Below are positions 1 through 64,000 of a stretch of 64,000 nt of DNA, piece after piece; the stretch's first letter is position 1; every line of letters begins with the position of its first letter. The DNA lies in NCBI GenBank assembly GCA_905221615.1, contig CAJNDT010000613.1:718501-782500 (forward strand). Reading direction: 5' to 3'. This DNA comes from Symbiodinium sp. CCMP2592 (lineage: Eukaryota > Sar > Dinophyceae > Suessiales > Symbiodiniaceae). The notes under the pieces are model-generated. The model ran no database searches, was not told the DNA's origin, and worked only from the letters and a program-made list of their open reading frames with translations. The position numbers and the translations under genes were made by a program.

Positions 1-649
1 TCTGCCCTGGCAGGAAGCACACGTTCAAGGTCGGAGTCATCACGTACTACACCGAACTCAAGGTGAAGGGGTTCAAGAAGTGCCTTGCCTTGTAAGTGTT
101 AATTGGGCTTCTATTGGAGGTCAGTTGTCGAGTGGACTTCTGTTCAACCGCCCTGAACGAAGGGGCAGCCCAGCAAACCCAAAACCCCACAAAACGACCA
201 AACCCAAAGCCTTGCATTAGAGAGGTGGAGGGAAAGTATTTTCCATTCCTGTGCCCGGGCTCCGATCATCATATCAAATTGGTAATTCCCGTGCACCCCT
301 TGCACACGTATGCATCGAATTTACAAAGGCTTCTTCGGTTAGCCTTAAGCTACAAAACCATGGCAGCCGTCACTACCGATGGTCCTCCATGCCCATTCGT
401 GCCATCTCATGACTTTGAACGACAAGCTGAAGCCTCCGGCCCAATTTCCGAGCTGATGCATATTCCTGCATGAGAAAAAGCTGTTTCACTCTGATGCTGT
501 TCAAAACTAAATGCCTAGACATTTCTTACGCAGACAACAGAAAGAAACTAATTCAAGCCCGGCACGGACTTGTTCAAGGTCTCGACACGGCGGTAGATCT
601 GTGGAATGCTGTATATTCCAAGCTGGATGAAATCAATGGCAATCCTTGA
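1..649 (+). CDS. Gene A, 3' exons (left copy, partial)
   Basis: The 3' part of gene A; the complete gene is at 14712-17833. One segment reads HTFKVGVITYYTELKVKGFK and ends at a GTAAG donor near 90. A second short coding stretch lies near 207-282. The terminal exon follows an acceptor near 535 and reads NRKKLIQARHGLVQGL onwards to the stop TGA at 647-649. The 5' part would lie upstream of the window. Function unknown. Confidence 0.6.
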
Positions 650-728
650 ATCGAAGTACCCTTTCGGGAATTTTTCCTCTGATGTTCTTCTCCTCACTTG
701 AGCTTCCGATCCTTGTCGCCCTTCCGCC

Positions 729-830
729 ATGATGGCAAACAGCTTGGATTTGAATCCACTAGAACTATAAGCGCTGAGCCAGGAGAAAGGCTTTCAGGTG
801 TTGTGGTGTTTTATGGTGTGTTGGGGTTCG

Positions 831-891
<61 letters not shown>

Positions 892-2904
892 CTCTCCGTC
901 CCTCTCTTGCTCTCCTTGTCTCGCTCGGCTTCGTTTGTGAGGGTTGCTCGTTTGTGGGGGCAAAACGAATGTATGTTATTTTGTGAAGCCCGAAATCAGC
1001 CCATTGCCCAGGCAGAGTGCCCGCAGCAGTGTCACGGAGGAGCAAGAGTTTCTGGACGAGGACCAGGATGCTGTGGAGATGGATATGTCTAATGACTTCG
1101 TGTTCGGCCAGAGCAGCTCTGCCCTGCCATCCCAAGGTGGGCACGCTACGATGTTTTTCTTGAGTTATCAGCCCATGTCTTGCAATACAGCTTGCAACCT
1201 GCATGTGGTTTGCGTCATTCGTCGTATACAAGCCAATCACTAAACTTGTTCGGGTCATGTGCACACAGCCACCAAACCCCGAAGCTCCGAAATGTCGGAT
1301 CCAGATAACGAATTATACAAAACCCCCTATAGCTCTGGATCCCTGTACAACTATATATGAAAAGCCCAATGTCTGGATTCTACAAATATCATCCATAAAC
1401 CTGCCAGAAACAGTTCGTACAAGCCCCTTTCAAAAACCTCATAGTAAACCCTATATAAGCATAATCCCTAAAAAGCCCTAAACCCAAAACCCTCCGAAGT
1501 ATATAGGATTCTACTGATGCCGTCTAATCCCATGGAATACTTCCCCACAAAACCTTCTCACCAACAAGCCCTCGATCCCAACCTTTGCCACACGCACCCA
1601 CCTCCGGTGCTATAAGGTGAGATCTCCACGGCCTCCAGGCAAGCAGCTGACCCAAATGTGCGGGACAAAATCCAGAAAGACGCCGAGAAAACACTCAAGA
1701 AACTTGGGTGGCCGGAACACGAAGAGGCCATGGATGCATCGAGCACCCTGCCGAAGTGCATTCTATGCATAACAAGGAGACTTGCACGAGTGACGGACGT
1801 CCAGTCTAACCTCGAGAAATTCCTCCCGCCCCCACCGCCTGAAAATGCTTCAGCCGAAGTGAAAGAGAAGTATGCAAAAGGGATTCGACAGAAGCTGCTG
1901 GTTGCAATAGTTCTGATCATGATCTTTACTTTTTGCAGGTTGCTGGTCGATCTTATAAGTCCAGGGTTCACCGATCTCCCTGCAATGGGCCCAGGATGAT
2001 TGCAAAGCTGCAAGCTTGCTACAACGACCTGGATTCCGTGAACGACGAGCTTGCAGAGCTCAAGGCCACCGGTCTTGTGGAGGGATTTGACTCGCTGTCT
2101 GGCAGCAGTTATGAGATTGTATGCGATTTACTGTTTCGTAGCCCTTTGTGATAGAATTGGCATCGGTTTTTACTAAGGCTGCAGCCCGAGATTTGCAAGC
2201 AAGTGGAGGCTGCTCGCAAGAAGTGTCTTGGCTTGCAGGTTTCAAGGCTATATAGGGTTCAAGGGCCTCAGGGTACATATGGGTTTTATATATATATATA
2301 GTTTAGAGTTCTATACTTGCGGGCTTTGCTGGGTTTGTTTATATAAGGGTTGAGCATGGCACCCCCGGCCTCCATAATCGATCAGGTCCATCTTGTAGCC
2401 CCGACGCTTCCTTTTGTTTGGATCAGTTGCTCGCTATCATGCATAGGTCTTCTTTCTATTTATATGTATATATATATATATACAGACCATCCCCTACATA
2501 CCTTCGTAGGTATGTTAGTTTAGCTTTTTCTCTGGGTAGCTCTGCATCTATATAGATATGTCGAATATTTTTCTATCCGCCCAGCTTATGTCCGTCTATT
2601 GTAATTACCTGGAAACAATCACTGGTATCCGAGGGTGGTGGAGAGCTGGGATCTCGAGTCTCGTGCAAGGACACCGTCTGTGATCATTGAGCAACCCATG
2701 CATCCTGCTGTTGAATAGGTGTGTGCAGCTTCGTAACATAAAGTGCTAGCGCCTGTGCCATTCTCCAGGATTCTGCTGCAAGACTATGCAAGCTCGGTGG
2801 CTGATGTCAAGCCCAAGTCGGGCAAAGCCAAGCCTCCAAGGCCCAAGGTGAATGTGCGACCGCCCCCGGCTGATGAGAAGCCGGCCAAGAGACAGAAGAA
2901 GTAG
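729..2904 (+). CDS. Gene B, left copy: charged coiled-coil-like protein, multi-exon
   Basis: Likely start is the ATG pair at 729. Supported exon stretches are: near 1010-1137 (RSSVTEEQEFLDEDQDAVEM...), ending at CAAG/GTGGGC; near 1644-1905 (ADPNVRDKIQKDAEKTLKKL... to GIRQKLL), ending at GTTGCAATAG; near 1941-2118 (MIAKLQACYNDLDSVNDELA...), ending at GTATGC; near 2189-2240 (PEICKQVEAARKKCLGLQ); and a terminal exon from about 2780 reading ILLQDYASSVADVKPKSGKA, with a Lys/Pro-rich basic tail and TAG at 2902-2904. The centre is acidic and helical and the tail is basic, like a nuclear or nucleic-acid-associated protein, but there is no recognised domain. Exon borders are approximate. Confidence 0.6.
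832..890. repeat. (CT)n microsatellite, left copy
   Basis: A dinucleotide tract in the first intron of gene B. Its counterpart at about 18014-18060 is 14 bp shorter. This is the main length difference between the two duplicate blocks. Confidence 0.95.
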
Positions 2905-3399
2905 TTTAGCTGCTTAGCTTCGGCAACAGCCTCGCTTTGAGAGCTAGATCAAAGGCTGTTTTTGAAAAGCCGATCCTTTAATGCCAGTCTGTACAGTGTT
3001 CGCAGGTGCCGCAAGTACTCCAATATATATATACATATATAATAGGATTATGTGTTGTATTTACGAACATAGAAAGCACTGCCCTGACATCCTGCAATCG
3101 GCACTGCAGACGGGCCTTCGGTAGCTTCAGGATGCCAAAACAACGGACCACGATATGCGCTATAGTTCCTATAGGATGCAATCTGATTACCTCATATCCA
3201 CACAAACGCCAGGCTCCACCGACCTCCAGAGTCCAGCTCTGGAAGCATTGGCCGACACCGTGGCTGATGGTGTCACGTGCCATGAATGTTGTGGAATACA
3301 GGGGGTATGTTGTTTCTCTTCGGGGTTTGGGCTGGGGTTTGGGCTTTCGCGGTGTTGGGTACCCCAACCGATGCAATCTATCTTTCATTAGCACCACTC

Positions 3400-4010
3400 T
3401 TGTTCCTCGAAACAACAAAGCCTTCCACCCCAAACCCCGAACCCAAAACCCTGAACCCTCGTATCCCAAACCGTGTACACCCTGAACCCTGTAAATCTAT
3501 CCTTCATTAGCACCACCCTTAATTGTTCCTCGAAACAACAAAGCCCTCCACCCCGGTTTCAAAACCCTGAACCCTCGTATCCCAAACCGTGTACCCCCTG
3601 AACCATGTAAATCTATCCTTCATTAGCACCACCCTTGATATGGGCAACTTTCCTCGTAACAACAAAGCCCTCCACCCCAAACCCCGAGCCCAAAACCCTG
3701 AACCCTCGTACCCCAAAACGAATACACCCTTCCATGAACCCTGTAAATATATCCCCAACTCGTATAATTGTTCCTCGAAACAACAAAGCCCTCCACCCCG
3801 ATTTCAAAACCCTGAACCCTCGTATCCCAAACCGTGTACCCCCTGAACCATGTAAATCTATCCTTCATTAGCACCACCCTTGATATGGGCAACTTTCCTC
3901 GTAACAACAAAGCCCTCCACCCCAAACCCCGAGCCCAAAACCCTGAACCCTCGTACCCCAAAACGAATACACCCTTCCATGAACCCTGTAAATATATCCC
4001 CAACTCGTAA
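3400..4010. repeat. 245-bp tandem repeat upstream of gene C, left copy
   Basis: The segment beginning gtaaatctatccttcattag at 3607 recurs at 3852, a period of 245 bp. Each unit contains smaller related blocks built from cctcgaaacaacaaagccct, aaccctgaaccctcgta and ccctgtaaat. The array ends just before gene C. Reading frames through it give no convincing protein. Confidence 0.9.
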
Positions 4011-4046
4011 ACTATAGCCCCCGGCCGATCTCAGGCTCCAGCGAAG

Positions 4047-5915
4047 ATGATTGGGCAAATCGCCCGAGCTTTCAGAGATGAGCATAATTTGCAGTCGTTG
4101 GGTCAAACCTCAGCAGGTGTTGCTGCGGCGGCTCAGGTTCATACAAACCATGGAGAGAGGGATGCTCATAGGGCTTTTAAACGGTTCGGTCTCACGCTAA
4201 AGGTTCCTGTATCAGAGCTTACAGTACCTGCTGAGGGAGACCCCGCGATCATTCCTTACCTCAAGGTTGTTGACTTCTTTACATGCCTTCTAAAGAATCA
4301 TCCAAAGGTCTTGTTTGGAGGCATGCCTATCGGAGAAAGCAGCCAAAAGCAGTGTCAACAATTCTGGGAGAGGTTCAAGCTTGCACAGCCGGACCACGCA
4401 GTCTTCGAAGCCTACCCATCCCCTGAGGACTGGAAAACGATTGTACCCTTATGCATTCACGGAGATAAGGGGAGAGGGAGGTCCAAACTTCCTTGCTATG
4501 TCTTTTCATGGGAGCCTTGTATAGGTATTTCGGAGGATGTTCGGCGGAAGGGTCCTGGTTGGCGAAGCCCCGGTGTTCACGGCAACAAACTATCATGGTC
4601 TTGCAAGAAAAGAAAGCGAGAGCAGTGTCCGGACCTCGATCGCGATGAACTTCCGGGTGCATGTGAATCGTGCCCACTGCATCACGAGCATCGCGCCGAC
4701 CCCGAGCATGCCAGCATCCCGCACAATTCGAAGGGCCATTCCTTCTTGAGCAAATTCTTGTTTACTGCAATTCCGCATAAAGTCTTCAAAGATAACGAGG
4801 ACGTAGTTCCGGCCTTGCTGGATGCTCTGGCCGACGGCATGCTTGAGCTTTTCACCACCGGGGTACAGCACAATGGGCTGTGCTTCCGAGCAGCCGTATG
4901 TGGGATCAAAGGTGATCTGGAGTTTCATCATGAAGCCTGCTCGTATGACCGCTGTTATAATACTGCCGGAACAAAAAACAATCTGCTGATGTGCCCGCAG
5001 TGCCACGCCGGCACGGATCAGTGCCCATACACGGATGTTTCAGATTCCCCTGCATGGGCCTCGACAAACTTTGCTTCCTTGCCATGGACCGAACTTCCAA
5101 GACTTAGTCGCATTCCTTTTAGCAGCTCAAGGCCAGCGGCCTTTCACCGATGGGACGTTTTCCATTGTTTGAAGTTCGGAATTTTAAAGGACTTGGTGGC
5201 ATGTGTGCTCATCGAACTGGCAGGGCATGGCATGTTTGATTTTGAAGCTCGAGGGGCAAGTAAGGGGTTGCCAGCACGCCTAGAAAGAGCCCACATGCTC
5301 TTCAAGATGTGGTGTGTTGCCGAAAACCGCACCCCGAACATCCGCAAGTTCACGAAGGGAACATTGCATGTCACGAAGAAAAAGATTGGATTCCCAGTTC
5401 TTGGTGGCAAAGGTGCTGATGCTGTGCTGTGCTGCATGTTCCTGCAATTTTTCCTGAGACTGAACCTCCCAGAGGTTCAGTCTGCTGATCTGAAGAGATT
5501 GCTGAAAGCAATGGAAGAGACCATCGCTGGCGCACTGGATTTCGTGGGGGTGCATCATTCACACCCAGCATTTTTGAAGCCATATTGTGCAAAGTTTATC
5601 CATGTGTCAGGGATGAAGCTTCTGAGAGGCTACGCATACCTTGCAAACAGGGCTATCCGAGAAGGCAAGAGGCTGTATAGTCTACGGCCAAAACTCCACT
5701 ACTATCACCACGTACTGATGGACTTGGAAAGCCAAATTCGACAAGGACATGAATGGTGCTTGAATCCGGCCATTTTCGGGTGCGAAAGTAACGAAGATTA
5801 CATCGGCCGAGTATCAAGGATATCCCGAAAAGTGAGCCCTAAGATTGCAAGCCGGCGAACGATTGATCGCTATTTGTTGGCGGTTAAGCTGTTGTTCCGA
5901 AAGCATGGCCTTTGA
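4047..5915 (+). CDS. Gene C, left copy: 622-aa zinc-cluster protein, transposase-like
   Basis: Uninterrupted 622-codon ORF from ATG 4047 to TGA 5913-5915. It has two cysteine/histidine clusters: CESCPLHHEH (about residues 205-215), and CSYDRC followed by MCPQCHAG (about 300-320). Acidic residues sit in well-spaced contexts: CIHGDKGRGR, GIKGDLEFHHEAC just before the second zinc cluster, and CESNEDYIGR near the C-terminus. An Asp directly before a CxxC cluster recalls DDE transposases of the EnSpm/Plavaka type; this is inference from pattern only. The C-terminus is basic. I see no terminal inverted repeats around it. Upstream coding-like stretches near 3090-3300 could be earlier exons, so the true start is uncertain. 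Confidence 0.75.
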   Translation: MIGQIARAFRDEHNLQSLGQTSAGVAAAAQVHTNHGERDAHRAFKRFGLTLKVPVSELTVPAEGDPAIIPYLKVVDFFTCLLKNHPKVLFGGMPIGESSQKQCQQFWERFKLAQPDHAVFEAYPSPEDWKTIVPLCIHGDKGRGRSKLPCYVFSWEPCIGISEDVRRKGPGWRSPGVHGNKLSWSCKKRKREQCPDLDRDELPGACESCPLHHEHRADPEHASIPHNSKGHSFLSKFLFTAIPHKVFKDNEDVVPALLDALADGMLELFTTGVQHNGLCFRAAVCGIKGDLEFHHEACSYDRCYNTAGTKNNLLMCPQCHAGTDQCPYTDVSDSPAWASTNFASLPWTELPRLSRIPFSSSRPAAFHRWDVFHCLKFGILKDLVACVLIELAGHGMFDFEARGASKGLPARLERAHMLFKMWCVAENRTPNIRKFTKGTLHVTKKKIGFPVLGGKGADAVLCCMFLQFFLRLNLPEVQSADLKRLLKAMEETIAGALDFVGVHHSHPAFLKPYCAKFIHVSGMKLLRGYAYLANRAIREGKRLYSLRPKLHYYHHVLMDLESQIRQGHEWCLNPAIFGCESNEDYIGRVSRISRKVSPKIASRRTIDRYLLAVKLLFRKHGL

Positions 5916-6223
5916 GATCTGCTCCTATAATTCCCGACCTTATATAAGCCCGCAATCCCACTACAGAATTTTTTTCAAGCCCGTTATCCTGATCCCTTCA
6001 GTGTATATAAGGCTCCGGCTGATGCGAGCATGGTCTGCAGGAGCAAATCGACATGGGCGGTTGTAGCCACGATTCCCTTTGCAAGACAGTATGTAGCCCT
6101 GTGGGGCAGCTAATTTTTTAGAAGATGTCCATGGCAGGTTGTGTTTTGTCATATAAGGACGTGTGGAGCCGAGAGGCCCGCCGAAAGCGCCATCAACCCC
6201 ATTCCTGTCCCCCAAAAAGCTTC

Positions 6224-6323
6224 NNNNNNNNNNNNNNNNNNNNNNNNNNNNNNNNNNNNNNNNNNNNNNNNNNNNNNNNNNNNNNNNNNNNNNNNNNNNN
6301 NNNNNNNNNNNNNNNNNNNNNNN
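6224..6323. other. Assembly gap of 100 N
   Basis: Exactly 100 N, the usual length for a gap of unknown size. The left flank ends in ...aaaaagcttc, a point that in the right copy of the duplication continues without interruption into other sequence. Confidence 0.99.
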
Positions 6324-6941
6324 CCTGCCAGGCCTCCGGTGATCGCTCTTCGGCGCTGCGCCACATCGACCCTGAGTGCAAGGCCAACCCGTGGACGCTG
6401 TAGTGTACTCGTATATACGGCTAGAACAGCAGTGCAAGCCGACATCCGTACATGCATGCAGTGTATGCAGCATCAGTTTCTAAAACTCTCCAACAATGCT
6501 GGTCAGGATTCCTGCCCTGCAAGCACTACGACACCGATCCCCGAATCTTCAAAGAAGGCCAGCGGCATTGCACATATTCACATGTATATACACATGCAGA
6601 TTGTACCGGCCCCTGCTGCAGGCCGTGGGTCGTGGCTTTGGTTTTGGTGTGTGTGGTGTCTCGGATGCATGCAGATACTGTGAGATAAAGTGATTGTGGA
6701 TATGACAATCGATCAGGCTGGGTGGCCTTGGTGCTGGCAGCTGCCGTTCTTCTTTGGACGGAGGTGTGCCCTCGGACGGAGGTGTGCCCTCGCATGTGTA
6801 TGTGTGGGAAATTCAGAACTCATGTTGTTGTGCTGTTCGCTTTCTGTCTGCTGTGCATTACGACCTCCATCGAAGTGTTTGTCGCAGTCGGTTTTGGGCC
6901 AGAGTTGTGACCGGTGTGCTTGTACAGTGCAAAGTGCACAT

Positions 6942-9848
6942 GGCTGAGCCTTTTGCTGAGCCTGCAGCGGAGCCGGGAATGGGCGAGGAGGAGGATGGAA
7001 TCGAGGTGGTGTTGCCACCTGCAGGGCATCTTGCTGAAGCCTGGGACAAGGATCCGCTGATTAGGCGGCAGATGCGGGACGGCAAGAAGCTTTTGGCTTG
7101 GACCAGTCGAGTGACGATTGGTGCCGCAAACCAAGCATCCTTGGTTCTGAACAGAGCCGCCATTATGATCGTGATTGATGTCTGGGGCGACATTTGTCGA
7201 GAGCCCAAGTCTGTGCCCATCCGCTGGGTGAGGGAAGAGGTGTCTGGATTGAAAGTTTTCACCGTAATTTTGTGAGTGTCGTTCAGGTTTGTGAGTTCTA
7301 TCTAGATTTGTCGAAGCCTGCAGGTGAAGCGGCTCCACGAAATGTTCACGCCGCAGCCAGACCCGGTTGATGTGGTGGTAGACCAGTGGGGATGCAAGCG
7401 GTTAGTCAGCCTCGCTATCAGACGCTACCGTTCTGGCATCACTTCCTTCAGGGACTGCTGTTGCTGCTTCTGTGATCCGTGCTTGTGTTATCAAGCAAGT
7501 AAACATACATGTGCCTCTTCACATACCCTGCAAGGATGCAAGGATGCAGCCAATGATGGACCTGATGATCCAGAAATGGGGAGCAACTGGGGAGTTGCCT
7601 GTTGATGCAGGCCCAGCCCCTGCTGCTGCCGACGCAGGTGAAGATGCGCCGCCTGATGTTGGCGATGCTTTGATAGCCCCTCCACCTCCAGCAGCCTACC
7701 TGGTTCTTGCAGGCTTGGATTCCGATGATGAAGGTGGTCTGCCTTCAAACCGTTGCTTGGATGACTATCCTTTGTGTGAGGATGCAAGTGATACCGAAAT
7801 GGCCGATGGAGCATTGGAGCTGGGGTCGGACCCCGCACAGGAGCCCAACCAGGTTCTGCAGTCGGTCCCAGACAAGGGTGATGGTACATTGCTCGATGTC
7901 GACTCGGTCCCGGTCCCAGGTTCAACCTCATGTGAAGCCTCCTTGCCCGATCAGGTTGTGCAGTCGATCCCAGACAGGGGTGATGGTACATTGCTCGGTG
8001 CCCATTCGGTCCCGGAGAAAGCTTCTCCACAGGTTGTGCAGTCGGTCCCGGTGGCTATGGATGCTGTGGTGGCCAAGAACAATGCTGTCCAGGACAAGCT
8101 TGCTCGATTGCAAGCCATCCGGCTGCTTGTCGATATCATTATGAGGTTGTGTGCCAGTTGACATGTGTCACCGTTGCTGGCATGGATTGTTTTTTTAGCA
8201 ACCACATGCAATCGTATAAGGGCTCGCCTCGCGGAGAAGCGAGCCTCGACTGGCTCGATTGGCCGGAACTCATGCGCCTTGTCTCGCAGATTGTGGTGCA
8301 CGCTAGCAAACCATGTAGGCCATGCATGTGTGGACACACATATATGATTGGGCTTAGGCCGAGCTGGTGATCATGACCCTTCTCGAGTGGAGACGCAACC
8401 CTTCATCAATGCTGACCTCATTGCTGGCACGATGTCTAAGTGCCCTTCCTTTGTAGACCTGGACTCTCAGCCAGGAAGCACGCCGCACACGACAGCAGAG
8501 AAGCCAGCAGCCTTGGAAGATGTGGGAGCTGAATCCCCGCACCCACTTAGAAGGACCCTTTGCTTTGATAGCGCCGTGTCCAGTGTGTCACCCGAGACCC
8601 GGGGCAAGACCCAGCCTACTACAACAGAAGCCGCAGCAGAGCCTCCAGCAGAAGCCCTAGCAGAGCCGTCAGCAGAAGCCACCGCAGAGCCATCAAAGAA
8701 GTCAGCAGAAGCCCCCGCAGAGGCATCAAAGGAAGCCCCAGCAGCGCCGTCTCCAGAAGCCACAGCAGAGCTGTCAGCAGAAGCCCCAGCAGAGTCATCA
8801 GCAGAAGCCCCAGCAGATCCTGCAGCCCCAGCAATGAAGGCCGTTGACCATGTACCGTGCCGAGATGTGGAGCCTGACTCAGTGCTCGACTACAAGGCTG
8901 GCTTGGCTAAGTCACCTGTGTAAACCCGAGCAGATTGTAAATTAATGACATGCTGTATGTGTATTGCAACTCGCTTTGCATTGTCTCCCTGTACAGGGGG
9001 CCCCAGAAAGAACTGCCCAGTTCATCAAGAAGCACGTGGAGGGCGAGGAGGATCAGGATGACGAGGAGGATGCAGCTGAAACGTCGAAACCACAGCGAGG
9101 TCGTGGTAGAGGTGGCAAAGGCAGGGGCAGAGGTGGAAAAGGCCGGGGAAAGGCCCCTGCCAGCAACAGCAAAAACAAGAAGGGCAAGGGCAAGGGCAAG
9201 GGTAAGAAGCCAAATAAGAAGGAGCCTGCAGAGCCACTTGTAACTCCAGCAAAAAAAACAAAGGAGGCAGATCCTGAAAGCGGAGCAAAGCCGAGCCCGA
9301 AGCGAGGCAGGGCCCCATCCAGTGCAGCCAAAGCAGCAGCCAAGAAATCGAAGGTGGAGCCGGAGCCAGCCGAAGCGCCGCTGGAGCCAGCAGCAAAGCC
9401 TAAGCAGACTCCCAAAGCAAAGGCTTCCCCAAAGAAAGCAGCTGTTGCGAAGCCTGCCACCGCCAAACCTAAAGCAAAGGGTAAGGCAAAGGCTCAGGAT
9501 GCGAGTGCAGATGGTGATTCTGCTGAGGGTGGCAAGGCTACCTTCGCTTCGAGGAACAAGCCTAAAGGTGGCAAGGCCCTCCTGCACTGGACGGCCATCC
9601 GGGATGCTTTCAACGACCACGTCCGAGATACGATTCTTACTCCGGGCAAACGGGAGGACACGCATGCAAAGTGTTTGTGATTCAAGCTTCAACTCTCATT
9701 ATATAGCTGCTTGTGATTGCAGGATCCTTTCTGGGCCATGGTCAAGCCGAAGCTTGCAGAGAAGCCGGGTGAGACCTACGAGGTATACTTTGCCATGGCT
9801 CTGGATTGTGTCGACCAGTTTCGGGCGAGCCTAGAGCAAGAGGGCTGA
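6942..9848 (+). CDS. Gene D: Ala/Pro-rich then Lys-rich basic protein, multi-exon
   Basis: Exon 1 runs from ATG 6942 (MAEPFAEPAAEPGMGEEEDG...) to a GTAATT donor near 7262. Exon 2 is near 7324-7400 (VKRLHEMFTPQPDPVDVVVD...), donor GTTAGT. Exon 3 starts at about 7543 (MQPMMDLMIQKWGATGELPV...) and runs to about 8150. Exon 4 runs from about 8360 to a GTGTAA donor near 8921 and holds a run of AEAPAEPS-like repeats. Exon 5 starts after GTACAG near 8998 (GAPERTAQFIKKHVEGEEDQ...) and is dominated by Lys/Gly/Ala/Pro repeats such as GRGRGGKGRG. The terminal exon starts at 9721 (DPFWAMVKPKLAEKPGETYE...), with stop 9846-9848. Junctions 1/2, 2/3, 4/5 and 5/6 join in frame. The tail resembles linker-histone or AT-hook-like basic domains in composition, so DNA or RNA binding is a guess. 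Confidence 0.7.
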
Positions 9849-11181
9849 GAGGAGCTATGTACTTGCACGGCACCTGCTAGCATGCCTTCGTCGGGGCAGC
9901 TCTGGTTTCAATTTTCGATGCAGCTACACCTGCTTCAGAGAGCGGGTGCTGCTTCGGGGATCATGCAAACATGAAATGCCGATATTGCCTGAAGCCGACA
10001 ATCCTGCTTCAAGGGTGCGACGCCATATTGAATGTCAGGTGAAAGTAACATATCTAGATCTAGACAGTTTTAGCCCGATCTCGAGCACTTCTCCTGTTTC
10101 AATGTCTGACATTTGATATATGGAAGCTCGCAAGTCAAGCATGGGGGTGAACCTCATGATGGGGCGAAGCACTCACGTGTCACAGGCCAGTGCAATACCC
10201 GGATACAAATGCAAACGCTGCCTTTGCAAGAGAACTGAGTGTGCTACCTTATAAGCCCAACATAGTGCCACCAAGATTCTTGCGCAGGTACTGATGAATC
10301 GCCGGCAGAACGTCGGTGCGCTTCTGCAGAGAGGCATCTCCTTTGGTGCGAGTCCAACCGGCCAGTTTTATGCTGATACGGGTGTGCCAAAGGTTTGATC
10401 ATATCCGAGCTAGCATAGACACCGTAGTAGTGGGCTGGGTTTGGTATATATGTACGAGAGGCAGGCATGTACGGTTTCAGTACATCGACTAAACGGTGTA
10501 GGTTGATTGAAGAGATGAATATGGTTCTGCATGGGTTCTGGGTCCGGGGCTTTATAAGGGCTTGAGGTTGTGGTATATTTTATTTACATGTAGATAAAGC
10601 TTCTCCAGGTGAATTTAAGATTCGGGTTGTGGGTATTTATATATTCGGTTTACATATTGGGTTATATCTGGCTATATAATATGTGGGCTTCAGGTTGTAG
10701 GATATGTAAGGTTATTATAAGATACGGGGTTATATAGGGTATTTATACATTCGGGATTTACATTGGGTTTGTGCGGGGGTTCACGGGCTTGTATAGTGGG
10801 GACACTTAATTACTCGATTTATTTGGTTTATGCTGCTGCACCATGAGGTGTTTGATGCACTGTGTTGTAGTCTGGACAGACCACATTGATCGACACTTTC
10901 AGTCAATTTGATGCTCCTGCAGTGTTACTCGAAATCGAAGGCTCCGGGCTTCGCTGAAGCAAGCAAACTGGGTTTTCATACCATGAATCCTCGAAGCTGC
11001 TGTCTGTCAGCACCCTATATATCCCAAACCTACTCCACATAGACCTATATACAGCCCATATATATGTAAACCTTATGTAATGAACCTTCTATATAGGTTT
11101 ATGTAAATTAGGGGTTTCGGGGTGCTATATGTATCCATACACATGTCAGGCTACGCTCGGTTTATCCTATACGGGGAACTA
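9849..11181. other. Spacer with AT-rich tatataggg-type degenerate repeats
   Basis: No convincing + strand gene. From about 10500 the sequence turns into short degenerate words (ttatataggg, gggtttat, cattcgggttt). The only coding-like stretch is on the minus strand at 10252-10395. Confidence 0.6.
10252..10395 (-). CDS. Possible terminal exon, unknown protein
   Basis: On the minus strand, one frame reads LWHTRISIKLAGWTRTKGDA and continues for 47 codons to a TAA at the low-coordinate end. Its composition looks protein-like, whereas the longer overlapping minus frame does not. No upstream exon was identified. It could be a relic. Confidence 0.3.
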
Positions 11182-11330
11182 CTTGGAGGGTCGGGGGACT
11201 TATATAGTAACTGGTTATGTTATATAGGGATTCTTATAAGTACCAGGAGCCCCAATTATGGTCCCCTTTAAGGGTACTTATATAAGTATACTTACTATAC
11301 CTGCTTACTAAGTCCCCGGACACTCCAAAG
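11182..11330. mobile_element. Divergent family A short inverted-repeat element
   Basis: Begins cttggagggtcggggggact and ends in the inverted match agtccccggacactccaaag. The centre has the family-typical ...aagtatacttactatacc... Its ends have drifted from the GGATCATGGGACTTAGTAA consensus seen after 28 kb. It is the only copy found left of 28 kb. Confidence 0.6.
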
Positions 11331-11519
11331 ATATAGCGGGTGATCGATTTCGCTTTGTTTTGCTGAATCGGTTTCGATCAGCCTCGGCCAGCAATGCTGA
11401 CTGCAGAAGCCGTGGAAGTTGCTGCCAGACGCTTGATGGCCCTCAATGCTCCGAAAGTGGCATGATCAAGTTTATTCATTATATTCATTCGCAATTCAGA
11501 CTGGCATGTGGTGCTACTC

Positions 11520-11581
11520 TATATAGTAGTATAGTAGTATAGTAGTACAGTATGGTGCTATATAGTACTAGTATAGTAGTA

Positions 11582-11670
<89 letters not shown>

Positions 11671-11671
11671 T
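11520..11671. repeat. (TAG)n microsatellite
   Basis: Starts as atagtagtatag-type variants and becomes a pure tag/gta repeat of about 90 bp. It lies directly upstream of gene E. Confidence 0.95.
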
Positions 11672-11741
11672 ATAGCCCAGAAGCAACTTGCATTAAGACA
11701 CATCCAAGGCATTCGTGGCCATCTTCTTGCTGGCATCGTGG

Positions 11742-12339
11742 ATGGATCCAGCACAGATTGCCTTGCGACAGGCCGACATCATAGAGTATTTCGCAGGGAC
11801 AGCAAAGATAGCACGGTTGGGTCGGGCAGCCGGGTGGAACGTACTAGCTCACGATATCCTCTTCGACAAACAGAAAAAGAGCAGCATGAACATGAACGGA
11901 TCTGCTGGCTTTGCGCTACTAGGCTTGCGATCGGAGTCTTTCCGGGGATTCATGGGATCTATCCAAAATTCTATACAGGGTGTTTCGGCTGGAGGGGATG
12001 CCTATATTGTGTTTTATAGCAATGTCCAGGTAGACCCGGTACTCTTTGCAAGCAGCTACATGTGCGGTTTTTTGTTACAAGTGAGTTCGGTTTGTTGCCC
12101 AATACTACCCGAGCCTTCGGAAATGGTGGTTCTCTTTTGTGGGTCCTTAGATAAGTCCAGTCCTTAATTAGGTCGATGGGGCATTGTTTCCTTTGCTATA
12201 CTACAGTACCATATATATATATATATATACCCTATATGCGCTATATACCAGTATACTACTATATATATATATATATATATATTTATATGGAACCACCACC
12301 ACCACCACCACCACCACCACCACCACCACTACTACTACT

Positions 12340-12401
<62 letters not shown>

Positions 12402-13110
12402 CTACTACTACTACACTGATCCCAAGTCTTGGCAGCCCAGGCTCGCCGTCTACATGCTGCTTTGTGCAAATCCAGAGGGAGCTGCGGTGTTCCTGGGGAT
12501 CGAGTGTTCGACTTATGTCTTGATCAATCGGGGCACTTCCAAGAGAAGCCCGTTGGTACCTATGGGCGATCGCTGTTTGACGAGTGTCGCACAATCGAAC
12601 ATGTTCACAAGCAGGCCGGATTCATGGTATGCCATGACTTCTATACGTGTTTCAGTTTCATGTAAACACATCGATAGCTTGTTGCCGGTCTATGTGTGCA
12701 GGGCGATCCTCCTCATGTTGGCGGCTCACCTAGTGAATGCCGTCTGGATTGTGGAGCAACCTGCAAGCTCCTTGCTGTACATGCATGATCGGTTTCAGTG
12801 GCTGTTACGAGCTTACCTTCGGCTTGGGATCCGGGCACCTTGTATGCAGCAGCCGCATGACTCATGTTAACTGTACGACTGATCTTGCAAGACAATCGCC
12901 CTGATGCAGCTAAGATGTTCAAAGAAAATTTCTGGATGAGAAAGTATGCTCATTGGGTACCGAAAAGAACAGTATGCTGGTCCAACTCTCCTATGATCCG
13001 ATGCTTGAGGGCAGGCAAGCTTGCTAACCATGAAAGAGGTGGCCAAAATGGTGTTCGGCATTCTCGCAACCGGCATGGGGTTCGTTGCTTTCAAGGAAGT
13101 CGAAAGCTAA
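11742..13110 (+). pseudogene. Gene E: C5-methyltransferase-like protein, multi-exon, frame broken near the 3' end
   Basis: Exon 1 from ATG 11742 contains IIEYFAGTAKIARLGRAAGW, which resembles motif I (the FAG SAM-binding loop) of cytosine-5 DNA methyltransferases. Exon 2 near 12442-12604 contains GIECSTYVLINRGTSKRS, where the Cys sits where motif IV would be. Exon 3 from about 12702 contains WIVEQPASSLLY, with a motif VI-like Glu. Exon 4 near 12890 holds FWMRKYAHWVPKRTVCWSN. The exon 2 to 3 junction works with a GC donor (CAG/GCCGGA). Near 13020 the frame shifts by an apparent 4-nt excess between ...RAGKL and MKEVAKMVFGILATGMG, which then reads to TAA 13108-13110. Methyltransferase identity is inference from motif order. 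Motif IV lacks a canonical PCQ, so activity is doubtful. A sequencing error is possible instead of real decay. Confidence 0.5.
12292..12401. repeat. (CCA)n followed by (TAG)n microsatellites
   Basis: A ccacca tract of about 36 bp runs through cactactact into tagtagtag and back to tactactac. The outer parts are complementary and could fold into a hairpin. It lies inside intron 1 of gene E, next to AT tracts at 12210-12280. Confidence 0.9.
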
Positions 13111-13335
13111 AGGACACCCAGTTCCCTGTCAGCAATGTAATCAGCAAGTCTGGTACATTCTCGTAAAACCCTTGTCCATGAACCCACGCAACACACCGCG
13201 AGGCGATATCCTGCAAAGTTTGCCCGAGCTCTCGTTGATTTGGTTCCTGCTCTCCGGCACGGTCCTGCTCGCTTGCAGCCGACTGCGGAGGCCGGTGGGA
13301 GAGCCTTGCAAGTCATTTGGGCGGACAAGCAGAGG

Positions 13336-13372
13336 GAGGGAGAGAGGGAGAGAGAGAGAGAGAGAGAGATAG

Positions 13373-13403
<31 letters not shown>

Positions 13404-13570
13404 AACGGGACGCAGGTTAAAGACGCAGATGGGTCGCGATGGGGAGTGAGAGAGAGAGAGAGAGAATATAGGTGCTTCTGCATCACTAGGAAGCACCCCT
13501 TTTTTTCAACGATCATCGTTATGTTGTTATATAAGAGGAGAGGCAGAGAGATAGAGAGAGAGAGAGAGAC
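13336..13570. repeat. Cluster of (GA)n tracts and a duplicated ~45-bp segment
   Basis: Three GA-rich tracts lie at about 13336-13403, 13448-13466 and 13549-13570. After the second and third comes a nearly identical segment containing aggtgcttct.catcactaggaagcac, so the unit (GA tract plus segment) is tandemly duplicated with divergence. Confidence 0.85.
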
Positions 13571-13691
13571 AGAACAAATAGGTGCTTCTTCATCACTAGG
13601 AAGCACTTCTTTATTCAACGACCGAGGGGTTACACTGGCCATTATATGATATGAATGGATGTATATACTGTTGTGCAGAATGAAATCAGCT

Positions 13692-14110
13692 TGTGCAGGC
13701 ACTGCATCTCAATACCCCATTGGAAGATCTCTTCGGTGCTTATCCTTGGGAGAAATGGGGCGAGGCTGGCTTAGAGGAGTGCATGGTCTACCTACGATGC
13801 AGCACTTTGGTCACTGTGCCAAAAGCATTCAAACACTTGATTCCGAAGAGCCTCGCTCATTGCTGCAGCCTTTACAATTAGCTGCTTTTGAGCTTTCGCT
13901 TGCAGTGTGTAATTGAAGTTTGCAGATAATTAGCTGCAGCTGGGATCGAAGGCTTGCCGAAAAGGTCTGTCTACCACGGATGTCATGTGCTTGCTACTTT
14001 TGCAGAATGCACCTGGCAGCCCGAGTTCAGCAGCAACCAAGCCCTTGCATTGCCGAAGTTTGTGTTGAAATCCCTGAATCGGACCCCTACATTATGCCCA
14101 GGACACAATC
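13692..14110 (+). CDS. Exon fragments F, unknown protein
   Basis: After an acceptor CAG at 13691 one frame reads ALHLNTPLEDLFGAYPWEKW and continues about 50 codons. A second protein-like stretch near 13996-14090 reads ECTWQPEFSSNQALALPKFV. They probably belong to one gene whose other exons I could not place. Function unknown. Confidence 0.4.
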
Positions 14111-14157
14111 TGCAAACAGCGTTTTTTGACTCGGATGGTCTCCAAGCACTGAAAACG

Positions 14158-14425
14158 AGATTGCGGAAACAGGCGTCCAAATGGCGGAAACTCGCGGCCA
14201 AATGGCGGAAACTAGCGGAATGGGGTCCCGCGCCCCCCAAAACCGGCCCAGCCCGAGATTGCGGAAACAGGCGTCCAAATGGCGGAAACTCGCGGCCAAA
14301 TGGCGGAAACTAGCGGAATGGGGTCCCGCACCCCCCAAAACCGGCCCAGCCCGAGATTGCGGAAACAGGCGTCCAAATGGCGGAAACTCGCGGCCAAATG
14401 GCGGAAACTAGCGGAACGGCCCAAA
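14158..14425. repeat. 98-bp tandem repeat, about three units
   Basis: The unit begins gattgcggaaacaggcgtcc and repeats at 98-bp spacing; the third unit is partial. Inside each unit ccaaatggcggaaact occurs twice, so the array is also a smaller-scale GGCGGAAAC repeat. It has no stop codons in one + frame but no protein-like composition. Confidence 0.93.
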
Positions 14426-14454
14426 CCATCAACCCAGCACAGCGTTTCAGAGGG

Positions 14455-14615
14455 GGTTGGGGTGTGCTTGTGTCGGGTTTGGGGGTTCGGGGGTTGGGGG
14501 TTGGGGTTGGGGTTGGGGTGGTTAGGGGGCACCCCGCCTCCCCAAAAGCAGCTACAAGCTCCACTCGGGGGTTGGGGGTGGGGATGGGGGATGGGGGTGT
14601 GGGCGGGTTTGTGCT
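14455..14615 (+). repeat. G-rich tract with G-quadruplex potential
   Basis: Contains many runs of three to five G separated by one to three bases, such as gggggttgggggttggggttggg, and again at 14565-14610. Folding is inference. It lies between the 98-bp repeat and the start of gene A. Confidence 0.7.
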
Positions 14616-14711
14616 GCTTGTGCCTTATGTTTGCAAGTTGCTATGTGTTTGAAAGCTGTGTGCCTGCATTCGGTTCACGTCTTGCATCTGTGGGCTCGAC
14701 TAAAGTAACTC

Positions 14712-15247
14712 ATGTCGTTTGAGTCTCTGCCCACGAGACGTGGGTCGACAGAGACGTTGGCCCGGGGTCTGGCTTTGGCATCTGCGCCTTTGGTGGAGAT
14801 GCTACGGCCGAAGCAAGAGCCTATGGATGCGGAAGAAGCAGCTCTACAGGCAGAAATGCAGGTCCGCCCACAATCCCTACAAAACCCTTTAAAAGGGATA
14901 CCCCTTCTATATAACCATTTCCTAACTAATCTGAACTCTGTACCCATCCCAATTGCCTCCGCCAGGATATCTTCGAGCAGCTGACCGACGGTGTGATCGA
15001 CATTCCTTCTGACGATACGGAGGATGGGAACTGCGAGGCCGAATGCTTTTTGAAAGGTTTTTAGATGGGTGAGGGCATATATATGCCTACATAGATCAAT
15101 CTCTGTATTTCATGCATCCGAAACCCATGAAGTCGGAAGCCTGACCGGAAGCCCTAGCTAAGCTAATCCAAATCTAGTTTTGTGTGGGATCCATGATGCC
15201 AGTCCGGTGAACCTGAGGGCTGTCGCCGAAGCGGGGTTTATATAGGA

Positions 15248-15319
<72 letters not shown>

Positions 15320-17833
15320 TAGGATCGGGTTTAAGGGTGTGTGGTTCGAAGGGGGTTGAGTTGTTCCGGTTTGGACTGCATAATGTTAACTGCAGAACGC
15401 ACACACACATGCATGTGTGTATATATATATATATGTATATGTATATATGTATACTCATGTATGCATGCACATCTTCACCCCGCATGTGACAGTGAAGCCC
15501 GACAGGCTTCTGCCGGTGGAGACGCAGAGATGGAAGAGACGCTTCTTGAATCTGCTGAGCCTCCCGAACAGATTCCGAGCCCGACGCCAGCTCTTCCCGA
15601 GCAGACCAATCCGAGCCCGACGAGTGCAGGATCCCCGGCAGCTCTTCCCAAGCAGACCAATCCGAGTCCGAGCCCGACGAGTGCAGGATCCCCGGATGCT
15701 CTTCCCAAGCAGACCAATCCGAGTCCGAGCCCGACGAGTGCAGGATGCCCACAAGCTCTTCCCAAGCAGACCAATCCGAGTCCGAGCCCGACGAGTGCAG
15801 GATCCCCGGCAGCTCTTCCCAAGCAGACCAATCCGAGTCCGAGCCCGACGAGTGCAGGATCCCCACAAGCTCTTCCCATGCAGCCCAATCCGAGTCCGAG
15901 GCCGACGAGTGCAGGATCCCCGCCAGCTCTTCCCAAGCAGACCAATCCAACCCCGAGCCCGACGAGTGCAGGATCCCCGCCAGCTCTTCCCATGCAGCCC
16001 AATCCAACCCCGAGGCCGACGAGTGCAGGATCCCCACAAGCTCCTCCCAAGCAGAGCTTGCTTCAGACAAATGCACCGCCAGCGCCGCCGGCCAATCCGA
16101 GCCCGACAGGTCCGGCAAAATCCCCACCAGCTCTTCCCAAGCAGAACCCAACTCCTCCTGCCAAGCAGAGCTTGCTTGTGTCAAAAGCTCGTGCACCTCC
16201 CGCCCCAGCTTTTGCCGGACCTGCTCCGACAAGTGCCGCCATAGACCGCCGGCTGAGACGCATAATGACGCCAAACAGTCGAGGAGTGCACAAAGTCTCC
16301 GAGCAGGTACGTGCTATGTATGGGGATCCCGACCAGAAGCATAAGGTCATCAAGCTCTTCCAGAACTGTGGGTACTGTCCTGAAGCGTTTGTGAAGAAGT
16401 TTCGCTTTACTGTGCAGAAAGAGCACGAAAGCGAAGTGGAAGTTCCATTCGAATTTCTGTCCAAAGAAGAAATGTCCATGGATCCATACAACATGACGGA
16501 GCTACTTGGCTCACTCTACACACATGTATACGTACATTATGTATTTACACATGTACAGACATGCATGAGAAACATATATTACATTTATACAGACACACGC
16601 ACACACACGTATAGACACGGTCTGCATATACATGGATAACATATACATATATGTAGATATATATATATATATATATAATATACATAACACATAATGTAGG
16701 GCGGTACCCTGTATACGGTCAAATATTCACAGGCATGTTGTGCATGTGCATTCGCACACATGACACGTTTGGACACACAGGGCTCATATGTAGGCTGCTT
16801 CATTTCCTCTGTACCCCGAATTTAACCCGATCGATAACCATCCTCATGCAAAACAAACTCAGGGCCGACATCGCTGAAGTGGTTCGCAAGGCGGAGGATG
16901 ACCCGGCGAAATTCATCAGGCACTCGCTTTCAGTTGGTTCGATACGGGTTTCATATGGGTAAACTTAGAATAGGCTTTGGATTTATGCTCCGGGTTAAAA
17001 GTGTATGTATAAGGACTCGAGGTTCTATATGGGGTATATTAGGGACGCCAATTAAACATATAGACCCTCTTATACGATCTCGAAATGTTACAGTAACCTC
17101 AAGTGAAGCACAGCCCAGAGCCCAATCTAAAGCCCCCGGCAAGTCTCCACACGCCAAATCAGGCAAAATGAAGAGAGCCATCCTTCTGCCCTGGCAGGAA
17201 GCACACGTTCAAGGTCGGAGTCATCACGTACTACACCGAACTCAAGGTGAAGGGGTTCAAGAAGTGCCTTGCCTTGTAAGTGTTAATTGGGCTTCTATTG
17301 GAGGTCAGTTGTCGAGTGGACTTCTGTTCAACCGCCCTGAACGAAGGGGCAGCCCAGCAAACCCAAAACCCCACAAAACGACCAAACCCAAAGCCTTGCA
17401 TTAGAGAGGTGGAGGGAAAGTATTTTCCATTCCTGTGCCCGGGCTCCGATCATCATATCAAATTGGTAATTCCCGTGCACCCCTTGCACACGTATGCATC
17501 GAATTTACAAAGGCTTCTTCGGTTAGCCTTAAGCTACAAAACCATGGCAGCCGTCACTACCGATGGTCCTCCATGCCCATTCGTGCCATCTCATGACTTT
17601 GAACGACAAGCTGAAGCCTCCGGCCCAATTTCCGAGCTGATGCATATTCCTGCATGAGAAAAAGCTGTTTCACTCTGATGCTGTTCAAAACTAAATGCCT
17701 AGACATTTCTTACGCAGACAACAGAAAGAAACTAATTCAAGCCCGGCACGGACTTGTTCAAGGTCTCGACACGGCGGTAGATCTGTGGAATGCTGTATAT
17801 TCCAAGCTGGATGAAATCAATGGCAATCCTTGA
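14712..17833 (+). CDS. Gene A: Pro-rich repeat protein with a conserved C-terminal region, multi-exon
   Basis: Likely start is the ATG at 14712 (MSFESLPTRRGSTETLARGL...), with a donor at a CAG/GT near 14862. A second exon begins after CGCCAG near 14967 (DIFEQLTDGVIDIP...). The long third exon (about 15490-16510) holds an acidic start and about eight copies of a 57-bp unit encoding roughly SPAALPKQTNPSPSPTSAG. A folded-looking region follows, beginning AIDRRLRRIMTPNSRG and running through VIKLFQNCGYCPEAFVKKF. Later pieces are RADIAEVVRKAEDDPAKF (near 16860), HTFKVGVITYYTELK (near 17200) and a terminal exon ending at TGA 17831-17833. Junction phases near 15050 and 17190 could not be fully resolved, so borders are approximate. 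I do not recognise a named domain. The region after the repeats resembles a lineage-specific dinoflagellate family; this is inference. Confidence 0.6.
15250..15320. repeat. (AT)n microsatellites
   Basis: Two AT tracts separated by a short ggtctatat spacer, within an intron of gene A. A further tract is near 15420-15455. Confidence 0.95.
15620..16060 (+). repeat. 57-bp coding tandem repeat in gene A
   Basis: About eight units of 51-57 bp around gcagctcttcccaagcagac and ccgacgagtgcaggatcccc. The unit length is a multiple of three, so the reading frame is kept and a Pro/Ser/Thr-rich 17-19 residue repeat results. Units differ by a few substitutions (Ala, Asp, Gln or Pro after SP; Lys or Met before Q). 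Confidence 0.9.
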
Positions 17834-17912
17834 ATCGAAGTACCCTTTCGGGAATTTTTCCTCTGATGTTCTTCTCCTCACTTGAGCTTCCGATCCTTGT
17901 CGCCCTTCCGCC

Positions 17913-18014
17913 ATGATGGCAAACAGCTTGGATTTGAATCCACTAGAACTATAAGCGCTGAGCCAGGAGAAAGGCTTTCAGGTGTTGTGGTGTTTTATGG
18001 TGTGTTGGGGTTCG

Positions 18015-18061
<47 letters not shown>

Positions 18062-20074
18062 CTCTCCGTCCCTCTCTTGCTCTCCTTGTCTCGCTCGGCT
18101 TCGTTTGTGAGGGTTGCTCGTTTGTGGGGGCAAAACGAATGTATGTTATTTTGTGAAGCCCGAAATCAGCCCATTGCCCAGGCAGAGTGCCCGCAGCAGT
18201 GTCACGGAGGAGCAAGAGTTTCTGGACGAGGACCAGGATGCTGTGGAGATGGATATGTCTAATGACTTCGTGTTCGGCCAGAGCAGCTCTGCCCTGCCAT
18301 CCCAAGGTGGGCACGCTACGATGTTTTTCTTGAGTTATCAGCCCATGTCTTGCAATACAGCTTGCAACCTGCATGTGGTTTGCGTCATTCGTCGTATACA
18401 AGCCAATCACTAAACTTGTTCGGGTCATGTGCACACAGCCACCAAACCCCGAAGCTCCGAAATGTCGGATCCAGATAACGAATTATACAAAACCCCCTAT
18501 AGCTCTGGATCCCTGTACAACTATATATGAAAAGCCCAATGTCTGGATTCTACAAATATCATCCATAAACCTGCCAGAAACAGTTCGTACAAGCCCCTTT
18601 CAAAAACCTCATAGTAAACCCTATATAAGCATAATCCCTAAAAAGCCCTAAACCCAAAACCCTCCGAAGTATATAGGATTCTACTGATGCCGTCTAATCC
18701 CATGGAATACTTCCCCACAAAACCTTCTCACCAACAAGCCCTCGATCCCAACCTTTGCCACACGCACCCACCTCCGGTGCTATAAGGTGAGATCTCCACG
18801 GCCTCCAGGCAAGCAGCTGACCCAAATGTGCGGGACAAAATCCAGAAAGACGCCGAGAAAACACTCAAGAAACTTGGGTGGCCGGAACACGAAGAGGCCA
18901 TGGATGCATCGAGCACCCTGCCGAAGTGCATTCTATGCATAACAAGGAGACTTGCACGAGTGACGGACGTCCAGTCTAACCTCGAGAAATTCCTCCCGCC
19001 CCCACCGCCTGAAAATGCTTCAGCCGAAGTGAAAGAGAAGTATGCAAAAGGGATTCGACAGAAGCTGCTGGTTGCAATAGTTCTGATCATGATCTTTACT
19101 TTTTGCAGGTTGCTGGTCGATCTTATAAGTCCAGGGTTCACCGATCTCCCTGCAATGGGCCCAGGATGATTGCAAAGCTGCAAGCTTGCTACAACGACCT
19201 GGATTCCGTGAACGACGAGCTTGCAGAGCTCAAGGCCACCGGTCTTGTGGAGGGATTTGACTCGCTGTCTGGCAGCAGTTATGAGATTGTATGCGATTTA
19301 CTGTTTCGTAGCCCTTTGTGATAGAATTGGCATCGGTTTTTACTAAGGCTGCAGCCCGAGATTTGCAAGCAAGTGGAGGCTGCTCGCAAGAAGTGTCTTG
19401 GCTTGCAGGTTTCAAGGCTATATAGGGTTCAAGGGCCTCAGGGTACATATGGGTTTTATATATATATATAGTTTAGAGTTCTATACTTGCGGGCTTTGCT
19501 GGGTTTGTTTATATAAGGGTTGAGCATGGCACCCCCGGCCTCCATAATCGATCAGGTCCATCTTGTAGCCCCGACGCTTCCTTTTGTTTGGATCAGTTGC
19601 TCGCTATCATGCATAGGTCTTCTTTCTATTTATATGTATATATATATATATACAGACCATCCCCTACATACCTTCGTAGGTATGTTAGTTTAGCTTTTTC
19701 TCTGGGTAGCTCTGCATCTATATAGATATGTCGAATATTTTTCTATCCGCCCAGCTTATGTCCGTCTATTGTAATTACCTGGAAACAATCACTGGTATCC
19801 GAGGGTGGTGGAGAGCTGGGATCTCGAGTCTCGTGCAAGGACACCGTCTGTGATCATTGAGCAACCCATGCATCCTGCTGTTGAATAGGTGTGTGCAGCT
19901 TCGTAACATAAAGTGCTAGCGCCTGTGCCATTCTCCAGGATTCTGCTGCAAGACTATGCAAGCTCGGTGGCTGATGTCAAGCCCAAGTCGGGCAAAGCCA
20001 AGCCTCCAAGGCCCAAGGTGAATGTGCGACCGCCCCCGGCTGATGAGAAGCCGGCCAAGAGACAGAAGAAGTAG
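17913..20074 (+). CDS. Gene B, right copy
   Basis: Same exon structure and coding sequence as the copy at 729-2904. It differs by a shorter CT microsatellite in the first intron. It lies directly downstream of gene A (stop at 17833), leaving only about 80 bp between genes, which fits the tight unidirectional gene arrays common in dinoflagellates. Confidence 0.6.
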
Positions 20075-20573
20075 TTTAGCTGCTTAGCTTCGGCAACAGC
20101 CTCGCTTTGAGAGCTAGATCAAAGGCTGTTTTTGAAAAGCCGGTCCTTTAATGCCAGTCTGTACAGTGTTCGCAGGTGCCGCAAGTACTCCAATATATAT
20201 ATATATATATATATAATAGGATTATGTGTTGTATTTACGAACATAGAAAGCACTGCCCTGACATCCTGCAATCGGCACTGCAGACGGGCCTTCGGTAGCT
20301 TCAGGATGCCAAAACAACGGACCACGATATGCGCTATAGTTCCTATAGGATGCAATCTGATTACCTCATATCCACACAAACGCCAGGCTCCACCGACCTC
20401 CAGAGTCCAGCTCTGGAAGCATTGGCCGACACCGTGGCTGATGGTGTCACGTGCCATGAATGTTGTGGAATACAGGGGGTATGTTGTTTCTCTTCGGGGT
20501 TTGGGCTGGGGTTTGGGCTTTCGCGGTGTTGGGTACCCCAACCGATGCAATCTATCTTTCATTAGCACCACTC

Positions 20574-21184
20574 TTGTTCCTCGAAACAACAAAGCCTTCC
20601 ACCCCAAACCCCGAACCCAAAACCCTGAACCCTCGTATCCCAAACCGTGTACACCCTGAACCCTGTAAATCTATCCTTCATTAGCACCACCCTTAATTGT
20701 TCCTCGAAACAACAAAGCCCTCCACCCCGGTTTCAAAACCCTGAACCCTCGTATCCCAAACCGTGTACCCCCTGAACCATGTAAATCTATCCTTCATTAG
20801 CACCACCCTTGATATGGGCAACTTTCCTCGTAACAACAAAGCCCTCCACCCCAAACCCCGAGCCCAAAACCCTGAACCCTCGTACCCCAAAACGAATACA
20901 CCCTTCCATGAACCCTGTAAATATATCCCCAACTCGTATAATTGTTCCTCGAAACAACAAAGCCCTCCACCCCGATTTCAAAACCCTGAACCCTCGTATC
21001 CCAAACCGTGTACCCCCTGAACCATGTAAATCTATCCTTCATTAGCACCACCCTTGATATGGGCAACTTTCCTCGTAACAACAAAGCCCTCCACCCCAAA
21101 CCCCGAGCCCAAAACCCTGAACCCTCGTACCCCAAAACGAATACACCCTTCCATGAACCCTGTAAATATATCCCCAACTCGTAA
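20574..21184. repeat. 245-bp tandem repeat upstream of gene C, right copy
   Basis: The counterpart of 3400-4010, with the same unit number and order. Confidence 0.9.
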
Positions 21185-21220
21185 ACTATAGCCCCCGGCC
21201 GATCTCAGGCTCCAGCGAAG

Positions 21221-23089
21221 ATGATTGGGCAAATCGCCCGAGCTTTCAGAGATGAGCATAATTTGCAGTCGTTGGGTCAAACCTCAGCAGGTGTTGCTGC
21301 GGCGGCTCAGGTTCATACAAACCATGGAGAGAGGGATGCTCATAGGGCTTTTAAACGGTTCGGTCTCACGCTAAAGGTTCCTGTATCAGAGCTTACAGTA
21401 CCTGCTGAGGGAGACCCCGCGATCATTCCTTACCTCAAGGTTGTTGACTTCTTTACATGCCTTCTAAAGAATCATCCAAAGGTCTTGTTTGGAGGCATGC
21501 CTATCGGAGAAAGCAGCCAAAAGCAGTGTCAACAATTCTGGGAGAGGTTCAAGCTTGCACAGCCGGACCACGCAGTCTTCGAAGCCTACCCATCCCCTGA
21601 GGACTGGAAAACGATTGTACCCTTATGCATTCACGGAGATAAGGGGAGAGGGAGGTCCAAACTTCCTTGCTATGTCTTTTCATGGGAGCCTTGTATAGGT
21701 ATTTCGGAGGATGTTCGGCGGAAGGGTCCTGGTTGGCGAAGCCCCGGTGTTCACGGCAACAAACTATCATGGTCTTGCAAGAAAAGAAAGCGAGAGCAGT
21801 GTCCGGACCTCGATCGCGATGAACTTCCGGGTGCATGTGAATCGTGCCCACTGCATCACGAGCATCGCGCCGACCCCGAGCATGCCAGCATCCCGCACAA
21901 TTCGAAGGGCCATTCCTTCTTGAGCAAATTCTTGTTTACTGCAATTCCGCATAAAGTCTTCAAAGATAACGAGGACGTAGTTCCGGCCTTGCTGGATGCT
22001 CTGGCCGACGGCATGCTTGAGCTTTTCACCACCGGGGTACAGCACAATGGGCTGTGCTTCCGAGCAGCCGTATGTGGGATCAAAGGTGATCTGGAGTTTC
22101 ATCATGAAGCCTGCTCGTATGACCGCTGTTATAATACTGCCGGAACAAAAAACAATCTGCTGATGTGCCCGCAGTGCCACGCCGGCACGGATCAGTGCCC
22201 ATACACGGATGTTTCAGATTCCCCTGCATGGGCCTCGACAAACTTTGCTTCCTTGCCATGGACCGAACTTCCAAGACTTAGTCGCATTCCTTTTAGCAGC
22301 TCAAGGCCAGCGGCCTTTTACCGATGCGACGTTTTCCATTGTTTGAAGTTCGGAATTTTAAAGGACTTGGTGGCATGTGTGCTCATCGAACTGGCAGGGC
22401 ATGGCATGTTTGATTTTGAAGCTCGAGGGGCAAGTAAGGGGTTGCCAGCACGCCTAGAAAGAGCCCACATGCTCTTCAAGATGTGGTGTGTTGCCGAAAA
22501 CCGCACCCCGAACATCCGCAAGTTCACGAAGGGAACATTGCATGTCACGAAGAAAAAGATTGGATTCCCAGTTCTTGGTGGCAAAGGTGCTGATGCTGTG
22601 CTGTGCTGCATGTTCCTGCAATTTTTCCTGAGACTGAACCTCCCAGAGGTTCAGTCTGCTGATCTGAAGAGATTGCTGAAAGCAATGGAAGAGACCATCG
22701 CTGGCGCACTGGATTTCGTGGGGGTGCATCATTCACACCCAGCATTTTTGAAGCCATATTGTGCAAAGTTTATCCATGTGTCAGGGATGAAGCTTCTGAG
22801 AGGCTACGCATACCTTGCAAACAGGGCTATCCGAGAAGGCAAGAGGCTGTATAGTCTACGGCCAAAACTCCACTACTATCACCACGTACTGATGGACTTG
22901 GAAAGCCAAATTCGACAAGGACATGAATGGTGCTTGAATCCGGCCATTTTCGGGTGCGAAAGTAACGAAGATTACATCGGCCGAGTATCAAGGATATCCC
23001 GAAAAGTGAGCCCTAAGATTGCAAGCCGGCGAACGATTGATCGCTATTTGTTGGCGGTTAAGCTGTTGTTCCGAAAGCATGGCCTTTGA
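21221..23089 (+). CDS. Gene C, right copy: 622-aa zinc-cluster protein
   Basis: Same ORF as 4047-5915 with two amino-acid changes in one short motif: FHRWDVFH in the left copy is FYRCDVFH here. Both frames are otherwise intact. That argues for a very recent split or for allelic copies, and against decay. Confidence 0.75.
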   Translation: MIGQIARAFRDEHNLQSLGQTSAGVAAAAQVHTNHGERDAHRAFKRFGLTLKVPVSELTVPAEGDPAIIPYLKVVDFFTCLLKNHPKVLFGGMPIGESSQKQCQQFWERFKLAQPDHAVFEAYPSPEDWKTIVPLCIHGDKGRGRSKLPCYVFSWEPCIGISEDVRRKGPGWRSPGVHGNKLSWSCKKRKREQCPDLDRDELPGACESCPLHHEHRADPEHASIPHNSKGHSFLSKFLFTAIPHKVFKDNEDVVPALLDALADGMLELFTTGVQHNGLCFRAAVCGIKGDLEFHHEACSYDRCYNTAGTKNNLLMCPQCHAGTDQCPYTDVSDSPAWASTNFASLPWTELPRLSRIPFSSSRPAAFYRCDVFHCLKFGILKDLVACVLIELAGHGMFDFEARGASKGLPARLERAHMLFKMWCVAENRTPNIRKFTKGTLHVTKKKIGFPVLGGKGADAVLCCMFLQFFLRLNLPEVQSADLKRLLKAMEETIAGALDFVGVHHSHPAFLKPYCAKFIHVSGMKLLRGYAYLANRAIREGKRLYSLRPKLHYYHHVLMDLESQIRQGHEWCLNPAIFGCESNEDYIGRVSRISRKVSPKIASRRTIDRYLLAVKLLFRKHGL

Positions 23090-23397
23090 GATCTGCTCCT
23101 ATAATTCCCGACCTTATATAAGCCCGCAATCCCACTACAGAATTTTTTTCAAGCCCGTTATCCTGATCCCTTCAGTGTATATAAGGCTCCGGCTGATGCG
23201 AGCATGGTCTGCAGGAGCAAATCGACATGGGCGGTTGTAGCCACGATTCCCTTTGCAAGACAGTATGTAGCCCTGTGGGGCAGCTAATTTTTTAGAAGAT
23301 GTCCATGGCAGGTTGTGTTTTGTCATATAAGGACGTGTGGAGCCGAGAGGCCCGCCGAAAGCGCCATCAACCCCATTCCTGTCCCCCAAAAAGCTTC

Positions 23398-24140
23398 CTA
23401 TGGTTGAATCCTTAACACTGCTGTCATCCCTGCATCCCGGTTCCCGTCCCTCAACAAAGCCCGCTAAGGTTGAAAATCAGCTATCTTAAAGGCCTGCTAG
23501 AGCTGTTTTCAGGGCTTCGGTGAGCTGCGAGGGTAGTCTATTCGGTTCCCAGAGGGCACTTCAGATAGAATGGTGTTCTACTGTATACAGCAGCTCCGAT
23601 CGAGGCTATCTTCCTGAGGCACCAGGTGGCACTGTGCGAGCAAGCCAAAAAGAGTGCGTTTCTGTGTGCAATCGACTGCGTTTCCTTCCAGAATCGAAGG
23701 CGTTTCTTGAAATTGAGACGAAATGCCTCATTGAAGTTTCCCACTTGCGATTGCGTTTCTTGTTTGGGACTGCGTTAATTATTGACATTTGCCAAGATGC
23801 CTTTTATTTGGCGCCTATGGTTTCGTAGGTAGGCCCTAAGTCGCGTGTATGGAGCCCGTTACGGCATTTTTGCATAGCTAGATGTGTTACTTGTAGTTCT
23901 CAGTACGTTCAGTTTAAGATGTGTTGAAGGCCGTCCCACTTGAAGTCCATGTTTGCTGCATCGCGCAGCTAGCTCTCTCCCAGTCTAAGATTCCGAGATT
24001 CGGTGTCCCAAACATGTCATGTCTTGGTCGTTTCGTTCACTTCATCGTAGTAAGTGTCAGTGAAACCCCGAAGGGCCCAAGTCGGTCCAAGTACCTAATA
24101 ACCATATACTCTCCCAAATAGTAACCTGCATAACTAGTAT
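23398..24140. other. 3' end region of the minus-strand gene, no firm feature
   Basis: A minus-strand frame at 23538-23744 contains HRNALFLACSHSATWCLRKI, and may be the last exon of gene M. A + frame over the same bases is also open. The rest of the stretch shows no recognisable element. Confidence 0.35.
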
Positions 24141-27100
24141 CCGAAACCTAAGGGAACCATGCTTCCCAGCAGCCGCCCCGTCTTACCGCGAGAAGGCCCA
24201 GTAGAAGCAAGCATCGCCTGCCGGCATCTCTCGTATTTCGCCTTGCCATTGCGGCGTTCGAAACCCTCCGGCCCTGGGATGTGGAGGTTTACGGTTTAAT
24301 TAGGGGTAAGGGTTTGGGGTTAAGCCGGAACCCAGAGCCAGAACTGAGAAACAGAGCCTGAGGACAAAGCTTCACCGGCGGGATTGCAGCTCGGCCCGCG
24401 TTTGCAGCTTCGCACATCTGTGGCCGTATAGTTAATACTACTCTATGAACCGTAAACCCCAAACCTCTAAACCCTAAACCCCTAACCCTAAACCCTTAAA
24501 CCCTGAACCCCTAAACTCTACGCCTCTAAACCCTAAACCCCTAAACCCTAAACCCCTAAACCCTAAATCCCAAGCCCTGAAGCAGAACCCGAAACCTCAA
24601 ATCTTAAACTCTAGGCGAAGGTACTGGTTCCGTGCCTTTGAACCCGAAATCCTGTTTGAGCGTTCCCTCATAGAGGCGGAGCTGGCGGCCGAAAGAAGCT
24701 GCACCCGATTTCCGAAATCCCGAGCCAGCCAACAATTCCATATCCTAAACTCTAAACCCGAATCCTAAACCCTAAACCCTAAATCCGAATCCTAGGCCCT
24801 AAATCTAAAATCCTGAAGCCTACAGCGCCTAAATCTAAAATCCTACACATCGACCCGAATCCTACAGTCTGGGGTCTAAATGAACTGCGAACCCCTCGAG
24901 GCACCAGGGTAGATTTTTGCTGATGGTTTAGGGTTGGTGATAAGGGAGTTTCCGAAAATTAGGGGTACCTTAGTTTGGGGTCCTTATAATAAGGATCCTA
25001 GTATTTGGCGTGCTATATTAGGGTCCCCTATTTTCGGAAACTGCCATAAGGTTTTAGGGATTAGGCAGATAGAATGTGGGGTCTGAAGTTGTGGTGAAGA
25101 TCTACAGGCAGGGAGTCGAGCCTAGGACAAAGAGTCTGTCCGACAGGGTCCAAAGTACCTAACATGGTAGCATGTAGGGTTTCCACCTGGGTGAAGTATC
25201 CCCCATAACAGGACCCTTTGGGTGTGACCTAGGCGTGCGTAAGATCTTGCAGACCTGTACAGGACGAGCCCCTCGATGCAGGCCAGCTTGGGGTGGTTTT
25301 GTGACTCTACGACTAGGTTTCAGGGGAAGTCATAATAAGGAATGGTAAGCAGGTAGGTTTTCTTTCAAGAGTTGCGGTGTTGAGGTTCAGGGTTTAGGGT
25401 AGGTCTCACCCTCAACTCGATCTCCGAACTGAACCCCAGACCTAAGCCGATACAAAAGATAGGCAAAGTTGAACTCCAGGCCCTTGCAAGGGTCCCAAAG
25501 AATATATGCTTTGAAGAAAGACGATATCTTAACCCTGCAGTGCTAGGAGACCTTGTCTGCAGTTCTTTTTTGTGAACCTTTCGACATGGGTTTTCTGCAG
25601 GAGCTTCATTGCCCGGAGAAGACCTCTCTAAAGCCCTTCTAAAGCCCTTCTAAAGCCTTTCTAACACCTGAAACCTTCCAAAGCCCTAGCAAAACCCTTC
25701 AAAGCCTTTTCAGACCTTACCCCTAGATCCCATTATAAACCCTAAACCCTCAGCCACTAAGCCTACAAAAGTCCCCCAACCTTATTCAGTATTCTAAAAG
25801 CCTACAGAACGCTCTAAAGCCTTCGGCAACCCCACAAAAGCTCCTCAAATCTCCCTAGATCCTATTATAAACCCGAAGCCCTAACTAAACCACGAAAGCC
25901 CCCTCGTTCGAGGGTCTGGTGCATTGGGATCCCTTTTTGGGTCCTTATTATAGTACTGCACCTATATAATTTATTCAGGGGGCCCAAAAAGGGACCATAA
26001 TTTTAACACAGGCACCCCTAGTTATATACCCTTAATATAGCTATCCAGGGTATATACCCATTATATAGCCCATTATAGGGTGGGGGTCCCCATTAAGGGT
26101 CCCTCCTTTTCCCCTTTGTCTCAAAGATAAGATAAACCCTAAACCCTAAAACCCTAAACCCTAAAACCCTAAACCCTTCCTCCCCCCCTTATCCCCTTTG
26201 ATCTGATGCAGGCGTCAGGAACGGAGATCCTGGAGGCCTTGGCATCGCCGAGGAGTTTCAGCAAGGACCCAAAATTTAGGGTTTAGGGTTTAGGGGTTTA
26301 GGGTTTAGGGGTTTAGGGTTTAGGGGTTTAGGGTTTAGGCGTTTAGGGTTTAGGGGCAGGGGCCTTACTTGTTAGAAGAGGGCTCCAATAAAGGTTTCTT
26401 AAAAAAAGGATCCTATTAGGGTATTATGGGGGTTCAATATGGCCTGACTTGTTAGAATAGGGCTCCAATAAAGGGTTCTTAAAAAGGGTCCTATTAGGGT
26501 TGCTCTCAGTGGTATTCTGTGGGTTCAACATAGCAAGGACCCAAACTCGAGGGCTTCTGGCTACTCGTGCCGGTTTCGATTGGGGGCGTCGTTTGGGAGT
26601 TAGGGGTTAAGAAATTTAACACTTCCCGTAAAGGTGAATATACGTGTGTGTCTACTTCGTAAAGACTTGGTCCTCAAAAGGTTGCCTAGACAGGTGCATT
26701 AAGGCAATTTCAAGGTCCAATACTTACACTCAATCGGCACATATACTAGGATGCCTGTAGTCCTAGGTTCCTTATAAAGTGACCCAAAACCCCAAAGGGA
26801 GCTTTTTATTCCTAGCTTGCTGGGCATCCTAGTATACCTGTGCGGGAAGGAGCCTTGATCTTACCCTTCGTTTTTTCAGAAGTTTCGGGCTGGGGATGAT
26901 CTTGTGCTGTTTATGTTGTACTTTTGGCTCCTCTAGATCAGGGGCAATTTTTTACAGACCTGCAGGTTGTCGGGGGAGTTGTGGTTCTGTATCAAAAGCC
27001 ATGTTGAGGTTTGGGAGCTGTGATCGCAGTTGTAAATGCCAGGTTTCCATCGCTGGCGAAACCCTAGAACCGCAAACCGTAAACCCCTGAAGCTCTGCCA

Positions 27101-28450
27101 GCCTAAAGCCGAGCTTCAAAGCTGCTGTCGGATCGACTCCAATTCCTAAGTTCTTCAGCTACGGTTTAGGATTTAGGCTTCGGGCTTTGGGGCTCTTTAT
27201 TCGAGAAGCAGAAGGCTGTCAAGAGGAGTCTAGAGAGGTTCTGTCACGCTTTTAGGGTTTAGGGTTTAGGGTTTAGGGTTTAGGGTTTAGGGCCAGTGGC
27301 TTATGCCAGTTGGTTGGCTGTTTGGCTTTCAGGGGGGTCCGGGATTACTTTTACAAAGCCCGCAATGCGAGTAAATCCTCAAACAAATAAGAATGCAAGC
27401 AGCGCACCCTTCTTTTCGAAAGACTCAGAGTTTTGTATTGTGGAGAGAGTCTTGCTGTTTGCATAAGAACCCAAAGATGTGGTCTTTTTTACCGCTTCTC
27501 AGCCGCAGGACCCTCAACATGACCAGGAGGGAACAGAGACCTTCGTGACTTCGCAAATCCACCAGCAGCAGCGCAAGGCGCAAAAGGGGTTTTAGCCTAT
27601 GGGGGTGTGGTAGGGATTGGGGTTCCCATAATCGGGTTCATATTAAGGAATCCCAAGAATCTTTGGCTTCAGAGCTATACGCCTAAACCCGTGGCTTGGT
27701 GGAGTTTTTAGGTTGCCAGGATAGAAATTCTATAAGCCCAATTTCATCCAAAATGTGCTGTAGCAACCGTGTGAAGCCCCAAACCCTGAACCCTAAACCC
27801 TCTAAAGCCTTAAAGCCTTAAACCCTCTGAAGCCCCAAACGGTTGCTTCAGGCAGTGGAGGTGGCCAGAAGTCACAGCGAGAGACGAATGAGCCACTCGG
27901 GCCCCAGCAAGCAGGTCTCTTTGGATGTAGGCCAGGCGTGATAGGGTTCCTTTAATGGGTAGTATAAGGGTTCCTTTAAACGGTCATAATATCAGGGTTC
28001 CTTTGAGGGATCTTTAGGGTTTAGGTTTTGGTCTTGGGGTTTGGGTTTGGGGTTTGGGCGTTTAGGGTTTAGGTTTGGGGTTTTAGGGCTTAAGTTTGGG
28101 GTTCAGGGTGGGTGGAGGCTCAGGGGCTCTTTCTGCGCTTTCTTTTTGTTTTGGAGATTTGTTCTTCCAAGGTTTCGAGGGGTTTTACATGTCGCCTTGC
28201 TTCTTATGGTGTGTAGGGCCATGGTGTCCGCTCGGGTATCTTGATTTCGGATAGGCTTTCTACCGTCTTTTGCCGTCATTTGCTCCACGGGTCGGATTCT
28301 TCCCTGAAGCCCGAAACCCCGCAAGCAGTTTGCCTTGAACCCGAAAACACTAAGCTTCTAAACCCCAAACCCTAAACCCCAATCCCTAAAGCCCTAAAAG
28401 CGTCTTCCTCCAATTCCCAGAGGTGGAGCTTTTAGCGCCGGAGCCCAGAA
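23536..28450 (-). CDS. Gene M, probable further 3' exons (less certain)
   Basis: Protein-like minus-strand stretches continue downstream of the supported exons: about 27592-27515 (KPLLRLALLLVDLRSHEGLC... to VMLR, then GTCCTG); 27040-26960 (NLNMAFDTEPQLPRQPA, donor GTCTGT); about 26930-26880 (EPKVQHKQHKIIPSPKLLKK); 26268-26214 (GSLLKLLGDAKASRISVPDA); 25550-25495 (VKISSFFKAYILWDPCKGLE); 24720-24640 (RDFGNRVQLLSAASSASMRE); and 24285-24200 (PEGFERRNGKAKYERCRQAM, donor GTAAGA). Opposite-strand frames are also open at several of these. The minus strand was chosen on composition and donor sites. Phases between these pieces were not all checked. Confidence 0.4.
24440..24580. repeat. Interstitial telomere-like array (CCCTAAA)n, degenerate
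   Basis: Runs of aaccctaaac with spacer variants such as cctaaacccctaaaccct. Weaker copies continue to about 24870. CCCTAAA is the plant and dinoflagellate telomere unit; here it is internal and imperfect. Confidence 0.85.
24949..25049. mobile_element. Short inverted-repeat element (TTTCCGAAAATTAGGGG family)
   Basis: Starts agtttccgaaaattaggggt and ends in the inverted match cctattttcggaaact. The centre contains ggtccttataataaggatcc, itself palindromic. Other copies are near 46949-47042, 55676-55773, 59216-59290 and 62076-62168, with fragments near 48119, 58150, 61509 and 61880. Confidence 0.85.
25915..26012. mobile_element. Family B short inverted-repeat element
   Basis: Contains gggatccctttttgggtcct on the left and its inverted match gggcccaaaaagggaccata on the right. 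Other family B copies are at 43588-43684 and 51342-51443. Confidence 0.8.
26130..26354. repeat. Telomere-like arrays in both orientations
   Basis: ccctaaaccctaaaacccta at 26130-26177 faces tttagggtttaggggtttag at 26274-26354. Between them lies a coding-like minus exon of gene M (26214-26268). The two arrays are inverted relative to each other. Confidence 0.85.
26362..26510. repeat. ~80-bp tandem duplication
   Basis: gacttgttagaatagggctc-type sequence followed by caataaaggg.ttcttaaaaa and cctattaggg occurs twice in succession (from about 26365 and about 26443). It lies in an intron of gene M. Confidence 0.85.
26735..26846. mobile_element. Short inverted-repeat element
   Basis: Left end gcacatatactaggatgcct, right end gggcatcctagtatacctgt, inverted relative to each other and separated by about 70 bp. 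No second copy was seen in the window. Confidence 0.7.
27249..27292. repeat. Perfect TTTAGGG array
   Basis: Six consecutive tttaggg units without interruption, intronic in gene M. Confidence 0.95.
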
Positions 28451-28451
28451 C

Positions 28452-31400
28452 CCGAAGCCATGAAAAACGAAGCGCAACATCAGCAGTTAAGGTGATGGAC
28501 AGGGCAGCATACAATCTGAGAGGGGGCCCAGGCATAAGTAGTATATTACAGACTTGAAAAATTGCAATGGAGTCTACTACTTTTTGCAGCTTCATGCTAG
28601 CTGCTACCTTCGGGAAGTGGACGAACGCCCGTGCCATTTGTTATGGCTGTTTCCATTCAGCCACTTCAACTACGCCACCTCCGTATTATCACCTTCACAC
28701 TGGTGTGTGCGTGTGTGTGTGTCAGCCTTGTTTGTCTTTGGTTACTTGCAGGATCATGGGACTTAGTAAGTAAGGTTATAAGAGCAAGCACCCACACCTC
28801 ACATCCTATACCCCACCCTACACTTTCACCTCAATTCTCAACCGGCCTCCCAAAATCAACATTCCAAACCCCAAAACACGAAGCACAACCCAACTCAACG
28901 CAAAAAAACCGAACACAACCCAAAACACAAAGCACAACCTAACTCAACACCAAACTCCCGAACACAACCCAAAACACAGAACAACCTCCCCAAATCCATA
29001 ACACAAACCCCGAACGCAAGCAAAACAAAACAACCTCACCAAAACCCAAAACACAAAGCACCTCCTAACTCAACACCCGTCCCCAAAGCAAAACAAAAAA
29101 CAAAAGAACCGCCTTTACCCCACACCTCAAAACCTTCTCACCCTAAAGTCTTCACAAAAGACGCTCACCAAAGCATCACGAAGCATTCGCTCCATGCCCC
29201 TACATAGAATTTTACTAAAATTAATTAGTAAACTGCTATTTCTGCTTTTCCGTTCATCATTGTATAAAGTGTTGCCAGACCCTATGGTTCTTGTTGCTGT
29301 TCTGTGGTGTTCTCAGCTTGCTTGCTTAAATTATGTTGATGCTTTTTTTCCTATGCGCTGATTGTGAACTTCTGTTAATATCGCAGTCGCATACTTCGCA
29401 CCTCACCGTTAACAGTCTATATGCTTTGTTGTTGTCCACATTTTGTTCCCTGTATTCTTTTTTCTACCAACAACCTTTCGCGGTGGTTCTCTCTGTATAT
29501 TTTATTCTTGTTTCTACATAAGTCGCAAGTTTTACATCCTTCCTTAAACAATCCTATATCACGGTTTACTTTACATGAATTACAGAAGGTTTTGTCAGTA
29601 TTCATTCTTTCTCTATTATATTAAGTCACCTTTTCTTTCAATGATTTTGTTAAATACGCGTTTATGTATAATACAACATTTAAGAATACTCCCTTTGTCA
29701 GGGTCGTATTTAATTTCGTAATATGCCAATGTCTCACTTTTCGGATAGTTAACATGAAGATTATTCAGTTTTTTCAGATACACACTTCTTTTATTCTTAT
29801 ATGTCTCACTATCCTTATCCATAGGTTTATTAACGGGTTTAGGTTTATTAACTTCAACAAGTTTTTCTATTATTTTTCAATTAGTTCTAACTTCTCCAAA
29901 ATTTTATGGGAACTGATACGCTTAATCGGACGCTCATCATCTACATCGCTCATTCTATATAAAAGCTTTAGACTAAAACTTGTCTTCAAAAGTGTTATCA
30001 AAGTGCGTTTTAGCATCTCTCATAAAAGCATATAAGTTCTTGAATTTACGATACTTATCTAAACACCTCCTACATAGTTTATTATAATCCTTGTTGTTGT
30101 TATAACTTCTAAACAATTGCTTATCCTTAGACAACTTACAAACAGGACAGTATTTGAACTCAAATATACCATAGTCATTTCCACCCTCATCCGTATGATA
30201 AAACGATACTACAATCTTATCTACATAGCTAACCATATATAATAACTTACGTAACCTTTTTTCATAATAACCAAAAATTATGAACAAAAGTTGAATTACG
30301 ATGCCATCTTATGTAGCATCAATTATGTTATTGAGTCTCATCTACTTCCCCTTCAATAAGACCATCAACAACTTGGGGGCACAAAATCGGGCGGTGGCAC
30401 TTGAAGTCTCTGTTCCAGGGGTGTCTGTCATACAAATATGTAAATTTGTTTTTATATAAGTTTTCAAGCCATTGAATTTAAACGGTTTTGTTTTTTACTC
30501 ATCTAATTCTTTTTCTAATTTCATTATTCTTTCCTCTGTCTGCATCTTCTGGTGTAATCGAGCGACTACCTCCTGCCTTTCCCCATCCCGTATCAATAGT
30601 ATCTATATCTTCCTTATCTTCTTTATTTGTTTTGAAAATGTCATTGCAGTCGGATGTAGTCCCGCGACCATTACCTAGTCTCCACGATGACCTGTTTTCA
30701 ATTTGACTTACTACTTAATTGCCTTCCTTGTCCGTTGTTGTTTTTGTTTCTGTATGATATGCTTTTTTCCCGCACCTACAAAAATTACAGTTTATACTGC
30801 TTGTATCAATATGAAAGTTTCCTTTGCTTTCTTCCTTCTTGTCGCGAATGCCTCGCGAGGCGTCAGCCGACGCGTCGCTCATTTATCTTATTTAGACTTT
30901 TCTTTCTTGAAATGCAAAACAACGACTTTTAGCATTTCTAACAATGTAAAGCGACATCATTTGTATTTAGGCGATGCTACTATCTGTTCCACCTTCTCCA
31001 ATTCATCTATCGCATCTTAACACTCTTTCATTATATATTAATAAATATAATAATCCTATGTAATTATAATCATGAATATCCCAACTATTGAACCGATAGA
31101 CATACCCGAATATAAATACAAAGACTCCAATTACGATATGATGCCTTCTTTACCTGCTCGTATGTTATGTGTCGCTTCATCAAAAGGAGGCAAAACCGTT
31201 TTAATTCAGAACCTCATTATTTTAAAAATATACAGAGGAAGTTTTCAAAGAATATACATATTTAGTCCCAGCGTAGACGTCGATGACACATGGAACGCCG
31301 TAAAGAAATGCATTAAAGATGTTATGAAGGTGGATACCGATAAAGAGAAAGTCTATTATGACGAGTATGACCCAGTCGCTTTAAAGAAAATAACTGACAC

Positions 31401-34400
31401 CCAGCACAAAGTAACAGAATTCCAGAAGAAAAGCAAATCAAAAGACCTGTATAGCATCTTAATCATTATTGACGATTTCGCAGATGACCCTAAGTTTGTC
31501 CGATACAGCAGTCTATTACACGGACTTTTCACGAGAGGAAGACACAATGCCATCAGTTGTATTTTATCCACTCAAAAATGTAATGTTTTAGCACCCATTA
31601 TTCGTTTAAACTCGTCCGCGTTGTTTATACTCAGGTTGAAGAATATGAATGAGGTTAATGCTTTTCTGGATGAGAACAGCGCCTTAGTTGATAAACAGAA
31701 ACTCTATGATATGTATCAACAGGCGGTTAATGATGCGCCTTACTCATTCTTCTATATAAGCACGAATGCAAAAGATGTTAAGAAAATGTTTTACATCAGA
31801 TTTGACAAAGTATTTAGTCTTGACGAAGTCGAAGCAGATGATTAATGGGTTCTCAAGTCAGAAGAGACCAAAAACGCTGGGCGCGCGAACCGGCCTAAAG
31901 CCATCTATTTATATGCCGAGAAAAGCTATAACGAACTATCTGACAACCCTTGAAACCCAACGGGACGCCAACCGAGGCAAAGTATCCAATCAAGTTATGA
32001 CGAAGTTAAACAATGTCGTGGAATTATACAGAGACCGCAAAATATCTCAGTTCACGACAGCTTTAAACCTGATTAATGGGATGACTTTAGGAAACAGCAA
32101 AGCGAAGGAGAAGGGGATGAAACAAAACGAAAAGGCGGTAGCAAAATACGAAGATGCAACACCAATCGGGGAAAGGATGAAAGCAACAACGAAGAAAGCA
32201 AGGAAGGGCAAAGAAATCAAAGAAGTTGTTAGGAAAACTGACAAGCAACTCATAATGAAGCGAAAGGCCATCGGCGGCTTATCGACAAAGGCAAAAGAAA
32301 TTTTCAAGAACAGGAAGTATTACGATGTCAAGTTTATGCTTTTTTCTAGTCAAAGCCGTTCAGGTGTTAAAAAGGCATCATTTATACTGGATGGTGTAGC
32401 ATATTATCCCTTAATTCTTCTGACCCGTGGAAACGCAAGTGCAGTCGGGACTGCTAATGTCAAGTCAAACGAATTCATTGAAACACTGGTTAAGAGGAAG
32501 ATAAGAAATACCACGATACTGTCAAGTTCTTATTTAGAAAACTGATGATTACTATGAATTCAAGTAGCGAGTTTCCAGAGAATTCTCATTTGGTAGAATA
32601 CGCAGATGCCATCAGAATTGAAAGCGTTGAGATTGTTGAAACAGACACGGGCGGATACGACGAGAGAGAAGAACCATTACAACAAGGCAACAGCATAAGC
32701 ACATATTACAGACACATCCAAACCGAAGTCAATGCCGAAGCGGAGACTATGAAAGAGGCACGACACAAAGAAAATTACAGAGAAAGCGAATGTTGGATAA
32801 ACGCTCTACTGGAAAACTTTGAAGGAACTAATCTAACAAAAGAAAAACGGCAACAAAAGAACACAAAAACATTACGTCGCAATAAAGTCCTTGAACTGCT
32901 GGATATGACGGAAGAAGAATTTATTAATACAGGGGCGACGATAAACCACGGTTTAGACACATTAAGGCAAGTCCAACCGAAGGATAAATGCAACGCCTTC
33001 ACAACAAGCGAGTTTTACATAACCGATAGGACAGAACCGGTTGAGTATAAAATGTTTGACAATGTAGATGAACTGCTGAAAATGACCGATAGGGAAGAAT
33101 ATGCTTTGATACATTCGGATAATGACTTGGTTAAGGTCTTCCATCAACTGAACGAAGCGGGATAGAAACCGCACATCAACTATCAAGCAGGGATGATTAC
33201 CAACATCTTGTGTAAGTTTTGCTACAAGAAGTTGAAGAAATACATTAAATACAACATTGTCTCCCAGTGTTTATCAAAAGAGCGAATTGACGAAGATGTA
33301 ATAGCTGATAATGAAGAAGTGTATAACAAAACAACCACAACTATGTTTAACTTACAGAAAGAATTTTTTGAGGAAAATCATTTATCCTTTTATAACGAGG
33401 TAGATATACGAATCCTTAAAGAGTGTAAAACCATAGTGCCAGTGGGTAGGTTTTATAAAGATGCGCCAATCAGGAAGATAAAAGAAATAGACATTAACAA
33501 GCATTTCCCCACGCAGGCGGGAGTATAAAATACATCCCAACATATAGACAGTTTGACATCTTTAGACCCTTTAATGAAGATTGTGGCACTGATCAGTTTA
33601 ACAACCTGACGTTATTCATTGTAGAAGTGTATGAAGGAAACACATTTTTAATAATAAGTATTGTTTAGTGTATGGAAGGTTTCTAAAGAAACTGCTGAAA
33701 CGCAATGTTAAACTGAAAATCTTATGGTATATGCAACCGAGTAATATTTACAAGGTAGATTATAAAAAATTGATAGATGACTTGTACGACAGATGACGAA
33801 AATTTCAACAAACAGACGCAAAAGAAACTGTGGAACATCAGCGTGGGGATGTTGGAGAAATCCCACAACACAAGTCAGCGAAGTAGCACCTTTACTTCAT
33901 TGAAGGAGGCATGTTATTATCAAAGCATCCACGGCGGAAAGGTCTCTACTACAAGCGAGTGTCAGACAGAACTTAACGAAGTAGATGAAGACGAATTTGA
34001 AACAAGGGAGACGGAAGGAACTAAATATTATGTGTTAAGTGCGTCGGAAAAGAAGACTTTGATAAATGGGTTCATGTATATCAAGGAGTTGGTACTACAA
34101 TATCATAATTTCAAGATGTATGAAGCATACAAGACATTAACCGATAATAACATCAAGGTATATAGTGTTAAGACAGACTGCCTCACCATCCACGAAAACG
34201 ATGTGGATAAGGTGTATGGATACAGAATTTTTGACGTGTGTGGATAGAAGGACTGCTTAAATTTGGAACGGACATTGGCAATTGGAGACTGGAAAAAAAG
34301 AAAATCATTACACTGCCTAGGCAGTTATACACATACAAGTTTAACGAAGTGCCGGCAATCCCGAAAGTTAGTAATGTAAAAATTGAGGTTGAAGACGAGT

Positions 34401-37400
34401 GGGTCACGAAAGCCATTTGCGAACAAGTAGTACGGAGAAACCCTTGTTTAATCCGTGCTCGTTTCGCAGGTAGTGGGAAGAGCTATATAGGCGAATACTT
34501 CCAAACATTGGGCGAGAATGTTTTGTTTGTAGTGCCAACCAAAAGACTTTTACAAGAGAAGGAAGTAGAAGCAACAACATATAACAAGTTTTTCAGCATT
34601 GCCGTTCATGAAGATGTGGGGGAGAAGTTGCCACAGTTCGATTATAGTGATTTTAACATAATTGTGTTTGATGAAATCTATATGTCAAACCTGCATGTTT
34701 TAGATAAGGTCAGACAGTTTATTAAGAAATCTCCCCGGTAAAATCGTAGCTGCGACAGGTGATGTTAAACAATTACAGGGGGTTGGAAGCAATGACGAAC
34801 TGCCAGAACCAAGCAACATACATTGACAACTGCTTGGATATAATATTTAAATACAACATTTTCCTGACTGTTTGTAAGAGAGTAGGAGCGAAGGACAGCG
34901 AGGAAGGAGACAGAAACAGGCAAATCATTAATAACATGTATGAGGACTTCTGGGAAAAGAAGTTGCCATTTGAAGAGATGATACCCAAATATTTTGAAAC
35001 AACTGACGACATCATGGCATCGGAGCATAACATTGCTTATACAAACATAAGATGCCGAAATGTAGCAAATGAAGTCAGAGAAAGGTCGAACAACAAAGAT
35101 AAATACGAAGTAGGAGAAACACTCATTGCCAAAAAATGAATTAAACAACCAAGGGTAAATGTAAATCTACGGTATAGAATTACGAGCATACAGCAAGATG
35201 AACTCGGAGCGCAAATAACTTTACAAAATATAGCGAATGAGGAAGATGAGTTTATGTTATTTGAACCTATCGTGTATGCCAACTTCGTTTACTCGTATTG
35301 TGCAACTTGTCATTCAAGTCAAGGGGCAAGTGTCAAGGGAAGTATAACGATACACGAACACGGCCTACCAATAGCAAGTAAGGAGTGGTTGTGGTGTGCA
35401 ATAACAAGGTGTGTTGATTTTAAACAAGTGAAGTTTTACAAGAGTAACGACTATGAGAAACGAGATATTTTAGAAACAAGGTTGAGAATTACAAACTACA
35501 AAACCGGAAGGCAAAGAGAGAGATAAACGAAGAAGAATACATAACCCCAGAGTGGTGATTGAAAATGTTTAAAAGCAGGTGCGAGAAATGTAATACATCG
35601 TTCAATTTTGAAACCAATCAAGGCAAGTTATGTAGCAACTTTACAGCACAACGACCATGTAATGATTTCGGGCATCACTTAGATAATTGTTGTGCTTATT
35701 GCTTCTACTGTAATGTCAGGATTCATTGAATAATAATAATAATAATAATGAGTTTTGCTATTATTATTTATATGAGTTTGGATAAGCAAAAATCATTAAT
35801 GATATTTGTTATGACCGCTCGGGTTTTGGAAGTAGGGCGACTACGCTTAAAGATGCCAAAGAGAAAGACAAAAGCATCACGAAAGAGGATGTTGAAGAAC
35901 TCTTTAAAAGAATGTTGAAGAAAAGAGACGCCCGAGACGTGAGAATAGTTTTGTGGGGTGTTTTTTGAGTTCCAGTTGGATTTGTTCTTTATAAGTAGCC
36001 ACGATTTAGAAAACCAGAAGTTTAGCATAGGTATGGTTTTGATTGATATTTTTTGTTTTAGTAAGTATGCTACCGTCATACCTATTAAGAGCAAGGAAGC
36101 ACCGGACATAATAGCGGTAATAATGGAGGGGATACAAAAAATGGGCGGAAAATCGAAGATGTTCTATTCGGACGAAGAACCGAGTTTGTATAGCAACCCA
36201 GTTATGGAGTATTTGGAAAAGGACAAGATAGAAATACATAGAACACGAACATATAAAGATATGTTGTTTAAGCGGATTGAGGCAGTTAAAAAATGGGTAA
36301 GCACAACACACAATGGATAGATTATAATTTAGAAACATTATTAACATATAATAACCAAAATGTTTCATCGGCGACTAAAATGACGCCCATAGAGGCACGG
36401 AAAAAGAGAAATGAATTTGTTGTTAAATTAAACATATCTACTCAAGCGAAAAGAGGCAGGGTGTATCCCGAAATAGAGGTCGGGGACGATGTTAAGGTAA
36501 TGCGTAAAAAAGGCATCAGCGAAAAGGATAAAACTTCGCCGTCAGGAAAATAGAGAAAAAGTTAGGTCAAAACTGTTACTATTTGGGTAATGATACACGC
36601 GGGCATTTGCGCCACGAACTGTTAAAAGTGTAACAAAATTCTTTACTTTCATATTCTATTCCTGATTTTATGTTTTGATTTTGTTGTTTTTTTTGTGTGT
36701 TTTTGTTTGTTTGTGATATGTTTTGCTATATGTTTTGTTAAGGGTTGTTAAAAATGGATTTTCAGAAATTTCGTTAGAGATTGGTGCAAATTCTTTACTT
36801 TTTATGCTTTCTTCCTGAATCGATTTTGTTTTGAAGTTTATGACAAATCCTATAACCTTTGACAATTCATGGTTTGTCCACAAAGTTACAAACAAAAACG
36901 ACAACAAGCTCTTAACGCCCAGCCGAAAACGTCTAAACCCAAGAATCCTCAAGCTCTCGCTTTCCACTCCTTGTTTTCTCCCAGTTCTGGGATGGTTGGT
37001 TTAAAACCCTCCTAAACGACGACGCCCTAAACCTAAACCCAGAACCCTGCGAAAAGGTTACGGCTCAGGTTAGGGTTTTGGGGGTTAACTTATTTTAATT
37101 CAGGAAATGTATTCCCGGACCTAGAAGACACAGCTCATTTTCTTTTGGACCACAACCTTTTTGGCTCTGATGCAACCACTCCATGCAAGCCTTTACGTTT
37201 ACTTTTCCAAAGATGTCAAATGCAGTTCAGCAGGTGGAGCTAAACAGGGTTTCTGTACGTCAGTTGAAGCTGTGCCATTGTTGTTGCTTTATGGCAAGCG
37301 ATTCGGAAAGCGATTCCTCTATCGAGGAGTCGTCGACTGAGTATGTGTACCGCACGTGCTTTTTCTGCAACCAATCTATGCAAAGTCTGACGTTTTTCTG

Positions 37401-39763
37401 GTGTGTACACTCGGGAAATGAGCACAAACTATTGGTTTGCCAGCAGTGCGCCCAGTCCGGTGAGGCTACGTGCCCAAGCCGGTGTTGTCGTCGCATCATT
37501 CTGGCGGAGGAGCTGCAAACAGAGTCCGAACATTTTGCTTGCCATCTCGCTCAGCATGGCATCGACGAAGATGTAAATGGCACAAGGACAAGCATTGACC
37601 GTGCTAGAGCAATGCTAGTCTTTCGAGTCTTTCGTGACCGTCATTTGAGGTTTCGCTACAGACTTTATGCTTCCCCGGACGAAGCAATACTGAGTCTGAG
37701 CACGTGCGAGGGGATCGTATTTGCTTTCGACAGGCAAAATTGCCGCTTGACCCGCGAGTTACAATCGTCAGCATCAGCCGACTTTAATATTCTTCGCCCG
37801 TGCGCGTGGTTGGCTGCGTGGTCAATGAGTATGATTCGTTAGCAGTGCGGCTTAGTCAACTATGACCAGTTGAAGTTGGGTGTTGGACTTCTTCATGAAC
37901 GTTTAATGAGGGCGGGCATCATGCCAGGTGATGCTCGCTATGGGTTTGGCCCCATTCAACACGCCCTTTACGTGCTGGCTACGCAAGAGGGTCGATGGTT
38001 TTACTTCTATGCATTCGATATGGAAGATGCAGGCATTTCCGCCATGAAGCGATGGCGGATTGGCAGCATTCTGTTCCACGCTGATTTTCAGAACGGACAC
38101 CTGCTCGGCGAGGTTCAATGTGGTTGCTCGTGGTGGACCCGCGCACAAATTAGAGAGAAGACTGCTTCCTTGATTATGCAGGAGGCTTAGTCTAGGTATG
38201 AGCTACCAACTGGCATCTGCTTTATGAAAGACTTTGCTACCTACCACTTAGCGTTTAGGGTTTAGGATTTGGGGGATTAAGGTTTAGGGTTTAGGGCTTG
38301 AGGAGTGACAGTGGGGTTTAGGGGTTTAGGTCTTAGAGATCAAAGGCTTCGGGTTTAGGGGAGGGCTTTTGGGAAGGAAGGTTTTGAGGTGTGGGGTAAG
38401 GGCGGTTCTTTCGAATTTATTTTGCTTTGGGGTTTTGTGTTGACGCGTCGGCAGACGCCTCGCGAGGCTTCGCGATTTGGGTTGTGCTTTGTGTTTTGGG
38501 TTTCGGAGGGTTGAGGTGTGGGGTAAGGAGGTTCTTTTGATTTGTCTTTTGCTTGGGGTTTTGACGAGGTTGTTGTGTTTTGGGTTTTGTTTTGGGTTTT
38601 GGCGAGGTTGTTGTGTTTTGATTGTGTTATGGGTTTTGGGAAGGTTGATTTTGGGAGGCGGGTTGAGAATTGAGGTGAAAGTGTAGGGTGGGGTATAGGA
38701 TGTGCGGTGTGGGGTTAGCATCTGCTTGCTATAGGTACCTGAATTGGGGTTACAAGTATAGTTACCCTACTTACAACCTTACTTACAAAGTCCCATGATC
38801 CTCCAAGTAAGCCAGGCCTTACCTTGCCTCGGTTCCCGCGCCAAGGTGTTCTCACCTCATACAATTCTGATCGCAGCAACAGCAGGAGCTGGTCCCGCAG
38901 GGCTGTGCCTTGTCTGCAAGTGAATGAATGTTCGAATTTGACAGTGCCACAGGGCTCAGGGAATTGAAAGTTCTTTGTTAGTCTTTCAACGCAGCATGAT
39001 AGTGAAGCTTAAGCTACTTAACGGATCATGGGACTTGGCAACTAGGGTTAGAATTAGGACAAGTATACTTATTACCCCAATTAAGGTACCTATAACCTTA
39101 TAATTACTTACTAAGTCCCATGATCTTCCAAGTACCGGCAAGCTGGACTCCAGACCTTGCACGTCTGCTTGTCGGATCTTGTTTTGTATGCGCTGCATGC
39201 CTGCCCTACACCACATGTATGAAGCAATCCATCGGAGCCTTCATCACCAAACGTCGTGGCGCACCTTCTTAGTGTTCTTTAACTTCCTTTAAATTTTTTT
39301 GGGGTATTATACCCTCGATATCATCCCACAGGTCAACCTTAACGTCCCCATAGGATACTGAAACTGGTAAGCCTAAGCAGGAGTGTGTTTTGCCCTCGGA
39401 ACTCCAGTCGTTTAGCATCCCGACACCCGTGAGTAATTCACATCCTACAAGTCTATATGCACCGAAGACATGCAACAGCAGCCCTTCAGTGAGCACGGAG
39501 CAATCTTGGGGTACTTGGAGAATGGGGCTGCGATGTGAGGTTCAGGGTTGTTGTCTCTGGAGAGCAGAAGTTTCCATGAGTTCGAAAGTGAATGCATAAA
39601 AGGGCCGACTATAGGCTTGAAAGGCAAGCCCAAGATACAAGTCATGAAATTCGGAAGTCTCGGACTCCGTAGATGATGCGAGCCTTCAGGTCTTGGGCTT
39701 CAGGTCTGAATCCTCCATTCTGCCAGCCAACGATTCCATATTACATGGGCAAGCATGCATATG

Positions 39764-39809
<46 letters not shown>

Positions 39810-40294
39810 GCAGTGTGTGTATAAATATATGTCTACATCATGCAACGTTGCAATGCCCGCGGGTTTTCGGTGTTTCTAGTTTAGTAGGAGCTTCTTGCCA
39901 GCCTTCTCTTCTCTGCCTCCACGTGACTGAAGGAGCGGGTGACGTCGTCTACCTTCTTCACATATGGGATCATGTCGGTGATCTTGCTCAACATGATCCT
40001 GCTGGGTGTCGTGCCTGGGCCTAGCTTTGGAGGGCTGTGGAGGTTCCTGCAGTGGAGCAGTGTTGGTTATTGAGCTCCGACTGTGTGGGGGCAGCACGCT
40101 GCACATGAATTCGTCTCTGTAGCCGGAAGCTTTCGGACAGGCTTGGTCTAAATTGTCGGTTGCTCTCGAGGATGCTGGAACTTGTCCTACATCTAGTTTT
40201 CCGCATGGATATGACAACCCTGAACCTTGAACCCTTACCCAGAACGCACACATGTCTATAGACGGATATGTACATAATGACTGCATATATATAT

Positions 40295-40336
<42 letters not shown>

Positions 40337-40390
40337 GTATACATCGAGGAAGAGAGAAATACGACGATTAACAAACAGAGTAAGAGAAAT

Positions 40391-40433
<43 letters not shown>

Positions 40434-41356
40434 AAAAAAGAGAGAGAGGGTCCCTCAACCCGACACCCGAAACCCCGGAAACCCTAAACCCAAAGCCCGA
40501 AATCCGGAAGCCCGACACCCTAAACACCTAAATCCTAAACCCCTACCTAAACCCCTAAACCCCTGAACCCCTAAACCCCTGAACCCTAAACCCTAAACCG
40601 GAGAGAGAGAGACTGAGGAAGTCGATTTCACAGCCCGGCTGCCGCAGAACGAAATCCCACCATGGTGGCCCGGCTCAGGCTTCGAGGTGTTAGGGTTTAG
40701 GGCTTTAGACGGTAGAGGGTTTAGGGCTTGGGGTTTAGGGTTGGGGGCTTAGGGTTTAGAGCTTTAGAGGTTTCAGGGCTTTAGAGGGTTTTGGGGTTTA
40801 GGGTTTGGGGCTTTAGAAGTTTTTGGGGTTTAAGGTTTGGGGCTTGAGAGGGTTCAGGGTTTAGGGGATTATGGTTTAGGGCTCCTGTACTCAGGAGTCT
40901 GTAAGGGCTACTACAAGGGTTACCATTGTAAAGAGTTTGGCAGGTTCGTTCAGCATGTTGAGCATCTCTTGTGCCATACTTCGAGGATCATGGGACTTAG
41001 TAACTAAAGTTATAATTAGGGTAACTATACTTATAACCCGAATTAAGGTACTCATAAAACCTGACTTACTAAATTCCATTTTCCTCCAGTACAGAACCCT
41101 GATAGATGCCTTTATAAGGAGCCCTTTATCATGGACCCCTATATAGTACCCTTATAGGAGCTACTAAGTCCCATGATCCTCCATTATAGAACCCTTATAG
41201 ATCCCCTTATAAGGATCCCATGAATGACCCCTATGTAGTACCCCTAGTACCCCAAAAAGGTACTACTAAGTCCCACGATCCTGCAAGTACTCGCAGTCTT
41301 TACAGGGTCGGCCGCAAGTCTTCGCCCTGCCGTGCCAGTTTGCTGCCGAGTCCTCG
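28452..41356 (-). CDS. Gene M, supported exons: unknown protein split by the virus-like insertion
   Basis: Exons in transcript order (high to low coordinate): 41356-41291 (EDSAANWHGRAKTCGRPCKD...), 40978-40924 (MAQEMLNMLNEPAKLFTM), about 40055-39904 (PGTTPSRIMLSKITDMIPYV... to HVEAEKR), 39205-39140 (AGMQRIQNKIRQADVQGLES), 38913-38856 (QGTALRDQLLLLLRSELYE), then 28669-28608 (LKWLNGNSHNKWHGRSSTSR) and 28515-28452 (LYAALSITLTADVALRFSWL). Junction phases agree for every neighbouring pair I could test. That includes 38856 to 28669, which spans the whole virus-like element (phase 0 to phase 0). Donors include GTACTT, GTAACC, GCTGGC, GCCGGT, GTGAGA and GTAGCA. The middle is coiled-coil-like and the last exon is a likely membrane helix. 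I do not recognise the family. The true 5' end was not found. Confidence 0.7.
28783..29145. repeat. Left terminal inverted repeat of the virus-like element
   Basis: The segment cctataccccaccctacactttcacctc and about 300 further bases match the reverse complement of 38376-38730, with gaps. The last shared block is aaagaaccgcc..taccccacacctcaaaacctt. Internally it is built from aacccaaaacacaaagcaca-type subrepeats. Confidence 0.92.
29417..29605 (-). CDS. Small viral-type zinc-ribbon protein
   Basis: 62 codons. Cys pairs at residues 8/11 and 27/30 (CNSCKVNRDIGLF...CDLC) make a compact CxxC...CxxC ribbon, followed by a basic tail. A related ribbon occurs in the ORF at 29973-30287, so the two look like paralogues or pieces of one gene. 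Function unknown. AT-rich codon use matches the element and not the host. Confidence 0.6.
   Translation of the reverse strand: MNTDKTFCNSCKVNRDIGLFKEGCKTCDLCRNKNKIYRENHRERLLVEKRIQGTKCGQQQSI
29616..29822 (-). CDS. Small basic ORF of the element
   Basis: 68 codons, lysine- and asparagine-rich (MDKDSETYKNKRSVYLKKLN...), on the same strand and directly upstream of the zinc-ribbon ORF at 29417. It could be a separate small gene, or part of one longer gene broken by frameshifts together with its neighbours. Confidence 0.4.
   Translation of the reverse strand: MDKDSETYKNKRSVYLKKLNNLHVNYPKSETLAYYEIKYDPDKGSILKCCIIHKRVFNKIIERKGDLI
29973..30287 (-). CDS. Viral-type zinc-ribbon protein
   Basis: 104 codons. 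Cys pairs at residues 47/50 and 72/75 (YCPVCKLSKDKQLF...CRRC), then a basic helical tail. The spacing and the shared C-x2-C-K-x-x-x-D-x-x-L-F pattern match the ribbon at 29417-29605. No function assigned. Confidence 0.6.
   Translation of the reverse strand: MFIIFGYYEKRLRKLLYMVSYVDKIVVSFYHTDEGGNDYGIFEFKYCPVCKLSKDKQLFRSYNNNKDYNKLCRRCLDKYRKFKNLYAFMRDAKTHFDNTFEDKF
30450..31020 (-). pseudogene. Decayed minus-strand segment of the element
   Basis: Minus-strand frames give short protein-like runs broken by stops (for example GRGTTSDCNDIFKTNKEDKE ending near 30500). Nothing longer than about 70 codons is open. A GC-rich palindrome (30841-30878) is inserted in the middle. The original gene cannot be named. 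Confidence 0.4.
30841..30878. repeat. GC-rich palindromic module, copy 1
   Basis: tcgcgaatgcctcgcgaggc followed by gtcagccgacgcgtcg. The core gcctcgcgaggc is a perfect palindrome. The near-identical module at 38441-38475 is in the opposite orientation. Confidence 0.8.
31072..31845 (+). CDS. A32-type DNA-packaging ATPase (intact)
   Basis: 257 aa, full length for the family. The Walker A-like loop is A35-S-S-K-G-G-K-T42, where the usual first Gly is Ala. Walker B is ILIIIDDF (about 129-136). A downstream TRGRHNAISCILSTQ (about 154-168) matches the sensor region of viral A32/FtsK-HerA packaging ATPases. In nucleocytoplasmic large DNA viruses, virophages and Polintons this enzyme pumps the genome into capsids. 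It overlaps the next ORF by 8 bases (ATGATTAA), a compact viral arrangement. It is the only core gene without a break. Confidence 0.85.
   Translation: MNIPTIEPIDIPEYKYKDSNYDMMPSLPARMLCVASSKGGKTVLIQNLIILKIYRGSFQRIYIFSPSVDVDDTWNAVKKCIKDVMKVDTDKEKVYYDEYDPVALKKITDTQHKVTEFQKKSKSKDLYSILIIIDDFADDPKFVRYSSLLHGLFTRGRHNAISCILSTQKCNVLAPIIRLNSSALFILRLKNMNEVNAFLDENSALVDKQKLYDMYQQAVNDAPYSFFYISTNAKDVKKMFYIRFDKVFSLDEVEADD
31838..32545 (+). CDS. Element ORF overlapping the ATPase, unknown
   Basis: 235 aa, very basic and helical. The start ATG at 31838 overlaps the ATPase stop, and its own TGA at 32543-32545 overlaps the next ATG (TGATG). The N-terminus contains YMPRKAITNYLTTLETQRDA and RKISQFTTALNLINGMTLGN; the C-terminal third (YYDVKFMLFSSQSRSG...) looks like a small folded domain. 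It may be the N-terminal part of the replicase polyprotein encoded just downstream. No named domain seen. Confidence 0.65.
   Translation: MINGFSSQKRPKTLGARTGLKPSIYMPRKAITNYLTTLETQRDANRGKVSNQVMTKLNNVVELYRDRKISQFTTALNLINGMTLGNSKAKEKGMKQNEKAVAKYEDATPIGERMKATTKKARKGKEIKEVVRKTDKQLIMKRKAIGGLSTKAKEIFKNRKYYDVKFMLFSSQSRSGVKKASFILDGVAYYPLILLTRGNASAVGTANVKSNEFIETLVKRKIRNTTILSSSYLEN
32545..35729 (+). pseudogene. B-family DNA polymerase - SF1 helicase - HNH-like replicase, broken
   Basis: Protein-like sequence continues across several frames. The N-terminal part is ESECWINALLENF..., interrupted by TAG at 33163-33165 and resuming in the same frame. A polymerase motif A-like stretch is KEIDINKHFPTQ (near 33500), a motif B-like KKLWNISVGMLEKS is near 33820, and a motif C-like YSVKTDCLTI is near 34165. 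The helicase has Walker A AGSGKS (34466-34483), Walker B IIVFDEIY (near 34660), and late motifs ATCHSSQGAS and WLWCAITRC (near 35300-35410). The tail at 35565-35729 has CEKC, HHLDNCCAYCFYC and looks like an HNH nuclease. Breaks are the in-frame TAG, a TAA at 33526-33528, shifts near 33665, 33780, 34240 and 34740, and TGA at 35137-35139. The replicase is not functional here. Confidence 0.75.
35798..36633 (+). pseudogene. rve-type (retroviral/Polinton-like) integrase, broken
   Basis: Begins CYDRSGFGSRATTLKDAKEK, shifts frame near 35950, continues FQLDLFFI (first catalytic Asp context) and FYSDEEPSLY (second Asp), shifts near 36290, and ends in a basic tail with VGDDVKVMRKKGISEK and LRHELLKV before TAA 36631-36633. 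After HRTR the sequence goes directly to TYKDMLFKRIEA. The segment that carries the third catalytic Glu in rve integrases appears to be deleted, so it would be inactive even if the frame were whole. It lies last in the element core, as expected for Polinton-like elements. Confidence 0.78.
36634..37182. other. Junction from AT-rich viral core to host-like DNA
   Basis: To about 36960 the sequence is AT-rich with T-runs. From 37010 it contains telomere-like words (cgccctaaacctaaaccc, ggttagggttttgggggtt) and becomes GC-richer. No gene seen. Confidence 0.6.
37183..38190 (+). pseudogene. Cargo ORF: RING-like zinc-cluster protein with one in-frame TAG
   Basis: A single frame is open from 37183 to 38190 apart from TAG at 37840-37842 (219 codons before it, 115 after). 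Possible starts are 37183, 37213 and 37291 (MASDSESDSSIEESS). A Cys/His cluster CFFCNQSMQSLTFFWCVHSG, LVCQQCAQ, CPSRCCRR is RING-like in spacing. After the TAG the frame continues protein-like (NYDQLKLGVGLLHERLMRAG...). Base composition is host-like, unlike the viral core. It could be a pseudogene with one nonsense change, a two-part gene, or stop readthrough. The TAG is followed by CAG, partly like known readthrough contexts. Confidence 0.5.
38376..38730. repeat. Right terminal inverted repeat of the virus-like element
   Basis: Reverse-complement match of 28783-29145. It carries an extra ~35-bp GC-rich palindromic module at 38441-38475 that the left repeat lacks. Confidence 0.92.
38441..38475. 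repeat. GC-rich palindromic module, copy 2
   Basis: tgacgcgtcggcagacgcct followed by cgcgaggcttcgcga. It is inserted in the right terminal inverted repeat and absent from the corresponding place in the left one. Confidence 0.8.
39017..39132. mobile_element. Family A element
   Basis: cttaacggatcatgggact...aagtcccatgatcttccaag, flanked by TA on both sides. The inverted ends are about 18-26 bp. It lies between the exons of gene M at 39205-39140 and 38913-38856. Confidence 0.9.
39767..39806. repeat. (AT)n microsatellite
   Basis: An uninterrupted at-repeat of about 40 bp. Confidence 0.95.
40283..40449. repeat. (AT)n then (GA)n tracts
   Basis: Atatatgtgtatatat-type tracts to 40340, then a gagaga tract at 40396-40432 and a poly-A run, in an intron of gene M. 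Confidence 0.95.
40490..40880. repeat. Degenerate telomere-like DNA, both orientations
   Basis: aaacccctaaacccctgaac-type words at 40500-40600 switch to ggtttagggcttgg-type words at 40680-40880. The switch falls around 40600-40680. Confidence 0.85.
40979..41287. mobile_element. Composite family A insertion forming an intron of gene M
   Basis: 40979-41089 is a full family A element (cttcgaggatcatggg... ...ttcctccag). 41090-41287 is a second, rearranged copy ending cccacgatcctgcaag. On the minus strand the upstream exon ends at ...TGCGA before GTACTTGC, and the downstream exon starts after CCTCGAAG with TATGGCAC. The intron is therefore made wholly of family A sequence, and the two exons join in frame. 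Confidence 0.85.
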
Positions 41357-42039
41357 CTGTAACACTAGGTAGGCCTCTGGGACATTTTATAGTTATATCT
41401 TATTGGGCTTAATAGGACCCATTTTACGAATTTTAACGGGCCTTGAACAGAAACTGCGAGTAGGCAGCCTGCTACTGGATTTGGGGTTTAGGGACCCTAA
41501 ATGCGCTAAACCCTAAGCCCTAAACCCATACACCTTAAGGGCTTCGGGACCCTGAGTGCTAAACCCTAAGCACTGAGCCCTAAACCCATAGACCTTAAGG
41601 GTTTAGGCTTTAGGGGACATACAGTGCTACTTATGCAGCACGGCAGGGTGCGAGTTCTGACTGAAACCGGCACTGGACAATTCTCCCCGAGATCGCCTTA
41701 AACCCCCGAAGATTCTGCGCCTCTCTGAACCCACTCACTTGGGCAGTCTTTAAGTGGGGTTTAGCGTTCCTTTAAGGGTTGTATAGGGTTTAGGGTTTAG
41801 GGTTTTAGGGTGGTTATATGTGGGGGTATAAGTCCCCTAACACGTGTTGTAACTATGGTTACCTCACTCGCCCCACCTGGCACGGAGTACCTTCAACCGA
41901 GGTTCGTGTTGGCAAATGGCGTCGTGGCTGCTGGGATGTATCATAACTGGCAGTGGCTTCGTTTGTTTTGTAGCTGCACTGCTCTTCGTGTAAAGGCCTT
42001 GTATGTTATGTCACACACAGACTTCATCTTTGCTTGGTC

Positions 42040-42115
42040 AGTTGGCTGAAACATGCAAACAACCTTTGTCGGAGCCATCGAACCGGATGTCCTCCCCAAG
42101 CCGCAGACCACTCGG
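42040..42115 (+). CDS. Possible early exon of the channel gene
   Basis: After an acceptor cacacag near 42027 one frame reads TSSLLGQLAETCKQPLSEPS and continues to PSRRPLG before TAATAC. Its polar composition would suit a cytoplasmic N-terminus. Linkage to the channel gene is inferred only from strand and position. Confidence 0.3.
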
Positions 42116-42329
42116 TAATACTTGTAGGGGCCTAACTAGTTACCAATACTATCTTGGGGTTCCGTATGATAACCATAGTGTAATATTATAATGGGCCCCA
42201 TAGCTGCCTTGGGGGTTCCGTACTATAATCATAGTATCATGGGCCCCAAATTCTTATTCTGTTCTAGGCAGGGCTGGCTTTTGCAGCAAGCCGATTCCTC
42301 TGCTGAGCAGCTTTGTACCCGTTCCAGCA

Positions 42330-43180
42330 ACAGATGAATGATGCTGATGCTGTGTTGTGGTTGTGGTTGTAGTTGCTGTTGTTGTGGTTTTCCCGGTCTT
42401 GCGTGTTCTTACTCTGATTGTGATTGCTGTGTTTGTGGTTGCTGTGGTCGTAGTTGTGGTTGTGGCGGCAGAGGATGCTGCTGCTGATAGAGTCATTACT
42501 GTTGGTGTCGTTCTTGTCCATGCTTTGGGTTGTTGTCGAAGAAACAACGAAGCAGAGCACCATGATACTGTGTGGCACCGTAGCTACAGCCATGGAGATG
42601 TCATGACTCGTGAGCATATGGCTATTACTAATGGTGGTCAGATTGTTGAGCATGGCGTGCGCCAGTTTCGCAATCGCGCTTGCATCTCATATTATGGCTT
42701 AAACGACCACGAGGGTTAAACCACGAGGACAATGACGAGCGTCGTTGTCACTTTGAGCATGGTAATGACGGCAGCTGCATCATGTCTTTGACGCCGGCGA
42801 AGGCGATAGCGCCGGTAATGGCATTTTTCAGGACGATGCTGACGAACACCACCACTACGGCTCATGTCATCACCTGGAGAATGGCTGCCGCATGCTCATC
42901 ATATTCAATGTCAAAACAACAGAGTCCTATAGTTGTGTTGCTGTTGCTATTGTTGTCGTTGCTGCTGTAGTGGTGCTGACGGTGATGGCGACGATGCCGC
43001 TGACTTGTTGCATGATGGTCTGCATGGTGATTATGCAGCTGATGAAAATCGTCGGGTCGTCATAAACTTGAAGCGCTTGGTCAGTACTGAAACCGGACCT
43101 ATGTCGGAAATTGAGTTGGCACCCTGCGCCACAGGTCTTGATCTTTGTCGTGGAGTTGTGCCTCCTCTTCTCGGCTAGTG
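42330..43180. repeat. Degenerate GTT/GTG/GCT trinucleotide-rich tract
   Basis: Long runs of gttgtggttgtggttgtagt type, with cat/cac-rich stretches further on. Open frames here encode poly-Val or Thr/His-rich peptides and are judged artefacts of the repeat. Confidence 0.7.
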
Positions 43181-43497
43181 GCGTCAACAATTTCTTCTGC
43201 GGTCCCGATAGGTCATGGAATATCTTTGCATCGGGGCCGCAAACAGGCTGTGGAATTGTAGTATCACATCGAATGGGCAGGGATGTATCATGCGGGGTTC
43301 GCAATTGTCGATCCAGGTCATCAGGATTTGGGTAAGTTTAAGTTGTGCGTGTGACTAGAAAAGCGCAAGCTTCAGTGTTGTGGCTTAAGCTGTTGCAGAG
43401 TGTCCTGTCTAACACCAGCACTACTGTTGGAGTAGTGAGTAGTGAGGCCTTCCCGCCCCGTCTCGTTTCGACTGCGTCAGTACTATATGAGCCCCTA

Positions 43498-43713
43498 CTT
43501 AAAGGATCATGGGACTTAGTAACTGGGGTCATAATTGGGGTAGCTATACTTATAACCCACGTTAGGGGACTTATAACCCTACTTATGGGTAGTTGTCAAA
43601 TTAGGGTCCCTTTGTGGGTCCTTAATATAATACGGTACCTATTATGTAGGGTACCCAAAAAGGGACCCTAAGTTTGACAGCCACCCTTATCACCCTGCCC
43701 ATGAATCTCCAAG
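43498..43713. mobile_element. Family A element carrying a nested family B element
   Basis: cttaaaggatcatgggactt at the left and cccatgaatctccaag at the right are family A ends. 43588-43684 inside is a family B element (gttgtcaaattagggtccct ... aagggaccctaagtttgaca). The right end AAG directly precedes the first supported channel exon at 43714. 43781-43857 is a further truncated family A copy. Confidence 0.85.
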
Positions 43714-46700
43714 CCCTCCCAGGACTTCTCGATCATTGCCTGGTCAGTGCTGGAGACCTCCATTGAGCGCTTCGGCTCAAGTAGGCTTATTATAAGTCCC
43801 CTAAGATGAGTTGTAAGTATAGTTACCCCCATAATGACCCTAGTTGCTAGTTCAAGACTTTCTTTGTTTCAATATAGCCATAACACGGATCGATATTAAG
43901 GTGTCCTTCTTATGGTTGCTTAGTTTTGATTGCCATAACCAGGATCTATAGTAAAAATATTCCCCAAACCCCAAACAATAAACCCAAAAGGCTAAGCACT
44001 AAACCCGAAACCCTAATCCTTAAACCCTAAACCCAAAACCCTTGACCCTAAACCCCCGTAAGAACCAGGCTCTGGGCGCTCACCGTCGCCACCCCGGAGG
44101 CTCAGGCGACCTGTCAAAGAGTTGTGATTTAAAAGAGCAGGTCTCTCTAATCTACGGACCTCAATAATTACCTATATTATTGTGGGGGTTCCTTATTCTA
44201 ATTACAGTATAATGGGCCCCAAAACCCTGTTCTAACTATTAAGGCCCCTAAATAAATGTTCTGGTGGTTTAGGGTTTAAGGTTTGGAATGAGGAATCTAG
44301 GGTTCTAGGGTTTGGGGATTATTTATCTTGCCAGCAGGATCTCTGAGCCTGCTGTTGATTAGGAAGGTTTGTCTGGGGTTTAGGGGTTTATGGGCTCCTT
44401 GGATTTAGGGCGTTTAGGGTTGTATTTTACAGCAATGCTTTCATGGGGTTTGGAAGGGGTCAAGCAAACCCTACGCCTAAAACGTTAAGTCCCGCAACCC
44501 TAAGCCATAATCAACCCACTGACACAAGCACGAGTGTTTGCATCCGTATCCCTGGGATTCCTAATTATGGGCGCTCGGGGAGCCCTAAATTTGATAAGCT
44601 CCATGCATCTGAGACAAGCAGGGCATATGTTGTAGATTTGCATGGTAAAGGTCTGCATATACGTAGAACTTGTGCATGGATACAAGTATAAGACGGATAT
44701 GCATATGCAAGACAACAGTTGCAACAAACATAGATACCAATATAAACAAGCATGTATGTATATATATATAGATATATGTATACATACACAAGCATAGAGA
44801 GGGAGCCTTACGAATACTGGTGACAGTGCATTTGTGGTTTTGATGGCAGGACGCACCTGAAGCCCTAAATCAAGGATTCAAAGTTGGTAGTTGAGGCTTG
44901 TGGAGGGGCATCACGGTGAACAGTGGGAGTGACAACCTCAACCCTATACAACCCTAAACCCTAAACCTTTGAATTCCCAAACCCTACAGTAAACCCTATG
45001 AGCCCGATTTATCCTGGGCCCGAAACCTAAATCCGAAGCTCCAATTTAACCTTATAAACCACAACAAAACCCTATCTAAACCCCATAGGTCCCAAACCCT
45101 AGTCTCTAAATTCTAAACCCCAAATCCTAGTAAAGGATCCCTTAAATGGAATCCCTAAACCCTAAACCCGAGCCCCTCCCCATCCGAAGTCGAAGTCCTA
45201 AACCCTTAAATCCTATAAGCCTAAACCCTGTAAGCCTAAACCCTAGATCCTAAATCCTAAGCCCTAAACCGTTGGGCCCGAGCCCCCCCAACCCAAGTCC
45301 CAGAGGTAAGCGCCAGCCACCTCCGCTTCGTTCGGACCATGCGCCTGGCCGCCCTGATGCATCCGCTTTAGGGTTTTGAGTTTTGGGTTTAGGTATAAGG
45401 GTTTAGGGTTTTGGGGTTTAGGGTATAGGTATAGGGGTTTAGGGTTTTCGGTTCTGGGTTTAGGTGCAGGGGTTTAGGGTTTTGGGGTTTTGGGTTTTGG
45501 AGGGTTTGGGTTTTGGATTTACAGGGTCTACAGTTGGGGTTTGTAGGACTTAGAAGGTTTGGGATTTGGTTAGGGTTTTGGGTTTATCGGGTCTACAGTT
45601 ATGTAGAGTTTAGGATTTAATTTTGCGTTTTGGGTTTAATTATGGGGTCTGTAGTTTTGCAACGCAGGGTTAAGGCTTTAGGATTTGGGTTTAGGGTTTA
45701 AGGGTTCTGTAGGGCTTGCAGTAAGGGTTTAGGGCTCTCATTATCCGTATTGGTCCGGTCGATGTTGTGGTTTGTCGAACTATGTTGCACACGTGCTACC
45801 TTCATCACAATTGTGTTCTAACGTGATTACCCTTCCCAGCACCGGTATTTCTATGAAGCCCGAAGACAGGTTCGCGCATTCCGCGGAGTTCGAGTAGTGC
45901 GGCTGCTGCGGTTGCTGGGCTTCGACTTTTCGTTTTTAGGTTCAGGGGTTTAAGGGCTTGCGGTTTAGGGGTTTAGGAGTTTCGGAGTTCAAGGGTTCAG
46001 GATCTAGGGTTTCGGGTAGAGTTTAGGGGTTTTGGGTTTGGGGCTTAGGGGCTTGATTTACTCTTGGACGACATACGGAGTCTTAGGGTGTAGGCCAAGG
46101 CTTTAGAGTTTGGTTTAGGGTTTAGGGTTTAGGGTTCAAGCTGTTCAGTTCATGTTCCCGGTTGGCAGCTGGGTCCACGATCAGCGGTCATCAGTGGCTC
46201 AAACAAAGGTCCGGTGCGACATTCGTGGAAGTGGGTGTTCTAAGCGTCCTTTTTCATTACATCATCCTTTTTCCTGTTAGTTTCCTGCAAAGATTTGCTG
46301 TTCACGATGATGTTATCGGTTTCTCTTGGAGCTTAAGGGGCTGGGGAATAGCGGTAATAACTTCCTGCCTGTGCCGATAGTGGCGGAACTGCTGCTGAGT
46401 CACTTCCACTTGGCCATGGTCGTGCTTCGTTCCCAAGGTCCAGCCCTAAACCCTAAACCCTAAACCCTAAACCCTAAACCCTAAACCGTCCAGCACCAGA
46501 ACAAAGAGCCAAGCACCCCTACACCCAAACCCAAACACCCCCACCATCCTCAGATGCCAAACTCTACGAAACCCAAAGCCAAAACTATCCTCACATGCCA
46601 CCGAAGCGAGCCGACCCGAAACCCATAGCCAACTTCCCACGGCTTTTGAAGAGCACGACAGTGCTGTAAAGGACGAGTTCCTGAAACCCAGGTGTAGCCA

Positions 46701-49700
46701 TTTAGGGTTTGGGAGGTTCTAGGAGTTGAATGGTTGAGAGTGAAATGTGGGGATTGATAATGGTAGAGTCAGAATGTCAGAAACAACAACACTGGATGGT
46801 GAGGTATGTCAGCGCCCTGCGGACGCTCGTGCTATCCATCATCTCCAGCATGGCTTCACTCTGCTGGACACCCCGGTCGTCTTGCTTCCACATGCCTTGC
46901 ATGCCCTCGGTTAGTTGGCGCTTGTTTTGCCTTAGTCTAAAACCATGAGGGAGTTTCCGAACATTAGGGGAATCACTTCTCGGGGTCCTTATAACAAGGA
47001 TCCTACTATTTCGGGTACTTCATTATTCGGAAACTCCCATATCCGTGAATCCCAACTTGGAGGATCATGGAACTTAGTAAGTAAGGTTATAAGTACCGTA
47101 ATTGGGGTTAGAAGTATAGTTACCCTAATTATAACCCTAGTTACTAAGTCCCATGATCCTTTCAGTAGACCCTATAAAATCCCCTCTTAGCACAGAATCC
47201 CTAGAATCAAAAAAGATGCAAGCTCGACCAGCTTACTTGAAGCGGCGAGGGCGGCTGACAGAAACTCAAGCCAAGCACAGCGAGGTTGCAGTACTCATGC
47301 GAGCGCGCGAACCGCTCGAAGCTTGTTGTGAGAATCAGCGGTTGATTGAGTATACTTGCAAACTGCAGAAGTTGCAGGAGAATTCGTGGGAAGGACCACT
47401 TTCCCAAATTATGTGATGAATCCACGACAGGGCTCGCCGAAATTTTGACTGTCACCAGAAAATGGTGAGACCAGAATCACGAAGGTCACGAGTAATGCAG
47501 CAGAGGGGTCGAAACAGCAAATGGCCATCAGCTGCACATCCTTGCAGGACACTAGCGCTGCTGGTTCTGCTTTTCTACAGCTTCGGCATCGTGCCTTGGC
47601 GTTGGACCCTCCTTTGGCCCCTGAAACGCGAAGGCTTCAGGTTTGGTTTTGTCTAAAACCCTAGACTCAAGACCCTGAACCCCTTAGCCCTCAACCCCAG
47701 ACTTCGTTCTTCCTCCAACTTGTGTATAGGGACTCTCATAGAAGCCCATTAATTACAGATCCCTGATAGAACCGTTTACAGAAACCCTGCTCTGATTCTT
47801 GAGGCCTTTGTTTTGTAGGGATTCTATAGGAGACTTAGCCTCGCTCATAGCGAAGGCACCGACCTCTTAGGGCCGACCGCCAGCTGCTGTAATCATGGGA
47901 CCACATGCATGGGAGTTTCCCAGAGAGCCCAATATCCCTTAGTTAAGCAATATACCTTAAATTATAGGAGGCTTCATATTGTGATTCAAGCCATGTTCCT
48001 CAATTAAGGGGTATTGGGCTCTCTGGGTTCCGAAGATTAGGGGTACCTTTACGGAATCGTTTCAGGGCTCCTTAGAGGGATCTAGAAGGGTTCCATAAAG
48101 GGTTTTTGTCGGGTTTAGAGTTTCCGAAAATAAAGTGTACCATATTTGGGGTCTGTAGAATGAGGGTACTACTGTTTTAGGTTCTATATGAAGAAGTAGG
48201 AGGTTTAGGGGTAGTTGTAAGGGGATTGTACTGCGTAAGGTAACCGTAATCGCGACTTATATTTTAGGGGACTTAGAACACCACTTATAACTACCCACGA
48301 ACTTCAAGTATAGTCAGAAATATTCAGGGTGTTGGGCAAACTTCTAGCATAACTGTACCCAAGTACCCACTACGAGTGGTAGGGGCCATGAGGGGATTTT
48401 TTCTGGCCATTCAGATCTTTGTATATAGCACCTTTATGCACCTCTCGTCAGAGCTTCGGTATCCATTGTAATCTCTTTTGCAGCAGGCGACCGGCCCCAG
48501 TCCAACCAAGCTCCCGGAAGTCAGATTCAGGGCGAAGTTGTGGCGTGGGGGAAAGAAAGAGGGGAGGGGGGTGATGGTGTTGAATCGGAAGTTGGCGCGT
48601 TTAGGGTCCAGGCTTTAGGGAGTTAAGGATATTACACAGTGATTCAGTGATAGGCTTGAGATTTGCTGTTTGAGGCTCGATGTCATTCAGAAACTGGCAA
48701 GGGTTGAGATGAAAGCTTCTACGGCTGACGGCAGGTCATGCCAATAAATCTTATAGACCTGTCTTTTTGACCCAACAAACCCTAAAGCGCACAAACCCTA
48801 AGCCCTAAATAAACCCAAAAACCATACAAACCCTGAACCGTATAATGAACCCTAATTCCTACAAGCAATAAACCTTTAAACGGTATATAAGCTCTAGATA
48901 AACCCTATAAGCCCTAAAATAGGTCATTGTGAAGGCCTCTACATTACAAACCCCAAGTATCCACAGCCCAGAAGCTTGAGGTGTTCACGCAGCTGGTGAT
49001 GGACTACTGCCGTGACGAGGCCTGTGCTCAGAAACCCTGGAGCTTACCAGTACCCCACCGGTCTGGTTCTTAAAGGGAACTCCAGAAAGTTGGAATATGG
49101 TTTCAGGGTAGGATACCTTATAATTTACCATAAAGGGTTTAGGATAATCATATTTCAACTTTCTGGTTTTTACTTTAGTAGGGAATGGGAGAATGGATGC
49201 CTGTGATAGTCCCTTGAGGGTCCATTATAGTAGTCCCTCTAACCCACTCCAACATTCCCTGCTGAGAACCAGACAGCCACTTAAAGGGCCCTTTATCAGA
49301 GCCCTAGCAATGGCCCTTAATAGTGGGTATTTGGGGTAGTTGGGGGGTCTAGGTAGAAGTATAGGGTTTAGGGTACTTATCTAGGGAATTGACAGCAGTG
49401 ACGCCCAAACTGTGGTGAGATTTACCCACAAACTCTTTGTCCACGATCTCCGCAGAGCCCCCATCAATTCCCCAACAAGCCTGAACCCACGGCTCGAGGC
49501 TGTGCGGAGTACGGGCGACGTGAACGCACAGCCTGTGTGTCCAAACAATGTGGCCTTCTACTGGGCCTCAGTGCCGGACTCTTGAATGAAGCAAAGGACA
49601 GCTTCCCTCATTCTCACACGCGCAACCGATCTCAGCCATGTATAATGCTGTATAATTACTCGGAGCCCGAGCCCCAGTGGCGCTTCTTCAGTTGCAGCTG

Positions 49701-52700
49701 TGGCTGGGGCCCCTCGTGCATGAGATCGTAGCAGTCTTGGGCAACTGGGCGACACCCTGCCGTTAGAGCTAGATCATCCTGAGCCATAAACCCTAGTTCT
49801 TGGCCGCAAAGGAAAGTATGCTGACGCTCTTTACCGCGATCACTGGCGGCATGAACTGGGAAGATGCTATGGCGTCACTAAGGGACGCCCGGCTAAACAT
49901 GTCTTCCGGTCGTAGATGCAAGCATCAGGGTTCGGAGATAGAGTTTAAGGTGTTTAAGGTTCAGAGATACAGTTTGGAGGCAGGCGGCGCATACACAACA
50001 ACTGCCGAGAGAGCCCAGTACCCGGCACCCCTTAATTGAGGAATGTAGCTAAAATCATAATACGAGGCCCCTGATAATCCGTATTGAGGTATATTCCGTT
50101 GAATAAGGGGTATTCCGGGTGTGCCTGTGATCCATAGTAACATCGATCAAGCAGGGGATTGCAACACCTGTTGTTTCCTGCCGCTGATACACGCTGTTGA
50201 CATACTACGAATATGACGACAAGGACCTCTGCAAGAACTTATCGAAGCTTGTATGGTGTTTTCACCTCTTGTTTTCTAGGTACTATGACCTGTTTTGACC
50301 CGCCAACGACGAGCTGCAGTGCCAACAGCCGTCGAAAATCACTGCTGAGTGCAGCCATGAATTTCAAGCAAGTATCAAGGCCGTCGCACCGGACAGTATC
50401 AAACTCTTCAGTTGAAAAGAACGCTGACAATCAGAGTGACAGGAAGGTGAAAGGCTCCAAGCATTGACAATGAAGTCAAGTGGATTGCCGTCTCTTTGTT
50501 TGGGTTCCGGAGTAGTACCCGTTTGCCCCTTTTTGTTGTATGGTTCGCTTATCAAGACCGAATAGAAGGAAGACGGGTACCCTTATTAAAAAGGGGCTAC
50601 TCACCCAGAGAGCCCAATACCCTTTAATTAAGGAGTATAGCTTAAATCATAATATGAAGCCCCTTATAATTTAAGGTATATTGCTTAATTAAGGGGTATT
50701 GGGCTCTCTGGGCAGGAACCTAGTTGTGGAATCATGGGCTGCGTCCTTAACCGGCGCCGGGGTGTCGTAGTTTAGCGAGCAGGGTCTATGTCTAAGGCGT
50801 CATTGACTTTAGACCGAAGATAGTATAGGGGCCTAAATAAGTTCTCAATACTATTTCGGGTTTAGTACAATGGGCCCCGAAACCCTATTCTAATTTTTAC
50901 GGCCCCTATATCAAGCAAAGATGAAGCTTGCCCAGTTGATCTCGCCACTGGCCGCGTCCTGTTCCTGAGCCGCAGCAATCCCGTGTGGAATCCAGTGAGG
51001 GCTCGGGGTTGAGCGTGCAGGGCGTAGTCCATATACATTTTTTCGCCGACACCCTCGATCAATCTTGTTGCATTTGGGTTTTCCAGCTTCATCGACCCGG
51101 TAGAGTTGATTTGTTCCGTATCTCAGGCCGATCTGGGTGTGTTGGGGCATGCTTGTAAGCCGTATGCTGCTTCTGCCATGCCTGGCTACAACTAGCAACT
51201 ATGGCCTTGCTTGGCACCTTGCTTGATTCTTAAGCCACCTGACCTTACAAGAACCGGCATCTGCACCCCAAACCTTGCTCAATCCGAACCCTTGAAGTCG
51301 TAGCACCGCTGAATCCCACACACCCTAAACCCTAAACACATACGGGTTTTTGTCAAAATTAGGGTCCCTTTTTGGGTCCTTATTATAATACGGCACCTAG
51401 TACTTAGGGTACCCAAAAAGGGACCATCATTTTGACAACCGCCCATATCACATAAAGCCTGAACCGATATCAAACCGAACCCTCAAGGCCGTAAACCCTA
51501 GGCTTGGTGTTTTATAATCCTGCTATTCAGGGTACTCTATACTAGGGGCCCCAAATTTCGGGAAATCCTAGGCTTCGTGTTTTACATTGCTATCGCTGTG
51601 CTGGCGGTGGTGAACGTGGTGCGGGGGCTTAGACTGGAGCTGGAACATGCAGCTGTGATGAGCTAAACAAGCTGAGGGTTTCGGGCGGTTTGGGGGGTTA
51701 GGATGGCTTAGGGTTTAGGGGTTTATAGGGGTTTATAGGGGTTTATAGGGGTTGAGGGTTTCGGGGCTTCGGGTTTAGGAGTTGAGGGTAACAGTCAACA
51801 GATAAGACTTCAAACCCTGAATGGAGCCCCTCCTTGCGACTTTGAATGTTTTTGAAGGTTTGGATCATAGAGCAGCTGAGCTGAAGAAGTTAGAAGGCAT
51901 GCCTTGGTAAAATGACCATCCGTATGTGAAGCACAGTTGTCCTGCCGGGACTCTGCTTGGGAGCTCCATGCCTGAACATTGTCAGGGCTTCTATGGTGAA
52001 CCCCAGAAAGTTAGAACATTGATTTAGGATGATTAGTGCTAGAATTCCTTCTACTTTGTCTTAAGGTCATGAGGATAATGATGTTCCAAGTTTCTGGCTT
52101 CTACTGTAGGCCAAACCAACACATCAAGTTGGATCTGGGCTCCTTCATGTTGTAAGTAGCAGGGAAGTAGAGCACAGTCAAGGATTTGGATGTCAATCGT
52201 GAGCATTTCTGCGTTGCAGCACATTCGAGATGTGGGTCTCGTGCAATTCGATTTCCCCAACTTCGAAAAATTGGCGCCAGCCTTTCAACATTAGCACACT
52301 GTCTACAAGTTCTTCTTTCTGCAATAGGCGTGCTGGCTACGAGTGGGCTTTTGGCTCACAAGGTGTACCAGCACGAGAACGACACACACACACACACACG
52401 CAATTGGCAGGTGACGGGCGTGTTCTGCTCCACAGCCATGGAGTCTGCATCGGCGGATAAGGAGAGCTGCGCCAAATTCCCACCTGGGATCGGGCTCCTG
52501 CTACTTTCTTTTCTAAGACAGGAAAGTCTTTGTTGCCATATCCAGGAGTCGGGTCCAGGGTCAACGGTTGATATAACGCTTAGGGTTCACTTCTTCATCT
52601 ATAATAATGTGCTATAAATATTCCACAAGAAATTTCTATCTTCTTCATCTAGAATATATTGTAATATACCACAAGAAATTTCTAAAGTATACTGTAATCT

Positions 52701-55700
52701 GCCATACCTGGGCTCGTTTGGGAGTGCGAGGCTTTGGGTTCAGGCTTCTTGCGCTGGCCTTTCCGGGAGCACCCTTTGACAAGATGCAGGGCCCCCAGCC
52801 GACGCCCTTTTCTCAAGGGCTCGAAGTAGGCCATGAAGTGCGTAACGGGTCACACGGTTTAGGGTTTAGGACCTTGGGGTTTAGGGTTTAGGGGTCCCGG
52901 GTTTAGGGTTTAGGGTAATATGACAGTTAATCCGGACTGGAGTTGCTTTGGTACAGGATTCCGTGTTTGTATCCATGACCATGGGATAGCGCGACTGTTC
53001 GGAGCCCCTGAAACATGTTAATGTTGTTCGGCACTGCTGACAAGTAACTCTTCCGCATCATGCTGACAGTAGCTGCCTGGACCCAAAACAAGGTCTGCTT
53101 GATTTGAACTACTTTCCTGTAACAGGATTGCAGTTCTAATCATGTTGTTCGTTTTCCCGTTTGCATCATGAGGATATGTAATCACACTTGATTAAGACGA
53201 TATGTAATCACACTGTGGATAAAGCCCGATAGCACTCAGCAATGAAGACTTGTAATCACACTGTGGATAAAGCCCGATAGCACTCAGCAATGAAGACTTG
53301 GGAGAATACTTTCCGGACGGAGATCTTCTCGCGGTTCCGCGCGGTTCCAGTACACTTGTTCCCTTTTTGTAGTCCTAGGTGCCCTATAAAGATACCCAAT
53401 ACCAAAAAAGGGAGCCGGGCTTGGGAAGGAGATCGCGACCATGAAGCAGCTTCAGCGCAAAAATGCTCAGGCGCGCGCCGAAAAAAAGCGAGCTGCACGG
53501 AGAGGAGCTCCATGAGCGGTTAATATAGGGGCCATTAATTAGGGTTCCTTTAGAGGGTACTATAAGGGTTCCTTTAAGGGATCTACACGGAAAAAAGCGA
53601 GCTGCACAGAGAGAAGCACCATAAGCTGCTAGATGCAATAATAGCTGCGTCTGTCCAGTTGCACATAACCAGCTGCATCCAGTATAAACATTGGTCTGAA
53701 CAGTAACCAAGCAAAGACACATGCAGATGTGAGCGACAACCCACATGAGATCATGCTGAACCCTGACACGGCCAAGAAACCCTTAAAAGAACGTTTAATG
53801 CCCAATACAAACAGCCCAAAGCCACCTCGGTTCGCTCTGATCCAGAACGTTCTCTTGAAGTGCTGCGTTTCAACTCCGTCCTCCAGACTCCTATGTCTCT
53901 CTGTAGCATGAACTGCCAAGCCCTGCACCCTTATCCCAAACCCTAACAAGTGCCAACCTGAACACTACACCCTGTAGGGTATGCATAAGTAAACCTGGTA
54001 CATCATTCATCCCGTATTTGCAGGCTTAATTCCTGATGGGCCGAGCCAGTGCCATTGAAAGCCGCACATCTCCCCCAGCACACTAACGTAGGAACCTGAT
54101 TAAGTAACCCTGGGCCTATAACCCCAAAATAATAGGATTCATTTGAGGAACCCAAATAAAGGCCCAGGGTTTCTTAATCACTTTCTTGCACTGAACCCTA
54201 AACCCAGGCTAATGTCGGCAGCTGCATGCAAACCCGTGCTTCCTAATGCACCGTAACGTAGCAGACTTGATACTTAGAATCGTGATTGGGGTGTAGGTTC
54301 TCATCCTAGTTTTAAGGACCCCGCAAAAACGTAGGCTATAGTAGTACAACCAACGGTAGGGTTATGGGGCTCTAGGGTTGTATTAAAGCATAAACAGATT
54401 GTCGAATCCTAAGTTAAGCTTGCTAGTGCCTGAGAACCAAACCCTATTTGGAGGATCATGAGACTTAGTAAGTAAGGTCATCAGTACCTTCATTGGGGTT
54501 GTATGTATAGTTACCCTAATTATAAGGCTAGTTACTAAGTCCCATGATCCTTTAAGTAATGCTCCATGGACTACCATTGCCATTTGTTCGGGTCCCTTTG
54601 CTTAGACGAGTCCATCTCGAGGTTTCCTCATTTTGGGGCTTTGAAGGTAGGGTATAGGGTTTAGGGGTTTAGGGTTTGCGCCTGTGTTTTGGTGTCGGGT
54701 CCAGTGTGTTGTTTTCTGGTTTTTGGTGATAACTTGTAGGATGCCAACTATCTAGACTGGCTGAGCCAAAACAAGCAACGACAATGCAGACTCTAGGTAA
54801 GCCGTCTTCGCAATTCTGCAGGTCGCCGACCTCCGACGCGTCTTCCAGGAGATCGTGGACGAAGAAAATCTTGCCCGAAGCTCTGGGAGGGGGTGGCTAT
54901 TTACTGATGTCCAACTCAGAAGGCTTAGTAGTAGAGTAGGCAACCTTTAACCTTATTGGGGCACCAGAACACCTGTATAACCCGGGCGCCTATATAACCC
55001 CAATATGCTCCCTTTTAGGGCACTAGGGTTTTTGAGGGTCAGGGTTTTACGGTGCTCTGCAAGGGTTTTCCGGGGTTTGGGTTTGGTTAGCTTAGTGAAT
55101 GTGTCGGAGTCGTAGTAGCAGAAGTATCAACAGCAGCCGCAGGAGCAGCAGGAGGAGGAGCAGTAGCAGTAGTAGTTGTTGTTGTAGCAGTGGCAGTACT
55201 AGCAGCAGTAGTCGTCGTCATCGTCGTGGTGGTGGTGGTGGTAGTAGTGGCAGCGTACGACCTAGAAACAACCGTAGCAGTAGTCGGATGGTACAGGGGT
55301 TGGGGTTCCTGTGTCATATTGAAGCATCATATTGATGCACATCGCGAAAACCTTTCCGAGAGAAGCATGCTGCTTACTGCTTGCCATTGCATCCTGCTTG
55401 CTACTGTTGTGCAATTATGCTTCTGGCAGCAGCTCAGGTACTTGTAGTCGTTCTTGTAGTGGTCATTGTCGTGTTTGTGGTTGGGGTTGACATTGTGGTC
55501 GTGATCGCGGTCCTCGTCGATGTTCTCCTTCACGATGTCCTTGATGTTCACACGTGATCATCATCCAGAACAGGTTCATCTTGAAATCCATGAGACCGCT
55601 GTGTGGGATCACCCCCCGGGTGAGCCCCTCAATCTTAAAGTGGATAGTTCCCCGAACTAGGGTCCGTGTTTAGATGGGGGTTTCCGAAGATAGGGGACCC

Positions 55701-56643
55701 CAAGGTACTACCCGACATAGTAGGATCCTTATTATAAGGACCCCCAAATACGGTACCCCTAATTTCAGTAACTCGGTGATCCCAGAATACTACTTAAAGG
55801 ATCATGGGACTTAGTAACTACTAGGGGATTTATAACCCTACTTATAGTAGTAGAGTAGGTAACCTTTAACCTTTTTTGGGTAGTATAGTCCCTATATAAC
55901 CCCTATATAACAACAAAGGTTAACCTTTAGTTCCCCATGATTATGGCAACTATACTTGTAACCCATATTCGGGGACTTATAGCCCTACTTATAACTACCC
56001 ATGATCCTCCAAGTACGACATCGTGGCCTAAATAACTACTAATATTATTCCTAGGTTCCTTATTATAGTTGTAGTATATGATGCCCCAAAACCCTACTCT
56101 AGTTGTTAAGGCCCCTATATTACGACATCCTTCTCCGAGGTCAACCTCCAAGAGTTCCAAAATGCGATGAATCTTCCGCGCTTCGCGAACTTTTTGGACC
56201 GAGCGGCTGTGAGGTTTCTGTGTGCTTCAGGCTTAGACTAGGGGCCTTAAAAAATTCCCATACTATTCTGGGAGTTCCTTATTATAAGTATAGTACAATC
56301 TGGCCCCAGATACTATTCTAACTATTAAGACCCCTTGTTCAGAGTGTGGATCATTGATGTGGGCGTTTGATTGTGGGATCAAATTGTTGGTTTTATCAGT
56401 TCGAGTTAGACCACAAGCTCGAATCCCTGTACCCACGCCGGTACAAACCCGAAAACGAGTCTTCGAACCTAAAAAACACCTAGACCAGAGTTCCGAAAGC
56501 CAAGACCATAACAACGATCTAAGACAACAAAGTCTAACAGGACCCGAGAGCCTAAACTGTGTGAGATACATACAGATGTATACGCAAGCGGTCGAACGAC
56601 GCTGATATGCAACAACACGGACAGATGGACACGCACAGTGACA

Positions 56644-56689
<46 letters not shown>

Positions 56690-56755
56690 CACACACACAC
56701 ACACTTTTTTCTACGCCCATATACGTACATGTCTATAGATATATATATATATATG

Positions 56756-56793
<38 letters not shown>

Positions 56794-59700
56794 TACACAC
56801 ACACACACACACACACGCTATGTGTGTGTGTGTGTGTGAAGGTATAGTATGTGCAGTATATGTATACGTATGTACGTACCGAGAACCTAAGCAATCTGGG
56901 GTGTGGGCATTGAATGCCCTATGCCCCGAAATGCAGATTTCAGCATCCTATATAATGTCCCACCAGCAAACCCCAAGCTTCAATGGTCAAGGTTAGATCT
57001 GAACATAGGCTGACATTGAGTGCAAGACATACCTCTCAGTTGCCATAGCACAGGCATTTTGGCTTAGGAACGTCACGGAAGCATGTCTGTTTCTCAATAA
57101 CGCATCACGGTTCGAACTTCGGGCGTGCAATTTGTTGAAAGAAGCAGATGTTAAGCCTGCTCTGAATCATGCTCGAAGGAGTCTATGGGAATCTCCACAG
57201 AGGACATCGCGATTCTCTTCACGGTCATTGACGCCGACAGGATCGGCAGTTCGACACCTTTACTATTGTGGGGTTCCTTATTATAATTATGGTATAATGG
57301 GCCCCCAAACCAAAACCTTATTCCAATCATGTAGCCCCCTATATTATAGAACCCGATCAAAGATCCCGAGGGCACTGTCCCATGCGTACCCTTGCAGCCG
57401 GCCTGAAAAAAAGAACACATAGCAACTCAGTTCCCAATACCCAACCTTCAAACTTTTTGGCCTCTTATAGTTGAGTAGTAACCGGAAAGTTTATCTTGTT
57501 TTCTGTGGCTTATGAATAATTACCTATTTCACTGTTGATGCCTAAAATCCTGCATGATTCACAACGTCCTACATACTCCATATCGCGCTATCCACTTCCC
57601 GGCAACTCCTCAACTTCAATGTTGCATCCCCATGGGGTCATCAGGATTTAGTGCATTCCTGCAAGCCCTTGTTTTTAGCCCGTGCGTCAGAGCATTATTA
57701 AAAGTAAGGGTAGCAGGGAAGCCGTGGAGATGTTCAAAGTCAAGCAGGTTTTTGGGCACCAACCGTATTGTGGGGGTTCCTTATTGTATTTATTGCAAAA
57801 TAGGACCCAAAAACCCTTCTAAATATTAAGGCCCCTATAGTACAGTAAAGACAATCAAAGACGTCGGAGACTGGGAAATCCCAAAAGGTTGGAAGCTGGA
57901 ACCTTCTGGCCCTGCTATACCCTAGACGCTAAGACCCCAAACATAATAAACCCTATAAGCCGCATAAACTAAACCCTCTAAAACCTATAAAGCTCATAAT
58001 CCCTATAAAACCTATAAAAGCCCGAAACCCTATGCACTTCCCTTGGGAATGGAAAATCGAGAGTTTCCAGCTAGTTGGCTACAACCCCTGGTCCGTGTGC
58101 CCGTCTCTCCAGAAACCGAAAGCCAAGAACCCTAAGCCTCCCTAAACTCTCGGATTCCCAAAATATCTGTATTTGGGGTCCTTATAATAAGGATCCTACT
58201 ATTTAGGGTTCTATATTAGGAAGCTTTGTCAAGTCCCAAGAATCCTAAACCTCCCTGAACCCTAAAACCGTAGAGCCTAAGTCTGGGCAGCAGGATTCAG
58301 GATGCCCGGTTCTCATACTTCAGGGCTTGCGATCGGAACCGACCGAGGTGGGGTTCACGGTTTAGGTTGCTGGTTTAGGGGTTCGATGTGACAGGTTTTG
58401 GGTTTTCGGGTTTAGGTTTTCGGTTTACTGTTTAGCAAAAAGCGTAGCTTGAGTCTGCAAACTTAAGACTTAGGAAACCTTGGGCCTTTATTGCGGTTCC
58501 TTATATGAATCCTACTATTTTGAGGTTTTTCGGCCCAGAGTTTCTTAATCAGGTTCCTACATCAGTCTTGAAGCTCTGGGGGCCCGGCTGTGTAGCGGCA
58601 CAAAGCTGGAGCCAAAGCTGCAGCCGTGCCAAGAAGGCCCCGGAAGTGGTAAGAACACGAACTTGGTTCCTAGTGCAGAAAACCGAAAGGCCAACCAAAA
58701 CCCAACGCATCCAAAGACCAGACGTGTTAAAGTCCTGAGCCCTGAAAACCGAAATGCTTACTTGGAGGATCATGGGACTTAGTAAGTAAGGTTATGAGTA
58801 CCTTAATTGCGGCTTGAAGTATAGTTACCCTAGTTATAACCATAGTTACCAAGTCCCATGATCCTTTAAGCAAGCTAGGACCTAAACCCTCGCAGCCCCT
58901 GTGCAGGAGCGGCCTTATCGATCTGGACGAATTTGTTCAGGTCACTTTACGATTTAGGGTTTAGGATTAGGGGTTTAGGGGTTTAGGGTTTAGAGGTGTT
59001 CTAGCATCTAGGATATAAGGTTCACAGTAGGCAAGCCAGAAAGTGGGAACACGGTTCTCTGTAGAGCTTACAAAGGCGTGTTAAGGAGCATAATGATTGC
59101 TTTGACTGTTCCTGGTTGATGGCCTCTACTGTAGGACTTAGTTCCCGCGTTGGGTTTAGGGTTTGGGGTTTTAGGGTTGTGGGAGCTAATTAAGTGTAAG
59201 CGTGTGCATTCATGGGAGTTTCCGAAATTAGGGGTACCTTATTATGGGGCCCTTATGATGATCCTACTATTTAGGGTACTATATTAGGGCCCCACTCCCA
59301 TATAGATAGATAGTTTGATCAATAAATAGATAGATTGATTAATGTTTGGGCTTCGGTCTCGGGGTTTAGAGTTTGGGCTTGCAGGATCTCTATAAATTGC
59401 ATTTGGCTCGCCTTCAGGCTCTGCGTGCATGCAGCAGGTTTGGGGTGGAGGTTTTGGAAACTTTCGACATTCTACCACAGTTCTCTAAACAAACCAAAGT
59501 AGGTACGAATTATGGGATTTCGATCCCGAAGTAGGTATCCTTTGCGTGCTTGGAGTCATAGGGCTAAGCTGCCGCACCCTAAACCCCATACAAAGCACCG
59601 ACACCCAAAGCAGCAAAAGCCATGAAAGGCCAAGATTGTTAGACGGTGTCTTCTTAAAGGATCATGGGGCTTAGTAACTAGGATTATATTTAGGGTAACT

Positions 59701-62700
59701 ATACTTATAACCCCACTTAAGGTACTTATAACCTTACTTACTAAGTCCCATGATCCTTCAAGTAGCGCCGGACTTTCGATTGTTTGGGGTTTCGACCTTT
59801 GGGATTCGGAGCTGTGGGCTTAGAGGGTCAAAAGAGAGGTTCGGTGCGTTCTAAGCTTCGCAGGGAACATCCCCTGACTTTTGAGAACCCCTCACTCAGT
59901 TTAGGGACCCAAAAAGCACATAAGCATAAGCCCTTTATGGGGATATCCCTACCCTATCAGGCTTCATTCTGCTGGGTTTTACATGGGATATCCCTATCCC
60001 AATTTTTGCTTATGTGCCCATTTTTGTGCCCTATACTGAGCAACCCGGCCTCGGGTTTGGGGTATATAAGGCTTGGGGTTCATGGGAATCTCGAAGTCGA
60101 AGAACCTGACCAAAACCTGAGCAGTGGCTGTAGCCTTGAACTTTGTATACCGGGTTTAGGGTTGACCCGGAGGGTCCAAGTACTCCCTATTATAGGACGT
60201 AAGGGCCTTTCTAGGTACCAGAAGCCATAAATAGGAACTACGTGGACCCTTAGGGTTAGGGTTTAGGGCTGTACGAGTTTTAGAGTACAATGTCAGCTAG
60301 AGAAATAGTTTCCCACGTCGAGCTTCCCAAAGTTTTAGGTATTGCTGCTTGTGTTTTCTGGTTTAGGGCCAAGTGTCCCAGATTCAGGGCAGCAGGGCCA
60401 AGCTAGGATTTCTGGCTGAAGTCTCCCTTCGTTGTGGTTGATCGTAGATGTGGGTTTCCCGGCTTTTGGCGGGGGATTTTTGCATAATGCCCACTACACT
60501 CCAAAACACAAAGGCGACCGACAGATTCCAAAAGTCTGTCGCATCCTGGATGTTCGTGTTGTCTCGGGCGCGTTTTGTTTGCCACAGCGCTGTGTTTCCC
60601 TGCACCTTGTACTTCTCTTGGCAACTCTGCAGTTTCCAAGAAGTCCCTATGTTGCAGGTGACCGCCCCCTTGCCCCGGTGGGAGTACGCATCTGAAGGAT
60701 AATGTATGCTCCCTCAACAGTGTACATGTTGGAGCATCCCTCAATAGTGTACATCTTGGAACAAAATTACTCTTCATCCTGAAGCCAACTAGGCCCTAGG
60801 AACCCGAAGAGCCCTAATTCCCAGAGCCCGAGCATCAGGGCTGCATGCAGCTCCATGGCCCGGCTAAGAGCATCCTGGTGGCATCGGGCTCCCTTCAGGC
60901 TTCAGGGCTTCACCTCTAAAGATAGGGTCCCTGTTTAGGGTTCCGTTTAAAGGGTTCTATAAGGGATCTACAATAGTATGGTTCTATAATCTGGGAGGCT
61001 TAATAAGTAGAATAGGGTTTTCGGGCCCATTATACTATAACTACAACAGTATAGGTTATTATTTAATTGAGGCCCCCATATGTACTCTAAGGCTGGTTAC
61101 AAGGATTTAAAGCAGGTGTTTAGTCCTGCATCCTGGAGTGTTGAGCGATCGGGGCTTCCTTCGCAAAACCCAGAGAAAACTCCAAAGATCCCTTCTTCAA
61201 GCACTACATACAGCAGCAACGGCTGTAGATCCCTTATAGGAACGATTATCCTAAACAGCCTAAACCCGCAAGCCCTATAAACTAATCCTCCAAAACCCCT
61301 AATGTAGGAACCGTTATAAATATAGTACGTACCCTTATATAGATCCCTTATAGTAACCCCTATAGACCCCTTTAAAGGAACCCTAATTTCTAAACCCTAT
61401 ACCTCCGAAACCCCTAACCTCATCCGCTGCATCCAAAGGTCTACAACTCGCGAAGATGAGCTTCGAGAACAAGATCACGAGGCTTGGGGTACGAAAAGGG
61501 GCAAAAATGGGAGTTTCCGAAATTGGGGGTACCTTACTTGGGGTCCTTATAATATGGAGGCTTGGGATACAAAAAGGGGCCTAGATAATTAGGTTTAGGG
61601 TTTAGGGGGATTTAAAGAGGCTTGGAGTACAAACAGGGGCCTACATAATTACCAATACTATAGGGGCCTAGTTTTGGGACGGGCCCGCCTAGGGCACTCA
61701 AGTCCGCACAGAATCAGAATGAGAATGCTATAGGGGTACTGACCTTTAAAGGGATCCTTTTTATGGGTTCCTTAAAGCGATCCTCTTTATGGGTTCTTTA
61801 AAAGTTGATCTATAAGGGTTCTACAAAAAGGGGCCTAAATGATTTAGGGTGTAGGGTTTAGGGGTGCCTAAAATGGGAGTTTCCGAAAATTGGGGGGGTT
61901 ACCTTTAAAGGGATCTATAAGGGTTTCTATAAAGGGTTTAGGGTACTATAGGGGCCGAAATAATTATCCACTACTATAGGCGCCCTTGATAGTTAGGGCT
62001 CCTTTAAAGGGTACTATAAGGGGTTCCTTTAAGGGATCTAGGGGTAACATCGGAGTATTGGGTACTATAAGGGCGGGGTTTCCGAAAAGTGGGTGGGTAC
62101 CTTATTTTGGGGTCCATATAATAAGGCTCCTAGTATTTAGGGTACTATATTAGGGTCCCCTGTTTTCGGTCTGGGACGAAGGATTGGGGAGCTCCAGGGG
62201 TCTATGAGGGTTACTATAAGGGAGACCATAAGGAAAACTATAAGCTTTAAGGGATCTAGAAGGTTTAGGGTTCAAGAGTAATTACCGATACAATTTAAGG
62301 GGGCTCCTTATTATAATTATAGTATTTGGGGTTCCTTATTATAATTATAGTAGAATGGGCTCCGCAACCCTATTCTAATATCTAAGGCCCCTATAGTATC
62401 CGGGCGGAGTGGTCTATGAGGTTTCAGGCTCTAGGAGCTGAGGGTAAAAGGGACATGCTCTCATGGTCTATAAGTGTTCAGGGTTTAGGGCATATACGTT
62501 TGTCTAACAGGTTTAAGATAATTGTATGGTTTTCGGCTGACGGGGTTTCACCTCTAAGCCTAGAACAACCGGATGCAACGGTTTGGGACTTCGGGTTTGC
62601 GCGCTTCTCTGACGACGAAGCCGAAAGCCCCAACCGGTGAAGTCTGCAGGGCAAAATCCCGGAGATTGCCGGCCGGGGCTTCGGATTCATAGTTCTGTCT

Positions 62701-63726
62701 GGTGCTAAGTAGGGAATGGGGGAATGGATCCATATAGTCCCTATATAATCCCAACTAATAGTCTCCATAATCCATTCCCCCATTCCCTACTAAGCACCAG
62801 ACAGAGTGTGGAGCTGAGGGTTTCGAAGACTATAGGGTCCTTAAGGGAGGGTGGTTCAAGGAGTGAGGGTACGAGGGATCCTTAGGCAACCTTAAGGGAG
62901 CCTCAGGGAGCACTAGAGAGAACTAGGAATTAGTAGGTTATCTACCCCCCTTGGAACCGCAACCCATAAGGGTACTATAAGCGCCAAGTCCCATCTGAAG
63001 TAGACATGTCATTAGGGTCATTATGGATTCTCGTGAGTGTATAGAGCGCTCCTCAAACAAGGTGAGTGGGCCTTCTGGGTTATTAGCAATGGGCAACTCG
63101 CTGGCTTAGTCATTTTCGTTCAATGATCAGTGTTTACTCTTGCAACAGGTGCTGTTGGACCTTGCAGATGAAGCGTTTTTTGCTATTTCTGCTCGCCATG
63201 AACCATGTAATTTGAAGTCCCAACCGCAGCACGGTAAACCCTTGCACACCCTACCGGCATGAGTCCCATTCAAAAGGCAGACAACCTTGTAAGTACAATT
63301 ACAAGCCAGATTACCTGTTCTGGTCGATTCTAGCCCCAAGCTCTGCATCTTGTTTAGGGTTTGGGGGTTAGGGTTTAGGGTTTTGGCAGGCGACGAAGCC
63401 CCCAGTCTCGAGCCCGAAATCCTAAGCCAGAAAGCTGAAGCTCGAAGAATCTCGATGCGACAGGCAGGCGATCAAAGCCATCGGCAGTGCGCTGGTCGAG
63501 ATGAGACTTGAGATGAGACAAGAGACTGGGCTTCGGAGTACCATACGTTAATACTTTTTCTTAACGGAACCATTATGCAATTTAGTTTTATACTAAACCC
63601 TAAACCCCTAAAACCCTAAACCCTCAACCCCTAAACCCTAAACCTTTCAACCCTAAACCCTAAACCCACCTTAAAGCCCAGGAGATGACCAGCCTGCAAG
63701 AGAGCGTCGAGCGCTTCTCCGTTTGA
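43714..63726 (+). CDS. Voltage-gated cation channel with EF-hand tail, at least 20 exons
   Basis: A single 4-domain-type repeat unit (S3 to S6 seen) followed by a cytoplasmic coiled and EF-hand region. Supported exons: 43714-43780, 45304-~45354, 45870-45923, ~46804-46866, 47548-47589, 48981-49019, 49499-~49581, ~49812-49883, 50936-50960, 51572-51618, 52411-52461, 53429-53470, 54822-~54867, 56140-56196, 57179-57240, 58907-58940, 60839-60869, 61439-61481, 63464-63521 and 63682-63726 (stop TGA). Most neighbouring phases agree. Introns start GT, GC or GA and end AG. Such channels conduct Na+ or Ca2+ across membranes; selectivity cannot be read here. S1-S2 and the N-terminus were not located and should lie upstream of 43714. 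No in-frame stop interrupts the supported exons. Confidence 0.9.
44155..44255. mobile_element. Family C short inverted-repeat element
   Basis: ggacctcaataattaccta... centre attacagtataatgggcccc... right end taactattaaggcccctaaa. Other family C copies: 50828-50910, 56025-56118, 56238-56334, 57255-57350, 57760-57842, 60968-61080 (opposite orientation), 62280-62395 and a fused pair at 42127-42275. Confidence 0.85.
46442..46487. repeat. Perfect CCCTAAA array
   Basis: Six tandem ccctaaa units in an intron of the channel gene. Confidence 0.95.
47056..47165. mobile_element. Family A element
   Basis: cttggaggatcatggaactt...actaagtcccatgatccttt. It is intronic in the channel gene. A TTTCCGAA-family element abuts it on the left (46949-47042). 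Confidence 0.92.
47928..48030. mobile_element. Family D short inverted-repeat element
   Basis: ccagagagcccaatatccct at the left and ggggtattgggctctctggg at the right are inverted copies. Other copies are at 50606-50715 (best preserved) and 50012-50131. Confidence 0.9.
49079..49173. mobile_element. Family F short inverted-repeat element
   Basis: ccagaaagttggaatatggt ... atatttcaactttctggttt. Other copies are at 52002-52109 and 59034-59136, which share gttccaagtttctggcttct-type right ends and tctactgtag. Confidence 0.85.
50606..50715. mobile_element. Family D element, near-palindromic
   Basis: cccagagagcccaataccct...aggggtattgggctctctgg. About 33 bp of each end are inverted matches and the centre has aagccccttataatttaagg. 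It is intronic in the channel gene. Confidence 0.92.
51342..51443. mobile_element. Family B element
   Basis: gtttttgtcaaaattagggt ... agggaccatcattttgacaa, long inverted ends. It is intronic in the channel gene between the exons at 50960 and 51572. Confidence 0.9.
53203..53298. repeat. 48-bp tandem duplication
   Basis: tgtaatcacactgtggataa and the following bases to aatgaagact occur twice head to tail with no difference seen. A third partial copy (gatatgtaatcacac) precedes at 53173. Confidence 0.95.
54088..54183. mobile_element. Family E short inverted-repeat element
   Basis: taggaacctgattaagtaac ... gcccagggtttcttaatcac. The second copy, at 58466-58561, is in the reverse orientation and ends agtttcttaatcaggttcct. 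Confidence 0.85.
54447..54556. mobile_element. Family A element
   Basis: tttggaggatcatgagactt...actaagtcccatgatccttt. It is intronic in the channel gene between the exons ending 53470 and starting 54822. Confidence 0.9.
54937..55020. mobile_element. Family G short element
   Basis: gtaggcaacctttaacctta ... ataaccccaatatgctccct. A related copy at about 55849-55934 (gtaggtaacctttaaccttt ... aaaggttaacctttag) is inserted in the family A element at 55793. Confidence 0.6.
55100..55260. repeat. Degenerate trinucleotide tract (AGC/AGG/AGT/GTC)
   Basis: agcagcaggaggaggagcag through gtagtagttgttgttgtagc to gtcgtcatcgtcgtggtggt. Open frames here encode poly-Ser/Arg or poly-Val and are judged non-coding. 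Confidence 0.85.
55793..56013. mobile_element. Family A element interrupted by a family G element
   Basis: cttaaaggatcatgggactt...cccatgatcctccaag with TA flanks. The insertion at about 55849-55934 splits it, with partial duplication of flanking element sequence. Confidence 0.8.
56644..56840. repeat. (GA)n, (CA)n, (AT)n and (GT)n compound microsatellite
   Basis: gagaga 56644-56682, acac to 56704, atat 56735-56788, acac 56793-56815, then tgtg 56820-56838. The adjacent AC and GT tracts are complementary. Confidence 0.95.
58761..58870. mobile_element. Family A element
   Basis: cttggaggatcatgggactt...accaagtcccatgatccttt. It lies 36 bp upstream of the EF-hand exon at 58907. Confidence 0.93.
59653..59762. 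mobile_element. Family A element
   Basis: cttaaaggatcatggggctt...actaagtcccatgatccttc, in the channel intron between 58940 and 60839. Confidence 0.93.
59895..60041. mobile_element. Longer inverted-repeat element, single copy
   Basis: ctcagtttagggacccaaaa...gcacataagcataagccc and the inverted gcttatgtgcccatttttgt...ccctatactgagcaa, with an inner ggggatatcccta / gggatatccctatccc pair. The arms are about 55 bp. Confidence 0.85.
62694..62806. mobile_element. Family H near-perfect palindrome
   Basis: ctgtctggtgctaagtaggg...gaatgggggaatggat at the left and atccattcccccattccc...tactaagcaccagacag at the right. The arms match over about 36 bp without visible mismatch. A diverged copy is at about 49174-49293. 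Confidence 0.93.
63362..63665. repeat. Telomere-like repeats around the last channel intron
   Basis: tttgggggttagggtttagg at 63359-63385 and ccctaaacccctaaaaccct at 63592-63665, in opposite orientations, flanking the exon at 63464-63521. Confidence 0.85.
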
Positions 63727-63780
63727 GCCGAATTTGCCCGGGGCTTTCCGAAATTCCAAAGGCACCCCCCGAAAGGCCCA

Positions 63781-63869
63781 TTTAGGGTTTAGGGTTTGGG
63801 GTTTAGGGTTTAGGGTTTAGGGTTTGGGGTTTAGGGTTTAGGGGTTTAGGGTTTAGGGGTTTAGGGTTT
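63781..63869. repeat. TTTAGGG array downstream of the channel gene
   Basis: About twelve tttaggg or ttt(a/g)gggg units. It starts about 55 bp after the channel stop codon. Beyond it to 64000 no feature is seen. Confidence 0.93.
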
Positions 63870-64000
63870 AACGGTCTGTTGTTATCATTATCTTTGTTAT
63901 GGTTTGTTTTATTCTCATGTATATCATTGGTTGCATTATTTCACGTAGTCGTACAACTGCCTAAAGCATCGGACTTTACAGTAAACGACTTCGCAGCAGC

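Follow-up and report, generated by a model that had tools for sequence, protein, structure and literature searches.

An old-looking, putatively Tlr1-type Polinton-like element nested in one copy of a short transposon near a cation-channel gene

Several described systems resemble the locus presented here. Polinton-like viruses (PLVs) produce target-site duplications of 5–6 bp (PMC12220804). Among them, the Tlr1-like PLVs (Tlr1 itself being from Tetrahymena) encode an rve integrase and a large replication protein that ends in an SF1 helicase and whose motif C lacks the first Asp (PMC11071308, PMC12721341). In the dinoflagellate Oxyrrhis marina, the endogenous OmPLV is described as low in GC and equipped with an ATPase, a capsid gene, a Y-recombinase, terminal inverted repeats (TIRs) and a fused polymerase and SF1 helicase distributed over several ORFs, with the helicase in N-terminal position and no target-site duplication (PMC12721341). 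Many endogenous virus capsid genes are also held by dinoflagellate genomes (PMC10120064). Nested insertions of viruses and transposons in protists have already been described for the endogenous virophages (EMALEs) of Cafeteria and their retrotransposons, where GC-rich inserts occur in AT-rich elements, two EMALE insertion sites lie in introns and target-site duplications are mostly 3–5 bp (PMC8547959).

In the stretch of 64,000 nucleotides analysed here (the window), an element of 9,948 bp is nested inside one copy of a short transposon, family A (Table 1). Family A elements are about 112 bp long, start with ACTTGGAGGATCATGGGACTTAGTAA and carry an inverted copy of that end at the other side. 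They are short, bounded by terminal inverted repeats, present in several copies and without coding capacity, as is typical of a MITE, and TA, a candidate target-site duplication, was read by eye at both outer ends of some copies. Eight further copies or part copies, recognised by an end motif with at most one mismatch, are located at 39016, 40978, 43497, 47055, 54446, 55792, 58760 and 59652; five are complete at approximately 112–120 bp, while three are longer or single-ended. The best intact copy is GGTTATAAGTACC.

Table 1. Features of the nested locus and of the neighbouring channel gene (positions in the window)
Feature	Position	Strand	Basis or remark
Split family A copy, left half	28743..28782	+	Alignment; left target-site duplication ATAAG at 28778-28782
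Putative Polinton-like (Tlr1-type) element	28783..38730	+	9,948 bp; ends AGCAAGC...GCTTGCT; repeat mapping, alignment
Left terminal inverted repeat	28783..29155	+	Repeat mapping, alignment
Short minus-strand open pieces	29329..30308	-	A single one matches HNH endonuclease weakly (E 7.7e-4)
A32-type DNA-packaging ATPase	31072..31845	+	Open ORF, 257 aa
Large replication gene	31838..35526	+	About nine overlapping or adjoining open pieces
Replication gene, conserved N-terminal region	31838-33162	+	Forms a single protein in relatives
Replication gene, piece with KTD polymerase-C-like motif	33777-34244	+	Motif read by eye
Replication gene, SF1 helicase pieces	34235-34738, 35140-35523	+	Dda-like helicase matches
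rve-type integrase	35786..36553	+	Broken, several open pieces
Host-like segment	36900..38375	+	GC 49% vs 36.5% in the viral core; telomere-like repeats
Right terminal inverted repeat	38361..38730	-	Repeat mapping, alignment
Split family A copy, right half	38731..38809	+	Alignment; right target-site duplication ATAGG at 38731-38735
Voltage-gated cation channel with C-terminal EF hands	39933..61480	+	Closest host gene that can be demonstrated; outside the element
Channel exon starts, 12 placed	39933, 43135, 43723, 45870, 49812, 51572, 52411, 56140, 57179, 58907, 60839, 61439	+	N-to-C order

Alignment to the intact copies showed that 28743–28782 and 38736–38809 are the two halves of a single family A copy, arranged in the order GGTTATAAG, the insert with its ends AGCAAGC...GCTTGCT, and ATAGGTACC. 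When the halves were joined with one left-half base omitted, they were identical to five intact copies of the window in 98/113, 98/116, 97/113, 94/120 and 92/112 columns, respectively. To scan the junction, the point at which the left half stops was varied from −12 to +12 bases, and each joined sequence was scored against three intact copies. All three scores were highest for a left half that stops at 28782 and a right half that starts at 38736, and the joined copy was best when one copy of the 5-bp target duplication (ATAAG/ATAGG, four of five bases identical) was removed. A 6-bp duplication, TATAAG/TATAGG, is possible as an alternative if the terminal T is excluded from the element. The first-pass annotation had proposed that an element of about 9.95 kb separates two halves that together equal one family A element, and the joined-copy alignments and the duplication bear this out. 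The two halves are also inverted repeats of each other, as would be expected of the outer termini of a composite element, as opposed to an interrupted copy, but such an origin is extremely unlikely, since the halves are unequal (40 vs 74 bp), meet at the matching internal base of the intact copies and are separated by the target duplication.

By its ends and its gene content, the insert itself appears to be a Tlr1-kind Polinton-like virus. As in such viruses, it is bounded by TIRs and by a target duplication of 5–6 bp. The TIRs, which had previously been placed at 28783–29145 and 38376–38730 and were confirmed with the extents given in Table 1, were identical in 283 of 349 ungapped alignment columns, with 43 gap columns. 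The right TIR contains a 27-bp double palindrome that is absent from the left one, and internal tandem repeats may be the source of part of the TIR divergence. In the viral core (29150–36900) the GC content is 36.5%, compared to 47–48% outside the element. At 9.95 kb, the element is short for a PLV (14–40 kb according to PMC12220804). Searches of viral contigs with the TIR patterns, the family A patterns, the N-terminal region of the replication gene and the helicase piece gave no match.

The element carries an open gene for an A32/FtsK-type packaging ATPase, another component of Tlr1-kind PLVs. Its open reading frame matched Pox_A32 above the Pfam cut-off (E 1.4e-8) as well as a terminase PHROG (1.3e-16), and 439 relatives at E ≤ 0.001 were found among 703 candidates; among the best 120 of these 439 the closest was 83% identical, and many relatives lie on long contigs. 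Searching viral contigs with the single ATPase sequence gave no match, and the search with an ATPase alignment in the IMG/VR viral contigs led to one contig, L001, whose ATPase is 50% identical. The intactness of the frame was considered as a sign of selection, and this was rejected: by simple arithmetic from the nine open pieces of the replication gene, some 8 breaks in 3.7 kb correspond to about 1.7 expected in 0.77 kb, and the chance of none is approximately 0.19.

Downstream of the ATPase, the large replication gene is broken, and its plus-strand order is N-terminal region, KTD piece and helicase. The four relatives tried (P0121, P0125, P0130 and P0152) all span both ORFs 31838–32542 and 32545–33165, so the first two replication ORFs form one protein in relatives; it is for these two ORFs that membership in a single protein is demonstrated. 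The helicase pieces matched the Dda-like SF1 helicase family at 1.7e-4 and 3.6e-4, which gives the large replication protein an SF1 helicase towards its C-terminus, as in the Tlr1 kind. In the piece before the helicase, the sequence YSVKTD was read by eye as polymerase motif C, and its KTD fits the motif C lacking the first Asp that is described for Tlr1-like helicases (PMC11071308). We infer a polymerase domain in the replication gene from this motif; Pfam and PHROG gave no polymerase match in the pieces of the gene, and BLAST of the candidate piece against a 1,299-aa protein of L001 gave E values of 0.19–0.35. A Polinton proper (Polintoviricetes), with a stand-alone pPolB without helicase and a Ulp1 protease, was rejected as a classification, as helicase pieces follow directly downstream and the pieces scanned contained no protease match.

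An rve integrase, likewise expected of a Tlr1-kind PLV, was recognised by two routes. The best piece of the broken gene matched rve at E 1.8e-4 and 22.2 bits, under the curated Pfam cut-off of 32.6, and the integrase of L001, which is open and itself passes that cut-off (33.2 vs 32.6), matched three stretches of the element at 5.5e-14. L001 has 51 stop-to-stop ORFs of 60 aa or more, and of these only the integrase and the ATPase matched the element at E ≤ 0.01; the contig also encodes a putative capsid ORF (Capsid_N 0.028, below the cut-off). Of the viral replication and packaging module previously ascribed to the element, the packaging ATPase is thus retained as an open frame, whereas breaks interrupt both the replication gene and the integrase. 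In scans of the element's pieces against Pfam and PHROG, no major-capsid family was recognised, and a diverged or decayed capsid gene in the element is possible. Weak PHROG head or virion matches fell on 31838–32542 of the replication gene (0.042) and on the rve piece (0.014).

The right-hand part of the insert differs from the viral core in composition. Near 36900 the GC content rises from approximately 30% to 50%, and telomere-like TTTAGGG repeats, which are missing from the viral core, reappear ahead of the right TIR. The segment contains a cysteine-rich ORF (37183–37842), for which none of 33 candidates proved to be a relative and no Pfam match fell below 0.95. Clear ends of the segment were looked for and none were found; these 1.5 kb may have been captured from the host or may represent another insertion. 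Since the TIRs have diverged, the target duplication is mismatched and two genes are broken, the insert as a whole looks like an old, decayed copy.

The nearest host gene that can be demonstrated is a plus-strand voltage-gated cation channel, which lies to the right of the nest. The transmembrane part of the protein matched Ion_trans at 2.2e-9 (37.3 bits, cut-off 25) and the "Ion transport protein" structure 6yz2 at 4.6e-6, and an EF hand was above the cut-off (25.9 vs 25.4). The gene was assembled as hand-cut exon chains that differ in their exon cuts, and the other chains scored worse: a chain of few pieces had no Pfam match, a longer one reached 22.8 for Ion_trans against the cut-off of 25, and in a third Ion_trans was absent at E ≤ 0.01. 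Automatic exon chaining was discarded, as its chains mixed genes, repeats and transposon ORFs, and it was used only for spotting channel pieces. Phases join without loss at six junctions (S2–S3, S6–S6b and four EF-hand exon junctions). Eight exons have a defined end; their donors were GT in three cases, GC in two and GA in three, in agreement with the GC, GT and GA donors reported for Symbiodinium (PMC5177918). At all 12 exon starts the AG is followed by G, which is a consistency check rather than an independent count, as the boundaries were placed by hand. The channel introns are rich in TTTAGGG; together with the splice-site grammar and the type of channel, this points to a dinoflagellate as the probable host. 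No family A copy was found to make up an intron by itself, with its termini at the splice sites; in the seven cases located between channel exons, the copy sits within an intron at a distance of tens to thousands of bases from its borders.

Whether the nest belongs to this gene was judged from the distribution of family A and of exons. As the other family A copies cluster in the channel gene (seven of the eight between its exons, one just upstream of S1, none in 1–28.7 kb), the split copy, too, may be part of this intron-rich gene. The nest would then occupy a 5' intron of the channel gene, with N-terminal exons upstream of 28.7 kb and with viral and host genes co-oriented. The first recognised exon (S1, 39933) starts only 1.1 kb to the right of the split copy, which is consistent with such a position. 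On the other hand, neither the region upstream of 28.7 kb nor that from 38.8 to 39.9 kb yielded a recognisable N-terminal exon, three end motifs with three mismatches at 11.2–11.5 kb are possibly diverged family A copies outside the gene, and mean intron lengths in three Symbiodinium genomes are 505–893 bp (PMC5177918). We give the 5' intron slightly less than an even chance. The same degree of belief is attached to an intergenic insert just upstream of the channel gene, in which case no transcript need cross it; no exon of any gene is demonstrated to the left of the insert, in keeping with this position, but the clustering of family A in the channel gene speaks against it and the channel's N-terminal exons have yet to be placed. 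The two positions are about equally likely, because the clustering favours a 5' intron but no exon was recognised to the left of the insert. Relics of a spliced leader were not found, either as 21 nt with at most four mismatches or as its last 14 nt with at most one. It is very unlikely that the channel gene is expressed with the element in a 5' intron, its transcript being spliced over 10 kb of virus-derived DNA in the same orientation, and that the ATPase frame is kept by selection after loss of the neighbouring replication and integrase genes.

A host gene on the opposite strand had been suggested by the first-pass annotation, in which the whole nest lies in a spliced 10-kb intron of a minus-strand gene M, with exons 38913–38856 and 28669–28608 in phase 0 on either side and the viral genes antisense to them. 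Both pieces are indeed open in compatible phase, and the first is bordered by a good acceptor (TTGCAG) and a good donor (GTGAGA). Neither, however, had a Pfam match or a significant match in the PDB (best E 2.2). An equally good donor, GTAAGG at 38822, competes with that of the first piece, the acceptor of the second is purine-rich (31% pyrimidine), and the two start with A and T, as opposed to the G found at 12 of the 12 hand-placed channel exon starts. Moreover, such pairs arise readily by chance: among 400 random points on each strand, 21% on the minus strand and 30% on the plus strand had phase-compatible AG...GT open pieces on both sides at a distance of up to 150 nt, under an acceptor threshold stricter than the second gene M exon meets, and the minus strand of 20–48 kb holds 222 AG-open-GT pieces of gene M exon size and the set quality, against a mean of 256 (222–294) in 20 resampled first-order Markov sequences. 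Gene M, and with it a minus-strand intron, is therefore highly unlikely. Of the three layers originally proposed, the Polinton-like element and the family A copy around it hold and the intron of gene M is not supported, and the antisense arrangement fails for the demonstrable host gene, since the plus-strand channel is co-oriented with the viral genes. The locus also illustrates the ease with which open pieces that arise by chance are taken for exons in a genome of this kind.

Returning to the nested insertion, the order of events that we infer is family A first and the Polinton-like element later. A non-autonomous family A transposon of approximately 112 bp would have entered the host DNA, either ahead of the plus-strand cation-channel gene or within one of its 5' introns. 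A Tlr1-kind Polinton-like virus with a packaging ATPase, a polymerase–helicase fusion and an rve integrase would then have integrated into that copy. The insertion was presumably made by the element's own integrase, which would have cut the target with a stagger of five bases (six also being possible) and thereby left ATAAG and ATAGG at the two sides. Subsequently the insert would have decayed, with the replication and integrase genes breaking, the inverted repeats diverging and no capsid gene being recognisable. We regard this scenario, from the family A insertion through the integration into that copy to the decay, as very probable. The locus records to the base the entry of a virus-like element into a short transposon, and the other copies of this transposon show what the target looked like when empty.

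With respect to known systems, family A resembles the introner elements of Symbiodinium and Amoebophrya in length, in its TIRs and in its place in introns of a gene with GT, GC and GA donors, but its copies here lie within longer introns and none was seen forming a whole intron (PMC9860276, PMC7789003). The nest as such is similar to an EMALE inside the Ngaro4 element of Cafeteria, from which it differs in both the virus class and the host element (PMC8547959); among the literature matches listed, no PLV inside a dinoflagellate MITE or introner was found. OmPLV shares with the present element its endogenous state, low GC content, ATPase, TIRs and a fusion, here putative, of helicase and polymerase in several ORFs, whereas the helicase here is C-terminal, the integrase is of rve type and a target-site duplication is present (PMC12721341). 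With the Tlr1-like PLVs (PMC11071308, PMC12721341) the element has in common the rve integrase, the large replication protein with C-terminal SF1 helicase, a motif C without first Asp (here the candidate KTD), the packaging ATPase and TIRs as in PLVs. It departs from them in its length of 9.95 kb, its broken genes, the lack of a recognised capsid gene and a polymerase domain without a homology match. The locus adds a Tlr1-type architecture, with C-terminal helicase and rve integrase, from a probable dinoflagellate, beside that of OmPLV with its N-terminal helicase and tyrosine recombinase.

The virus-like (Polinton-like) element carries a 27-bp double palindrome, two hairpins side by side, at two places that are 96% complementary to each other. 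Since this sequence is missing from the left inverted repeat of the element, it is apparently a small mobile insert.

Splice donors of the channel gene, which lies to the right of the element, are GT, GC or GA, and its introns are rich in family A, the short terminal-inverted-repeat element, and in other repeats. A second repeated element, found at 42.2, 44.1, 56.3, 57.3 and 62.3 kb, occurs in these introns and beyond them; its translation, read by eye, includes ...GVPYYNYSIMGPKTLF...

At the left of the window, 1-6223 and about 17185-23397 form a duplicated segment (99.6% identity, copies 17.2 kb apart), the aligned match stopping at 6224, where an N gap lies. A Pfam scan of the 622-aa ORF in the second copy gave no match.

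Coordinates of the features
Feature	Position	Strand or orientation	Location
Gene for an EF-hand-containing voltage-gated cation channel	39933-61480	plus	
622-aa ORF	4047-5915 and 21221-23089		one per duplicate
27-bp double palindrome	30850-30876 and 38442-38468	opposite	both within virus-like element
Cysteine-rich ORF of L001	L001:525-1280	minus	adjoins L001 integrase

Within the virus-like element, segment 36900-38375 has a host-like GC content and contains TTTAGGG repeats, and a protein search with its cysteine-rich ORF returned no relatives. The related IMG/VR contig L001 also encodes a cysteine-rich ORF, the position of which is comparable to that in the virus-like element.
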